Source: Symbiodinium sp. CCMP2592 (taxonomy: Eukaryota; Sar; Dinophyceae; Suessiales; Symbiodiniaceae). From it: a DNA stretch of 64,000 nucleotides. Below, piece after piece: positions 1 through 64,000 of this stretch. Positions within the stretch are counted from its first letter, which is position 1. Every line of letters starts with the position of its first letter. A program made the position numbers and the translations under genes. The stretch covers positions 1 to 64,000 of the forward strand of contig CAJNDT010003068.1 of NCBI GenBank assembly GCA_905221615.1, in the 5' to 3' direction. Below the pieces are notes generated by a model. It was not told the DNA's origin. It made no database searches and saw only the letters and a program-made list of their open reading frames with translations.

Positions 1-83
1 CATCAATATTCAGCTTATTATTTTCTTATGATTTTCAATATTTACTCGTAGGAATTAATGAATATTGTATTTATATATATATA

Positions 84-356
84 TATATATGATCCCGGTT
101 CTCGGTTCACCGACCCCCTCCCCTCCCCCCGCAATGGTATCTCCCCCCCCGTATGTGACTGCGCAAGCCTTTGCCCTACGAGGGCTCGCACGCCAAGCAG
201 ACCCATGCAGGAAACCCAAACCACACCACACCACAGGGGGGAGTGGGGTAACCAGCCTAAGCAGACCCACTCCCGAACCACACCACACCACAGGGGGGGA
301 GGAGGAACCATTGGGGGGGGGGAGGGGGGGGGCCGGCCGAACTGGGATCATATATA
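84..356. repeat. Inverted-repeat element with TATATATGATCCC ends
   Basis: The left end (TATATATGATCCCGGTTC from about 84) matches the reverse complement of the right end (GAACTGGGATCATATATA, to about 356). The interior contains a 65-bp-period direct duplication (AAGCAGACCC at 194 and 259, each followed by a CCACACCACACCACAGGGG block), then a long G run. It looks like a non-autonomous terminal-inverted-repeat element or a folded-back repeat. No coding content is supported. Confidence 0.45.
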
Positions 357-357
357 G

Positions 358-659
358 TTGCTCCTGATAAGCTATTCTATCGATTCTGTACAAAACGGTT
401 ATTATATTGTTGGAATATGTTGTTTATGCATCCAGCCGAGGGACGCGGAGAACATCTTTGTCAAATCCAACGGTCACGACCTGGCTGCAATGATTGTATC
501 CACGCATGGGATTGGGTTGTTTCAGGCCTACAACATCCAACTCCCGACCCTAACTAACAGCCCCGCCAAAACGGCGCCATCATTCCCACACTCAATCAGC
601 AAAACTGCCAACAGCAGAATCTAAGCCCGAAGCAAGTCGTGCACGGAAAAAAACTTAAA
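358..659. other. No gene seen
   Basis: Unique-looking sequence. A short open frame exists but has no recognisable domain or coding bias. Confidence 0.5.
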
Positions 660-745
660 CCCCATAATTAAACTCTAAACCCCTAGACCCGAAACCCCTA
701 AACCCCTAAACCCCTCTAAACCCCAAACCCCTAAACCCTAAGCCC
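660..745. repeat. Degenerate telomere-like tract (CCCTAAA-rich)
   Basis: Repeated CCCTAAAC / CCCCTAAAC words in imperfect order, in the orientation opposite to the tract at 1128-1200. This is interstitial, not a chromosome end. Confidence 0.7.
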
Positions 746-1127
746 ACGTGGGCCTCTACCGTCCCCCGAAGGTCCTAAAGAGCTAGGATCCTTGTCCCCA
801 CACGCCCCAAACAAGCCGTAAAACCTAAATGCCTCAACTCCAAGCCTTCTACCTAGGTGTGTACTCGGGGGGTCTAGGTAAGCCCTGGGGCCTAAACTTA
901 CTTCGATCCCCCAAAATGCTGTTAACATACAAAGACATCGTAATCAGAAACCTTAACACAGCTAGGTTCTTTAAGTTACAAGCTAAACGCTGACCCTGAA
1001 CCCTTCACACAGAAACTTTGTGCCAAGCCGACCATCTTTGGGTAGCGCTTCCGCAGCTGCGCCAGGGCAGCTAGGAAGGAAAGGCAGGGCCTCTAGGTTT
1101 CAAGGTCAACGGCTTTAGGGCTTTGGG
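746..1127. other. No gene seen
   Basis: I see no domain-bearing frame, RNA gene or strong repeat here. Confidence 0.5.
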
Positions 1128-1200
1128 GCTTATAGGGTTTAGGGTTTAGGGGTCTGGGGTTTAGGGTTTCGGGCTTTAGGGATTAGGGTTAAGGGTCAAG
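1128..1200. repeat. Degenerate telomere-like tract (TTTAGGG-rich)
   Basis: Imperfect TTTAGGG/GGGTTTAGG words on the plus strand, opposite in polarity to 660-745. Confidence 0.65.
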
Positions 1201-1587
1201 TAAAGGGCGTTGCTGTTTAGATGTAGTTGCAATGGTCATAGCAGTCGAAATGACGACAATACCAACGATAACTCCAAACCCTATGCCACTTGCCCAAAAC
1301 TCCAGATGCCAGGTCTATTCGGTACTAAACAATTCTGGACTAAAGACTGGAGGGCAGGTTTTCTGGACCCAGGTCGGGGAAAGGGATTTGGGCTTTAGTG
1401 CCTGACATTCAGGTTTAGGATAAACCCTCGACTTTGTCGCTTTCAATGCCAATATACCTCATATACTGCGTGCTGAAGCCTACCGAGCCGGAAGCTCCAA
1501 GTCCTATATCACAGGTTCGTAAATCCTATACACCGTACAGCCCCGCCGGTTGAAACGACTTTGAAAAATGGACCAAAAGGTCCCCCC

Positions 1588-1694
1588 TTGACACACTTTG
1601 GGTTAGTAGGGAATGGAAGAATGGGGTACAATTATAACTACTACTACTACGACAATTCTTCCATTCCCCACTAACCAAGGGTAAGTTGACACAC
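1588..1694. mobile_element. Small palindromic element flanked by a 9-bp direct repeat
   Basis: The arms GGTTAGTAGGGAATGGAAGA (from 1601) and its near reverse complement (ending about 1677) face each other across a short triplet-rich centre. TTGACACAC occurs directly outside both ends (1588-1596 and 1686-1694), which fits a 9-bp target duplication as made by Mutator-type transposases. The same arms recur as an almost centre-less hairpin at 56432-56488. No transposase is present, so a MITE-like, non-autonomous element is inferred. Confidence 0.6.
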
Positions 1695-1968
1695 CAACAA
1701 CGGCACTCTCACTCTTCCAGGTCTTTTTTTATGCCAGAAGGCCACCTGGCTTTCTGGCGTGAAGTATTCCTGAAAAGACAAGCCCTCACCCCAAGAGGGC
1801 GCTTCGTCCTTTATCAGTATTTGTGGTCATCTTATAACATTGTCGTATTAGTCCCTTCCCTCTTTTATTAAGCCCCCCTCATAATAAAACCACACTGGAG
1901 CGAATCCTCCCGAAATCATCCCTGCCCGTTAAAACCTGCTGGGGAGGGTTTCGAGGCTCCAAATACCC
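1695..1968. other. No gene seen
   Basis: Nothing recognisable. Confidence 0.5.
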
Positions 1969-2214
1969 TCAGAGCATAGTAAGAGCGAGAGCAACAGCAG
2001 GAGCAAGCGCCACATCAACAGCAGGAGTTAGAGCAAGAGCAAAAGCGGGAGCATCAGCAAGAGCAAAGCAAAAGCAAGAGCGGCAGTAAGAACAAGAGCA
2101 GGAGCAAAAGCGGGAGCAACAGGAAGAGCAGGAGCAAGAGACGCAGCAGAAGCAGGAGCAAAAGCCAGCGCGGGAGCAAGAGCCAGAGCAGGAGCAAGAG
2201 CACGGGCCCCTCAA
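1969..2214. repeat. AGC-rich hexanucleotide minisatellite
   Basis: About 240 bp of imperfect 6-bp units of the type AGCARG/AGCGGG on the plus strand (AGAGCAGGAGCAAGAGC pattern). Open frames through it give Cys/Ser/Leu-only or Arg/Ser-only strings and are repeat artefacts. Confidence 0.85.
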
Positions 2215-2485
2215 AAGCGGCAGTAGAGCTAAAAATACACCCTAATAAAAAAACTTGCCGAGTTTCTACTGGGGGACTCCCTCTGTTAAGTTTGGGGGAC
2301 AGGATTATCATAACCCTAAATGGATTTGCTAGGTGAATCCGAAATGCAGCCGAGGCCGGGACGAGGACCCGAAAATGTAGAGGTGCACTTTGCCCGATAC
2401 CTGACACAGGCAAAGCCAGCTTAGCCTTGCTGCTAGTATTGTCTTGAGTTGTCTGGATCAAATCAACACATGACTGAGCTCAGCT
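2215..2485. other. No gene seen
   Basis: Region just downstream of the minus-strand tRNA gene; nothing else recognised. Confidence 0.45.
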
Positions 2486-2489
2486 AAAA
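2486..2489 (-). terminator. Pol III T4 terminator of the tRNA gene
   Basis: TTTT on the minus strand directly after the tRNA discriminator base. Confidence 0.7.
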
Positions 2490-2574
2490 TCCGGCCACCC
2501 GGAATCGAACCAGGGACCATCTGATAGCTGCAATGCTCTACGGTCAGATGCTCTGCCAACTGAGCTATAGCCGG
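2490..2574 (-). tRNA. tRNA-Tyr (anticodon GTA) with a 12-nt intron
   Basis: The minus strand folds into a full cloverleaf: 7-bp acceptor stem (CCGGCTA with TGGCCGG, first pair C1-G72 as usual for eukaryotic tRNA-Tyr), D arm with A-box TAGCTCAGTTGG, anticodon stem TCTGA/TCAGA, 5-nt variable loop, and T arm with B-box GGTTCGATTCC. The anticodon is GTA at 2539-2541. A 12-nt insert (2526-2537) sits exactly one base after the anticodon, the canonical site of eukaryotic nuclear tRNA introns, and tRNA-Tyr is the classic intron carrier. The discriminator is A. A pol III terminator TTTT follows at once (2486-2489). Oddity: position 33 reads C, not the near-universal U, so reduced function or a pseudogene cannot be excluded. 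CCA is not encoded, as expected. Confidence 0.9.
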
Positions 2575-3486
2575 CTTGCCAGGGTGTCTTCTGGAATGCT
2601 TCCTGAAGAATCCATGTGGCAAGGCCGTCGACATTTTGGGGGGTCTCCGAGTTTGTTTGTCGGGATCTCCTGCAATCGTACCATTGGGGCTATGGCGCAG
2701 CTTAGCTTTAGCGGTACACGTTTGCCCGAGGATGCCCCTTTGAAGACATGTTCCTGTCTCGTTTCTGCGCCCGATGCACCATCTCTTGCGTTGAGCACGA
2801 ATGTGGAAGATGGTGGATGTAGTGAAACTCAATGGTCTGAGCACAGCCCTGTAACGGTGCAGTTATTTTACATACTTTGGGGAGGTTTAGGCGAACATTT
2901 CAAGCATCTGAAATCCAAAAACCAAGCTCTGCATCCGACAGAACGGTTGAAGGCCTCCGGGTAACTCTTGCCCCGCACACGTCGCTGAAGACGCTCTGCG
3001 GCCACGAAGAGAATCGCGTCCAGGGCAAGCAGTGCCTGGAAAACCGGTAGGGTTTGCCTGTCGGGAGCATTATATACATACCGTTACATACCATTGCAAA
3101 GCTCCGAAGAGCACGGCATGGTCCAATGCTTGGAGTGTGGATGAAGACTTGCATTGCACCAATAGACTGCTTTCTGCTCATTCTTGGCAGTTGGCTTTGC
3201 TCCGCTGCCATCTCGATTGCCCAATTTGCATCACATACAACTATCATACAACCTCTTGTGCAGTTGGCAGGCTTAATTGAGCCCATTGAGACTAGAAGCC
3301 TGGATGCTCCAAAGGCAGAATGTTCGGATTGTCGGCACCTAGAATCCTAGAACACAACAGACTGACTTAAGTTCTAGAGCCTTACGCCTGAATTTTCCAA
3401 AGGGCCGCAACACCGTTGAGCTAAATCCTCCCTCCCGTACCTCCAATTTCCACACCTCAACCCTGCCATCATCCAGCACTACCCTA
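2575..3486. other. No supported gene; overlapping open frames only
   Basis: Several open frames on both strands overlap one another around 2600-3350. None shows a recognisable domain, and one runs through the tRNA gene, so I annotate none. A hydrophobic stretch is readable on the plus strand near 3150-3230, but without start or splice support. Confidence 0.4.
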
Positions 3487-3588
3487 CCTATAGTCTCCAT
3501 TGTAGTTCCTTTTTGGGGTTACCTCTTAGGGCCCTTAATAAAAAGAACTGGTTAAACCAAAACAAGGAACTAGAATGGAGATTATAGG
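3487..3588. mobile_element. MITE-like element, CCTATAGTCTCCATTG family
   Basis: The left arm CCTATAGTCTCCATTGTAG and the right arm, read as reverse complement CCTATAATCTCCATTCTAG, enclose about 55 bp. Related arms occur at 54917-55060. Confidence 0.55.
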
Positions 3589-3672
3589 CAGACCCTAGAC
3601 CCTCAACCCCAAATTTCTGGCAGCCTGGTGGTCGGCATGCCGTCCAGCGGCCGAGACCCCTGAAACACGAAA

Positions 3673-3774
3673 GTGATTCTCAAAATTAGGGTCCCTTTTT
3701 GGGTCCTTAATATTATACGGCACCTATTATTTAGGGTACCCAAAAGGGGGACCCTAATTGTGTCAACCACCCAT
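3673..3774. mobile_element. MITE-like element, TGGGTGGTTGTC family (diverged copy)
   Basis: It shares the core ACGGCACCTATTATTTAGGG and the right end GTCAACCACCCATG with the better preserved copy at 9035-9137; its left end is eroded. No coding capacity. Confidence 0.65.
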
Positions 3775-3775
3775 G

Positions 3776-4727
3776 TGCAGATCGGCTTCTTTTGAGGGTG
3801 ATAGCTTGGGGAGTTTGGTTTTATGTAAGGGCTTGTTGTTTGTAGGGTTCGAGGTTTTAGGGCTGGGGCTCTTGATTCTGAGGGTTCACAGACTTGGGGA
3901 GAAGGGGGTCTATTGGGAGTAGCTAATCGGGGTCGGCGAATTGTCGAGTAGGCTGTATGGGCTTTGGGATTTGGGTCCAGGCGTTTAGCTTCAACTCTGG
4001 ACTGTACGGCCCGTTTTTTGCAAAACGTGGAAGTTCACTGAAGGAATTTTCGGATCAAGCTGTAGCGGTCAAGGCTTAGGGTTTAGGGGTTAGGGGTGTA
4101 GGGTTTAGGGAGTTCGAGAAGTTTGCCACCTTCTGCACATCGTCCACCGTCCAACCGGGTGGAGCAATCACAGGCAGGAACATTGCTGACACTGCAGCCC
4201 TGGGATCTTGGTGGTAGAGATACCGAAACTGTTCCATTGTTTCCTGCCCAACACCACAGAAATTGGGCAATATGTGCAGAATAGCTCTCCTCTCCATAGA
4301 CTGCGCACAAACCACCCTCGAAGCCCAAGCACCCAACTTTTGTGATTGCAAGGTTTCTGAAAGTCGAAAAGTGACCCCGGCTCGGAGGCCCTTCAAGAAA
4401 CTGCTTTCGGCAATAGCTTGCTGACGCAGATACTGATTAGATCAGGTCTCAGCATCTGGTTGAGGAGCTGCAGTTTTGCAAGTCTTGGGGAGTGGGGGTT
4501 GTGAACTTGGAGGTGAGTTTGGCAGTCTACATTCGGGCGCTTCTGGCTGCTGGGAGTAGCTCCGTATCAAGCGAGCCTGGCAAAGCTAGCGGGCGCAAGG
4601 AGCGAGGCCTGCAACAGAATGCGTGCTTCGGTCAAGATCTTCAGTACGAGGGAGTGCGGAGGGCCGTAACATTTAGAATAGGGTTTTGGGGTATATTGTA
4701 CTAGATAAGGCAAGACTTAAGACTAAA
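3776..4727. other. No gene seen; scattered TTTAGGG words
   Basis: A short telomere-like run occurs around 4075-4112. Open frames near 4080-4400 (minus) and 4492-4704 (plus) show nothing recognisable. Confidence 0.45.
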
Positions 4728-4850
4728 AAATGCTGCTACTACCGCTGCTACTCCTACTCTTACTTCTACTCCTACTCCTACTCCTACTACTGCTGCTGCT
4801 ACTACTACTGCTACTACTAGTATTACTACTACAAGTACGACCATGTTATT
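4728..4850. repeat. CTA/CTG/CTC trinucleotide microsatellite
   Basis: Imperfect CTN triplets for about 120 bp. The open frame across it is a run of leucines and is not a gene. Confidence 0.85.
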
Positions 4851-5309
4851 ATTGTTGCTATTACTACCCCGTTTCCTATTGCATCGCTAGTATTCCTCCA
4901 AGCTCTATTCGCAACCCTTGGCCTTAAGACCTGAAACCGAACCAAGACCCTCTGGCCCAAGCCCCGTCACCCCCAACACAATCGTGGCAGGAATCTTCCG
5001 GCTTTCGGAATCAGGGTCTAGGGGGACTCCAACTCCTATACCACCTACCACTCTATAACTCCTCATCATAATTTCCTTCAGAATGTCCTGAAAAAAGGTG
5101 TAGAGGCTATTTCGGGCTACGGTAGTCCTCGGCCTTCGTCCTGGCCTGCAAACCGCCAGGAAGGCAAGCCCTAGACTCTGAGCTTAAAGCAGGAGCTTTC
5201 TACGGCAAATCCTGTGCCCACGAATCAAATCCCCTGACAATGAACTCTAGAACCTTAGAACACGGGCTAGAAGTGATTGGCACGGGGGTTCCCTCGTATT
5301 ATAACCCCT
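4851..5309. other. No gene seen
   Basis: Nothing recognised. Confidence 0.5.
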
Positions 5310-5420
5310 ACTTGCAAGGAGGTTCATGGGTAGTTATAAGTGGGGTTCTAAGTCCCCTCATAATAGCTACGGTTATCCTACTTATACCCCCGCTTATAAC
5401 TACCCATGAACCTCCAAGTA
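5310..5420. mobile_element. MITE-like element, TACTTGGAGGTTCATGGG family (copy 1)
   Basis: Terminal inverted repeats of about 28 bp (GGAGGTTCATGGGTAGTTAT at the left, its reverse complement at the right) with a 50-60 bp interior. Further copies lie at 6232-6400, 43718-43819 and 48006-48126, each with both ends, so this is a dispersed family. Confidence 0.75.
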
Positions 5421-5924
5421 GACCCTAAACCTCTAAGCACGAAAGAGTGCTCTATGCCAACTAAAGCCCGAGGCTTGGAACTAAACCCCAGGCCATGGAA
5501 CCCAAATCCCTGAAGCCCAAAACCCTAGGAACAAGGTGCCTTAATAATTAGAGTAGGGTTCCCTTTAAAGGGTTCCTCAAAGGGGTCTAGGGGTCTAGAG
5601 TAAGGCACAATAATATAGGGGCCTTAATAATTCGAAGAGGGGCCCCAAACCCTGGAGACGAATCCCAACCTGGACCCTATAACTATACAGACAGCCCTCC
5701 TTTTTGGGGTGGGATATTCAGTATCATTCATTATATAAGTCCTTCTTAAATGGGTCTGCTTTTTGGGGTTCGAGGTATATCCTAGTCTACATTCCCTAAA
5801 CCCTGAACCCCGAAACTCGAGAATCCTAGAGCTGAATCCCTACCTGGACCAAAAAGCCCACCTTTGTACGGTAATTTCCCTATATAAGACTTCAAAAGTG
5901 TAGGTCACTTGAGGTTTGGGTAAA
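5421..5924. repeat. Repeat fragments, no gene
   Basis: Contains two partial copies of the AATATAGGGGCC family (around 5531 and 5611-5655) and one TTCCCTTTAAAGGG module near 5566. No coding sequence is supported. Confidence 0.5.
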
Positions 5925-6231
5925 CCCTAAACCCTAAATGGCGCTGTAATTTATCCCTAAACCCTGAAGCCCAATCCCTGAACCCTTGTCACTGACCTGA
6001 GCCCATTAACCCCAATCCCGAAACACAAGACACTCTAAACCCCGAACCCCTGGACCCTCATCCATAAACCCAAGACTCTAAACCCTGAACCCTAAACCCC
6101 AATCTAAACCCCAGTCCTGAAACACTAAACCCTGAATTCTGAACCCTAATCCCTAAACTCAAGACCCTGAACGTCCCTCAACCCTAACTAATCCCTGAAC
6201 CCAACACCCAAAACCCTAATCCCCAATCTCT
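5925..6231. repeat. Degenerate telomere-like tract (CCCTAAA/CCCTGAA)
   Basis: About 300 bp of imperfect CCCTAAACCCTGAACCC words on the plus strand. Confidence 0.7.
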
Positions 6232-6400
6232 GCTTGGAGGTTCATGGGTAGTTTTAAGTAGGGTTATAAGTAAGGTAACTGTACTTATAACCCGTATTAT
6301 GGGGGACTTACAACCCCACTGATAACTACCCATGGGTTACAAGTATAATTAGTTACCTTACTTATAACCCTACTTATAGCTACCCATGAACCTCCGAGTA
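6232..6400. mobile_element. MITE-like element, TACTTGGAGGTTCATGGG family (copy 2)
   Basis: It has CTTGGAGGTTCATGGGTAG at the left and its reverse complement at the right. It is longer than the other copies because of an internal duplication of TTATAAGTA-type sequence. Its right arm supplies the last codons and the stop of the minus-strand frame that ends at 6370. Confidence 0.7.
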
Positions 6401-7062
6401 AACCCTAGTCCCCAAACCCCCCAGAATCCCGAAGCTTCCCACCTCTGCTCCGCCGCACCGGCTCTGCCAGCGGCCACGAGGCGCCCAGTCTCAATCAGTT
6501 GATCCTCCCACTTTGCAGGGTTCCCTTTAGAGGATCCTTTACAGTTCCCTTTAAAGGGTCCGCTGAGGGTGCCCTTTAAAGGATTATCAGGACAGCCTAG
6601 GCGAGCCATGCCATCCCCCGGTCTGTACTCATAAAAAGGCTTACGCCTTTTATGAGTATAGACCGTTACTCCCTTATCCCTTAAGGCCTCCAAGGACTCC
6701 ACGTCTGTGCACAGCGGCATCGCCGCTACAGGTGGTGGGAGAAGCTCTGCCGGCCACTGCTCCTTCAGTGCTGCAAGTTGTGGCTTGGCCGCCGCCAGGG
6801 TCTTCTTGTCCTCGTCCAGCAGCTGATTGGCTCCTGGTCCTGTCTCTGGTCCTGCCTGGGAGATACGGTAGAGGAGCTGCAGGATTGCTGGGCACCGATC
6901 ATCCCGTAAGCACACGAGCGGAACCTGCATAGCCGACTCCTCTTTGACCTGTCCCGGTGCAGGAGCTACACCAGCAGGTGCCTCCGCTTGAGGAGGCGGC
7001 ACGGAAGTGGAGGTCACTGCCGGAACTTTCTGCAGCAAACTTGCATTCTGCTCCTTCAGCAT
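6370..7062 (-). CDS. Candidate exon of an unknown protein, interrupted by repeat modules
   Basis: A 230-codon open frame on the minus strand, with protein-like composition that the surrounding sequence lacks. It opens with a short helical, coiled-coil-like stretch (LKEQNASLLQK), then a Pro/Ala-rich linker, then a charged helical region around residues 60-115. The frame stays open upstream of this ATG to about 7140, so the ATG may not be the true start and the piece may be an internal exon. From about residue 145 the protein is encoded by repeats: a 40-bp hairpin at 6624-6664 and several CCTTTAAAGG modules (6527-6590), which translate as basic Lys/Gly-rich peptide. The C-terminal end and stop lie inside a MITE (6232-6400). 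No family is recognised; an eroding gene or a chance frame remains possible. Confidence 0.4.
   Translation of the reverse strand: MLKEQNASLLQKVPAVTSTSVPPPQAEAPAGVAPAPGQVKEESAMQVPLVCLRDDRCPAILQLLYRISQAGPETGPGANQLLDEDKKTLAAAKPQLAALKEQWPAELLPPPVAAMPLCTDVESLEALRDKGVTVYTHKRRKPFYEYRPGDGMARLGCPDNPLKGTLSGPFKGNCKGSSKGNPAKWEDQLIETGRLVAAGRAGAAEQRWEASGFWGVWGLGFTRRFMGSYK
6527..6590. repeat. Cluster of CCTTTAAAGG palindromic modules (1)
   Basis: Three modules of the form TTCCCTTTAAAGGRTCC or a decayed version, spaced 15-25 bp apart. A second cluster is at 7083-7147, with further single modules near 5566, 9590-9625, 10855-10905 and 48404. Confidence 0.65.
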
Positions 7063-7082
7063 CCGGTTTTCAGCCTCTGCCG

Positions 7083-7147
7083 TCGGGTTTCCTTTAAAGG
7101 ATCCTTTGCGGGCTCCCTTTAAAGGATCCGTTAAGGGTTCCCTTCAT
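7083..7147. repeat. Cluster of CCTTTAAAGG palindromic modules (2)
   Basis: TTCCTTTAAAGGATCC, then CTCCCTTTAAAGGATCC, then a partial module, just upstream of the candidate exon on its own strand and in its open frame. Confidence 0.65.
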
Positions 7148-8558
7148 TACAAGCGTGACTGAACCAGCAGTACACACCCTTGCTTTACTAGAAATCCAAC
7201 ATGTGCTAGACTCCGCTAGACCCTAAACCCTGCACCCCAAACGGCCCTAAAGCCCAAAACCACGAGGTCATGGCCATACCTATGTCTCTGTCTTACACAA
7301 GCATCAGAGTCTCTAGCTCCTCTCTACCATGAAGTTTCAGCTCTGCGCCCTGCAGTCGCAGGAACACCATCTCATGTTGCGATATACTGTAGTCACTGTA
7401 GTCTGTTCTAACACATTCTATTATCTTATACTATATGCTACTATATTCTGCTCTATTCCGTTCTGTTAGACATGATTTATACCAAAATTATACAATATCA
7501 TATTGAGCAGTCTTATGAAAGCCCTACCTTTACCCTTAGCAAACCAACCAGTTTCGGGTTTCTCATTACTCTGATTCGCTTGTAGAAGTCGTTAAAACGC
7601 TAGGGTATTCAGGGTCAAGGTAAGCCATAAACTTCACGGTTTAGGGCTTAGGGTTTAGCCTTCAACAGTGAAGCCATAAGCCGTTAACACAAGAATGCGC
7701 TACAAGTAAGTAAGCTGTAGATAGAAGCTGGCGGCCAGGTCCTCACCCTCTGGGAGATGCAGCGTAAGGTCCAGCTGAAGCCATGCCATGTGCCTGGCTT
7801 CTACATCTTGAAATGAAGAATATCACGATTGCGATTCGGACTATCATGGTTGCGTTCAGGCCTCAGTTTCGGCCTCAGTCTGGAGCCGTTTGGGGGCTTC
7901 GGTTCGGGGCGCATTCTCGGCAGCTTTTGCAGGAGCTTCATACAAGAATGAAACCCGGGTTTGGGGTATAGTTCATATTCGACTTGAAGCCTTAGTACTC
8001 TTAACAAGGAACAGCGCAGCTGCTCGTATCTTGAATCTTCAAGCCCTACGTGGACCCCAACAGCATGTAAACTAATGGCCTTTTTTTCGGTGTTGGGCAG
8101 TTTTGGCTCGTCGCTTTTCACGAAAAACATAGGCGACATTAAACTGCTTTGGGGATTTAAGTAGGGACCGTTAATGGCCTTTTATAGTTGTTGGGCTACT
8201 ATTTTATCTACTTTGGGGCGTTTGGGTATGGACCGTTATAGACTCCTGCCTTGTGTTCTGCACCCAGCGCCGCGCAGCTGCAGCCTGTGGGCACAATGCT
8301 TGCTTCTTCTCTCGGATGCAACGGCGGCCCAAGACCAAGGGACCCCTACCAGCACCCCCCAAATACCCTCCATTTTTCCTAAATACCCACTATTCAGGAC
8401 CTTAACGGCTCTACTAAAGGGTAGTTGGGGGGGGTGCTGGTCAACCCGAAACCTGTAAAATCCTGAAGCCTCGGGAAACTTACTTGGTCACGTCGGTCCT
8501 TGCGTGCTTCATTCCAAATCGCGCCATCCTGCTGGGGGAGATCTTGGGGCTCACTGGA
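7148..8558. other. No gene seen
   Basis: A 1.4-kb stretch with only short unsupported frames (for example 7801-8139, minus). No RNA gene or clear repeat apart from isolated telomere-like words near 7640. Confidence 0.45.
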
Positions 8559-8559
8559 A

Positions 8560-8666
8560 TTGGGAGTTTGCGAAAATCGGGGGACCCTAATATGGGGGTC
8601 CTTATAGTAAGGATCCTACTATTTAAGGTACTAGGTTACGGTCCACTATTTTCGGAAAACCCCCAT
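8560..8666. mobile_element. MITE-like element, GGGAGTTTCCGAAAAT family (copy 1)
   Basis: The left end TTGGGAGTTTGCGAAAATC pairs with the right end ATTTTCGGAAAACCCCCA. Related copies are at 9468-9563 and 48781-48826. Confidence 0.55.
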
Positions 8667-9034
8667 TTGGGCTTGTCCGGTTCTACTATAGGCACCTTCA
8701 TCATTAGGACAGGGGTTTGGGATACATATTATGGTCTAGAAAGAATAAGCGCTTGGGGCATTTGGTGTGATTAGGGCTTGCTATGGGGGCCTTGATCATG
8801 GCAACAGAGGCATGGTAAACACCCACGTTTATATCTAGAATCAGGAACCCTGTAAGGACTAGGAACGCAGTTCGTCAGTCTTCTGTAGTACAGGTAATCG
8901 TTCAGGGTGGAGAGGCGTGTTTGGGTTTACGAGCATAAGGGCGTGGGGTTGAGGGTGAACGTGACAGCGGCCTTTAAACTAACCAGTTCCGGACTCCCGT
9001 ACAGGGTTATGAGTTCGCAAAAGAAGGCCTCATG
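8667..9034. other. No gene seen
   Basis: Nothing recognised. Confidence 0.5.
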
Positions 9035-9137
9035 TGGGTGGTTGTCAAAATTATGGTCCCTTTTTGGGTCCCTTTTATATTACGGCACCTATTATTTAGG
9101 GCACCCCAAAAGGGACCATAATTTTGACAACCACCCA
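9035..9137. mobile_element. MITE-like element, TGGGTGGTTGTC family (best copy)
   Basis: Near-perfect terminal inverted repeats of about 30 bp: TGGGTGGTTGTCAAAATTAT at the left and its reverse complement ending at 9137. The total is about 103 bp with the core ACGGCACCTATTATTTAGGG. Other copies: 3673-3774 and, in the opposite orientation and truncated, 10323-10403. Confidence 0.8.
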
Positions 9138-9330
9138 TGTGTGTGTGTATGTTTGCTTGTCTCACCGATAACTTTAACTGTGGTGCTGCAGTCTGTCTTT
9201 GGCGTCGACGTTCGCTGAGTTTACGGGTTAGGAGGTGGCTTAGGAATTTAAGGTTTCGGGTTTGGACCCAGCCTTACAGGTTTTCGGCGTGCAGAAAACC
9301 ATACCCCTCTTTGAAGGAGGCCAACAGAGT
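9138..9330. other. No gene seen
   Basis: Nothing recognised. Confidence 0.5.
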
Positions 9331-9420
9331 AATATAGGGGCCTTAATAAATATTCCGTATTATCATTACAGTATACATCGGCCCCAAAACCCTATTCTAA
9401 TTATTCAGGGCCCTATAGTA
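9331..9420. mobile_element. MITE-like element, AATATAGGGGCC family (copy 1)
   Basis: The left end AATATAGGGGCCTTAATAA and the right end (reverse complement of TAATTATTCAGGGCCCTATA) flank a short AT-rich centre with a GGCCCCAAAACCCTATTC motif shared with 45898-46010. Confidence 0.55.
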
Positions 9421-9467
9421 GGGATGCCCCACCCAATATCTCAAATGTGTGGGTGCCCGAACCCACC

Positions 9468-9563
9468 TGGGAGTTTCTGAAAAGTGGGGGGACTCATAGC
9501 ACTCTAAATAGTATAGTAGAAGGACCCCAAAATAGGGTACCACTAGTTTTCGGAAACTCCCAA
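9468..9563. mobile_element. MITE-like element, GGGAGTTTCCGAAAAT family (copy 2)
   Basis: TGGGAGTTTCTGAAAAGTGG at the left pairs with TTTTCGGAAACTCCCAA at the right. A further GGAAACTCCCC end occurs near 9637-9648 after two CCTTTAAAGG modules, suggesting nested insertions. Confidence 0.6.
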
Positions 9564-10113
9564 ATCTTTATAGAACCCTTAGAGATCCCTTTAAGGAGCC
9601 CTATATACGGCTCCCTTTAAAGGTACCCCAAATTTCCGGAAACTCCCCACCTCCACGACTGCAAGGTTGGCTTTCTGCAGAACCTGCTTGGATTGCCTGG
9701 GGCCTGCAACGCGGCAGATGCCACGCGAATAGGGTTTGGAATTCTGGGTTTACGGCATGGTGATGGCAATCTCCAGCCGAAAAGGAAAAGCGGAAACGGA
9801 AATGCGGTTAGCCAGAGGACGTATTTCAGGCTCGACGGTGTTGATGCGAAGCGGCATATAGTGAGAATGTGGATGCCACACACCATTGCATCAAAAAACA
9901 CAAGCTAACCGTATTGATGAAGTAACTCATGCTTGGTACAGGAATGTACAGGAGCTCATTCCAGCACTCGTAATGGAGACAGCTCGTCATCGGGACATTT
10001 TTTTGCTTTCAAAAGCAACTAAATAAGTGTCATGTGCCTTAGGACTGGCGAAGCATTTTCTTACAGGAGAGCTACAGATTCACAGCTGAAGGTTTGATGC
10101 GGGGGCTTGTTCC
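9564..10113. other. Repeat fragment, then no gene seen
   Basis: CCTTTAAAGG modules occur at 9588-9625. The rest holds short unsupported frames on both strands. Confidence 0.4.
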
Positions 10114-10200
10114 GTGGCTTCAAGCTGTAGTAGGCTGGGGAGCCAGCGATCCGCAAAGTGTGACAAACGGCTGCTGCTTGTTGTTTTTTTGCCATTGCAG

Positions 10201-10386
10201 GGCAACCTCCACGGTCTGTACTTTCAGCCTTTCTTGTTCATGATGACAAGTGGTGATCTGACGGCTGCTGGTGCGATAACTCAATGCTCACTCGCTGGAG
10301 CTCCGACAAGAGCTCATGTTGGCCCCGTTTTGGGCACCCTAAGTAGTAGGTGCCGTAATATAATACCAACCCAAAAAAGACCATAA
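10201..10386 (+). CDS. Weak candidate exon, unknown product
   Basis: A textbook-looking splice acceptor (polypyrimidine run, then TTGCCATTGCAG, ending at 10200) precedes an open frame of about 60 codons reading GNLHGLYFQPF and so on, until a stop inside a MITE. No family is recognised, and a minus-strand frame over the same bases also looks plausible, so this is only a lead. Confidence 0.2.
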   Translation, partial: GNLHGLYFQPFLFMMTSGDLTAAGAITQCSLAGAPTRAHVGPVLGTLSSRCRNIIPTQKRP

Positions 10387-10403
10387 TTTTGACAACCACC
10401 CAT
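10323..10403. mobile_element. MITE-like element, TGGGTGGTTGTC family (inverted, truncated copy)
   Basis: It ends with AATTTTGACAACCACCCATA and contains the core in the orientation opposite to the copies at 3673 and 9035; the other end is missing. Confidence 0.65.
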
Positions 10404-10754
10404 ATCTTACTATGTTGGTTGTCGGTATGTCCCCTAAACCATATGCAATAGGTAACCCCGATACATTCTGCATCTTCTGCTGTTTACAATGTCTTCCTAG
10501 CCTGAACCAGTGGCCCCACCTGAGCCTGAAATAACCTGCCTTTTTAGGGCGCCTTGCTATGATTTCAAAATACTATGTCGCACAAAAAGTACGTCCTTTA
10601 GGGTCTCGGTCCGTCTGAAACCTACAAAATTCGGCCCTGCACTCCTGTAACGCCAACAAACAAAGCGTTAGACAACCTATAGAACCCTGATTTCAAATCT
10701 GCCCCATACACCCGTGTAAGCCCTTCTAAAGCCACACGACAGCCTAGAGAAGCG
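10404..10754. other. No gene seen
   Basis: Nothing recognised. Confidence 0.5.
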
Positions 10755-10925
10755 AACGCAAATCCTAAACCCTAAACCTTAAACCCTAAAACTCTAAAAC
10801 CCTAGACCCTAACCCTAAAACCCTAAACCCCTAAACCCTAAACCCTAAAACCCCTATAGATCCCTTAAAGGAACCCCTATAGATTCCTTAAAGGAACCCC
10901 TAAAACCCTAAAACCCTAAAAACCC
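10755..10925. repeat. Telomere-like CCCTAAA tract with CCTTAAAGGAACCCC inserts
   Basis: Runs of AAACCCTAAACCCT are interrupted by two 24-bp units of the form ATAGATYCCTTAAAGGAACCCCT. Confidence 0.75.
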
Positions 10926-10999
10926 AAAGGCCCTGGCCAAGTCCAGGCAAGGCCAGGGAGGCGGCAAAGCGCTCCAACGATCGCAGGGGGGGCTCCCCT

Positions 11000-11206
11000 G
11001 GTGGATGAGGGTCTTAGGTAGGTTCTTAAGGTGTTAGGTTTAGGGTGTAGGTAGGGCCTTAAGGTCTTAGGGTTTGAGGGTTTAGAGTGAGTCTTAAGAT
11101 CTTGGGATTTAGGGTTTAGGGAGGGTCTTAAAGTCTTAGGGTTTAGGGTTGAGAGAGAGTCTAAAGGTCTTAGGATTTAGGGTTTAGAGAGAGTCTTGAG
11201 GTCTTG
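11000..11206. repeat. Telomere-derived minisatellite, left part of the insertion target
   Basis: Imperfect units of about 40 bp built from TTTAGGGAGGGTCTTAAGGTCTTAGGG. The same unit continues at 42136-42330 on the far side of the retroelement, showing that the element inserted into this array. The last five bases (TCTTG, 11202-11206) are the target duplication. Confidence 0.8.
11202..11206. repeat. Target site duplication TCTTG (left)
   Basis: Directly outside the left LTR; identical to 42136-42140 outside the right LTR. Five bases is the usual Ty1/copia duplication length. Confidence 0.9.
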
Positions 11207-11638
11207 TGCGTGGGGGATTGATCTCGACTTGGTTGCTGCTCTCCCCACCAGAGCTGTAATGAATGTAGGTGTGGCTGGCTAGCACTCTCCACAGACTGGA
11301 CCCTGTCTCTCCCTCTTACTTCCACACGTGCGATCCTATGCAGGCAGAACCGGCGGCCGTTCCTTTTGCACTCACTGCCGGCGGCGGTTCGTCTGTGCAA
11401 CGGGATAGCTCTGATTGCTCAGGATAGAAGACACATATAGCACTTAGCTATGGGCATTGACTTGAGCCAAACGTTGCGTTGGCGGTCACATAGAAAGGTA
11501 AAGATGAGGGATGCGTAGCATGCCCCCTAGAGTCGAGGGACGCGTAGCGTGCCCCCTTCTCTTGCACTTTACACGGTCTTGCTCACAGCTCTTATAGTGA
11601 CACCTTAGAACTTGACAAGGCATCGCAGTCCGTTCGCA
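11207..11638 (-). repeat. 3' LTR (432 bp)
   Basis: By eye it matches 41704-42135 base for base. It begins TGCG and ends CGCA. It contains two dyad elements, ATGCGTAGCAT (11511-11521) and ACGCGTAGCGT (11540-11550), each followed by GCCCCCT. A TATAAG-like hexamer on the minus strand lies about 45 bp from the LTR 5' end; its role is uncertain because dinoflagellate promoters usually lack TATA boxes. Confidence 0.95.
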
Positions 11639-11644
11639 CCCCCC
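11639..11644 (-). promoter_or_regulatory. Polypurine tract (GGGGGG) next to the 3' LTR
   Basis: On the minus strand CATGGGGGG directly abuts the LTR start TGCG. This is where plus-strand DNA synthesis would be primed. It is short but correctly placed. Confidence 0.7.
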
Positions 11645-11889
11645 ATGAGTTGCGTCTCCGACGCTGCTCACCCGGAAGATGGCACGATAGGACAACAGAA
11701 AATTTCCGCCGCAACGTTGACATTGAAAATCAGAGCTTGGCATCCCAATTAGAAACGTTGTGACACTCATCTACGTCAGTAACGATCCCCTGAAATGACA
11801 AACGAATCAGGCGTCACCGAAGAAAGAAGCATTCGCGATGGCATTCCATGGGCGAAGCTCAGAGGTCACGAACTGATAGGCGAGGAAGA
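11645..11889 (-). other. Retroelement 3' untranslated region
   Basis: About 245 bp between the ORF2 stop and the polypurine tract. No conserved frame is seen. Confidence 0.6.
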
Positions 11890-14800
11890 TTAGGCGTTGT
11901 CTCGCCACCATCTTCGCGTTGACGTAGGATCGCGGTCCCAGGGCCGGAGGTTCTCCTCTGGATACTGGTTCCTCTGCTTTCCTTTGTCCTTGCCTTTGTT
12001 TCGGCCTTTGCCGGCGATGTAGTCGTGGTAGGAGTTGGTGTTCCAGCCACCATGTTGCTCACCTCCGGTTCTTCCACGCCCTTTTGAAGGTCCCTTGGAT
12101 GAAGAAGCGCTTTCACGTTCCTCCGTAGTGACAGGCGTGTCCAGGATGGATGTACCACCTGGAGGAAGATAGTCAGCGGCCGAAATGTGGTGTAGGGCTT
12201 CCGTACGCTTGGTCGTCGGGTTTTGCTGTCTCTCAGCCTTGGATCTGTTCAATCTGTCCATGAAATGCGCAGGCATTTGCACACTGTGGTCCACCAGCAA
12301 GCCGATGGTCTGGACTGACTGATCAGAATGAGTCAGCAGAATACCGACGGGGTCGATGTACAAGAAGTCCACTGGTCCAGTTGGCGTTGGTCGTAGCACT
12401 GAGAATTGTTGGTGTCCCGTCACCATTGGAATCACCTCGCACAGGACGTTCAGGCAACAAAAGTGCATAGCCTTTACATCTTCATCCCTTTCGCTCTTCA
12501 AGTAAGTAGTAGGGTTGAAGTTGTCCCTGCCAATTCCCATCATGTTGGCTCCCCGTGTAAGTAAAGAAAGCATCTGGTTCGTCCGGAAGCGCTTCAAGGT
12601 GTAAGTCCCGTTGGGATCATACTGTTTGAGGTTCTCAGGTTCCTTGGCAAAGCGAATGATCTCCTCATCAGTCACATCCTTGCTCACACCCGTTTCCCTA
12701 TCCACTGCCGCCAAAGATCCCCACTTTCCAAGCACATCATAGCGCTGGCCAAGTGCGAAACTTTCCCTCATCTGAAACAACGGCATAGTCGCCCACTTTG
12801 CGAATCCTGACCAAGCCTTGTAGATGGATCTGCATACCACGTATGCCATGTACGACAGAGCGGTCATGTTCGCGTCAATGCAATGGGCATTTCGCTTTCC
12901 AGAATAGTAAGATGGCTGCATGGCGGTACGTGCAAGTTGTAGCTCAGGATCGATGTTCAAAGACTGGCCGGTAATGAAGACGGGACGACGTTCCTGTGCG
13001 ATTGCTTCTGGAACTGCGTCATCAAAGTCCTCTCCAGGCTCGATGTCCATTTCTTCATCAGGTTCCTGTTCTGGATCGTCTTCCGCGATGACAGATGGTT
13101 CTGGGATTTCTTCAGGTTCCGCAACGGTCTCTACCTCCATGGCTTCCTGCTCCTCTTCGGGCGCCTCAGGCACTGCGGCTGCTGCGGCTTCCATTGTCTG
13201 AGCAATGAAGTCACTGGGGATCTCCGTAGGAGTCTCCCGTTGTGGAGAACCTTGGTAATATCCGCTCGAAATGAACTGTGACCAGCAAGACGTGCATCGG
13301 GAGAAACATGCTGGAACGATGTTGTAGCATGCCGGGCATACCCTCATTCTCCGTCCATCCTCGTCTCTGCGTAGGTCTTCGGGTCGCCAATTCTTGATGA
13401 CAAACTTGATTCCTTTGTCCATGTAGTGATGCCGAACCGTGTTCTCCCTGTGGGACTCCAGGACAGTCGTGAGGTCACGAATGATCTGCTCCTTGCTTGT
13501 GTCGTGGGGTCCAGGAGGCATCTCGCAAAGCAATTCCATGATCTTGCTTGGCGTTCGGTATCTCTCGAACTCGGGAAGCAACGGTGATGCATTGTAGTCC
13601 AACACCAGCTCTTTCTCCAACCTTTCATCGTAGATCTTTTCCACCAGAGCGAAAGAGTGTGTATCTCGAGGATCAGGGACGCAAAACCATACCTCCTTGA
13701 CGAAATGGAAAGGTATCGTTCGACCAACGATCATGATGCCGCTGTCTGTGATACGTCCATCCTCTCGTGCAAGATCTTGCGATGGGACATGAAGGACCGC
13801 CAATGGCATGTGCTTGGCGTCTCGTCCATGTACTCGCATCTTGGTCGTTGCGTTCCGGTGATCGAACGGCGCAAACACCCCCCAATAGCTGTGGAGTCTG
13901 CCACCTTGGTTGCCTCGGAATTGGCGCCTATGGTCGAAGTCCCCGTCGGGGTCCTCCGAACCAGGCATGATGCCTTGCGTGACAATGGAATCCAAGTTGC
14001 GGCATGCCGTAGCGTGGAACGCACCTCCAAGACGTTGCAAGAGGGTCATAGATGGAGATATTGCGAACCTGTTCTTGTCCAACTGAAGCAAATTGTTCTG
14101 GGGATCTGAGTGCGCAGAGTGACCACTCGTAGCCCGAACTGCCCATGGCTTCACCCAGCCGTTGCATAGGTTCAGGTACCTCTGGCCATGCCGGCAATGA
14201 TCGTTGTTCTGGATCTCCGTGATCTGGTCCTGAACCGATACCAACCTGTTCGAACCTGCTGATCCAAGAACTTCCGTGCCGGGGTCCTTCACTCTCACAC
14301 CCAGGAACTGCAACCGAATCTTGGCCTTGTTGCGTTTCGTGGCTGCAATCATGTTCCCCTGGAACAATAGCTGAAGTCTTTCATTGTACACTCTCTTCTT
14401 CTGTTGATCATCGGTCCTTGAGACCCCTTCGGTGATGCGTCTGCTTTCATGGGTCCATAGTGGCTCATGCCTCACCAAGTCTTCGATCATCACCCATCCT
14501 CCTTCATCACATTTGATGACACTGTTGAATGCCACCTGGCACCTGTTGTCAAGCCATTCCGAGCCTGGGCGCCTGGCGATTCTGTGGCGCAAGTCAGACT
14601 GGATGCATGATAGCGCCCAATCCGCGTTCAATCTGCGCTGACGAGTGATGTTGCGAAGGACAACTTCGTTCACGATGTCCCACCGATTGTTGATGAAGCT
14701 TGCACCCTTGGTTGGGATCAGGTCGAGAATCCCGCACCGGATTGGCCTTCCGCCGCCGATGGATTCATAGCCTGGATTGGTGTAGCTATGAGTGTTTTCA

Positions 14801-17800
14801 TCGTAAGCAAAGCTAGGACGGTCTCCTCGTTGAGGTAGGCGTCGGTCGCGATGGTCCGAAAGCTGCTCAATGATGTCCACCACTCGCTGGCTATTCTCTG
14901 GTCCCGATTCCTGCAGTGGTACGCCACAAGCATCATTTAGGCCCCGACGATTCTCCACATCCGTGCAGAGATTGTGTTTGTTCTCATAACGGATCAAGAC
15001 CACATCACCCCGTACGGCTTCGCCTCCGCGTCGCGGTCGGGCTTTGGCCTTGGGTCGTCGGTCCGAGGATGCAACACTCACATGATCTGTGGTGTCAACG
15101 TCCATTGGCTCAGCCTCTTGTGTAGGTACTCGACGTGGATATCGAAGAAGACTTTCCTTGATAATCTGGACGCCTCGAAGTACCAGATCCCGGGTTGCAG
15201 CATTTTCTGTGCAATTGGACAGAGTGTGTAGATCACTGCCACAAGCGACACAGAACGTGATGCGGTCGCTTCCGACTGACATTTCGCCCTGAGCGAGTAC
15301 GCCAACATAGTCCTGAAGCTGCGTGACAAATCCTTCACGAATTGCATGCCTGGGATCAGGGCCTTCTGCACCTTGCTCTTCTTCGGGTTGCGCATCCACA
15401 TCCACATCCTGTGCAGGTATTGGTGGAGCAACTGAGAACCCTGGATCGTCCGTGACGTTGTCAGCGGCCTGTGTCTCGTCGGTTCTCGCAATCTCTACAG
15501 GGTAGATATCACCATCGACGATCACTGTGAAATCAATCACGAGGTCAGCGGACATGTTGTTGACGATCTCAGCGACTGCTTCATTCTTCTTGGGCGGTGT
15601 CCTTTTGCGCGGGGAGTCAACCGTGATCAGCTCGATAGCTTCGGCCGACGCGTAGCGGAAGAATGATCTTTCGATTCCCCTCGCGCACGCATTTGCTCCC
15701 TCAAGGCCACCCCAATTCGGAAAATGACTTGGGTGTCTCATTGCAATTGTAAGAAGCCCGAGCGCCAGCTCCACTGTGTCACCCAGGAGCTCTTCCTTGG
15801 GCAAGACTGACCCTCTGTAGCATTCTTGGCGCTCTTCCGGAGTCAAAAGCATCCTCATGAAACCAGCATAAGCGCAGTTCCCGGCATCGTAGTAGCAGAT
15901 GTAGCATGTCTTGCCTTCGGAGTCGTACCCTCTGTCCCACGCCAACTGTTTGGCCTTTCCCCATGCCGCGTACTCGATGGCCTGACTGGCTGTGATTCGG
16001 AGACCACCGTAGTGAGAAACCGTCTTGCCGATGTCTTCATAGACCATCTCTGCACAAACTTTGAGGAACTCCTTGATGTCCACGCGAGGATCCACGAATT
16101 GAAGCCTCAGGTCATAAAGGTGCTTTGCGCAAGCCAAGGTGTACTTCTGGGACGTGATCAAGTCATTGAAGGAGCTGATTTGATGCTGCATCTTCAAGGC
16201 TGAAGTATGCGCGCACCCAATGCAGTGTCCAGGATACCCGTTTCCGGTCGGCTTGAAGAAGGCTTGTGCGTAGCACTCAGCCAACTTCATTGCTTCACAT
16301 CCAGGGCAATAGAACGTTCTCCCTTTGACATAACCAGTGTTCAGGGTCGCATAGGTGTCGATCCTGAACCAGTAGTGCCTGTTGTCGTAGTAGGCCTCGG
16401 GGACGGTCATGGCGATGTCAAAATCCTGCCAGGTGACTGTGGACGATTCAGCGACCGTGTCACCCTGGGCACCCGACCTGATCTGTTGCTGCTGTTCCCC
16501 CGTAAACCATGTCTGCGAAATCTTGGTGGACGTCTTGACTTCACTCTTGTCCTCCCAAATCTCGACAAGCGACGGGTGAGCGACTGAGTCGGTTCGGACT
16601 GTTTCGTCCCATGAGCGAACTTTCGATGCCTCAACAAAGCACGTGGATACCATCTTCTCGCAGAACAGCTGCTTCTCGTAGATAGCTAGGCCCAATTTGA
16701 ACCTGACCCGATTGTCCGGTGGTGGCACCTTTTCGACTGACAGTGTATGCACGCCTGACGACGCATGTTTCGCCTGGCTATACATTCTTGACCAAAACGA
16801 AGATCCATGAATCACCACGCATGCCCGGGCCCGCAACTCCAGTTCAATATACATTCCCAGCGCGTGGAAGCCGTTGAACATAGAAGCTTTCTGTCGAAGG
16901 TAATTGCTGGCTGCTCCTACGAACCGTAAGTCATGATTGATGTTGACAATTGGAGGGCGCGTGGTACGCTTCCCTGCCGCAATGATGGGGTCAACGTACG
17001 TGACCTTGAGCTGTCGCTGCAAGTCAGCACGAATCGCTGCTCCGTCTCCGACCTCACTCATCGGAAATGATATGTTCTCGATGAGGATCGCCTGGAGAGA
17101 CAGATGGTAATGCAACGTGACGGTTGCAAGCTGCTCTTCAGTCAAGCCATCCAATGTCTCATTCACAGATTCCAACGATCCCTTTGTGACTTGGAAGTTG
17201 TAGTTGGCACCTGCGGTGATCGACGGGCTCACAATGTAGATCTCACTCCATCCATGCATGACGAGATTTTCTCTCACTGTATGCGACGACCCTCTGGTCC
17301 TTGCGACCATGTCAAAGTCTTGGACGAGGATTGTGCATTGAGAGCGCATAGTCGCGGCATCAGGCTTGCCACCCATACCCAAACTATTGCGAAATCCGTT
17401 CAGCGTGTTCATGGTATTGATCCTTGCTTCTGCCGGAATTTCATCGTTGTCGACAAGATCGCTGTCTGCCTCGATCATCACTGCCGAGGTAAGCATTGGA
17501 GGAGAAGGAAGATGCACGCACGACACCAATGCCAATGCATGGTACAGCCGCGAATACATCCGTAACCACATCTTCGTGCTCAGCTTCACGTAGACCTTCA
17601 GGTTGAGACCCTTGTCGTCACTTTGAGAGACGGAACGAATCCTTGCCAAGTAGGTCACCAGTCTTCTGACGTAATGCTGAATCGGTGTGGTCCCCACGTC
17701 GTGGTTGGCCACGAACTTTGGCGTCTCATCAATGGTAGGTGGGTACTCGTCTTGATCACGGGTCGTCGCCAGCAAGCTCGAGCGACAGCCCTTTTCATCG

Positions 17801-19392
17801 ATGTTGACGTAATGGTACCAACTTTCCTGAGCGCCAGCGGGGATTGGAGCTTCCTCCCATGTCGGTTGCGATGGTTCCTCTTCCGGTTGCGAAGTCGATG
17901 GTTGTGGAGGAGGTGCCGCAGAAGATGATGACGCCGATGCCGTTGCCTCGTCCGTCCTCGCCCTCTTTGGTCCGTGGCTAGGGGTGGCTCGAGGCTCGGT
18001 AGCGGATCCTTGTGTTTGTCCCGGCGTTCTTCCATGCTCAGGGTGCACGATTCCTTCCGGTTCGAGGTTGCTTGCCGTAGGCATCGCCACCCTCCCCCTT
18101 GAGTACACCCAGCTAGGATGCCGTTGAAGGTTGGGCGGAAATAGGCCATCATCTTGCATAAGCGGACTCGGTGCCCCCATCTGTTGGAATTCTGCTTCCC
18201 ATATGCTCAACGTGGCGCGTTTGGTAGAGCAGTCGACCACATACCCAGATTCAACTCCGCACTGATTCCAGGTGTAGCTTCGGAACGCATCCGGCAATTG
18301 GAAACCGTTCCTGTCTTGATCTGCACATACAGCATCCACATGGTGCTTGAGGAAAGAATACGTGGTGTAGTCGGAATCAGGGAGCACATCGTTGGACCAT
18401 CTGTAATGCGGGTGTCCAGTATCTGGATCAACCCATGATACGTAGGAATGAAGCACGTGGAGACAGACACTGAACGCCTGGAGCGAGTTCATCGCAAAGG
18501 CGAGCGGATGTCCCATGCCTTGAGGCATTGTGCGCATCATCAAAGCCAGCTGGTGAACGTTGAGTGGCGTAGCGCCATCGTTGTTCGCTGCACATTCTTG
18601 GTTGTAGGTCCGTAGTCCATACCCAGTGTGTTTTGCGAACATGTACATCAGCTTGCACACCCTACATAACGTAGGCTCCGCCAACAGGTCTGATTGGTCA
18701 GGTGCTCTACCCGACATTGGCAACTTGTGGTAGTAGTCCTGATTCACCGTATACCATTGTTGAATTCTCGTGTCTGTCACAGTCTGGTAGGGCGTCTCCA
18801 CGGAGTTGATGAGAACGGCGAGGTTGTAGTACCCGTCCGCACTGACGATGTTCCTTGTTGCAGTGTTCAAGTCGAACCGAACTTGCTTTCGTTCTTGTTC
18901 CAGTTCAACCACAGCCAATTTTGCATCATCGCGGATCACTTCCTCATCCACCATGAACCTGGTGATGGCATTGAACTTCCCCTCGTAGTCAGCAACAATG
19001 TGTTTGAGACCTCCACCAAACTTGATGACCATGGCGAGTATCTCCCCATAGGGTTTGTCCATGTACTCCTCAGGGGCAGCAAATAAGCAAGCTTTGAGGA
19101 TTTCTCGGACTCGAATGGAAAGATCCCCTCCTGGCGACAGATTTGCACACGTGAACAGCAAGACCAACGGAGGTGCTTTGAACGCTGCCCATGTGCGAAT
19201 GAGATCATTGTCGACCACTTTGTCTTTCGTAATCTTCGGCGGGAGCGAAACGCTCTGCGACGAATCCCCAGAATACATCTCCAGGAACTTGTGGAACTTC
19301 AGAAACGTTCGCATCATCCCACCAGACGGGAAAACTTCTTCGTGGTCCACTCCTTCGAAGGCCAGCTCGTAGGCATTGTAGCTTTCAGCCAT
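11890..19392 (-). CDS. Retroelement ORF2: 2500-aa protein with Tpt1/KptA-like domain (left copy, intact)
   Basis: An uninterrupted 2500-codon cistron after pol, in another frame. Its ATG lies in GAGCCATGG, a strong start context, about 110 nt after the pol stop. Visible parts: helical N-terminal region (1-420); Pro/Ser/Gln-rich linker with a basic GPKRAR patch (about 455-540); a large unrecognised region (540-1300) with CxxC pairs near 1030-1060 and 1160-1175; an acidic linker (about 1310-1345); a CxxC cluster near 1385; a Tpt1/KptA-like region (about 1600-1908) with L-R1602-H1603, DEGGW1633, R1693, R1753-ATSGH, H1793-AT and R1832-LH; a zinc-ribbon-like CPAC...CTSC (about 2018-2037); a long Glu/Asp-rich stretch (2065-2130); an unrecognised domain (2140-2360); and a Gly/Lys/Arg tail suited to RNA binding. 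No signal peptide or membrane segment is seen, so it is not env-like. The KptA family removes 2'-phosphate from spliced RNA using NAD; its role here is inference. Confidence 0.85.
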   Translation of the reverse strand: MAESYNAYELAFEGVDHEEVFPSGGMMRTFLKFHKFLEMYSGDSSQSVSLPPKITKDKVVDNDLIRTWAAFKAPPLVLLFTCANLSPGGDLSIRVREILKACLFAAPEEYMDKPYGEILAMVIKFGGGLKHIVADYEGKFNAITRFMVDEEVIRDDAKLAVVELEQERKQVRFDLNTATRNIVSADGYYNLAVLINSVETPYQTVTDTRIQQWYTVNQDYYHKLPMSGRAPDQSDLLAEPTLCRVCKLMYMFAKHTGYGLRTYNQECAANNDGATPLNVHQLALMMRTMPQGMGHPLAFAMNSLQAFSVCLHVLHSYVSWVDPDTGHPHYRWSNDVLPDSDYTTYSFLKHHVDAVCADQDRNGFQLPDAFRSYTWNQCGVESGYVVDCSTKRATLSIWEAEFQQMGAPSPLMQDDGLFPPNLQRHPSWVYSRGRVAMPTASNLEPEGIVHPEHGRTPGQTQGSATEPRATPSHGPKRARTDEATASASSSSAAPPPQPSTSQPEEEPSQPTWEEAPIPAGAQESWYHYVNIDEKGCRSSLLATTRDQDEYPPTIDETPKFVANHDVGTTPIQHYVRRLVTYLARIRSVSQSDDKGLNLKVYVKLSTKMWLRMYSRLYHALALVSCVHLPSPPMLTSAVMIEADSDLVDNDEIPAEARINTMNTLNGFRNSLGMGGKPDAATMRSQCTILVQDFDMVARTRGSSHTVRENLVMHGWSEIYIVSPSITAGANYNFQVTKGSLESVNETLDGLTEEQLATVTLHYHLSLQAILIENISFPMSEVGDGAAIRADLQRQLKVTYVDPIIAAGKRTTRPPIVNINHDLRFVGAASNYLRQKASMFNGFHALGMYIELELRARACVVIHGSSFWSRMYSQAKHASSGVHTLSVEKVPPPDNRVRFKLGLAIYEKQLFCEKMVSTCFVEASKVRSWDETVRTDSVAHPSLVEIWEDKSEVKTSTKISQTWFTGEQQQQIRSGAQGDTVAESSTVTWQDFDIAMTVPEAYYDNRHYWFRIDTYATLNTGYVKGRTFYCPGCEAMKLAECYAQAFFKPTGNGYPGHCIGCAHTSALKMQHQISSFNDLITSQKYTLACAKHLYDLRLQFVDPRVDIKEFLKVCAEMVYEDIGKTVSHYGGLRITASQAIEYAAWGKAKQLAWDRGYDSEGKTCYICYYDAGNCAYAGFMRMLLTPEERQECYRGSVLPKEELLGDTVELALGLLTIAMRHPSHFPNWGGLEGANACARGIERSFFRYASAEAIELITVDSPRKRTPPKKNEAVAEIVNNMSADLVIDFTVIVDGDIYPVEIARTDETQAADNVTDDPGFSVAPPIPAQDVDVDAQPEEEQGAEGPDPRHAIREGFVTQLQDYVGVLAQGEMSVGSDRITFCVACGSDLHTLSNCTENAATRDLVLRGVQIIKESLLRYPRRVPTQEAEPMDVDTTDHVSVASSDRRPKAKARPRRGGEAVRGDVVLIRYENKHNLCTDVENRRGLNDACGVPLQESGPENSQRVVDIIEQLSDHRDRRLPQRGDRPSFAYDENTHSYTNPGYESIGGGRPIRCGILDLIPTKGASFINNRWDIVNEVVLRNITRQRRLNADWALSCIQSDLRHRIARRPGSEWLDNRCQVAFNSVIKCDEGGWVMIEDLVRHEPLWTHESRRITEGVSRTDDQQKKRVYNERLQLLFQGNMIAATKRNKAKIRLQFLGVRVKDPGTEVLGSAGSNRLVSVQDQITEIQNNDHCRHGQRYLNLCNGWVKPWAVRATSGHSAHSDPQNNLLQLDKNRFAISPSMTLLQRLGGAFHATACRNLDSIVTQGIMPGSEDPDGDFDHRRQFRGNQGGRLHSYWGVFAPFDHRNATTKMRVHGRDAKHMPLAVLHVPSQDLAREDGRITDSGIMIVGRTIPFHFVKEVWFCVPDPRDTHSFALVEKIYDERLEKELVLDYNASPLLPEFERYRTPSKIMELLCEMPPGPHDTSKEQIIRDLTTVLESHRENTVRHHYMDKGIKFVIKNWRPEDLRRDEDGRRMRVCPACYNIVPACFSRCTSCWSQFISSGYYQGSPQRETPTEIPSDFIAQTMEAAAAAVPEAPEEEQEAMEVETVAEPEEIPEPSVIAEDDPEQEPDEEMDIEPGEDFDDAVPEAIAQERRPVFITGQSLNIDPELQLARTAMQPSYYSGKRNAHCIDANMTALSYMAYVVCRSIYKAWSGFAKWATMPLFQMRESFALGQRYDVLGKWGSLAAVDRETGVSKDVTDEEIIRFAKEPENLKQYDPNGTYTLKRFRTNQMLSLLTRGANMMGIGRDNFNPTTYLKSERDEDVKAMHFCCLNVLCEVIPMVTGHQQFSVLRPTPTGPVDFLYIDPVGILLTHSDQSVQTIGLLVDHSVQMPAHFMDRLNRSKAERQQNPTTKRTEALHHISAADYLPPGGTSILDTPVTTEERESASSSKGPSKGRGRTGGEQHGGWNTNSYHDYIAGKGRNKGKDKGKQRNQYPEENLRPWDRDPTSTRRWWRDNA
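13669..14592 (-). other. Tpt1/KptA-like RNA 2'-phosphotransferase domain within ORF2
   Basis: Residues about 1600-1908 of ORF2. In the family, an N-terminal winged-helix half carries an LRH motif and a D-x-D/G-G-W/Y motif, then a K-x-R-F type motif; the C-terminal ADP-ribosyltransferase-like half has QGHS, HGT and R-x-HVH motifs and ends with a VWL...VP strand. Here I see LRH (1601-1603), DEGGWV (1629-1634), KIRLQF with R1693, RATSGHS (1753-1759), HAT (1793-1795), GRLHSYW with R1832, then PLAVLHV and VWFCVP. The four catalytic positions (Arg-His-Arg-Arg) are thus all present, with large spacers. The Gln before GHS and the Gly of HGT are replaced (S and A). Family assignment by motif reading only. 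Confidence 0.65.
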
Positions 19393-19504
19393 GGCTCGGG
19401 TTTCGGTCCTTCCTCCGTAGGAGGGAAGTCCCTACACCCTACTCGACTTCACGGTTCCGGGTTCTCCGTAAGAGGCACCCTTCCCCGATCCGTCTGGTCA
19501 GACC
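19393..19504 (-). promoter_or_regulatory. Pol-ORF2 intercistronic spacer with hairpins (left copy)
   Basis: A 112-nt non-coding spacer that looks identical to 30615-30726. It contains CTTCCTCCGTAGGAGGGAAG (about an 8-bp stem with a bulge, loop GTA), an ACGG...CCGT stem and a TCTGGTCAGA palindrome. It may guide trans-splicing, reinitiation or internal entry for ORF2; the sequence does not decide which. Confidence 0.4.
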
Positions 19505-19924
19505 TTAGTTGTTCCTTAGTTGGGGCTGTCTATTAGCCCCTTCATCAGCGTCTACACACTGATGTTGCTGCCATGCAATGTCCTCGGATTCATGTGCAAC
19601 ATGACTGACACTGACATGAGCTCGAACAAGGCTGCGAACATTCCTCGCAATTGACCGCCATGAGACATCAATGCGCTGCGACAAACTGTTCTTCGAATCA
19701 TGGTCCAAGCAATCATCCGGTCTCATCACCAAACGGTCCGCTTCAGGCATGTTAGAGAACATGATCCTGCGTCCACCACCATCGCCATCAGCACCAACAT
19801 GATCATCAACCTTAACCTTCGTCACCTTGCCACTTGAAACAAGAGCATGCAACTCTGGCCAAGACCAACATGAACATGAAGAAGGCATGTCAAGCGAAAA
19901 TAGACGTCGGAAAATTCCGCACAC
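19505..19924 (-). pseudogene. Tail of pol, left copy, out of frame after a 1-bp loss
   Basis: Carries the last residues of the pol extension (SLDMPSSCSCW... to the stop at 19505). Compared with the right copy, one base is missing next to the A run at 19897-19900, which moves this tail out of the main pol frame. Unrecognised, rich in Asp/Ser/Val. Confidence 0.7.
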
Positions 19925-22900
19925 TTCTTCAGCAGGCGTTTGAGAGATTTCAAGACACTTCTGAAAACCTTGTACTTCCCACCAGAACGTTTTTCACCCC
20001 CCACGCAAGCCCCTTCACTACTTCCAGGACCAGCACCTGATCGCAAAAGCGATGCCACGAATAGCACAGGTGTGCGCAGGTCGTTCCGGCACGCATCCTT
20101 CATCGTACCGATAAGGCTGTCCTCATCGGCCTTGGAGCTGATCAGCTCCTTGCAAGTTATGCGAGAGCAACCCTTAGTGGGCTTAGGTACGGCGTAGCCA
20201 TTACCCAAGCCACAGAGGTCAACAATCATGCGGTCTGGCTTTCGTCCACCAGCCTTCGACGGCATGGCTACCAATCTCCCATCGCCAGTTGCCTGAAATT
20301 TCAAGGCTTTAAGCAATCTTCTGGAGATTTGGCTAGTCAACTCGCATTTATCAGATCGATCCTTAGCGTCCGAATCAGTCATGTGCAAATGTTTGGACGA
20401 GCACACGTCAGACGACTTAGGATGCAGCGCGACGTTTGCGGCAATGTACTCCCATTCATCCTTGCAGTAGCCGAGCTCAACGGCGGTTCCGGGAGATACA
20501 GGATCCCGAAAGGTATAACGTTGCCCGTGAGTGCATCCTTGGATCTTGATGCTCTTCCACATGGCATCTTCCTGAAGTCCCTTGTACTGCTTGGTTTCCT
20601 GGACTGGTACTCGAGGAGGCACTTCGATGATGATTTGGAACCCCCATGATGCCGCTCTGCGCGCAATTCTTTGGACGACCTCCCCCCATGGGTAGTCTGT
20701 CCGCAATTTGGCCCTTTCAGGGTTGTCAGCGATTTTCCGACTCAGCCACGAATTCTTGCCCAACACCCCTGCACCAATGAAGATTACGGAGTTAGGGTTG
20801 TCTTTCCTTGCTTCCACCACATCAAAGATGTAGGCGCACATGGCGTCGTCAACTTCTCGCCCCATACTCAGAACATTTACTTGCAGCCCAGGGTCGTAGT
20901 GAGAATCGGGAGCATGCTGGGCGATGCAATCCTTGCCTGGAGCATACTCATTCCACCAGTTCTCCTCATCGACTCCTATCAATGTCCATACCGTCACTGC
21001 CTTTGGAGCATCTTTGATAGTGATACGGTACTTCCACCGGCTGTAAGGATTCTTGTAAGCATGGACCAACCTTCCATCGTGGTCGAGGAATTGGATCACC
21101 AGACCCTCCTTGGGCTTGTTTTCGGCGAAATTGACCACGTGAGGCACAATTGCTCCATCATATCCTTGATATTCCCTTTTCTGTTCCGCCGCATCATGCC
21201 ATACATGCCATACATCTTCGTACACCGACGACCATTGGTCATAACCAAATTGAGAGGCTTGACTTTTGGACTGGCCGTTGAAACAAAATCCCTGGTGTAA
21301 TGTAAAGCCCTGGTACCCCCCATGGATGGCACGCGCCAGTGTGACAACCACCGCTCGCCATTTGGCGGGCAGGGCGCGCACATAAGACTGGCCTAGAGGC
21401 GGTTCAGGAATAGGCAAAAACGGCGGCGCAAGGACGTCCGCAATGGCAGCGGGGCGCAAATGCCCCCGCACGGGATGGTACTGAAACACAGCACGTTCCA
21501 CGTAGCGGTCGAACTTGCCCGGTGTGTCAAGGATAGCAGCACGATCCTCCATCTGGTGCCACTGCCCTTCACGAAGAATCCAAGTCGACCGAAGGTAACG
21601 ACCAGGCGGCAACGCAGAAGGCGGCCCCCGCAACATGCGCGGGAACTTGACAACCAGGATGGGGTCCACACTGTCATGTTCTTGCAAGCCTTCCTTACTC
21701 GACAATCCAGCGCGATACAACACCTGAGGGAGGATCGGCGTCTGCGTGTAAGGAAAACAAGGCACCTCGCTCTTGAACGAGTAGTGCTGCTGACCCTTCT
21801 CATCCGTGCTTTGGGTATGAGTAGGGCGCATCAGATCCATAATCTCTTGGGAGCCGATGAGATCCGGCGGAAAGATGTTGATGAGCTGACACGCATGTGT
21901 CCAGGACACGGAATCCTTGAACGACTTGGTGTGTATGTCCGCTGACATCTTGGCAGTGACCTCATAGGCAAGAGAAACGTAACCTTCCTGAAAGATAGAA
22001 TGCATCCATCCAATGCAGATACCGTGGGTACGTTCCAAGTGACGCATAGTCGGATTCTTGCCCGTGCGAATCACCCCGATCATGGTCTGGTTGTCGTCGT
22101 AGAAGACGAAGTTGGGGTCTTGCCCCCCAAGCTGCTGCCATAACGTGATAGCAGGCAATCCAAGACGTGACATGGCAAAGTCGGCCGCGACAATCTCGGC
22201 CTCAGGTGTGGAATGACTCAAGCATCCCTGCCTTTTGCTAAGTCCCGCCAAGGGAAATCTTGTGTGAGAACCTTGAATGTGCAAATGAGCACCGGAGGTA
22301 GATTTCAAGCTTTCTCCACAACCCGCATAGTCCGCATCTGCAAACAGCCCGATGGACGAGTCCTCCAAGGAGTTCCCGACCCATCCAATCATCATGTGAT
22401 GTTTGGACTGGTGCACATAGGCCATGAGATGATGAAGAAGAGCATCCTCCTTCTTGGTCCATTTCGTGATCTTGCGTGCGAGATTGTTGATACTGCGCAG
22501 AAGATCAAAGCGGCAGATGCGCGCGGCATAAAGCAATTTCATGAGAATGCTGGCTGCCTGCGGAGCAAGTGCGCCGCGATTGGCCTCGTTGATTTCCTCT
22601 TCCTCGGGCGCCTTGGGAATAGGTGGAGGCGGAACGAGCCGACCATCCTTATCAACAGGCATGGTGTGTCCACACCACGTGCATCGATGGCTTTTACCTG
22701 ACTGTGCCGGAGCGCGAGCTGGGTGATTCTTAGTCTCCTCAGCCGGACTCGGCGATGGTACCGTCTTGAATTTTGTCGGATCGAACCCAGTCACGTCGCA
22801 GTACTTCTTGACTGTCATGTCCAGGTACGTCTCCATGTCGTAGGTAACGGTCTGCACCTTCGTTTTGTCATGCAACGTTGCCTCGCCCTTGGAGATGCGA

Positions 22901-24267
22901 CAACCCAGATACAAGCCCAGCGGCGTTTCTTCTTCCAATCGAAGTTCTTGGCGCAGCATGTCCCAACCCTTGGGTAGATTCTCTTTGGGTCCTGCCATCT
23001 TGAGATCATCCACGTAGATGACAAGTAAGAGCTTCATTTGCGGGTGGAAATACAATGATGGCCATTCATCGCCAATCGGCTTGAACCCTACTTTCTGTAC
23101 CGCGGTGTGGCAATGTTGTTCCCACATGGTTCCTGCGTCAGGATGTCCATATAGAGCTTTGATCAGGCGACATACCGGCCTACGGAATTTGTGCCGTTTC
23201 GCAGATGGATGCCAGGCTTCATCAGGCAGTTCAACCCAACATGGAGTGCCCGATAATCTCGCCTGAATGTATGCTTGGATAGCATCCGCCATCTGGACAT
23301 CGTTGCCAGGAAGGCATCCGTAGTAATCTGCCCATCGTGAGGCGTCAAACGTAGCCGGGGAATTCCCCAAATCCTGAAACAATGCGGCTTCCATATTCTG
23401 GTCTTTGACCTGATCACCGAGTAGTACACCTCGCCCCTTGAACTTCCTGGCAGGATCGTCCTCTTTGAGCTGATAGTTCTTCTCGTATATCAGTCCATGT
23501 ACTCGCGCCATGTGTACTTTCTCACCTTTCTTCTTTGCCTCAGCGACGACGTCGTCATATTCACGCGTAGTTGAGAAGTCAAACACCTCTTGGTCCCACA
23601 ATCCCTTCCATTCTTTCATGAAAGCTTCCATGGCCTTGGGATTGTTGATCATCTCCTTGCGTGTGACGGGTCGAGTGACCATGGCATTGAAGCACGATCC
23701 TCCTGCATGATTCTTTTCCCGATGTACGTTTCTGTGAGAAGTCGTACACGGCATAGAAGGAATCCAGTTATCATCCATGACCATATGCGCCGGAACGGCC
23801 GGCACGACATCTGCCAAGAATTGTTCCTGTGTATATTGATCCACATAGGACTGTGCCCATGACCAACCATCGTCGTCATCAACGGATACGTTGAGTTGCA
23901 GATCAATTTCTTCACATGGGACAATCTTGGGAAAGATCATGTTGTCTAAAATCTTGGTGACTATCTTCTTTCCTATCACAGCCTTCTTCCGGTCTTTCTT
24001 GGCAACTCGAGCTTTGTCTCGCTTTTCTTTCTTGTATGCTGCCTTCTTCTCCGTTTCGCTCATCTTCTTCCATGCTTCCGGAGAATAAGAATGGATAGGT
24101 CGCCGTGTAGGAAGAGTTCGTCGACCGTCACTTCGGATCTTATACGGAACTCCCCTTTTGTCGATCTTGCAGGCTTCACCGTCATCGGTGAGATATACAA
24201 TGCCGTCCCCTTTCTTCCCCGTACTCCAATGTTCAATCTCCTCGGGAGCCAACTTCTTTTCTTTCAA
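19822..24267 (-). CDS. pol: Pol, left copy: reverse transcriptase, RNase H and C-terminal extension
   Basis: A 1481-codon frame. After a basic linker, the copia-type reverse transcriptase spans about 23690-22880, with the first catalytic Asp in DVQMADAIQAY and the YVDD box at 23005-23016. RNase H follows (about 22350-21920) with DADYAG, TPEAEIVAAD, YDDNQT and a closing ADIHTK motif typical of copia. The remaining roughly 700 residues (21900-19822) belong to no family I recognise. The frame is cut from the upstream gag-pro-int frame by a missing G at 24339-24341 (GGG here, GGGG at 35553-35556) and loses its true C-terminus at 19900. A 9-bp duplication (CCATACATG) is present near 21199-21216. 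Both breaks are single-base, so either assembly error or real decay fits. Confidence 0.85.
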   Translation of the reverse strand: MKEKKLAPEEIEHWSTGKKGDGIVYLTDDGEACKIDKRGVPYKIRSDGRRTLPTRRPIHSYSPEAWKKMSETEKKAAYKKEKRDKARVAKKDRKKAVIGKKIVTKILDNMIFPKIVPCEEIDLQLNVSVDDDDGWSWAQSYVDQYTQEQFLADVVPAVPAHMVMDDNWIPSMPCTTSHRNVHREKNHAGGSCFNAMVTRPVTRKEMINNPKAMEAFMKEWKGLWDQEVFDFSTTREYDDVVAEAKKKGEKVHMARVHGLIYEKNYQLKEDDPARKFKGRGVLLGDQVKDQNMEAALFQDLGNSPATFDASRWADYYGCLPGNDVQMADAIQAYIQARLSGTPCWVELPDEAWHPSAKRHKFRRPVCRLIKALYGHPDAGTMWEQHCHTAVQKVGFKPIGDEWPSLYFHPQMKLLLVIYVDDLKMAGPKENLPKGWDMLRQELRLEEETPLGLYLGCRISKGEATLHDKTKVQTVTYDMETYLDMTVKKYCDVTGFDPTKFKTVPSPSPAEETKNHPARAPAQSGKSHRCTWCGHTMPVDKDGRLVPPPPIPKAPEEEEINEANRGALAPQAASILMKLLYAARICRFDLLRSINNLARKITKWTKKEDALLHHLMAYVHQSKHHMMIGWVGNSLEDSSIGLFADADYAGCGESLKSTSGAHLHIQGSHTRFPLAGLSKRQGCLSHSTPEAEIVAADFAMSRLGLPAITLWQQLGGQDPNFVFYDDNQTMIGVIRTGKNPTMRHLERTHGICIGWMHSIFQEGYVSLAYEVTAKMSADIHTKSFKDSVSWTHACQLINIFPPDLIGSQEIMDLMRPTHTQSTDEKGQQHYSFKSEVPCFPYTQTPILPQVLYRAGLSSKEGLQEHDSVDPILVVKFPRMLRGPPSALPPGRYLRSTWILREGQWHQMEDRAAILDTPGKFDRYVERAVFQYHPVRGHLRPAAIADVLAPPFLPIPEPPLGQSYVRALPAKWRAVVVTLARAIHGGYQGFTLHQGFCFNGQSKSQASQFGYDQWSSVYEDVWHVWHDAAEQKREYQGYDGAIVPHVVNFAENKPKEGLVIQFLDHDGRLVHAYKNPYSRWKYRITIKDAPKAVTVWTLIGVDEENWWNEYAPGKDCIAQHAPDSHYDPGLQVNVLSMGREVDDAMCAYIFDVVEARKDNPNSVIFIGAGVLGKNSWLSRKIADNPERAKLRTDYPWGEVVQRIARRAASWGFQIIIEVPPRVPVQETKQYKGLQEDAMWKSIKIQGCTHGQRYTFRDPVSPGTAVELGYCKDEWEYIAANVALHPKSSDVCSSKHLHMTDSDAKDRSDKCELTSQISRRLLKALKFQATGDGRLVAMPSKAGGRKPDRMIVDLCGLGNGYAVPKPTKGCSRITCKELISSKADEDSLIGTMKDACRNDLRTPVLFVASLLRSGAGPGSSEGACVGGEKRSGGKYKVFRSVLKSLKRLLKKCAEFSDVYFRLTCLLHVHVGLGQSCMLLFQVAR

Positions 24268-27200
24268 GATCTTGATAATCTCTCCAGGTTCTTCGATGTC
24301 TCCTTCGGGGATGAGTCTACCGGTTGGACCGACTTCGCGGGCGATCGTCGATCTTTCCCAGTGACCTTTGGTTCAGAAGGAGGCGGTGCTGCACGTAGAC
24401 CCAGCTCTTCGTCTAGTTCTTCGAGTCTTTTGTCTCCTATGGCATCAATAGCTTCATGTTCTGCTGACTTGAAGACTTCGCCGAGCGGCTCCGTCTCAAT
24501 GTCAGATGGATCTATGTCCTGTAAGTCAGGATCTTCTCCGGGATCCGGTGGAGGAAGAAGTCCATTTGGATCATCGTCATCCCCGTCGCCACCATCTCCT
24601 CCAGGCGGACCGTCATCACCGTCATCGATGTCATTTATCTCCTTGCCAGCGAGGTCAACGTTGTCCCTGAGTCCCTCAATGGTTGAATTCATCCTTTCGT
24701 ACTCGGCTTTCAGGGGAAACGTTATCTCCTCTGGGAAGTAGATAACTTCTGTCTCGTACGGTCTCATCAACTTCCTGGGAACAGATGCGTCCATCGACAG
24801 GTTCGCGTTGGCAAATTCCTTCATATCCCAGACGCGATACTTCTTGGACCACCCTTGACCAGCAGTGATGATATATCCGGCAAAAATACCTGGAATCCCC
24901 TTTGGATCGAATTTGTTGCCATATGTCTTCGGCCTTGTGTCCGTCGGCTTGAAGAAGACTTTGGCACCAAAGGGTATGGCTTTTCCCTCGAAGTCCTTTC
25001 CAGTCATTCGCTTCCATGCTGAATCACCATCGCCCTCCACGTCTTCAACGTTGAGGTTCTGCATCACGCAATTAAGCGCAAAGGACCAGTATTGAGCGGG
25101 CAATCCGGCGTGTAGCATGGATGCTGCGACTGTGTTGATCACTTCTTGATTTGATCGTTCAGCGAGTGAATTGTTACTGGGTTTCCCTGGAAGGGAATGA
25201 TCTATTACGATCTTCAACTGCGCCATAGCTGAATCGAACTCTGGTGCTTCATCACTATACGCCATATGAATCTTACGTCTTCCCATGAGGCGTCTGATGG
25301 CCATGACGACTTCATCAGTGCTCCTTGAAGCCGTGGGAATCGCTGCGATCATTTTGGTGGCGATGTCCCTGATGACTAGAACTTCACGTGCTCCGTCATC
25401 GAGTCCAATGCCTGCTTCGGCGGCCTTGCGCATGTCAAGGAAGTCGAACGTCACAAAATCTCCCCAGTGTTTGATCACACGCTGAAATGCACCTCGTTGT
25501 GTTCGCAAGTGCTTCATCTTCGCGCGTATGCACGATTCGCAATATGGATTGCGGTAGCGATGAGTACACAGATGTGCCAATGTCTTCGCTTCGGCTTTCA
25601 GTGTTCCGACTCTGGCCTTGCGGCTCGGCGCACCGTCGCCTTCCACATCAATGATCACCTCATCGTCACCATCCAATGGAATTTCACCCACTCCTTTTCC
25701 TTCGTCGTCGTCCGGAGGGCGTCCGGCCTCGGACTCTGGTACTTCTTCTATAGGAGGTTCTTGGGGTTCAGGATCAGGAGGTCGTTCGTGATCATCACCT
25801 TCTTCTTCTGCTTCGATCTCGCCCGGTGCAGCTTCAGCGGCAGCTGCGACGCTGACGTCAACATTGCCCGCTGTCAACGCACCCTTGAAGATTTCGGTGA
25901 TCGCTTTGGCCTCCGGATCATCATGAACCAATGACTTGGAACTTCCGGCACGAACGTACGGGATGTCACCGTTCACGAACAGAGATATTCTCTTGCCCTG
26001 CGGGTTGATCATGAATGGTTCCCTTCCGGGTGGCCACACAAACCCGTAGTTGAAGTTCATACATCTCTTGCCTATGGAAAGCACCGACGGTGTGTCATCC
26101 AACACATAAGCGTTGATCGGTTCCTCGAACGCCTCAGTCTGGAAATTCGACACGAGATCGGTATCGGTGATTCCATTGGCTGTCTGAAATGATATGGGCT
26201 CTGGAGTCACGAGTGTTTCGAGACTGTGCTTCTCGAGCTTCTTCTGAGATATGAGGTCATGACCACACCCAGTGTCCATGAGAAACTTGATCTTCTTCTT
26301 GAGGATGACTGGTTGAACCATGCATTTAAATACGCCTTGATTGATGATCCGTTTGCTGTGTGCAGCATCGAGTTCGCGCTCAACGATGGAATCCTCACCG
26401 TCGTAGAACGAAACTTCTTCCACGCGAGACGTTCCTGGGATTCGTACGAATGAAACTCGATCTCCGCATTGATCATCATCGTCGTCAACCATGTCTCTCA
26501 TGATCTGTGCCCTCAATCTCTCTTTGTGCTTGGCGAATTCCAAGCTCACGGCGCGATCCTCATCATTGATAAACGCTTCCATGTCGACGTACTTCACCTT
26601 CCGCTCTTTGTCTTTCTTCGATCGTCTAGGACACGAAGAAATGAACTTCACGTCATCGGCAAATGTCACATTGCGCTTTATCACTTTTCGGGTCGACGTA
26701 GTCGTTCCCGAGGATTCGTCATCTGTTGAACAATCCGAATCAGCGTCGCTGTCAACTGATGGACAATCTGACTCCTCCTCATCTTGTCTTGAAGATCGCT
26801 TCCATATAGCCGGAGCTGATGGATTCCACCTTCGACACAATCTGATGGCGGGTGCAGCAGGGAGTGCCTTGGCCTTGGCATTCGGCTTCGCTGGAGCTGC
26901 CTTTGCTTCGGATTTAGCTTTAGCTTTTGCCTTTGGTTCCGGAGCTGGGGTAGCCGCTGCCTCATGCTTAAAAGGACAATTCTCTCTTGAGCACGAGCCT
27001 GTGTTCTTGAACGAGTAGCATATCCTGTTTCCTCCTCCTCCAGATTGACTTGGAGTTCTCGTCCTCGGCGTGAAGGGTCGCTCTGGAGTCTTCTTCGAGT
27101 GACTGAATGGACACTTATCACCATTTCGACACCCTGCATCTGTGAAATGGAACTTGCAGCGGATTTGCTTCTTGCTTTTGTCACCTCTGTTGTCCGCTGA

Positions 27201-27669
27201 CTCACTCCTCTTCTTCTTCTTGGGCTTTGGCTTGGTCTTCGCATGACTCTTCGCTTTGCTTTGAGGTAGTACAGGTGTTGCTTTATCCGGCTTGGTCGGC
27301 GAAGCCTTGACCTTGGCGGATGGAGCTGCGTTAGGCGTAGGTTTCTCGGGTACCTTGGCCGGTGCAGCAAGCAAATCCTTGCCCTCAAGCATCTGGCGCA
27401 AGCCAATTTGAGTCTGAGTGAGATTTGACTGTTCTCGTTTCCGCATGATGGTACGATCAATGATCTTCATCATGTTGTCGTACGATCGATCTTCATGATT
27501 GTAGGGCAGGTGTTCACAGTGCATGCCCAAGTCCATTTTCATTGCGGGCGAGTCCTTGATCTTGCTGTACAAGCAATCACGGAGAGCTGTTTTGGATGGA
27601 ATGTCCTCTGGTCTCATCCGTCCCAGAACTTCCAACCACGTCTGCTTGAACGTATGGAGCTTGTTGTCG
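24264..27669 (-). CDS. gag-pol: Gag C-terminus, zinc fingers, protease and integrase (left copy, truncated at the gap)
   Basis: The reading frame enters from the assembly gap in the capsid-like region and runs through two CCCH zinc fingers (27099-27158, spacing C-X8-C-X5-C-X3-H; 26964-27020, C-X8-C-X4-C-X3-H), an aspartic protease with DTG at 26268-26276, a long acidic Pro/Glu linker, and integrase (about 25590-25080) with an H-X3-H...C-X2-C zinc motif, FDFLDM, YSDEAPEF and NNSLAERSNQEV as the D, D, E positions. Here gag and pol are joined in one frame, so the element encodes a single gag-pol polyprotein as in other copia elements. The frame is lost at 24339-24341 by one base relative to the right copy. 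Confidence 0.85.
26964..27158 (-). other. Tandem CCCH zinc fingers in gag-pol (left copy, intact)
   Basis: Finger 1 has C-X8-C-X5-C-X3-H; finger 2 has C-X8-C-X4-C-X3-H. CCCH fingers bind single-stranded RNA. They sit where most copia elements have a CCHC zinc knuckle, which I do not see. Confidence 0.8.
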
Positions 27670-27769
27670 NNNNNNNNNNNNNNNNNNNNNNNNNNNNNNN
27701 NNNNNNNNNNNNNNNNNNNNNNNNNNNNNNNNNNNNNNNNNNNNNNNNNNNNNNNNNNNNNNNNNNNNN
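27670..27769. other. Assembly gap (100 N)
   Basis: Exactly 100 N, the conventional placeholder for a gap of unknown size. The sequence on its left matches up to 38912; the sequence on its right matches from 16549 on. Confidence 0.99.
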
Positions 27770-30614
27770 GTCCTCCCAAATCTCGACAAGCGACGGGTGA
27801 GCGACTGAGTCGGTTCGGACTGTTTCGTCCCATGAGCGAACTTTCGATGCCTCCACAAAGCACGTGGATACCATCTTCTCGCAGAACAGCTGCTTCTCGT
27901 AGATAGCGAGGCCCAATTTGAACCTGACCCGATTGTCCGGTGGTGGCACCTTTTCGACTGACAGTGTATGCACGCCTGACGAAGCATGTTTCGCCTGGCT
28001 ATACATTCTTGACCAAAACGAAGATCCATGAATCACCACGCATGCTCGGGCCCGCAACTCCAGTTCAATATACATTCCCAGCGCGTGGAAGCCGTTGAAC
28101 ATAGAAGCTTTCTGTCGAAGGTAATTGCTGGCTGCTCCTACGAAACCGTAAGTCAGGATTGATGTTGACAATGGAGGCCGTGGTACGCTTCCCCCTGCCG
28201 CAATGATGGGGTCAACGTACGTGACCTTGAGCTGTCGCTGCAAGTCAGCACGAATCGCTGCGCCGTCTCCGACCTCACTCATCGGAAATGATATGTTCTC
28301 GATGAGGATCGCCTGGAGAGACAGATGGTAATGCAACGTGACGGTTGCAAGCTGCTCTTCAGTCAAGCCATCCAATGTCTCATTCACAGATTCCAACGAT
28401 CCCTTCGTAACTTGGAAGTTGTAGTTGGCACCTGCGGTGATCGACGGGCTCACAATGTAGATCTCACTCCATCCATGCATGACGAGATTCTCCCTCACTG
28501 TATGCGATGACCCTCTGGTCCTTGCGACCATGTCAAAGTCTTGGACGAGGATCGTGCATTGAGCGCGCATAGTCGCGGCATCAGGCTTGCCACCCATACC
28601 CAAACTATTGCGAAATCCGTTCAGCGTGTTCATGGTATTGATCCTTGCTTCTGCCGGAATTTCATCGTTGTCGACAAGATCGCTGTCTGCCTCGATCATC
28701 ACTGCCGAGGTAAGCATTGGAGGAGAAGGAAGCTGCACGCACGACACCAATGCCAATGCATGGTACAGCCGTGAATACATCCGTAACCACATCTTCGTGC
28801 TCAGCTTCACGTAGACCTTCAGGTTGAGACCCTTGTCGTCACTTTGAGAGACGGAACGAATCCTTGCCAATTAGGTCACCAGTCTTCTGACGTAATGCTG
28901 AATCGGTGTGGTCCCCACGTCGTGGTTGGCCACGAACTTTGGCGTCTCATCAATGGTAGGTGGGTACTCGTCTTGATCACGGGTCGTCGCCAGCAAGCTC
29001 GAGCGACAGCCCTTTTCATCGATGTTGACATAATGGTACCAACTTTCCTGAGCGCCAGCGGGTATTGGAGCTTCCTCCCATGTCGGTTGCGATGGTTCCT
29101 CTTCCGGTTGCGAAGTCGATGGTTGTGGAGGAGGTGCCGCAGAAGATGATGACGCCGATGCCGTTGCCTCGTCCGTCCTCGCCCTCTTTGGTCCGTGGCT
29201 AGGGGTGGCTCGAGGCTCGGTAGCGGATCCTTGTGTTTGTCCCGGCGTTCTTCCATGCTCAGGGTGCACGATTCCTTCCGGTTCGAGGTTGCTTGCCGTA
29301 GGCATCGCCACCCTCCCCCTTGAGTACACCCAGCTAGGATGCCGTTGAAGGTTGGGCGGAAATAGGCCATCATCTTGCATAAGCGGACTCGGTGCCCCCA
29401 TCTGTTGGAATTCTGCTTCCCATATGCTCAACGTGGCGCGTTTGGTAGAGCAGTCGACCACATACCCAGATTCAACTCCACACTGATTCCAGGTGTAGCT
29501 ACGGAACGCATCCGGCAATTGGAAACCGTGCCTGTCTTGATCTGCACATACAGCATCCACATGGTGCTTGAGGAAAGAATACGTGGTGTAGTCGGAATCA
29601 GGGAGCACATCGTTGGACCATCTGTAATGCGGGTGTCCAGTATCTGGATCAACCCATGATACGTAGGAATGAAGCACGTGGAGACAGACACTGAACGCCT
29701 GGAGCGAGTTCATCGCAAAGGCGAGTGGATGTCCCATGCCTTGAGGCATTGTGCGCATCATCAAAGCCAGCTGATGAACGTTGATTGGCGTAGCGCCATC
29801 GTTGTTCTCTGCACATTCTTGGTTGTAGGTCCGTAGTCCATACCCAGTGTGTTTTGCGAACATGTACATCAGCTTGCACACCCTACATAACGTAGGCTCC
29901 GCCAACAGGTCTGATTGGTCAGGTGCTCTGCCCGACATTGGCAACTTGTGGTAGTAGTCCTGATTCACCGTATACCATTGTTGAATTCTCGTGTCTGTCA
30001 CAGTCTGGTAGGGCGTCTCCACGGAGTTGATGAGAACGGCGAGGTTGTAGTACCCGTCCGCACTGACGATGTTCCTTGTTGCAGTGTTCAAGTCGAACCG
30101 AACTTGTTTTCGTTCTTGTTCCAGTTCAACTACAGCCAATTTTTGCATCATCGCGGATCACTTCCTCATCCACCATAAACCTGGTGATGGCATTGAACTT
30201 CCCCTCGTAGTCAGCAACAATGTGTTTGAGACCTCCACCAAACTTGATGACCATGGCGAGTATCTCCCCATAGGGTTTGTCCATGTACTCCTCAGGGGCA
30301 GCAAATAAGCAAGCTTTGAGGTTTTCTCGGACTCGAATGGAAAGATCCCCTCCTGGCGACAGATTTGCACACGTGAACAGCAAGACCAACGGAGGTGCTT
30401 TGAACGCTGCCCATGTGCGAATGAGATCATTGTCGACCACTTTGTCTTTCGTAATCTTCGGCGGGAGCGAAACGCTCTGCGACGAATCCCCAGCATACAT
30501 CTCCAGGAACTTGTGGAACTTCAGAAACGTTCGCATCATCCCACCAGACGGGAAAACTTCTTCGTGGTCCACTCCTTCGAAGGCCAGCTCGTAGGCATTG
30601 TAGCTTTCATCCAT
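27770..30614 (-). pseudogene. ORF2, right copy: N-terminal 950 residues, broken and cut by the gap
   Basis: Same protein as ORF2 at 11890-19392, starting at 30614 (MDESYN...). Three lesions: an extra T in a T run at about 30139-30143 shifts the frame; a TAC-to-TAA change at about 28871 gives a stop where the left copy reads Tyr; and clustered compensating indels at about 28141-28195 change some 15 residues without net frame loss. It is truncated at the gap before the KptA-like region. The indel cluster lies close to the contig start, where consensus quality may be poor. Confidence 0.8.
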
Positions 30615-30726
30615 GGCTCGGGTTTCGGTCCTTCCTCCGTAGGAGGGAAGTCCCTACACCCTACTCGACTTCACGGTTCCGGGTTCTCCGTAAGAGGCAC
30701 CCTTCCCCGATCCGTCTGGTCAGACC
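30615..30726 (-). promoter_or_regulatory. Pol-ORF2 intercistronic spacer with hairpins (right copy)
   Basis: Looks identical to 19393-19504, including the CCTCC-GTA-GGAGG hairpin. Confidence 0.4.
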
Positions 30727-33700
30727 TTAGTTGTTCCTTAGTTGGGGCTGTCTATTAGCCCCTTCATCAGCGTCTACACACTGATGTTGCTGCCATGCAA
30801 TGTCCTCGGATTCATGTGCAACATGACTGACACTGACATGAGCTCGAACAAGGCTGCGAACATTCCTCGCAATTGACCGCCATGAGACATCAATGCGCTG
30901 CGACAAACTGTTCTTCGAATCATGGTCCAAGCAATCATCCGGTCTCATCACCAAACGGTCCGCTTCAGGCATGTTAGAGAACATGATCCTGCGCCCACCA
31001 CCATCGCCATCAGCACCAACATGATCATCAACCTTAACCTTCGTCGCCTTGCCACTTGAAACAAGAGCATGCAACTCTGGCCAAGACCAACATGAGCATG
31101 AAGAAGGCATGTCAAGCGAAAAGTAGACGTCGGAAAATTCCGCACACTTCTTCAGCAGGCGTTTGAGAGATTTCAAGACACTTCTGAAAACCTTGTACTT
31201 CCCACCAGAACGTTTTTCACCCCCCACGCAAGCCCCTTCACTACTTCCAGGACCAGCACCTGATCGCAAAAGCGATGCCACGAATAGCACAGGTGTGCGC
31301 AGGTCGTTCCGGCACGCATCCTTCATCTTACCGATAAGGTTGTCCTCATCGGCTTTGGAGCCGATCAGCTCCTTGCAAGTTATGCGAGAGCAACCCTTAG
31401 TGGACTTAGGCACGGCGTAGCCATTACCCAAGCCACAGAGGTCAACAATCATGCGGTCTGGCTTCCGTCCACCAGCCTTCGACGGCATGGCTACCAATCT
31501 CCCATCGCCAGTTGCCTGAAATTTCAAGGTTTTAAGCAATCTTCTGGAGATTTGGCTAGTCAACTCGCATTTATCAGATCGATCCTTAGCGTCCGAATCA
31601 GTCATGTGCAAATGTTTGTACGAGCACACGTCAGACGACTTAGGATGCAGCGCGACGTTTGCGGCAATGTACTCCCATTCATCCTTGCAGTAGCCGAGCT
31701 CAACGGCGGTTCCGGGAGATACAGGATCCCGAAAGGTATAACGTTGCCCGTGAGTGCATCCTTGGATCCTGATGCTCTTCCACATGGCATCTTCCTGAAG
31801 TCCCTTGTACTGCTTGGTTTCCTGGACTGGTACTCGAGGAGGTACTTCGATGATGATTTGGAACCCCCATGATGCCGCTCTGCGCGCAATTCGTTGGACG
31901 ACCTCCCCCCATGGGTAGTCTGTCCGCAATTTGGCCCTTTCAGGGTTGTCAGCGATTTTCCGACTCAGCCACGAATTCTTGCCCAACACCCATGCACCAA
32001 TGAAGATTACGGAGTTAGGGTTGTCTTTCCTTGCTTCCACCACATCAAAGATGTAGGCGCACATGGCGTCGTCAACTTCTCGCCCCATACTCAGAACATT
32101 TACTTGCAGCCCAGGGTCGTAGTGAGAATCGGGAGCATGCTGGGCGATGCAATCCTTGCCTGGAGCATACTCATTCCACCAGTTCTCCTCATCGACTCCT
32201 ACCAATGTCCACACCGTCACTGCCTTTGGAGCATCGTTGATAGTGATACGGTATTTCCAACGGCTGTAAGGATTTTTGTAAGTATGGACCAACCCTCCAT
32301 CGTGGTCGAGGAATTGGATCACCAGGCCCTCCTTGGGTTTGTTTTCGGCGAAATTGACCACGTGAGGCACAATTGCTCCATCATATCCTTCATATTCCCT
32401 TTTCTGTTCCGCCGCATCATGCCATACATCCTCGTACACCGACGACCATTGGTCATAACCAAATTGAGAGGCTTGACTTTTGGACTGGCCGTTGAAACAA
32501 ACTCCCTGGTGCAATGTAAAGCCCTGGTACCCCCCATGGATGGCACGCGCCAGTGTGACAACCACCGCTCGCCATTTGGCGGGCAGGGCGCGCACATAAG
32601 ACTGGCCTAGAGGCGGTTCAGGAATAGGCAAGAACGGCGGCGCAAGGACGTCCGCAATGGCAGCGGGGCGCAAATGCCCCCGCACGGGATGGTACTGAAA
32701 CACAGCACGTTCCACGTAGCGGTCGAACTTGCCCGGTGTGTCAAGGATAGCAGCACGATCCTCCATCTGGTGCCACTGCCCTTCACGAAGAATCCAAGTC
32801 GACCGAAGGTAACGACCAGGCGGCAACGCAGAAGGCGGCCCCCGCAGCATGCGCGGGAACTTGACAACCAGGATGGGGTCCACACTGTCATGTTCTTGCA
32901 AGCCTTCCTTACTCGACACTCCAGCGCGATACAACACCTGAGGGAGGATCGGCGTCTGCGTGTAAGGAAAACAAGGCACCTCGCTCTTGAACGAGTAGTG
33001 CTGCTGACCCTTCTCATCCGTGCTTTGGGTATGAGTAGGGCGCATCAGATCCATAATCTCTTGGGAACCGATGAGATCCGGCGGAAAGATGTTGATGAGC
33101 TGACACGCATGCGTCCAGGACACGGAATCCTTGAACGACTTGGTGTGTATGTCCGCTGACATCTTGGCAGTGACCTCATAGGCAAGAGAAACGTAGCCTT
33201 CCTGAAAGATAGAATGCATCCATCCAATGCAGATACCGTGGGTACGTTCCAAGTGACGCATAGTCGGATTCTTGCCCGTGCGAATCACCCCGATCATGGT
33301 CTGGTTGTCGTCGTAGAAGACGAAGTTGGGGTCTTGCCCCCCAAGCTGCTGCCATAATGTGATAGCAGGCAATCCAAGACGTGACATGGCAAAGTCGGCC
33401 GCGACAATCTCGGCCTCAGGTGTGGAATGACTCAAGCATCCCTGCCTTTTGCTAAGTCCCGCCAAGGGAAATCTTGTGTGAGAACCTTGAATGTGCAGAT
33501 GAGCACCGGAGGTCGATTTCAAACTTTCTCCACAACCCGCATAGTCCGCATCTGCAAACAGCCCGATGGACGAGTCCTCCAAGGAGTTCCCGACCCATCC
33601 AATCATCATGTGATGTTTGGACTGGTGCACATAGGCCATGATATGATGAAGAAGAGCATCCTCCTTCTTGGTCCATTTCGTGATCTTGCGTGCGAGATTG

Positions 33701-36700
33701 TTGATACTGCGCAGAAGATCAAAGCGGCAAATGCGCGCGGCATAAAGCAATTTCATGAGAATGCTGGCTGCCTGCGGAGCAAGTGCACCGCGATTAGCCT
33801 CGTTGCTTTCCTCTTCCTCGGGCGCCTTGGGAATAGGTGGAGGCGGAACGAGCCGACCATCCTTATCAACAGGCATGGTGTGTCCACACCACGTGCATCG
33901 ATGGCTTTTACCCGACTGTGCCGGAGCGCGAGCTGGGTGATTCTTAGTCTCCTCAGCCGGACTCGGCGATGGTACCGTCTTGAATTTTGTCGGATCGAAC
34001 CCAGTCACGTCACAGTACTTCTTGACTGTCATGTCCAGGTACGTCTCCATGTCGTAGGTAACGGTCTGCACCTTCGTTCTGTCATGCAACGTTGCCTCGC
34101 CCTTGGAGATGCGACAACCCAGATACAAGCCCAGCGGCGTTTCTTCTTCCAATCGAAGTTCTTGGCGCAGCATGTCCCACCCCTTGGGTAGATTCTCTTT
34201 GGGTCCTGCCATCTTGAGATCATCCACGTAGATGACAAGTAAGAGCTTCATTTGCGGGTGAAAATACAATGATGGCCATTCATCACCAATCGGCTTGAAT
34301 CCTACTTTCTGTACCGCGGTGTGGCAATGTTGTTCCCACATGGTTCCTGCGTCAGGATGTCCATATAGAGCTTTGATCAGGCGACACACCGGCCTACGGA
34401 ATTTGTGCCGTTTCGCAGATGGATGCCAGGCTTCATCAGGCAGCTCAACCCAACATGGAGTGCCCGATAATCTCGCCTGAATGTATGCTTGGATAGCATC
34501 CGCCATCTGAACATCGTTGCCAGGAAGGCATCCGTAGTAATCTGCCCATCGTGAGGCGTCAAACGTAGCCGGGGAATTCCCCAAATCCTGAAACAACGCG
34601 GCTTCCATATTCTGGTCCTTGACCTGATCACCGAGTAGTACACCTCGCCCCTTGAACTTCCTGGCAGGATCGTCCTCTTTGAGCTGATAGTTCTTCTCGT
34701 ATATCAGTCCATGTACTCGCGCCATGTGTACTTTCTCACCTTTCTTCTTTGCCTCAGCGACGACGTCGTCATATTCGCGCGTAGTTGAGAAGTCAAACAC
34801 CTCTTGGTCCCACAATCCCTTCCATTCTTTCATGAAAGCTTCCATGGCCTTGGGATTGTTGATCATCTCCTTGCGTGTGACGGGTCGAGTGACCATTGCA
34901 TTGAAGCACGATCCTCCTGCATGATTCTTTTCCCGATGTACGTTTCTGTGAGAAGTCGTACACGGCATAGAAGGAATCCAGTTATCATCCATGACCATAT
35001 GCGCCGGAACGGCCGGCACGACATCTGCCAAGAATTGTTCCTGTGTATATTGATCCACATAGGACTGTGCCCATGACCAACCATCGTCGTCTTCAACGGA
35101 TACGTTGAGTTGCAGATCAATTTCTTCACACGGGACAATCTTGGGAAAGATCATGTTGTCTAAAATCTTGGTGACTATCTTCTTTCCTATCACAGCCTTC
35201 TTCCGGTCTTTCTTGGCAACTCGAGCTTTGTCTCGCTTTTCTTTCTTGTATGCTGCCTTCTTCTCCGTTTCGCTCATCTTCTTCCCTGCTTCCGGAGAAT
35301 AAGAATGGATAGGTCGCCGTGTAGGAAGAGTTCGTCGACCGTCACTTCGGATCTTATACGGAACTCCCCTTTTGTCGATCTTGCAGGCTTCACCGTCATC
35401 GGTGAGATATACAATGCCGTTCCCTTTCTTCCCCGTACTCCAATGTTCAATCTCCTCGGGAGCCAACTTCTTTTCGTTCAAGATCTTGATAATCGCTCCA
35501 GGTTCTTCGATGTCTCCTTCGGGGATGAGTCTACCGGTTGGACCGACTTCGCGGGGCGATCGTCGATCTTTCCCAGTGACCTTTGGTTCAGAAGCAGGCG
35601 GTGCTGCACGTAGACCCAGCTCTTCGTCTAGTTCTTCGAGTCTTTTGTCTCCTATGGCATCAATAGCTTCATGTTCTGCTGACTTGAAGACTTCGCCGAG
35701 CGGCTCCGTCTCAATGTCAGATGGATCTATGTCCTGTAAGTCAGGGTCTTCTCCGGGATCCGGTGGAGGAAGAAGTCCATTTGGATCATCGTCATCCCCG
35801 TCGCCACCATTTCCTCCGGGCGGACCGTCATCACCGTCATCGACGTCCTTTATCTCCTTGCCAGCGAGGTCAACGTTGTCCCTGAGTCCCTCAATGGTTG
35901 AATTCATCCTTTCGTACTCGGCTTTCAGGGGAAACGTTATCTCCTCTGGGAAATAGATAACTTCTGTCTCGTACGGTCTCATCAACTTCCTGGGAACAGA
36001 TGCGTCCATCGACAAGTTCGCGTTGGCAAATTCCTTCATATCCCAGACGCGATACTTCTTGGACCACCCTTGACCAGCAGTGATGATGTATCCGGCAAAA
36101 ATGCCTGGAATCCCCTTTGGATCGAATTTGTTGCCATATGTCTTCGGCCTCGTGTCCGTCGGCTTGAAGAAGACTTTGGCACCAAAGGGTATGGCTTTTC
36201 CCTCGAAGTCCTTTCCAGTCATTCGCTTCCATGCTGAATCACCATCGCCCCCCACGTCTTCAACGTTGAGGTTCTGCATCACGCAATTAAGCGCAAAGGA
36301 CCAGTATTGAGCGGGCAATCCGGCGTGTAGCATGGATGCTGCGACTGTGTTGATCACTTCTTGATTTGATCGTTCAGCGAGTGAATTGTTACTGGGTTTC
36401 CCTGGAAGGGAATGATCTATTACGATCTTCAACTGCGCCATAGCTGAATCGAACTCTGGTGCTTCATCACTATACGCCATATGAATCTTACGTCTTCCCA
36501 TGAGGCGTCTGATGGCCATGACGACTTCATCAGTGCTCCTTGAAGCCGTGGGAATCGCTGCGATCATTTTGGTGGCGATGTCCCTGATGACTAGAACTTC
36601 ACGTGCTCCGTCATCGAGTCCGATGCCTGCTTCGGCGGCCTTGCGCATGTCAAGGAAGTCGAACGTCACAAGATCTCCCCAGTGTTTGATCACACGTTGA

Positions 36701-38703
36701 AACGCAACTCGTTGTGTTCGCAAGTGCTTCATCTTCGCGCGTATGCACGATTCGCAATATGGATTGCGGTAGCGATGAGTACACAAATGTGCCAATGTCT
36801 TCGCTTCGGCTTTCAGTGTTCCGACTCTGGCCTTGCGGCTCGGCGCACCGTCGCCTTCCACATCAATGATCACCTCATCGTCACCGTCCAATGGAATTTC
36901 ACCCACTCCTTTTTCTTCGTCGTCGTCCGGAGGTCGTCCGGCCTCGGACTCTGGTACTTCTTCTATAGGAGGTTCTTGGGGTTCAGGATCAGGAGGTCGT
37001 TCATGATCGTCACCTTCTGCTTCTGCTTCAATCTCGCTCGGTGCAGCTTCAGCGGCAGCTGCGACGCTGACGTCAACATTGCCCGCTGTCAGCGCACCCT
37101 TGAAGATTTCGGTGATCGCTTTGGCCTCCGGATCATCATGAACCAATGACTTGGAACTCCCGGCACGAACGTACGGGATGTCACCGTTCACGAACAGAGA
37201 TATTCTCTTGCCCTGCGGGTTGATCATGAATGGTTCCCTTCCGGGAGGCCACACAAACCCGTAGTTGAAGTTCATACATCTCTTGCCTATGGAAAGCACC
37301 GACGGTGTGTCGTCCAACACATAAGCGTTGATCGGTTCCTCGAACGACTCAGTCTGGAAATTCGACACGAGATCGGTATCGGTGATTCCATTGGCTGTCT
37401 GAAATGATATGGGCTCTGGAGTCACGAGTGTCTCGAGACTGTGCTTCTCGATCTTCTTCTGAGATATGAGGTCATGACCACACCCAGTGTCCATGAGAAA
37501 CTTGATCTTCTTCTTGAGGATGACTGGTTGAACCATGCATTTGAATAAGCCCTGATTGATGATCCGTTTGCTGTGTGCAGCATCGAGTTCGCGCTCAACG
37601 ATGGAATCTTCACCGTCGTAGAATGAAACTTCTTCCACTCGAGACGTTCCTGGGATTCGTACGAATGAAACTCGATCTCCGCATTGATCATCATCGTCGT
37701 CAACCATGTCTCTCATGATCTGTGCCCTCAATCTCGCTTTGTGCTTGGCGAATTCCAAGCTCACGGCGCGATCCTCATCATTGATAAACGCTTCCATGTC
37801 GACGTACTTCACCTTCCGCTCTTTGTCTTTCTTCGATCTTCTAGGACACGAAGAAATGAACTTCACGTCATCGGCGAACGTCACATTACGCTTTATCTCT
37901 TTTCGGGTCGACGTAGTCGTTCCCGAGGATTCGTCATCTGTTGAACAATCCGAATCAGCGTCGCTGTCAACGGATGGACAATCTGACTCCTCCTCATCTT
38001 GTCTTGAAGATCGCTTCCATATAGCCGGAGCTGATGGATTCCACCTTCGACACAATCTGATGGCGGGTGCCGCAGGGAGTGCCTTGGCCTTGGCATTCGG
38101 CTTCGCTGGAGCTGCCTTTGCTTCGGATTTAGCTTTAGCTTTTGCCTTTGGTTCCGGAGCTGGGGTAGCTGCTGCCTCATGCTTAAAAGGACAATTCTCT
38201 CTTGAGCACGAGCCTGTGTTCTTGAACGAGTAGCATATCCTGTTTCCTCCTCCTCCAGATGGACTTGGAGTTCTCGTCCTCGGCGTGAAGGGTCGCTCTG
38301 GAGTCTTCTTCGAGTGACTGAATGGACGCTCTGGAGTCTTCTTCGAGTGACTGAATGGACATTTATCGCCATTTCGACACCCTGCATCTGTGAAATTTGC
38401 AGCGGATTTGCTTCTTGCTTTTGTCACCTCTGTTGTCCGCTGACTCACTCCTCGTCTTCTTCTTGGGTTTTGGCTTGGTCTTCGCATGACTCTTCGCTTT
38501 GCTTTGAGGTAGTACAGGTGTTGCTTTATCCGGCTTGGTCGGCGAAGCCTTGACCTTTGCGGATGGAGCTGCGTTAGGCGTAGGTTTCTCGGGTACCTTG
38601 GCCGGTGCAGCAAGCAAATCCTTGCCCTCAAGCATCTGGCGCAAGCCAATTTGGGTCTGAGTGAGATTTGACTGTTCTCGTCTCCGCATGATAGTACGAT
38701 CAA
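30727..38703 (-). CDS. pol: Pol, right copy: protease to C-terminal extension in one frame
   Basis: A 2658-codon frame. The true pol sense begins at about 38396; the first 100 or so codons are a shadow of gag. The order is a broken finger 1, finger 2, protease (DTG at 37483-37491), acidic linker, integrase (about 36800-36290), linker, reverse transcriptase (YVDD at 34219-34230), RNase H (about 33580-33130) and about 800 unrecognised residues to the stop at 30727. It spans both points where the left copy is frame-shifted, so pol is probably one continuous cistron in an active element. Separated from gag by a 5-bp loss (GGAAC of 27149-27153 is missing after 38396), which also destroys the first CCCH finger. 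A 33-bp tandem duplication (38294-38326 and 38327-38359) repeats SHSKKTPERPF. Confidence 0.88.
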   Translation of the reverse strand: MIVLSCGDENSQISLRPKLACARCLRARICLLHRPRYPRNLRLTQLHPQRSRLRRPSRIKQHLYYLKAKRRVMRRPSQNPRRRRGVSQRTTEVTKARSKSAANFTDAGCRNGDKCPFSHSKKTPERPFSHSKKTPERPFTPRTRTPSPSGGGGNRICYSFKNTGSCSRENCPFKHEAAATPAPEPKAKAKAKSEAKAAPAKPNAKAKALPAAPAIRLCRRWNPSAPAIWKRSSRQDEEESDCPSVDSDADSDCSTDDESSGTTTSTRKEIKRNVTFADDVKFISSCPRRSKKDKERKVKYVDMEAFINDEDRAVSLEFAKHKARLRAQIMRDMVDDDDDQCGDRVSFVRIPGTSRVEEVSFYDGEDSIVERELDAAHSKRIINQGLFKCMVQPVILKKKIKFLMDTGCGHDLISQKKIEKHSLETLVTPEPISFQTANGITDTDLVSNFQTESFEEPINAYVLDDTPSVLSIGKRCMNFNYGFVWPPGREPFMINPQGKRISLFVNGDIPYVRAGSSKSLVHDDPEAKAITEIFKGALTAGNVDVSVAAAAEAAPSEIEAEAEGDDHERPPDPEPQEPPIEEVPESEAGRPPDDDEEKGVGEIPLDGDDEVIIDVEGDGAPSRKARVGTLKAEAKTLAHLCTHRYRNPYCESCIRAKMKHLRTQRVAFQRVIKHWGDLVTFDFLDMRKAAEAGIGLDDGAREVLVIRDIATKMIAAIPTASRSTDEVVMAIRRLMGRRKIHMAYSDEAPEFDSAMAQLKIVIDHSLPGKPSNNSLAERSNQEVINTVAASMLHAGLPAQYWSFALNCVMQNLNVEDVGGDGDSAWKRMTGKDFEGKAIPFGAKVFFKPTDTRPKTYGNKFDPKGIPGIFAGYIITAGQGWSKKYRVWDMKEFANANLSMDASVPRKLMRPYETEVIYFPEEITFPLKAEYERMNSTIEGLRDNVDLAGKEIKDVDDGDDGPPGGNGGDGDDDDPNGLLPPPDPGEDPDLQDIDPSDIETEPLGEVFKSAEHEAIDAIGDKRLEELDEELGLRAAPPASEPKVTGKDRRSPREVGPTGRLIPEGDIEEPGAIIKILNEKKLAPEEIEHWSTGKKGNGIVYLTDDGEACKIDKRGVPYKIRSDGRRTLPTRRPIHSYSPEAGKKMSETEKKAAYKKEKRDKARVAKKDRKKAVIGKKIVTKILDNMIFPKIVPCEEIDLQLNVSVEDDDGWSWAQSYVDQYTQEQFLADVVPAVPAHMVMDDNWIPSMPCTTSHRNVHREKNHAGGSCFNAMVTRPVTRKEMINNPKAMEAFMKEWKGLWDQEVFDFSTTREYDDVVAEAKKKGEKVHMARVHGLIYEKNYQLKEDDPARKFKGRGVLLGDQVKDQNMEAALFQDLGNSPATFDASRWADYYGCLPGNDVQMADAIQAYIQARLSGTPCWVELPDEAWHPSAKRHKFRRPVCRLIKALYGHPDAGTMWEQHCHTAVQKVGFKPIGDEWPSLYFHPQMKLLLVIYVDDLKMAGPKENLPKGWDMLRQELRLEEETPLGLYLGCRISKGEATLHDRTKVQTVTYDMETYLDMTVKKYCDVTGFDPTKFKTVPSPSPAEETKNHPARAPAQSGKSHRCTWCGHTMPVDKDGRLVPPPPIPKAPEEEESNEANRGALAPQAASILMKLLYAARICRFDLLRSINNLARKITKWTKKEDALLHHIMAYVHQSKHHMMIGWVGNSLEDSSIGLFADADYAGCGESLKSTSGAHLHIQGSHTRFPLAGLSKRQGCLSHSTPEAEIVAADFAMSRLGLPAITLWQQLGGQDPNFVFYDDNQTMIGVIRTGKNPTMRHLERTHGICIGWMHSIFQEGYVSLAYEVTAKMSADIHTKSFKDSVSWTHACQLINIFPPDLIGSQEIMDLMRPTHTQSTDEKGQQHYSFKSEVPCFPYTQTPILPQVLYRAGVSSKEGLQEHDSVDPILVVKFPRMLRGPPSALPPGRYLRSTWILREGQWHQMEDRAAILDTPGKFDRYVERAVFQYHPVRGHLRPAAIADVLAPPFLPIPEPPLGQSYVRALPAKWRAVVVTLARAIHGGYQGFTLHQGVCFNGQSKSQASQFGYDQWSSVYEDVWHDAAEQKREYEGYDGAIVPHVVNFAENKPKEGLVIQFLDHDGGLVHTYKNPYSRWKYRITINDAPKAVTVWTLVGVDEENWWNEYAPGKDCIAQHAPDSHYDPGLQVNVLSMGREVDDAMCAYIFDVVEARKDNPNSVIFIGAWVLGKNSWLSRKIADNPERAKLRTDYPWGEVVQRIARRAASWGFQIIIEVPPRVPVQETKQYKGLQEDAMWKSIRIQGCTHGQRYTFRDPVSPGTAVELGYCKDEWEYIAANVALHPKSSDVCSYKHLHMTDSDAKDRSDKCELTSQISRRLLKTLKFQATGDGRLVAMPSKAGGRKPDRMIVDLCGLGNGYAVPKSTKGCSRITCKELIGSKADEDNLIGKMKDACRNDLRTPVLFVASLLRSGAGPGSSEGACVGGEKRSGGKYKVFRSVLKSLKRLLKKCAEFSDVYFSLDMPSSCSCWSWPELHALVSSGKATKVKVDDHVGADGDGGGRRIMFSNMPEADRLVMRPDDCLDHDSKNSLSQRIDVSWRSIARNVRSLVRAHVSVSHVAHESEDIAWQQHQCVDADEGANRQPQLRNN

Positions 38704-41599
38704 TGATCTTCATCAGGTTGTCGTACGATCGGTCTTCATGATTGTAGGGCAAGTGTTCGTAATGCATGCCCAACTCCATCTTCATTGCGGGCGAGTCCTT
38801 GATCTTGCTGTACAAGCAATCACGGAGAGCTGTTTTGGATGGAATGTCCTCTGGTCTCATCCGTCCCAGAACTTCCAACCACGTCTGCTTGAACGTATGA
38901 AGCTTGTTGTCGCCTTGGTACTGGAGCTTCACCAAATACTCAAGAGTGATGATCATGTCAAGACGATCATGAGTTCGAAAACTTTCATACATCATCGCGA
39001 TGACTTGTCGTCCTTTGATGATCTTCACGTCAGGCCTGCTGATGTAATCATTGGCCTTCCGGTTCACCTCGAGGTACAGGTCAGCTGATTTGTCACCACC
39101 GGCACGTAGCATTGCGACCATGGCGATCCCCAATTTGACGTCTATGCTCTTGAACTTCTTGTGTCCTGAATCATTCAATGCTTCGACATCAGGGAATGGG
39201 TTGAACGCTGGTGCCAGCCATAACATCCAGTCCTCATGATGTGGGTCGGCTGATGCCCCTAAGACATTGGCCGTGCACACGGATCGCCAGTTGTTGAGAT
39301 GAGTGAGAGTAGGCCATGGAGGAACGGTCACTTTGTCGGCTTCCCTCCTGGAAATTCTCACCTCTGTGACTTCAGGATCCGCATCTCCGTCAGGGTCACG
39401 TGCATGCGAACCAGGATCCGATTCAGGTTTGCCCCCTCCGCCCTTCTTCTTGTCATCATCATCATCAGGCGGATCTGGAGGATCATACCCCGTGCCGGTT
39501 CCTTCATCATGCTCGTCCTCTCCGTTCTCGTCGCCAGCTTCATCACCGTCATCGTCTCCATGGTTTTCCTGAATCGTTTCAGCGAATAATCTCCACTCAT
39601 CACGATCGGCTCTGAGACGTTGTTCGGCTTTCTGGGCCTTGATTACTTCACTTCTCAGATCAGCAATCTTCTCTTCGTACTGTTCCGCGATCTCTTTCTC
39701 GATCTGACGCCTCCTTGCCTCATGGATAGAATCGTCATAGGCGACAGGGGGACCAACGAGGTCGTTGCCCTTCGTAGATGCGGTAACACCGTCGATGCCA
39801 ACAGGTCTTGAGGAGCTGGCCGATGCTGTGGACTTCGATCCCAACATCCCGCGATCCCCCAAGAGTTCGCGTAGCTGTCGATCACGCACGGCTGCCGCAT
39901 CACTTTTCCCATGAAATCCGCTTGGTATGCCGAACAAAGTGGCTGCACTAGGCGTGGAACGCGCAAGTGCTGGGCTGCTAATACCTGGCACGTAGTGCTC
40001 GGGCATTGCATCCGCCACGATTGGCATTGAACTGCGGCCAGTGAAGAAGTTTCCACCGGTGAATGGAATTCCATCCATCACAAGGTTCTTGTCCTTGTCC
40101 GATTCCGAGAATGCGAACTTCTCTTTGGCGACTGGACTAACTTGACTTGGGGACCGTATTTCAGGGGATCGTACCTCATCTCCTACGGAAAATGCAGGCA
40201 TTACTTCCTTTCCTACGTGCTCCCAGCCAGACTCAGTAGTCCTCGAAGACATGGGCATGCTCGAAGGTCGCGTCGCTCCTCCTTGATTGGAGTTTCGCGC
40301 TGCCTCCAATTCGCTGCGTGTCCTCGCTTGAAGATCTTCTTGTGCTTTGAGCGTTTTCCTGAGTTCACTCAGCTCGTCGTGCAAGGTAGGCAATGATCGC
40401 CTTGCATGATCTTCATTATGATGAAGTCGATCCTCTGCTTCTTGCATCCTCTTCACAGCCATTTTGCGGTACTCTTCCTCTTCACCAAGACGTTCGCGAA
40501 GCCGAAATCGTTCTTGTTCAATGGCTGCGCTGTTTCCAGCTAGCCCTTGGATCTCGTTCACAGCCCGCAACTCCTGGTTCTTGACCAAGTGGAATCGTTC
40601 CTGCATTGCTTGTAAGGCTTGTTCCGAACTTGCTGTGTTTGACCGGAGGACCAAGTTCTCTCTGGCGTGTTCATGAAGTTCATGAGTCAGACGCTCATAC
40701 TCACGTGCCATAAGCTCACCATCGCCTTGCGCTCTTGCCTCCAACTGCACAAAGTTGGTGGCTGCCTCCGTGCGGAACACGTGTAGCTGTTGAGCTAACT
40801 CCTCGGCAACGGCATGTGCTTGACGTTGTTGAGCAGAGTTCTGCTCATCCATGCGAAACAAAGCTGTTTCATAGTCTCGCTTCATCTCCTGATTGACATT
40901 GTTGATGTGCCTCATGGCTAAGCATGCATGATCACGTTGTCGTTCCAATTCCTCAATGCGAATTCCAGATCCTTCATCTTCTTGTTGCATCTCCTTGATC
41001 TTGTCCATCAGGGTCTGGACGATTCCTTCGTATTCTTGCACCTGACTGCGATAGTACATCTGCTGTGCAAGGTTCGATGCTTCGAACTGTTGCGAAATCG
41101 TCAGTTCCTGGTAGGCATTCGGACCGTCAGCTATTGCAGGCGTAGCCACGGATGACGCATCACCACGCGCAGGAATCGTATCCAGAGTCATGTCCAGATC
41201 GTCAGCATCGCGTGGTTGATTGGTAACCATTCGGTCCAAGAACGTCACGAGTAGCCGAAGTCCTCGATCGTGCTGAAGAGCTTCTCGAAGATGATGGTCT
41301 TGACTTCTTTTCCAAGGTCTTGACTCCTTTGTCCTTGGCCCTGGACGTAGTCCGAGGTGCCTGAAAACCAGACGCTTCGACCCGTCGTTCTGCAGCCTTG
41401 CCCGTCCTCGAACCTGTGGATGTCGGACGCGAAGGCGTAGATGCTCTTGGTAGACTCTTTGCTTTCCCCTTGGGAACTGCCTTTGCAATGGCAAGCGCAG
41501 AAGATTGACCTTTGTCATCTTCCGTGGAGCTATCAACGGATTGCACCACTGTGTCATCAGCTGTTGACTCACCAACGGCTGGCGCTGCCACATCGGCAC
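38363..41599 (-). CDS. gag: Gag, right copy: coiled-coil and capsid-like region
   Basis: A 1078-codon frame. The first 120-130 codons are probably a shadow frame of the N-terminus at 41202-41639; clear coding sense starts at about 41210 (DDLDMTLD...). There follow a long Gln/Glu/Arg-rich coiled coil (about 41090-40290), a Ser/Pro linker, a second coiled coil (about 39720-39600), a very acidic stretch (39580-39440), and a helical capsid-like domain (about 39330-38650) that should form the particle shell. The tail is Lys/Pro/Ala-rich and enters the first CCCH finger, where the frame is broken by a 5-bp loss at 38396. At over 1000 residues this gag is about three times the usual copia length. 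Confidence 0.82.
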   Translation of the reverse strand: MPMWQRQPLVSQQLMTQWCNPLIAPRKMTKVNLLRLPLQRQFPRGKQRVYQEHLRLRVRHPQVRGRARLQNDGSKRLVFRHLGLRPGPRTKESRPWKRSQDHHLREALQHDRGLRLLVTFLDRMVTNQPRDADDLDMTLDTIPARGDASSVATPAIADGPNAYQELTISQQFEASNLAQQMYYRSQVQEYEGIVQTLMDKIKEMQQEDEGSGIRIEELERQRDHACLAMRHINNVNQEMKRDYETALFRMDEQNSAQQRQAHAVAEELAQQLHVFRTEAATNFVQLEARAQGDGELMAREYERLTHELHEHARENLVLRSNTASSEQALQAMQERFHLVKNQELRAVNEIQGLAGNSAAIEQERFRLRERLGEEEEYRKMAVKRMQEAEDRLHHNEDHARRSLPTLHDELSELRKTLKAQEDLQARTRSELEAARNSNQGGATRPSSMPMSSRTTESGWEHVGKEVMPAFSVGDEVRSPEIRSPSQVSPVAKEKFAFSESDKDKNLVMDGIPFTGGNFFTGRSSMPIVADAMPEHYVPGISSPALARSTPSAATLFGIPSGFHGKSDAAAVRDRQLRELLGDRGMLGSKSTASASSSRPVGIDGVTASTKGNDLVGPPVAYDDSIHEARRRQIEKEIAEQYEEKIADLRSEVIKAQKAEQRLRADRDEWRLFAETIQENHGDDDGDEAGDENGEDEHDEGTGTGYDPPDPPDDDDDKKKGGGGKPESDPGSHARDPDGDADPEVTEVRISRREADKVTVPPWPTLTHLNNWRSVCTANVLGASADPHHEDWMLWLAPAFNPFPDVEALNDSGHKKFKSIDVKLGIAMVAMLRAGGDKSADLYLEVNRKANDYISRPDVKIIKGRQVIAMMYESFRTHDRLDMIITLEYLVKLQYQGDNKLHTFKQTWLEVLGRMRPEDIPSKTALRDCLYSKIKDSPAMKMELGMHYEHLPYNHEDRSYDNLMKIIDRTIMRRREQSNLTQTQIGLRQMLEGKDLLAAPAKVPEKPTPNAAPSAKVKASPTKPDKATPVLPQSKAKSHAKTKPKPKKKTRSESADNRGDKSKKQIRCKFHRCRVSKWR

Positions 41600-41639
41600 C
41601 GAAAGTCATTGTCGTATCTTGGCTTGATCCTGAGTTCAT
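41202..41639 (-). CDS. gag: Gag N-terminus (145 codons), frame-shifted from the rest
   Basis: Starts at the first ATG after the 5' LTR (MNSGSSQDTT...), 64 nt from the LTR end, and is rich in Ser/Thr/Lys/Arg. It ends in another frame than the gag body; passing from this frame to the body needs a +1 shift somewhere between about 41330 and 41205. This part exists in one copy only, so an indel error, a mutation and a programmed shift cannot be separated. Confidence 0.6.
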   Translation of the reverse strand: MNSGSSQDTTMTFGADVAAPAVGESTADDTVVQSVDSSTEDDKGQSSALAIAKAVPKGKAKSLPRASTPSRPTSTGSRTGKAAERRVEASGFQAPRTTSRAKDKGVKTLEKKSRPSSSRSSSARSRTSATRDVLGPNGYQSTTRC

Positions 41640-41703
41640 TGTGGTCGTAGTAGATCAAGTAGTCGTTGCTGTAGAAAGGCAGAGCCGCGTACGGCTGATA
41701 ACC
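41640..41703 (-). other. Short retroelement leader (64 nt)
   Basis: Lies between the end of the 5' LTR and the first gag ATG; includes the primer-binding candidate. Confidence 0.6.
41684..41703 (-). promoter_or_regulatory. Candidate primer-binding site GGTTATCAGCCGTACGCGGC
   Basis: It directly follows the 5' LTR on the minus strand, where the tRNA primer should anneal. It does not start with TGG as sites for an intact tRNA 3' end do. Its complement ends CTGATAACC, like an anticodon loop plus 3' stem (CUNAUAACC), so priming by a cleaved tRNA half, as in Drosophila copia, is possible. Confidence 0.4.
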
Positions 41704-42135
41704 TGCGTGGGGGATTGATCTCGACTTGGTTGCTGCTCTCCCCACCAGAGCTGTAATGAATGTAGGTGTGGCTGGCTAGCACTCTCCACAGACTGGACCC
41801 TGTCTCTCCCTCTTACTTCCACACGTGCGATCCTATGCAGGCAGAACCGGCGGCCGTTCCTTTTGCACTCACTGCCGGCGGCGGTTCGTCTGTGCAACGG
41901 GATAGCTCTGATTGCTCAGGATAGAAGACACATATAGCACTTAGCTATGGGCATTGACTTGAGCCAAACGTTGCGTTGGCGGTCACATAGAAAGGTAAAG
42001 ATGAGGGATGCGTAGCATGCCCCCTAGAGTCGAGGGACGCGTAGCGTGCCCCCTTCTCTTGCACTTTACACGGTCTTGCTCACAGCTCTTATAGTGACAC
42101 CTTAGAACTTGACAAGGCATCGCAGTCCGTTCGCA
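41704..42135 (-). repeat. 5' LTR (432 bp)
   Basis: Identical by eye to 11207-11638. The dyad elements are at 42008-42018 and 42037-42047. It should carry promoter and polyadenylation signals; I see no strong consensus for either. Confidence 0.95.
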
Positions 42136-42140
42136 TCTTG
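42136..42140. repeat. Target site duplication TCTTG (right)
   Basis: Matches 11202-11206. Confidence 0.9.
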
Positions 42141-42330
42141 GGTGACAGGGTTTAGGGAGGGTCTCAAGGTCATAAGGTTTAGGGTTTAGAGAGAGTCTAA
42201 CTAAAGGTCTTAGGTTTGAGGGTTGAGAGAGAGCCTTAAGGTCTTAGGTGTTAGGGTTTAGGCAGGGTCTCCAGGTCATAGGTTTTAGGGTTTAGGGAGG
42301 GTCTTAAGGTCTTGGGTGCAAGGGTCTGAG
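42136..42330. repeat. Telomere-derived minisatellite, right part of the insertion target
   Basis: Continues the units of 11000-11206 (AGGGTTTAGGGAGGGTC and AAGGTCTTAGG blocks). Confidence 0.8.
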
Positions 42331-42694
42331 AGACTTAGGGTCTATCTTGCTGTCTGCTATCGTATGCTGTTGCATATTATAGTATAGTCTCTGTTAAAGT
42401 ACATGACGGCCTATCGCACGTTTATGTACGGACTGTACGCACGGATTATGTTGGGGTACTTATTTACATGCAGTATATCCAGGCTTTATGGCCCAGTATG
42501 GTATAGTGTATAGAGGGACCATTCGGGACTGCTACTCATGATTCAGACTTCGTGGCCTCTAGTGAGTATATAGGGACGCTACGGCAGGAAGATAGGTTCG
42601 GTTTACTCAGGTTTGGGGCTTCATCCTCAGACGCATCTCTGAAGCCTCGCGGGGCTCAGCAAATCTTGACACCATGTATACGTGCAGAAACACA
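42331..42694. other. No gene seen
   Basis: Nothing recognised. Confidence 0.5.
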
Positions 42695-42711
42695 CAGACA
42701 GAAATAGAGAG

Positions 42712-42754
<43 letters not shown>

Positions 42755-42786
42755 AAGAGAGAGAGAGAGAGGGAGAAAGAGCGATA
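42695..42786. repeat. GA microsatellite
   Basis: GAGAGA/GAAAGA run with interruptions; the Ser/Leu frame through it is an artefact. Confidence 0.85.
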
Positions 42787-43239
42787 GAAGCAAAGACTAA
42801 ACAAAGTAACAAAGAGAGCGGGAGAGGGACAGAGTTGCGGCTCAACTCTTCTAGAGACTCTCTTCTACTAAACCCTTCCAACACCCCGCTACCTTTCGTC
42901 TGAAAACTGTCCATCACTTGGGAACTGGGATCTTTCAAAACTGAATGAACCTGCTCACTGCTGGACCGCCCTGAAACAACAAATCATGTACACTACTGCA
43001 TTGCGCGTCACGTCGTCGCTCACCACAAGAAAGAGTGTATAGAGACCCTACGAAAAACACAGGATTTGGTAGCTCCAGGTAGCTACCGGAAATCAGAAGT
43101 CACCACGGCAGCAGCTGTGAAGGTTCGTAAAGCTCCAACTAAACAGCAACGGCAACACTGCCTGTCATGCTGCCCCAAAGGGTCCAAGTACCAATAGAGT
43201 AGGTTCTAAGTATATAGACATTTGGGCCCCCAAAGTCAA
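42787..43239. other. No gene seen
   Basis: Nothing recognised. Confidence 0.5.
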
Positions 43240-43240
43240 A

Positions 43241-43370
43241 GTTTGTACTAGGTAACCCTTCTCTCCTGTACCCTTGTTGAAGGCGATGTTTTGCAGGTGC
43301 TTGACCAGCGGCATGACAACTGCATCCTGGCTGACGGGCAGGATACAGGCTGGGTTTGTAACCGCCAGAC
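43241..43370 (+). CDS. Candidate exon fragment, SH3-like
   Basis: The plus strand reads LVEGDVLQVLDQRHDNCILA followed by GQDTGWVCNR. This follows the SH3 pattern (hydrophobic, EGD, VL strand, diverging turn, then G-WV with a polar residue where Asn/Tyr of the PSNYV end would be). The first strand (ALYDY region) is absent, so it would be one exon of a longer gene. A pyrimidine-rich stretch ending in AG at about 43280 or 43250 could be the acceptor. No neighbouring exon could be tied to it. Confidence 0.33.
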
Positions 43371-43717
43371 ACCTGAGCCTGCACCTGGACCCAGAAGCAT
43401 AAACCTAAGGCTACGACGCCCAGACCTTGGACCGCAAACGCTGCGCGAAAAAAGCCTCAAACTGGAACCCTCAAAGCCTCAAACTCAAACCCTATAAACC
43501 CTATAAGCTCTGTATATAATAAGCCCTAAACTCCGGAAGTTAGATCCTTTGGGCCCCACCTGGTAGGCCGACAGGAGCTCGTGCTCTGCTGTGCCGGGAG
43601 TGTGCGGGGACGCAGCCAGAAGGCACTCCGCCATGTCCGACCAGTCCTCGAAACCGCTTTCTGGGTTTAGGGTTTAGGGTGTATACTGTAAGGTTTGGGT
43701 TTAGGGTTGTCTCGGCT
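43371..43717. other. No gene seen; telomere-like words at 43664-43710
   Basis: Short degenerate TTTAGGG run only. Confidence 0.45.
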
Positions 43718-43819
43718 TACTTCGAGGTTCATGGGTAGTTATAAGTAGGGTAACTATACTTATGACCCATATTAGGGGACTTAGAACCCCACTTATATCT
43801 ACCCATGAACCTCCAAGTA
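43718..43819. mobile_element. MITE-like element, TACTTGGAGGTTCATGGG family (copy 3)
   Basis: TACTTCGAGGTTCATGGGTA at the left and its reverse complement ending AAGTA at the right; both flanked by telomere-like sequence. Confidence 0.75.
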
Positions 43820-44639
43820 GGGTATATACTGTAAGGTCTGCGTTTAGGGTTTAGGGTGGAATGCAAGGGTTTTGGGGTTAGGATATAGGATTCGGGATTT
43901 AGGGTTTGGGGATGGGGTTTGGTTTACGGATTTAAGGCTCAGAGTTGAGGAATAGAGTTCCGGCTTGCTTTTCGCATTACGGTGGCATGATGCAATACCC
44001 GCTCTTGTCTGCGAGGCAGGTAGCCAGGTAGCTTTAGGCAGAACGGCGTAGAGTTTGGAACGAAATCTGTGACTTTGATGGAGCTAGGTTCAGGTGGTTT
44101 CAGCTTTGCCAATACTGTTAGAATTAGAACTTTTGATATGCCGGGTCGAGGATAGGATTCTGCGAAACATCGTCTCAAACACAACTTCCTCGCATCCCGA
44201 AAAAAGATTGCCATGTAAGCTTCCTACTCCTCTGACTTCGGGTGCTTGAGCAGATTGGGTCCACCAGAATTCCTGGCTGGGGTCTGGAGCCTCTTCAGTC
44301 TAGTGACAATCTGGGCGAGGCTGCTAGACCTGCAATAGAGGGATTAAGATTTAGGGGGTTTAGAGTTTGCAGGATTTTACTCCTTGCACGAGCTCGGAAA
44401 GAAATCCCAAAGACTACCAGCTTCAACCGAAGCCGGGTCTTGCCGTTGCCACTCCAGCCGTCACGGAAACACCGAGGCGGGCCGATCTCTAACATTCTTC
44501 ACTTCTGACGTCTGAAACTGGAAGTAGCACCTCGAAATAGTACGGCACCCTTATGACAAGGACCCTGAAAGGGACCCTAAGTTGGAGAACCACAGAAAGG
44601 GCCCTGAGATGCTGAGGACCCATCACGGCCGGTGTCCTG
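43820..44639. other. No gene seen
   Basis: Telomere-like words at 43845-43905; the rest is unrecognised. Confidence 0.45.
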
Positions 44640-44970
44640 TGCCAGCTACTTGGAGGTTCAGGCGTCGTCATGTACAAGTGGGCTTTTACGTCCCCGAAAA
44701 GAGGTGAAATGTTACCCTACGCCTAAGTCGCACAAGGGTTTAGGTTAGATACGAAGGGGGGTTATAAGTCCCCGAGTATGGGTGAGACCTATCGTTACCC
44801 TGCGCTTCAGGGTTTGGGGTTAGATACCAGGGGTTACAAGTCCCCGAGTATGGGTGATAACTATAGTTACTACCCTACGTACAAGCCCCACTTGTAACTA
44901 CCCATAGCCCAGGACCCTAAACCCCAAACCCCACCAGTTATAATTACCGATGAACCTCCAGTTAGCGCAT
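44640..44970. repeat. Degenerate relatives of the TACTTGGAGGTTCATGGG family
   Basis: ACTTGGAGGTTCA at 44648, two GTTATAAGTCCCCGAGTATGGGTGA-type internal blocks at about 44761 and 44826, and a GATGAACCTCCAGTTA end at about 44950. They look like fragments of one or two nested copies. Confidence 0.5.
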
Positions 44971-45897
44971 GTCATGGGCTTCTGGGAGGGGCTTGATCCA
45001 ATTTGCTGGTTTTTAAGAAATAGAGCACTCTTGGAGATATAGTAAGGGCCCTTATGATTATTGAGGAGGATTTATTTTTCAGGCTTCTGATTGCTGCAAG
45101 GTTTGGGCCCATGGGTTTTGTATGACCCTCTCTATCCATTCCCTCCGGTGGCACTTGGCACTTAACACCCTAGGACTTCGGGGCATGTGCCGCTAAACGA
45201 AGGCAGTGTCTACTACTGCCCTTGGCGAGGCCGGATACTCCAATTCCCATCCGAATCAGACAGGCGAAAGTGTCTCCCAGCCGCGAAAAGAAGCCGAAGC
45301 GTATGCCACAAGCCTTTGCGCATTCTGTTCTAAGTGCTGCGGGCCTACATGCCTAAGTGTCACCTGTCGTCATTTCCACAACTACCGACTAGAACCTTCG
45401 AGCGGTACTCTACAAAGAGTTTGAAGGTGAAAACATGTTACCATGTACTGCTCCAAGATTGTAGACTGATCTCCGAATCAGGGCCCTAGCTACTGGTAGT
45501 GGGCTCCCAAGCTCTCCCTGCTGCCTCTCCACCCAGGGGCCGCGAGGCCAGGCGAAGGAAGTTTGCGCTGAGGGCTGCGAGGAGGGGAGCCTCGCAAAGG
45601 ATTTCTCGGTCCCCGTTTCAGGAGTCTACCGGCTTACAGTTGAAACAAAGGGTATATTAGCGTATCATAACCTACTAGGTCCCATGCTGTTTCGTCGGGG
45701 CATTACATCTGCTAAACTACATGACATACGTTAGAGTTAAAAGAAGTCTTTCTTGAATTCTGAACACAAGGCACAGCAAGCCCAGCGACCCAAGAGACTT
45801 AACGGTTTGACGACATCTTTACCTGCAGACGTTCGCCCCTGGGAGCTTTCAGCCGGAAAACGAAATGCATTTAGCCCTAGTTGTGCTGTGAATACCT
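44971..45897. other. No gene seen
   Basis: Open frames at 44972-45154 and 45206-45424 have no recognisable content. Confidence 0.45.
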
Positions 45898-46010
45898 AAT
45901 ATACGGGCCGAAATAGTTGCCCATACTGTTATACTGTTTTGGGGGTTCCTTGTTATAAGCATAGTATAACAGGCCCCAGAGCCCTATTCTAATTATTAAG
46001 GCCGCTACAT
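45898..46010. mobile_element. MITE-like element, AATATAGGGGCC family (copy 2)
   Basis: AATATACGGGCCGAAATAG at the left, and a CTAATTATTAAGGCCGCTAC right end that is roughly its inverse; the internal GGCCCCAGAGCCCTATTC matches 9331-9420. Confidence 0.5.
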
Positions 46011-46708
46011 AAAAGTCTCTATCCATAAACAAACGGCAAGTTCGCATGTCCGGCGCGGGCCTCCGCCACTCCAAGGGCAGCGAATCCCCGGGCAGCTATG
46101 GCGCAGTCCTCTCATGGCAGAACCCTGAACCCTAACCGTATAAACCCAAAGAGCACTGTCACCGTTCATACGCCTCGAAATTTACAGGCGAGCAAACCAT
46201 ACTGGAAGTCATATTGCACAGAGGTGGAATACTTATGAGTGCACGCATGGACCGAGCAAACCAGGGTTGAACATAACATAGTTTACATTCCATAGCACCT
46301 ATATAACATAAAAATCCCCATTCGGTTATGCTTTAGTGACCCCCCAGCAGAACAAGAAGCAACACCTATTGTTCCAATCATGTAATCTTCCCATGTTAGC
46401 AGCAAGGGAGTTCCTGAGGATTTCTTTCCGGATTTCGAGTGGCCAGTTCCTCGCAAAGCATCCACCGTAGAATCTGTAGACTGTATTTAAAAAGCCCCAT
46501 CTAAGTACAGACAAAAAACTCCATCCCCCAAGCTGTTCGGCTCTTCAGCCACTTCAGCCATCGAATCTTTTTGTATTCTCGCTCGCTTTGCAGATTTCGC
46601 TGTGAATTCGACACCAATTCCTTGCAGTAGCTCCCTGCGCTCCCGGCAGAGCTTGCCCTCACGCGCCTGGCAGGGAGGGAGGGATTTCCAATCTATCTGG
46701 AGCTACGA
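46011..46708. other. No gene seen
   Basis: Nothing recognised. Confidence 0.5.
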
Positions 46709-46787
46709 AAACCAACTTTTTGGTGGGGTCCTTATAAACTCCACATTAGGGTCTCTACTTAGCACCCACCAAAAAGTTAGGTTGTGG
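46709..46787. mobile_element. Short inverted-repeat element, AACCAACTTTTTGGTGGG arms
   Basis: AACCAACTTTTTGGTGGGGT is mirrored by CACCCACCAAAAAGTTAGGTT across about 40 bp. Confidence 0.6.
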
Positions 46788-48005
46788 TGTTGTGGTAGTT
46801 TCCGGTAGATGTGGGCGGTTCAGCTTCGGTTTGCTTTGGCTACACAAACTCTCCAATCCTGAATCTCTCACGAATCCTGAAAGGTGTCCGAAAAGGTTTT
46901 ATGTAAGGGCTTTGAGGGATGAATACAGCTTTACAAGAGAAGCAACTGCCGTTGTTGATTCATGCACCTAAACTTCGGTAAATCCCTTGCAGCGGCTTGT
47001 TATGTGGGAATCATGACAGGGGCTCTTGCGCGCCTCATGGGCGCGCGGCCTCAGCGTGGACAACCCTTACAAACAAAGGTACCTATGACAGGAACTCAGG
47101 CCACTCGACCCCCCGAAACACCCAAAAGTCATGTCGGATCAACTTTGGAAGCGCCGGAACCCCCCTGCCGTCTGGGTTCTGGGTCCCCTTGAAGCTTTGC
47201 ACCCCCAAGTCCTAACCTTTGGACTCCTGTTCCCTAAACCACGAGACCTAGTTCGGGTGTGGCTTTTATCGACAAGGAACAGGACAAGGGACAGTAGGGA
47301 TCCAGCTACACAGACTTGATAAGAATTCGGGCTGTTTCGGATTTGGGTTTGGGGGGCTGGGTGCAGGGGGTTTTGGGCTTTGGGGTTGCGCTATCTAGGG
47401 TTGTTCATAGATTCAACCCATAGCGCCGCTACAGAATCATTCGGAGCCCCCGGTCTCTGATATTCTTCGTGACTTAGTTTGTATCTTATAGAAGTCGTAG
47501 CTGAACAGCTATCAAGTCAGGCAGTCTTAAAGTTTGCAGTTTCTAGGTAACAGAGTGTCAACATCTAGATTTGGCATTTGGGTTGGGAGTTTAGGGGTAG
47601 GGGTTTGAGTCTGGGATTCAGGATTTGGGCTTTCCGGTTTAAGGGCTTCAGGGTTTGAGTGCGGAGTTTCGGGCTTGGGGCTGGTCCCTTTTGGGGGTGA
47701 TTTGGGGTCAACACGAGTGGTAACCTTCAAGCTCCAGTATTAGAAATATTCATGATGACCGAACTGATCCAAGCTTGTCCCTGTGAAGACCGAAGAGAAA
47801 AGCCAGAGCGAACCCCGATGCCAACACCGGAAGCATCCGCCCAAACTGCGCCAACTGCCAACCCTAAACCACTAAACCCCGGACCCTTAAACCCCTAAGC
47901 CTTAAACACGACAAGTGAACCACTAAACCCCAAACTCCTAAGCCCCTAAGCCCTAAACCCTATAACTAAACCACAAGCCCCTATAGAGCCTTCAGCCTGA
48001 AACCC
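46788..48005. other. No gene seen
   Basis: About 1.2 kb with small unsupported frames and scattered CCCTAAA words (47865-47990). Confidence 0.45.
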
Positions 48006-48126
48006 TACTTGGAGGTTCATGGGTAGTTATACGTGGGGTTATAAGCCCCCGAATATGGGCTATAAGTATAGTTACCCTACTTCTAACTTGTAACCTCAAT
48101 TATAACTACCCATGAACCTCCAAGTA
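48006..48126. mobile_element. MITE-like element, TACTTGGAGGTTCATGGG family (copy 4)
   Basis: Well-preserved TACTTGGAGGTTCATGGGTA ends in inverted orientation, about 120 bp. A further solitary end lies at 48157-48178. Confidence 0.8.
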
Positions 48127-48253
48127 GGGTTTGGGGTTTAGGGTTTGGGGCCCTATACTTATAACTACCCATGAACCCTCGCAGCACCCGCAGCTGGAAG
48201 GCCTTTTTCTGCTGGACAAAGACCCAAAGGCCCAAGCTCCGGGCGCCTGGCCT

Positions 48254-48327
48254 TGGGTTTAGGGTTTAGGGTTTAGGGTTTAGGGTTTTGGGTTTAGGGT
48301 TTTGGGTTTAGGGTTTAGGGTTTTGGT
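48254..48327. repeat. Near-perfect TTTAGGG array
   Basis: Several exact tandem TTTAGGG units followed by TTTTGGG variants; the cleanest telomeric repeat in the window, yet internal. Confidence 0.85.
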
Positions 48328-48384
48328 TTGCTGCTACCCCAGAAACCCCAGTATCAGCCAACAGCCCCCTTAATTCGGGAATAC

Positions 48385-48600
48385 CTAGGGTTAGGGTTCC
48401 TTTAAGGAATCAAAAAGGGATCTTAAAAGTTTGGGTCTAGGGGCCTCCAATATCCCTTAATTAAGGAATATACCCCTAAGGGTTCCTCAAAGGGGTCTAG
48501 AAGGGAATGAAGGAATATACCCTTAATCGTATTAGGGATCCTACTATAACTTCAGGTGTATTCCTTAACTAAGGGATGTTGGACTTCTAGGGTGTTTCTC
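48385..48600. repeat. Nested short palindromes
   Basis: Repeated and inverted CCCTTAATTAAGGAATA, GGTTCCTTTAAGGAATC and GGGTTCCTCAAAGGGGTCTAG motifs suggest several small elements inserted into one another. Confidence 0.5.
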
Positions 48601-48780
48601 TTAGTCCCGTGCTTTTCAGGCACGTTCTTCTGTCTACGCAAGCTGAAGGTTCAGCTGTAAAACCTACCTGTTACGGGAACCTGATTATGATTTCCTTATG
48701 CAAGTCCTTCAACAGGCCGGTTATTTGGGGTTAAGGTCGGGTTGAGGGTCGAGGAGCTAGGCTCGGGCTTGTGTACCAAA
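48601..48780. other. No gene seen
   Basis: Nothing recognised. Confidence 0.5.
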
Positions 48781-48931
48781 TGGGAGTTTCCGAAAATTAG
48801 GGGTCCATTATTTTGCGGGTCCTTGGGATGCCCAGTTACCTAGGAATAAAAAGGGATCCCTTCTTGGTATTCGGTAACTTTGTAAGGAACCTACTAGGAC
48901 TACAAAAAGGGAATAAGGGTACTACTGGGCA
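48781..48931. repeat. GGGAGTTTCCGAAAAT end plus GGATGCCCAGT inverted-repeat element
   Basis: A one-sided GGGAGTTTCCGAAAAT family end is followed by a separate element whose ends GGGATGCCCAGTTACC (about 48826) and TACTACTGGGCATCC (about 48930) are inverted copies. Confidence 0.5.
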
Positions 48932-49025
48932 TCCTAAACCCTAAAACCTTAAACCCTAAAACGGGTTCAAGGTAGGGGTTTAGGAGGAGGACCAGGAGAC
49001 CCGGCAGCAGGACAAGTTGGTATCG

Positions 49026-49147
49026 ATTCCCTAAGGGTCCATGGTCCATGTACCCATATAGAGATATAGGAGCCCCAAAGTACCTATATAGGGACTACAT
49101 TAAGGCCAATGTACAAACTATATGAGTACATGGACCCTTAGGGATTG
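49026..49147. mobile_element. MITE-like element, CCCTAAGGGTCCATG ends
   Basis: TCCCTAAGGGTCCATGG at the left and its reverse complement at the right enclose about 90 bp with TACCTATATAGGG-type palindromes. Confidence 0.6.
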
Positions 49148-49199
49148 GTGTTCGCGCCAGGCTGCTCCTCGTCGGTGCGGCTGGGCGTATGGCCACATG

Positions 49200-49338
49200 C
49201 GTCGGCGAAGCCTTGGGTCGGAGTCGTGAGTATGAGTATGAGTATTAGTATGTATTTGTAATAGTATCAGGACAAGTATCAGTATAAGCATGTATTAGTA
49301 TTAAGTATTATTAAGTATTAGTAGTAGTATTATAGTAC

Positions 49339-49380
<42 letters not shown>

Positions 49381-49382
49381 CA
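49200..49382. repeat. GTATTA/GTATGA and AT microsatellites
   Basis: AGTATTAGTATGT-type repeats lead into an AT dinucleotide run at 49338-49380. Confidence 0.8.
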
Positions 49383-50449
49383 GCATTCGTAAGTTCATGC
49401 AGCCCTGAGGCTCCCGAAACGTAAGGGCTCCAAGTGCTCCGCCCTGAACAGTCCGACCATGCCTAGAAATGTTACTTAGGGGCCTGGGTGTCAGATGTCG
49501 GGTCGAGGATTTGAGCCTTTCCACCTTCAGATGTAGTGCATTGTAGGAACCTGATTAAGAAACCCTGGGCCTATAGCCCCAAAATAGTAGCATTCATATA
49601 TGGAACCCGGATAAAGGCCCAAGGCTGATTCCTACATTAGCACCGTAAACCCTAAGCCCTAAACCGTATCGGGTGGAGGAATCGGGTCATGGTGACCACT
49701 CGATCCGATTCATTCCACTAACCGTGATCCTCCAAGTACCCTAAAATTTCCCTGGAATTAGAAGGAACCCTGTCAGGAACCCTTTAGGAACCTTCATTCC
49801 GCAAGCCCTACCTAAACCCTCAACCCCAAAAGCCCTACTCGAGGTCCAGGTTTTTTGGGTGGTGTGGATGCGTGACGGCTTTCAGGAACCGTTGCTCTTT
49901 GCTGCCACCCCCAATGTTCCTGTCGTTTCTCTTGACATTGGCGATGCGTTTTAGGATTTAGGCTTTAGGGTGATGGTGTCTGTTTGGCAGTGTTCAATGT
50001 TGGTGCGTCTTGGCTTGAGTCAGCTTGCCGTGTGTTTCGGGTCCCATACCTTATGCCTTACCGACTAAGGTGAAGATTTAGACAATCCGTATCATCCCTT
50101 GAAGCCAAACATTCCCAAGCTAAACGTGAAACCTTCTGAAAGCTGACATCTCTGAAGCTCTGAGCGCAACCTCGAATATCCTATAGCCCACAATTCACGA
50201 CTCAAAACCCCAAGGGCTAAAAGAATAGTCCCAAGGTAGTCTATAACCTTAAGCCCACCCTGCACTTTAAGCCAAACCCCATAAGGATCAAACACCCCCA
50301 AAATCGACACCAAGGCACTTCTAACAGACCGGAAGGAGCGCATCCACCGGGCCTGGCTTTATGTAATTTCTCTGACTGCACTGCAGTCACTGCAGTCAGT
50401 CTGTGTGCTCTTAGGCTCTCGGTTTCTTGCCTTTTCTTTCTTGGCTAGT
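49383..50449. other. No gene seen
   Basis: About 1.1 kb of unrecognised sequence; contains a 24-bp-arm inverted repeat around 49672-49737 (GGTGGAGGAATCGG facing CCGATTCATTCCAC). Confidence 0.4.
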
Positions 50450-50600
50450 ATGAGGGCCTTTATATATTACAATGATCTAATTAGGGTTTGGGGGTATATT
50501 AAACCATAATTCTGCTAAGGAGCCCCCCAAATAGTGTAGGTAATTATTACCCACAGGCCCCAGAATACTTTCTTTTGGGGTTCATATTTAGAATCCTGTA
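50450..50600. repeat. Diverged AATATAGGGGCC-family element
   Basis: GAGGGCCTTTATATATTACAA at the left and AATTATTACCCACAGGCCCC at the right, with AGGAGCCCCCCAAATAGT shared with 50854-50959. Confidence 0.45.
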
Positions 50601-50853
50601 AAGTATTCTTAAAACGGAGCTACTTTGGGGCCTATGAGTAAGGCCCCTTTTTGTGAGGGCAGCTCGCGGCCTCCTCAGCATCCATCTCCACGCCTAGCCG
50701 TCGAAGAAGCCGCACTTGCTTGGCTTCCAGGCCTGTGAAGGACCAGGTGGGGTTGTGTAATAACACCCTATAAGAATCCTTATCCCTGAGTGTTGCTATC
50801 GTTTTATTTTCTTCTTATGAACCTGAACCTGGTGGAGGTTCGTGAGAGGGATT
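50601..50853. other. No gene seen
   Basis: Nothing recognised. Confidence 0.5.
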
Positions 50854-50959
50854 AATATAGGGGCCTTAATAATTAGAAGAGAGTTTTGGGGCCCATTATA
50901 CGATAATTACAATAAGGAGCCCCCACAATAGTATTGGTAATTATTTCGGCCCCTATATT
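50854..50959. mobile_element. MITE-like element, AATATAGGGGCC family (best copy)
   Basis: AATATAGGGGCCTTAATAAT at the left and TTATTTCGGCCCCTATATT at the right are inverted copies enclosing about 65 bp. Confidence 0.7.
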
Positions 50960-51767
50960 ATGGACTCTTGGGCTTCAGGGTTACTACTACCGTACGGACA
51001 GCTGCAGTGCAAAACTTACCAACTTAGCTCAACGGCCTTCTGATCCGTGCTTGCGCTGCCTTTGCTATGGATTACTAAGGTTCGACGGTCTTCGAGTTGT
51101 CGAGCTTCAAGGTAGTTTTCGCTGAGCCGGCTGGTCTACGACTTGTTGCAGGAAACCAGGGCATCTCTGGCATTTTGGCAACAACAAACCCCCAGGACTC
51201 AATGTATCCATATAGCGCGCCTTTACAGCGCCTTTGTAGGAACCCCTGTGAGGACTAAGTTGAGGGAACAGCTGTGAATCTCTGCAGACCCTCGTTTCAG
51301 GTCTTCATTGATGACTTGTGGGGCGACTGGTTTAGGGTTTAGGGTATCCCCTTGGCCGCCCAGACCCGGCACACCCAAGGCCTGAAACACAGAAAAACGA
51401 ACCAATCCAAAACCCTCGGCTCCTCCGTAAAGTACCATGGCACGCTGACCTGGGCGAACAAGGCTTTCTGCAGCTACTCACAGAAGCCATTTAACACCGA
51501 TTTCAAGATTAGGCAAGAAAAGGGAAGTTTGAGTAGGTTGAGGAAATGTGTAAGGCGATTATGTAGGCTCGGAGGCTCGGGATCACCGTGCAGTGCAGAG
51601 ACGTCACGCTGAATACTATGAACAAACTTCAGGGGGGCTCACAATTCGCTGGCGTTTCGCCCTAGACCTCCAGCACCTGGAACTCAATTCAACTTTGTGA
51701 AGCTGATCTTGTTCTTTTCAGCTACGGCCAGCGGGCAACAACATCAACAGTAGCAACAGCAAGAACC
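50960..51767. other. No gene seen
   Basis: Nothing recognised; a short TTTAGGG run at 51331-51345. Confidence 0.45.
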
Positions 51768-51845
51768 ACAACGATAATGACGATGACGATATGATGATAG
51801 TAATGCTGCTGATGATGATGAGGGATGATGACGACGATGATGATT
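51768..51845. repeat. GAT/GAC trinucleotide microsatellite
   Basis: Imperfect GATGATGACGATGAC repeats. Confidence 0.8.
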
Positions 51846-52666
51846 TGCGGTGTCATCTGGGACGCCTGTGTGCCCTGTATCGCCCTTTCATGCGTGTTGT
51901 CGGTTTTAAAGCTGATTAACAACGAGTCTAACAGACCTCAGAGATCTGCCTGAACTGCCGGGCTCTGTCCCGGCCAGCTGGAACGCAGTTTTTGATCATC
52001 GGGCGCTTAGCTAGGAGATCCAAGCAAGACTTACACGTAGGTTCTTGCTCAGTCAGCATCTTCGTCATGCACTGTCGCGCCTTAAGTGATCCTAAGTGTC
52101 TAGGGCTCGAGGACAGGTTTAGAGCTGACAATCTACTTTAGGGGTTCATGCTATTTGATGGTGGGGCTATGGGTAAGGGAGGCTAGCTCCCAGGACCCTC
52201 CTTGTACCCTCAAATAGGGGTATATGGTCCCAAATAGTGGGTACTTAGGGTCTGATAGAGGGTAGATAGAGGGTCTAGCTCATGTGAAGACAAGTTGCAG
52301 TCCAGCCAATTTCCCAACGCGAGGTCTGATTCGACATGGTCTCCCGGCACATGTGCATGACCCTCTCCTCAGCTCGACACATACAAGGCAACTCGGAAAA
52401 GCGTGTCAGAGCGAAAATGTCGAACCCACTTTGCATGTTGTCATTGAACCCACATACCCAGCGGGGCATCATGGAACCACACGGCATAAATGCACCACTT
52501 TGTGAGGATCATCTTCTCGCAACGTGGCGATGATGATCAGGGTTTTCAAACGTTGTACATTTTGTTAAAACAGGAAGCACAAAAACAAAGCTTCCAGTTG
52601 TCTTGCACTTGCTCAAATGGGGCCCTTTGGACACCCGGGCACTCGAAGAAAAAGTCGGCGTCTCCG
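51846..52666. other. No gene seen
   Basis: Open frames on both strands at 52275-52533 overlap and have no recognisable content. Confidence 0.4.
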
Positions 52667-52800
52667 GGCTGGGCTGGTACTGCGGTTGATGATATAAATC
52701 CTGCATAACCTTAAGGATCCTAAAGTATGGGAATTATGGTATATTCCTTATTATGGGTCATGCAGGATTTATATCATCAATCGTAGCCTGAACCCCAGCC
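52667..52800. mobile_element. Inverted-repeat element, GGTTGATGATATAAATCCTG arms
   Basis: Arms of about 45 bp (from GGCTGGGCTGGTAC through GATGATATAAATCCTGCAT) face their reverse complement ending at 52800, with a short AT-rich centre. Young-looking because the arms are well conserved. Confidence 0.75.
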
Positions 52801-53084
52801 TTTAGCATCACCACGGGGAACAAGCATAAAGAATCCCTGCAAGCAGCCGTCCTCTCAGTTGCATAATGATAGGTACATAGGTGGGAATATGAAATCAACG
52901 TTCAACTCTAGTCTAAAGGAAACCCCGACCCCCAAACTCAAAACCCTGAAGCGCTGAGCAAGGTGGCGGTCGACAAAGACCTGCAAGGCTTCAGCATAGT
53001 TGGCCTTGGTGGTGGAGAGCAGAGCAACCTACGACTCTCGTGGATATTGGAAGTCGGTCAAGCCGGTCCTACATACCAAAAACC
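52801..53084. other. No gene seen
   Basis: Nothing recognised. Confidence 0.5.
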
Positions 53085-53092
53085 CATATAGG

Positions 53093-53123
<31 letters not shown>

Positions 53124-53700
53124 GTATATATGCATATATGTATTAAATGTATATATGTATGTATGTATGTATATATATATACATATATATATAGACATGC
53201 ACATACACACATGCACATGTGCATGCGCATACGCATACACATATGCATACATATACACATCCACATACATGCATAAATACATACATAAAAACATCGTTAC
53301 AAACAGAAGTACATAAATACATATATACATGCATACATACGTACATACGTGCACACTACATACACACATACATACATACATACACACATACGTACATACA
53401 CAACACACATACATACATGCACACTTACTTACATACACACATGTTTATGTACGTATGTATGAAGGCATGACTGTATGAATGTATTTATGAATGTACGAAT
53501 GTATCACAAGTATGAATGTATGTATACGTACATATACATCGGTCTAGGTATGTATGCATGTATGCATGCATGTATGTGTGTACGTCTGCATGTATGCATT
53601 TATGTCTCGATGGTGTGAAATTATGGATGTGTGTGTGTAAGTATGTATGGTTTTATGTGTGCGTATGCATGTACGTATGTGCGTGTATATATAATATAAA
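53085..53700. repeat. Long compound TA/CATA/TATG microsatellite
   Basis: About 600 bp of ATAC/GTAT tetranucleotides, switching from CATA-rich to TATG-rich near 53460. Tyr/Ile/Cys/Met-only frames across it are artefacts. Confidence 0.9.
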
Positions 53701-54916
53701 TACACGCACATGTATGAAGAAGGAGACAGATGTTCGAGTGCTGCAAACCTCTTTCTGGATCTCTCACGAGCAAGACCAAGCCGCAGAACCTCAAACAACT
53801 TAAAGAACAAACAGCAAAGTGCAGAATAGGAAAACGCATACGGATCAACATTTCATTTCGAAACGGAGGCTGCGGCACATCTGGGAATGGGCACCAAAAG
53901 AGCCGGTGCAGGATACTCATGAGGATTCTGCATCTTAGAAGACCCATCCACGTGACTCGAAGGATACCATGTCTACTGCCAAGCAGAGCCAGGATCATCA
54001 CAGTGGACTGCCATCACACGATTGCCATCATCGTCATCACTCCACATCTCCGTCATCTGGAAACCACGTCCCACTCGCGACAGAAACGGCTTCGACTTGC
54101 AGCACAGCGTCCCACTGCGCAGTGCGTAGAGCAAGGTTTACTCCTTAGGGGCATCTGATAGGAGCCCGGGTCGGGAAGTGTCGAGTTGAGAGGTTCCGAA
54201 GCCTGCCTTAACTTTAGAACGACATTCCCTGTTTCAAGACCCATGTGAAGGACTTTCACTTTCAAAAACCTACTATCTACAAAACCATATGATTAAGGAC
54301 ATGATGAAGACTTTGACAGTCTCCGGATCGTGATAAACCCTGGGCTCTAGGTTTAAGATCCAGGATCGTGGGGAATACTCGCGATCCTCTATCAAAGAGA
54401 TGCAAACAGCCATGTTGGTGTTTCTTTCGCGTGATGCCATCTTGTGATCTGACTTAGGCTTTGCTTACGCCCCGTAAATGTCCACATGCCAGAAAACAAA
54501 AACCCTGAAAGCCCCATTGCCATAAGAGCCTCAACACAGGACACTGCGAAGTATGGGCATGACACTTGCGATCAACCCGAAAAGCCCGACCCAAAGTGAC
54601 AAAGTGTACGCGTGTAGGCACAAGTCACCAGTGTGGGCCGGTATATGAAGGGAGCAACGCTATAATAAACGTCGCGGTCGCATATCCCTACCGCTTCCGA
54701 GCGTGTTCGGCACCTTCCAACTCCAAGCTCGGAGCACGCACAATAGAAAGAGATTCAAACCTATGTGAATGTGTATGTGTACACATATTTATTTAGGCGA
54801 TATGTACCCATCTTAAACCCTACACCCTTTAAACCCTAAACCTAAATCTGCAACCTCAAAACCGACACCTCAGCGCAAACAAACCCTTGAATCCGAAAGC
54901 CTCAGTCCTTGAACAT
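53701..54916. other. No gene seen
   Basis: About 1.2 kb; small frames without recognisable domains, a few CCCTAAA words near 54820. Confidence 0.4.
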
Positions 54917-55060
54917 TACCTATAGTTTCCATTGGCTTAAGGGCTGCCATAAGGGTTACGATAAGGCTTCTTTGAGGGTTAATTTTAATGGTTACTATAA
55001 GGGTTACCTCTAGTCTCCATTGTTTTTCCTTCTTGGGTTCAACCAGTTTTGTACTGAGGA
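54917..55060. repeat. Partial CCTATAGTCTCCATTG-family elements
   Basis: Two direct partial ends (ACCTATAGTTTCCATTGG at 54918, ACCTCTAGTCTCCATTG at about 55006) plus the internal GGTTCAACCAGTTTT block seen inverted at 3541-3560. Confidence 0.5.
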
Positions 55061-55839
55061 TTCGGTAAGGCCCTCGCAACCAAAAGCAACTACAACGTAG
55101 ACTGCAGGTAAGCCCGGAACCCTACACCCTAAACCCTAAACCCTAAACAGGTAAGCCCGAAACCCTAGAGTGTTCAGGTTCAAGCATCCCAAGGATTGCA
55201 GCTTCTTGGTCCTCTGAGGTGGAAGTTTGCCCTCCTGTCGGGGATCAAGGCTCTTAGGATTTAGGCTTTAGGGTCTAGGCTGGGTCTAGGCTCTTCGGGT
55301 TTTTACAGATGATTGGGCTTAGGGTATGTAGGGCTCTGATCCGAGAGGTGGGTCTGTGTGGGTTCTCGGGTTTAGGCTTCTTGAAGAGCGGGGCTTCATG
55401 TTAGGGCGGTCTGCACAATAACGGTGCCCGGATTCTACGGGTTCACCACTACGCGGCCCTTTCTTTCCTGAGGGCTCCCACAAAAAAGTGGCAGGCCCCA
55501 GGATTGACAACTAATTGCGGGTTCAAGGCTGGCGGCTTGAAGTTGAGGGCTGAAAGGCTTTTGTCTAAGGCTTATGTAGGAACCCTGCTGTTGCTCAGGA
55601 AACATCTTTGAAGCAAGCGGAATGGAAGACTATGCGAAACGCCGTATGAGGGGTGAATGTACCCTCAACGAGATAAAGGCTCACATGGCGCACAAAATTA
55701 ATCCGGATTTAGGCGGTACCCCGATTCTGTCGATGGTACATGTAGGCCGACCCCGACTGACTTATCGGATTGACTCTGACTGACTCACTCTGATTAGCTT
55801 TCCCATATTCCTGATATTTCCTCTTTATGTAGATGTACA
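55061..55839. other. No gene seen; telomere-like words
   Basis: CCCTAAA words at 55120-55170 and TTTAGGG-like words at 55255-55330. Confidence 0.4.
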
Positions 55840-56226
<387 letters not shown>

Positions 56227-56431
56227 GATGTAGAGCATCGAGCTCCCCGAAGACATACTCCAATACCCCTACGATCCAAGCGAGCTCCATGCTCCTGTCC
56301 TTGTGTTGCTGTCTTTGCGCCGCCAGCCAACTCCCCAGTTTCACCTCGCCCTCCACATGCTTCGGGGGGACATCTGCGTGCCCTCATCGAAACAGCGACG
56401 AGAAAGAAGCAGTCTCGGGGTTTGGGATTCC
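56227..56431. other. No gene seen
   Basis: Nothing recognised outside repeat-driven frames. Confidence 0.4.
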
Positions 56432-56488
56432 TACCTTTCGTTAGTAGGGAATGGAAGCCATTCCTCCATTCCCTACTAACCAAAGGTA
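56432..56488. mobile_element. Compact hairpin of the GGTTAGTAGGGAATGG family
   Basis: TACCTTTCGTTAGTAGGGAA and its reverse complement are separated by only a few bases, giving a near-perfect 57-bp hairpin; same arms as at 1597-1685. Confidence 0.7.
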
Positions 56489-56699
56489 AGGATTTGGGTT
56501 TTGAAGTAGGAGTTCGAGATTTAAATCGACTCCTAAATCCTAAAACCCATTCAACCCCAGAACCCCTAAAGAGTAAACACCTAAACTGTAGGGCCCAGAG
56601 AAGCTTGCGGTTCTCAGAACGGCAGAGTCTTCCACGGGACGAGGAGTCGAGCCGGGGGGGGGGGTCGAGTTTAGTGTTTTGGGGCTATCGTTTCAAAGC

Positions 56700-56815
56700 T
56701 TAGGGTTTCGGGGTTTAGGGTTTAGGGGTTTAGGGTTTAGGGGTGTAGGGTTTTGGGGTTTAGGGTTCAGGGGTCTTAAGAGCTCAGGGTTTAGGGGTTT
56801 TGGGGTTCTGGGGTT
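56700..56815. repeat. Telomere-like tract (TTTAGGG/TTTAGGGG)
   Basis: GGGTTTAGGGGTTTAGGG words for about 115 bp. Confidence 0.8.
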
Positions 56816-57136
56816 TAGGAAATGCAGCATGAAACTTGAAGCTTACCTGTAGTACATGAACCCTACTGCTTCAGAAACTCCACAAGGGAACCATACTGCC
56901 GAAGGCAGTTTCTTCGGCTACAGGCCGGGTTCAGGGTGCAGTGGCAAAAGGAGACTGTCTTGCGAAAACATGACTCGGCCTACGACGCAATGTCAAACTC
57001 TACACCCGAACCCCTTGCCCAATCCTGGCATGCACGAACTACCCCAAGCCCAACATACACAACTACACAAGCTAAAATAAGATATGCACACAAAAAGCCC
57101 CTTCCAAACAGCCCACGCTAAACAGATACGCCGATA
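56816..57136. other. No gene seen
   Basis: Nothing recognised. Confidence 0.45.
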
Positions 57137-57275
57137 CTAAGCCAACGCCCTGCCTTCGCGCTTGACGAAGGAGCGGAGCCCTGCGAAATTGTCCTTCCAG
57201 CGCTGCTCCAGGGTTCTCTCGTCATAGGACAGGTCCTCAGGAAGCTTGGGCTCGCCAACTTGAGCCCCAAAGACT
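57137..57275 (-). CDS. Candidate exon, helicase-associated-repeat-like
   Basis: The minus strand reads VFGAQVGEPKLPEDLSYDER followed by TLEQRWKDNFAGLRSFVKRE, with coding-like composition inside otherwise AT-repeat sequence. The pattern W-x3-F-x2-L-x2-F-x4-G resembles helicase-associated (HA) repeats. An AG at about 57276 could be the acceptor; a donor may lie before the TAG at 57137. A second HA-like piece lies upstream on the same strand at 59945-60055. Confidence 0.4.
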
Positions 57276-57284
57276 CTATACATG

Positions 57285-57457
57285 TGTGCGTGTGTATATA
57301 TATATATATATACACGCATATACATACATGTGTGTGTTTGGCGTGTGTACATATAAGTAGAAATACAAGCATAAAACTACATAAACCACCAAAAGCGCAC
57401 AACACACAAACTTACAGCTAAGTATACATAAATAAAGGCATGAAAATCAACATATAT

Positions 57458-57497
<40 letters not shown>

Positions 57498-57540
57498 GGG
57501 TATACCTATCTATATAGATATGTATGTTATATTCTGTATG

Positions 57541-57588
<48 letters not shown>

Positions 57589-57605
57589 GTATGTATATGT
57601 ATCAC
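57285..57605. repeat. AT and TATG microsatellites
   Basis: Two (AT)n blocks (about 57460-57491 and 57545-57576) and a TATG block. Confidence 0.88.
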
Positions 57606-59714
57606 TAAAAGTATACACACAGAGGCATGTGTGTGTACGCATACTGTACAGACTGTCTAGACAGGCGCTGATGGCAGTTTCAAGGTAGCGTTTGGGAGGG
57701 CAGGCTACACTGCTTCTTTGAAATCCATGGGCTTCACGACTGAGGCAGAACGAGAACCGAAGATTACCGCCGACGACTGTGCAGCACATCAATCAGTCCT
57801 CCCTTTGGTGAGAATCCCTTTCCCTCTCTCTCTATACATATGACACACAAACTGTTTACTGAAGAGGAGTCTTTTCTGTGTTCATGTCCTTTGACAGTAT
57901 TTTCAAGAATGAGCGCTCCCCAAGTCACTGGAAACCCCTACAGAAAGACAACAGAACTGCCCGGACAATTAGACAGAAAACTTGCGCATATATGAAACGC
58001 GCATGCAGGAGCGATACGAGATTTGCTAGGACCGCTGCTAATCCCCCTCAAAATGATCAAAATGACAGCAGAATCCCGAATTCTTCCAGTCAGTGAACCC
58101 TAAACCCTAACCCCAAGTGCAGCCAAAGAATCTACCCCGAGGGCCTCCAGAAGACGCCTCGTGTAACGGGTGACAGTGGGCCCTTCGTGGTCTTACTATC
58201 CTAAGGTGTTGTTTAAGGCTTTAAGGCCTCGGGGTTTAGGGGCGTCAGGTCTAGTAGTAGTTTTGAGTCTTGAAGCTTCAGGGCTGAGGGTTTAGAGCCT
58301 GACGGGCTTTGGGCGATTTGGACTTCGGATTCTTCTGTTGTCTCTGTGATACCACAAAGGCAAACGCCAACAACACTTATCCCCAATTGCCAGCTATTTG
58401 TTGAGTGTTATAAGGATTCGAGCTTAGACTGTTGGACTGAGTACATGATCGCTGGCTTGTGGTTGGGGTCCAGAGACATATCAGTGTCTCTGGGTCCCTC
58501 GAGGGGCATCCCATTTTCAAAAGGTGAACATCAGTCTCAAAGATCACCAAACTAACGTGTTTAGCCGATTGCCTTATTGCGGCTCGCAGTTCACATTGAA
58601 TGCTCCGCTATGCGATGATGAATATTGACCATGTAATCGTCATTGCCGCTAGCGTTGTTACTATACTGTCAACATTTGCGACAATATATGCTGAACTATG
58701 CGGTGTAATACGTACCTCAAAAAGGAAACATTCCGAACCCTCGACTATGCTGATCTTTAAGTTCGGTTTCTTGGCATGTGCCGGGGTATTCACAATACAC
58801 GAGCGGCTGTTTCTCGCTCGCCTTGGGGGGACCAGCAATCATTTAATGGGACGAGGCTTTACGGCTTAGGGTTTAGGGTTTCGGTTCAGGGTCGCAAAAC
58901 TGCCCAGACTCGGCTCCCACAATGCAGGGGCCATGAGTACTTGCTCGAATAGTGTGTAGGTGGGTAAAGCATGCTATAGAGATATACGGACTAGAAAGGC
59001 GGCATTGCCATTGCTACCAATCATTGAGACCTTAGTGAGACCCCTTATCTCACATTTTCGAACACTCCAGCATGGCATCCCTGTAGCGGCAAACCCTCAG
59101 ATCTTCGTTAACGACTATGGTGCTTTGCTGCCTCAACCCAAAGCCCAAAATCCTAAACCCACAAAACCGGCCTAAACCCAAACTGCAAACGGGTTGAAAG
59201 CTGGCCTCTTCGCTTTCGTCAGCTTCTCCTTCTTGCTAGCAGCCTTTGGGGCCAACAGAATAGCAGGATCGTATTGCTCGGTTCACAAGGTTGAGGGTTG
59301 CTCTGGTGTATAATTTCAGAAACTGATTATTGAGATTGTGTATATAGGGTCGCAGGCGTTTATGGGATGGGTGATAGGGTTACGGTTCCATCTCCAACAG
59401 CATCCTAATCACTAGCAAGCAGTGGCGTGGCTCAAATACATAGACCGTCCAGCAACTCATTCAGGAAACATAAACTGTGAACCCTTAAGCCAAAAGTCAT
59501 TCAACCACCAGCCTTAAACCCTCAAAGCCTAAAGCCTGAAAGCCCCGCCCTTGACTTACGATGTATCCCAAACCCTAACCTTCCCTGAAACCCCCAAAGC
59601 CAAACTTCAAAACCCAAAAGCTCTGGGCGTGAACCACAAATCCTGGAACCGCCTTTCGGGGAGGTTATAGTAGAATTATGTACTACTATATTCGCGGACA
59701 TAAACCCCAAATCC
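57606..59714. other. No supported gene
   Basis: About 2.1 kb. A hydrophobic plus-strand frame at 58600-58869 and an equally protein-like minus-strand frame over the same bases (58608-58838) cannot be separated. Telomere-like words at 58863-58880. Confidence 0.35.
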
Positions 59715-59774
59715 TGCATCTAGCAGCTTTTTGCTTCCTCAGCCATTTCAGCAAGGACTCGATGTCGCAGTCTC
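59715..59774 (-). CDS. Weak candidate exon
   Basis: A strong acceptor-like stretch (CTTTCCGTTTCCTCACACC then GCAG, ending 59775) precedes a short helical frame, DCDIESLLKWLRKQKAAR. It lies between the two HA-like pieces on the same strand and might belong to the same gene. Confidence 0.25.
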
Positions 59775-59944
59775 CTGCGCGGTGTGAGGAAACGGAAAGT
59801 TAGCAGTAGGGTTGATTATAGTTATACATAATTGGATTTCGGAAGCTTACTGCGCAAGTCCCTTGAAGGGATACTATGGAGGAGGATTTCAGTTAATTAC
59901 TACCAAGTCGGCAATCCACTGCGCAGCTAATCTAAGCACTCATT

Positions 59945-60055
59945 GCGCATGCCCTCGCTGGCAGCGCGATTTGAAGGCTCCTTCACGCGCACGGTAGGCA
60001 AGCAGCTGTCCGTATCGGTGGTCCCACTCCTCGATGAGTTTGTGGCTTGGGCTTT
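59945..60055 (-). CDS. Candidate exon, helicase-associated-repeat-like
   Basis: The minus strand reads KSPSHKLIEEWDHRYGQLLA followed by YRAREGAF. The W-x3-Y-x2-L-x2-Y-x4-G spacing matches the HA-like piece at 57137-57275. AG acceptors occur just upstream (about 60058). Confidence 0.35.
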
Positions 60056-61299
60056 TCCACGTATAGTGATAGTGTAGTTCAAACTTCGACATCGAAAATA
60101 GATGAGTGTTGGCTTAACAGTACCGCATAATTTATTCTCGGTCTCAGGTGACACGCTTACACCACATGAGTACTTTCACGCGTAATTCGAACCCCAACTT
60201 CGAGGCCAAGCACAAACGCTTGATTCCACATTCAGCAGTAGTAAATGCCCTTGTTTCTTCGATTTTTAGATACGGCCTTGGTTTCCCTTCTAGTGGCCTG
60301 GCGCTAAGGACTCAAGGAAGCGAAACTGTGCAGGCGCCTCGTCTTTCTGCCTCGCCGGCCTTTTCGTGTTTGGGAGGACACCGACGCCCAGCTCCTGGTT
60401 CAGGGCTGAATACCCTTGCCCCCAAAAAGGTTGACCATTTTAATTAGAGTAGGATTATATACGCCCCAAAACGCTAAAGGCTGTTAAAGGTTACTTACTC
60501 AGACCCTAATTAGCCTTCAAGGTCGACAGAGATTCAATGCAAAAGGAACTGCGAAGGGCTGTCGACGCTTGGAGGTTCCAGGTCCCATCATGCAGACCCG
60601 GCAAACCAATGTCAGAACCCTAAGCCGTGATATGCCCTGTTAACCGGACGATTCGGGGATGAAAGCAGAGAGAGCTCCCATGATGTGTAGGGCAGGGGCT
60701 CCGCAGCTCGCAATGTTAGAATCACGGCTAATGTCTAGGGTTGAGGTTTTAGGGCTGAGGGTTTGGGGCTAATTGGGTTTTGGGTTTCTTTCGGGCTCTT
60801 GACAGCTTCAGGTAGATGGGAGCTGACACAAGAGCGGCTAGCGATTAATCGTTCAAGGCCGCAACGTCTTCATTGCTCTTGAATTTCAAGTTGACCTTTC
60901 TGGCTAGGTAGCCTTGCATTGGCCTTGGGACCGATGTGAGTACAGGATTGATCTGTTGCAAACGGAGGAGATACCCCAGTACTTGCAACTGTTGCTTTCC
61001 GTCGCTATGTCCCTGATGATGATGACAATGAAGAAAGAGCTGGTGATAACACTGACAAATCAATGTAAGTCTGCTCGGCATGAATGCGAGTGCCTCATTT
61101 ACGAAATGATTTCATACTACCGCTACCAGCATTAGCAAAAACTCTGTGTTCGTTTGTAAGGAGTTACACAAAAGATATCACGTAACGGGCAGATTGCAAG
61201 CAATATGCGATCATTATTCCGGAAACCTGAATAAAGCTCTTTACCAAGAACCCAATTACATCTAATTACATAGTTTCGGACGCTGGGCCACCGCGAAAC
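60056..61299. other. No gene seen
   Basis: Short frames only; nothing recognised. Confidence 0.4.
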
Positions 61300-61490
61300 C
61301 CTAAAACTTATACCTTTAACCCTTATAAACCATAAAATCTTATACTCTAAACCTCTGAACCCTTAAACCCCGAAACCTCCATACGTAAACCCTAAGCCCC
61401 TAAACCTCGTGATCCCCTAAACGCCCGAATCCCCCAATCCAAACCCCCTGAACCCCTAAAATCCCTAAACCACTGACACCTAAATCCTCC
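61300..61490. repeat. Degenerate telomere-like tract (CCCTAAA)
   Basis: CCCTAAAC/CCCCTAAAC words with many substitutions. Confidence 0.65.
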
Positions 61491-61509
61491 AAAAATACCG
61501 AAATCCCGA

Positions 61510-61625
61510 AAAATCCTGAAAAGCTGTCCTCCAAGCGCTCGAAGCGGCGACTCTGGAGCTCCTTCACCCAAGCCCGATTCTCGTTTTCGTGGGTCTTCGG
61601 AGGGGCCTTCATCAGTAGAGTTTTG
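61510..61625 (-). CDS. Weak candidate exon
   Basis: The minus strand reads APPKTHENENRAWVKELQSR followed by RFERLEDSF, a charged helical stretch. No clear splice sites; listed because it lies in line with the other minus-strand pieces. Confidence 0.25.
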
Positions 61626-61814
61626 TTGAAGGAGGTTTGGTTTCGCATATTTTAAAGAATAGATAGGTAGACAGAGAGCTAGACCGATAGATCGTAGATC
61701 GTTAGATAGATAGCTACTGGTGTGAGGAAGTCTTCTGGCGATAGTGTTATTCTTTAGTCAGATCCAAGCAAGCGGGAAAACCCATCTGCGAACTGCGACT
61801 AGAAATCTTAGGTC

Positions 61815-62154
61815 TTAAGGCTGTGTTGCACGAAATGCACTCCGTGCCCGAGTTGCCAAAATAGCAAGGAGTTCGGGAGTTATCTGGCCATAGGATGTGA
61901 TCCGAAAACAGCTTCCAACCCCTTCACTGAAACCGGCAGGGCAACCGTTGAGCCCGGCATCACGAACAACATGGTAGAGAGTTCTTACAACGTTGCGCGG
62001 AAAAACGCTGTCTCCTTTGCCCGCCTGGACCACGTATCTTTGCCTCTCAACAAAGCCATGCCGTGAGTGGCAGTGCCGGCCAGCTTTTGTAGCATGCGTT
62101 TGTAGACAGCTACGGTGCTGGGCGGCTTGAAGGGCCCCATCTTAGCTTCCGTCC
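61815..62154 (-). pseudogene. Possible decayed coding region
   Basis: Two minus-strand frames in succession look protein-like (PPSTVAVYKRMLQKLAGTATH, about 62100, then FPRNVVRTLYHVVRDAGLNG, about 61960) but are out of frame with each other and with the exon candidate at 62155-62316. A frameshifted gene remnant or unrecognised introns would both fit. Confidence 0.25.
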
Positions 62155-62316
62155 TCAACATCTTTCTGTGATGTCCTTGAAGATGGTGGTGGGGGCTCCC
62201 TTCCCAAGCCACGCCTCAGCCACTTTGGCCTGCAAAGCCTCCAGGGCGGTGGCATGCTTGGCTTTCTCCGGGCCGGCCCGCTCCAGGTCTTGGAGGTCCT
62301 GTTGTGGCCAGCCCTT
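62155..62316 (-). CDS. Candidate exon, helical, unknown
   Basis: Preceded by a consensus-like acceptor (CAGTTTCCTTTGCAG ending 62317). The frame reads GWPQQDLQDLERAGPEKAKH, then an Ala/Leu-rich helix, to a stop at 62155. No family recognised. Confidence 0.38.
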   Translation of the reverse strand, partial: KGWPQQDLQDLERAGPEKAKHATALEALQAKVAEAWLGKGAPTTIFKDITERC

Positions 62317-64000
62317 CTGCAAAGGAAACTGACATGTCTTCCTACTTATATATGTACTGTACGTATGCTGAAACCGCGGCGCATCAGCACCTGAGATTCT
62401 GCGGCATGGCATGGCGGAATAAATCGGACGTCCCGAAAATGTAATTGTTCTGCTCCGAGGCACAGCACTGCAGCTGCCACAACTGTAGTTTAGCTGCAAA
62501 CCTGTCCAATACATACAGTAATCTGGGAGCCCCACACTACGTAGGACCTGATCCTCATCACGACGGTCGGCTCTGGCCATGACCAGCGCCTGCCCAGAGC
62601 CACGTGCGATCGTTGTTCTGGTCTCATCGATTTTCGAGATTTTGCCTGGCTCGGACCTGGGGACACAACCGTCGGAGTGGACGACTCAAGCTGCCGACAC
62701 TGATCTTTCTTACGATTGATCAGTTTTGTCAGCGCTATTCTCAGCTGCTTCACGACGTTCGGGCAACCGATTGACGCCTTGATCTGTGCACGAAGTCGCT
62801 CCTCCGATGTGGTTGTGGCTTGTGTCTGCAAGTCGCAGGCTTCGCTGGTTCAAGTCGGGTGTGCTTGCAGTCTTGCAGTACCGGGTTTCTATTTCCAGCA
62901 ATGGAAGTTTTTGGGGTCATCTTTCCTGCCGGGCTCTTTCCAGACCGCATCTCGCGCCGGCTTCGACGCACAGGAAGGGGTCACGTTGAAGATTTTGGGC
63001 GCAAAGATGATTGCACTGTTATGGAGTTGTCACCAGCTTGAAATAACTCCAAGGCTCGAGTTGCTCTTTTTGTGAAGGATTTGGTCGACGAAAGGAAAAG
63101 TTGATTTTCGACGGCCCACAGCATGAACACTACAGCTGCTGGCCCAAGCAAGCCATGTGGTGGTCGACGAGGTGCATGTTGACTGACTTGGCGGTGCTCC
63201 TGCAACCTGGCCATCATCAGGGAAGGACAGCTGCCTCTGTCTAAATTTCAAACTACTCAGCAAGAGGCTGGTTCCGTGGCTGCCCCACCAAAATGTTCCA
63301 GCTGGCGCTGCCGCTCGTTCCCCGACGGAAGGCTGGTGGCACGGCTGGTAGGTTGCCAGAATGGCACATGGCCTTGGCAGCCGAATCCGAACTTACGCAG
63401 CATCCGTGGTCGAAAGTTTTCCGGTTCATTCAAGATAGTCCAGCAGATCGAAAAGGACACCAAAGGCACACTTCGGGGCAAAGGCATCCCAGCTTGGGCT
63501 TATTGAAGGAGGGATGCTCACAGGGACACGGGGATATTGTTCCCATTTGGCAGCCACAGCTCATCATCCCGACTACGACCTGGACGGCTTCTCTGCTATA
63601 GTTGCATAGTTTCGGGTTTAGGGGGCTGGCACACAAGAGGCCGAATCCCAGCGCGAAGCCCTAAACCCCAAACATCTCCGAACCGAACCTGAACATCAAG
63701 AAACTCAGTGGAATCATAACAGGTGCATGTTTTAGGGATCTCGGTTCCAGGATCCAGACGACGCTGCAGTCTCACGAAAGCTGGTAACAAAAAGAGACAA
63801 CCGCATCTACAAGGCTCAAGGAGACTATGCAATACAGGCCGGGGTTGGGTGCCCAGAGTACAGAGTCAGAACAGAATCTTTAGACGTACAGCTTCAAGGC
63901 CGTCTTCCTCTAGATGATGCGTTCCTAGCCCGGAAAGACCGAAATCGATGCTTACCGGCCTTGGCGGTGGGGTATCGCATGGCCCCGGGCTTAGCTCTGA
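62317..64000. other. No supported gene; overlapping plausible frames
   Basis: GC-richer, more unique-looking sequence than the repeats to the left. Frames on both strands at 62716-63600 (for example a plus frame with EVFGVIFPAGLFPDR, and one with SFKIVQQIEKDTKGTLRGKG) could be exons, but start, splice and strand cannot be settled. Confidence 0.35.

Follow-up and report, generated by a model that had tools for sequence, protein, structure and literature searches.

KptA-type RNA 2'-phosphotransferase domains are present in at least two classes of retroelement, copia and LINE, of Symbiodinium sp. CCMP2592. The copia case lies in the window, the stretch of 64,000 nucleotides analysed here (contig CAJNDT010003068.1, positions 1 to 64,000), where ORF2, a long frame downstream of pol, encodes a divergent Tpt1/KptA domain that is probably an active RNA 2'-phosphotransferase.

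A copia-type element with an additional ORF

The element occupies the minus strand and comprises the following features, from its 5' to its 3' end:

42136-42140, minus: 5-bp target-site duplication, 5' side, CAAGA, directly outside the LTR
41704-42135, minus: 5' LTR, 432 bp, TG..CA ends
41678-41703, minus: presumed primer-binding site, located by eye
30727-41599, minus: second gag-pol copy in two frames (38363-41599 and 30727-38703)
28871-30151, minus: second ORF2 copy, cut off before the KptA part
27670-27769, no strand: run of 100 N, scaffold join of the two partial copies
24264-27863, minus: gag-pol frame with CCCH fingers, interrupted by the N run
19822-24267, minus: pol frame, copia-type reverse transcriptase RVT_2 (Pfam E 2.1e-8, 34.5 bits, cut-off 31.6)
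11890-19392, minus: ORF2, 2,500 aa, 3' of pol, with the KptA domain near residues 1601-1908
11207-11638, minus: 3' LTR, 100% identical to 41704-42135
11202-11206, minus: 5-bp target-site duplication, 3' side, CAAGA, directly outside the LTR

The LTR pair and its short target-site duplication fit a Ty1/copia LTR retrotransposon, and RVT_2 exceeds the Pfam cut-off in both element copies (34.5 and 33.4 bits against 31.6). In the gag-pol frame at 24264-27863, matches to an aspartic-protease-like domain, SH3_retrovirus, and rve_3 are all weak and below their cut-offs; the domain order fits an integrase upstream of the reverse transcriptase, as far as the sub-cut-off rve_3 and SH3_retrovirus matches go. 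The first-pass annotation had placed the KptA domain inside a retrotransposon ORF, and the RVT_2 pol, identical LTRs, and target duplication bear this out: the KptA-bearing ORF2 is part of a copia-type LTR retrotransposon. RVT_2, LTRs with TG..CA ends, and a 5-bp target duplication are shared with Ty1/copia elements in general. Unlike these, the window element has an extra 2,500-aa ORF after pol with an RNA-repair domain, and it is about 19.7 kb long after subtraction of one 11.2-kb internal unit containing the N run. A Pfam scan of ORF2 listed no domain besides KptA. Further cysteine clusters are visible by eye in its translation (CPGC..CIGC, CVACGSDLHTLSNC, and CPAC..CTSC), none with a Pfam match. 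Degenerate CCCTAAA-like repeats flank the element on both sides (11100-11206 and 42136-42200), and short-period tandem repeats occur at 56034-56242, with a related stretch at 42696-42788.

Between the LTRs there is, in addition, a partial second copy of 11 kb, connected at the N run. The two copies differ by a dS of 0.04-0.06, and since they lie 4-6% apart at synonymous sites, the assembly has not simply duplicated a single copy here. Between them, dN/dS is 0.132 for the gag-side frame, 0.164 for pol, and 0.132 for the N-terminal part that both ORF2 copies share, the only part of ORF2 compared because the second copy ends before the KptA stretch. With 0.132 against 0.164, this shared part of ORF2 appears to be under selection about as strict as that on pol. 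The intact long frame had initially been read as a sign of selection. That reading is supported by dN/dS for N-terminal ORF2 and by conservation of the catalytic tetrad described below.

The KptA domain of ORF2

The domain and its motif positions are arranged as follows:

14584-14589, minus: R1602-H1603, tetrad (among 61 aligned homologues, R in 46 of 46 and H in 43 of 46 that cover the site)
14314-14316, minus: R1693 of the K-x-R motif, tetrad (R in 50 of 51 covering homologues)
14116-14136, minus: RATSGHS, counterpart of RAxQGHS
14014-14016, minus: H1793 of HAT, which aligns with and corresponds to HGT of the NAD lobe (H in 37 of 39 covering homologues)
13897-13899, minus: R1832, fourth tetrad residue (R in 32 of 33 covering homologues)
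13669-14592, minus: whole KptA/Tpt1-like domain, ORF2 residues 1601-1908, assigned by PF01885, fold match, and motif positions

Scanned alone, the domain matches PF01885 with 29.1 and 29.6 bits against a cut-off of 26, whereas the entire 2,500-aa ORF reaches 23.1 bits and stays under it. The structure model, built for 13600-14700, predicts a winged-helix RNA lobe followed by an ART-type NAD lobe. A fold search with this model matched a solved Tpt1 chain nearly end to end at 13-20% identity (first 15 rows); ADP-ribosylating toxins rank after the Tpt1 rows, and their matched range is confined to the NAD lobe. Profile score and fold thus agree with the Tpt1/KptA identity proposed in the first-pass annotation, which had suggested an HMM check and a structural comparison.

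The motifs follow one another along ORF2 in the order originally described. The Arg-His-Arg-Arg tetrad is formed, in order, by R1602, H1603, R1693, and R1832, with R1602-H1603 equivalent to Arg18-His19 of CthTpt1 in the published definition of the tetrad (PMC6333775). These four positions, also named at the outset, are all kept in 17 of the 18 homologues that cover them, and the lone exception at R1832 is P0034, which has T instead. Identity to the ORF2 domain is 33-58% in 51 of 52 aligned homologues.

The domain diverges from canonical members in several respects. From R1693 to the R of RATSGHS the distance is 60 residues, compared with 11-17 in canonical members, so in the copia KptA the interval from K-x-R to RATSGHS is longer by 43-49 residues; the structure model predicts strands at 130-136 and 182-190 around this spacing. 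Secondary motifs are altered as well, HGT to HAT and R-x-H-V-H to R-L-H-S-Y. Set against Tpt1/KptA/TRPT1 proteins (PF01885), the domain is alike in its two-lobe fold, motif order, and tetrad, but differs in the extra residues, in HAT for HGT, and in being embedded in a retrotransposon protein.

Relatives of ORF2

A search with the domain yielded five long proteins, and a search with the resulting five-row alignment added 56 more (61 in total). Five of the 61 come from Symbiodinium sp. KB8 or S. microadriaticum (P0009, P0010, P0011, P0022, and P0031); the other 56 are presumably dinoflagellate too. P0009 (Symbiodinium sp. KB8) combines RVT_2 and an ORF2 homologue in a single predicted protein, with 67.6% identity to the window in pol and 25-54% in pieces of ORF2. 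In P0010 (Symbiodinium), the end of pol (61.5% identity to the window) is joined to an ORF2 homologue (42.5%). Because both proteins pair pol with an ORF2 homologue, the association of pol and KptA is old. KptA does not stand out from the remainder of ORF2 in conservation, with identities of 76.9 versus 74.8% in P0007, 46.1 versus 45.5% in P0008, and 46.0 versus 45.2% in P0010. Among viral contigs searched for relatives, none of 21 pattern matches was confirmed, and the ORF2 profile had no match in the PDB.

KptA domains in LINE-type families

A PF01885 search of the genome (1.098 Gb in 5,383 contigs) returned at least 152 matches; the scoring covered 150 of the 1,550 candidates from the first look, and one internal TGA is present in each of two listed matches. 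Besides L002, 18 KptA-repeat loci were examined, taken from the best of the match list and hence a non-random sample. They fall into two LINE-type families.

LINE-B comprises eight loci (L009-L015 and L021). Its first ORF, read from L022 with L009 and from the next unit in L013, contains a weak endonuclease match, RVT_1 (2.2e-22 and 1.4e-22), and C2H2-finger matches. The second ORF has 665 aa, and its final third is KptA (1.7e-39). Relative to L009, five copies are 98-99% identical over 5.8-6.6 kb and L014 is 91% identical over 6.5 kb, while the L021 alignment is broken into shorter pieces at 81-82%. For the 665-aa protein, a PARP domain next to KptA was considered and rejected: the match was below cut-off (2.4e-4; 0.037 in L021) and disappeared in all three copies in which that half was scanned alone.

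LINE-C comprises ten loci (L001, L003, L004, L005, L007, and L016-L020), grouped by how similar their KptA domains are to that of L016 (98-100% identity in nine, 78% in L001). In both loci scanned, L016 and L018, a single ORF of 1,501 or 1,397 aa carries KptA (1.2e-44, 2.8e-44) and an endonuclease (1.3e-10, 1.3e-8). RVT_1 lies in the next ORF, at 1.2e-9 in L016 and 3.8e-6 in L018, the latter under the cut-off, with 6.1e-9 in its continuation L028. L020 has KptA and endonuclease in two overlapping frames. KptA is thus placed downstream of the reverse transcriptase in LINE-B and within the endonuclease ORF in LINE-C. The KptA-bearing stretches of representative loci are:

L009 3406-5400: LINE-B
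L014 3312-5312: LINE-B
L021 3402-5426: LINE-B
L016 4279-8781: LINE-C

All 18 LINE copies have a stop-free domain with LRH, K-x-R, IRAxQGHS, HGT, and R-x-H-[VI]-H-F intact. Ten of 11 pairs show a KptA dN/dS of 0.06-0.13 at dS 0.02-1.0, and the eleventh has zero non-synonymous changes. The LINE KptA copies are under strong purifying selection.

Both LINE types also match UCH-type ubiquitin hydrolases (L009 3-1322, 8e-10; L028 2433-3806, 1.3e-8), and the first ORF of L009 ends in a UCH-like peptidase part. By its matches, UCH would be a second captured-looking enzyme in these elements. A separate locus, L002 (1288-2013, minus), holds a 242-aa open frame with KptA at 4.9e-48 that groups with canonical sequences and not with the LINE copies (83/84 support); it is a candidate host gene or exon.

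Descent and number of captures

In a KptA tree of 22 rows, with references P0069, P0070, and P0076 left out, the copia, LINE-B, and LINE-C domains form three separate, well supported groups. LINE-C clusters with other canonical sequences and leaves LINE-B outside (92/90 support); the tree program warns that the position of LINE-B could be a long-branch artefact. The copia domain sits on a very long branch (5.5). We had considered LINE-B and LINE-C unrelated, an assumption dropped since their endonucleases are 33%, reverse transcriptases 27%, and UCH parts 30% identical. Being distantly related, the two families do not count as independent witnesses. Their KptA domains are 34% identical, and because endonuclease, reverse transcriptase, and UCH part are about as diverged, a single old capture followed by a later domain move is conceivable for the two. 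The number of captures may be anything from one to three.

Proposed function and alternative explanations

The most likely role of KptA in these elements is RNA repair serving reverse transcription, performed by a divergent but probably active domain in the copia element and by canonical versions in the LINE families; we hold this reading with roughly even confidence. In the proposed sequence, metal-independent RNases would cut the element RNA, and a tRNA-ligase-type enzyme would reseal it, or a primer end would be left 2'-phosphorylated. KptA would then strip the 2'-phosphate using NAD, and the element's own reverse transcriptase could read through or start. A ligation-site 2'-phosphate is reported as one that "should be removed by CIP or 2'-phosphotransferase" for efficient reverse transcription (PMC9138997). 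Copia and LINE elements both reverse transcribe an RNA template but do not both use a tRNA primer; these two points together favour healing of the template, perhaps also of the primer. Activity, substrate, and benefit to the element are what we infer here. The divergence of the copia version, with a Pfam score barely over the cut-off even for the domain alone, would speak against an enzyme. More broadly, 2'-phosphorylated RNA might hinder reverse transcription generally in dinoflagellate-like algae, an obstacle that at least two retroelement classes, perhaps in three events, cleared by taking up KptA, so that retrotransposition became coupled to element-encoded RNA repair. We put this extension forward as tentative and somewhat doubtful.

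The strongest rival is counter-defence. Here KptA would repair tRNAs and mRNAs, of the element or the host, after cleavage by a host RNase response, or would place ADP-ribose on nucleic-acid ends and thereby hide element RNA or cDNA, with reverse transcription itself independent of KptA. Viral and phage KptA proteins have been interpreted in this way (PMC9503650), and presence in copia and LINE elements alike fits a common host threat as well as a common enzymatic problem; even so, we consider this account unlikely. A role in primer processing seems improbable. In this case the copia reverse transcriptase would start on half of an internally cleaved tRNA that carries a 2'-phosphate at its 3' end, and KptA would free that end. 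The sequence following the 5' LTR lacks the initial TGG expected for pairing with a tRNA CCA end, and part of the complement of 41678-41703 resembles an anticodon arm by eye, a hint of internal-tRNA priming; Drosophila copia reportedly primes internally on a tRNA. The upstream part of the match is, however, out of register with a normal D-arm, for which reason tRNA-Ile as the primer was dropped as unproved, and a tRNA search found none in the window or in 23 fetched loci. LINE-type elements do not prime with tRNA yet also carry KptA, which weakens any role limited to a tRNA primer. Moreover, Tpt1 is described as acting on an internal 2'-phosphate with a neighbouring 3'-phosphate (PMC6333775).

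Two further explanations concern the domain itself. The winged-helix and ART folds could be a relic, an RNA-binding or structural part of ORF2 that has lost catalysis. The lost secondary motif residues of the diverged copia version would suit such a relic, as would the lack of excess conservation over the remaining ORF2. Yet the tetrad persists in nearly all covering homologues despite their low overall identity, and the LINE versions are canonical; we judge a relic quite improbable. Least credible is a chance motif match, or misannotation of a segment unrelated to KptA. The whole-ORF score below the Pfam cut-off, weak PDB profile matches, and two full-length homologues with no Pfam match would point that way, but Tpt1/KptA is indicated by domain-level scans of family members, by profile-profile comparison, and by fold, and a chance match was rejected on these grounds.

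Relation to known systems and significance

KptA domains are known from jumbo phages, sawfly nucleopolyhedroviruses, Bodo saltans virus, and a few positive-strand RNA virus polyproteins (PMC9503650). These resemble the present case in being carried by a mobile or viral genome, some inside a polyprotein. The hosts of the domain there are viruses and phages, in contrast to retrotransposons; the main text of that paper does not contain "transposon", and its two "retro" matches concern 2H domains. Capture of a cellular enzyme by Symbiodinium retrotransposons is itself familiar from SymbioLINE-Dnmt and SymbioDIRS-Dnmt3, in which DNA methyltransferase was captured recurrently with key residues kept (PMC5890265). 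Those elements differ in carrying DNMT instead of KptA and in being LINE and DIRS only, Copia being said to lack DNMT; the paper mentions neither phosphotransferase, Tpt1, UCH, nor ubiquitin. Within open-licence PMC, no report of KptA in a retrotransposon was found among the matches listed. The KptA enzyme and enzyme capture by retrotransposons are known, and their repeated combination is, as far as that literature shows, new.

Captured enzymes in retrotransposons can reveal limits on element copying. In Symbiodinium, the capture of DNMT has been linked to methylation-based silencing (PMC5890265), and KptA in copia and LINE elements would implicate RNA damage or RNA ligation as such a limit. 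The natural substrate is an open question for many KptA enzymes, including that of E. coli (PMC6333775), and a selfish element needing KptA would give a direct assay for it. RNA fixing may help retroelements copy themselves.
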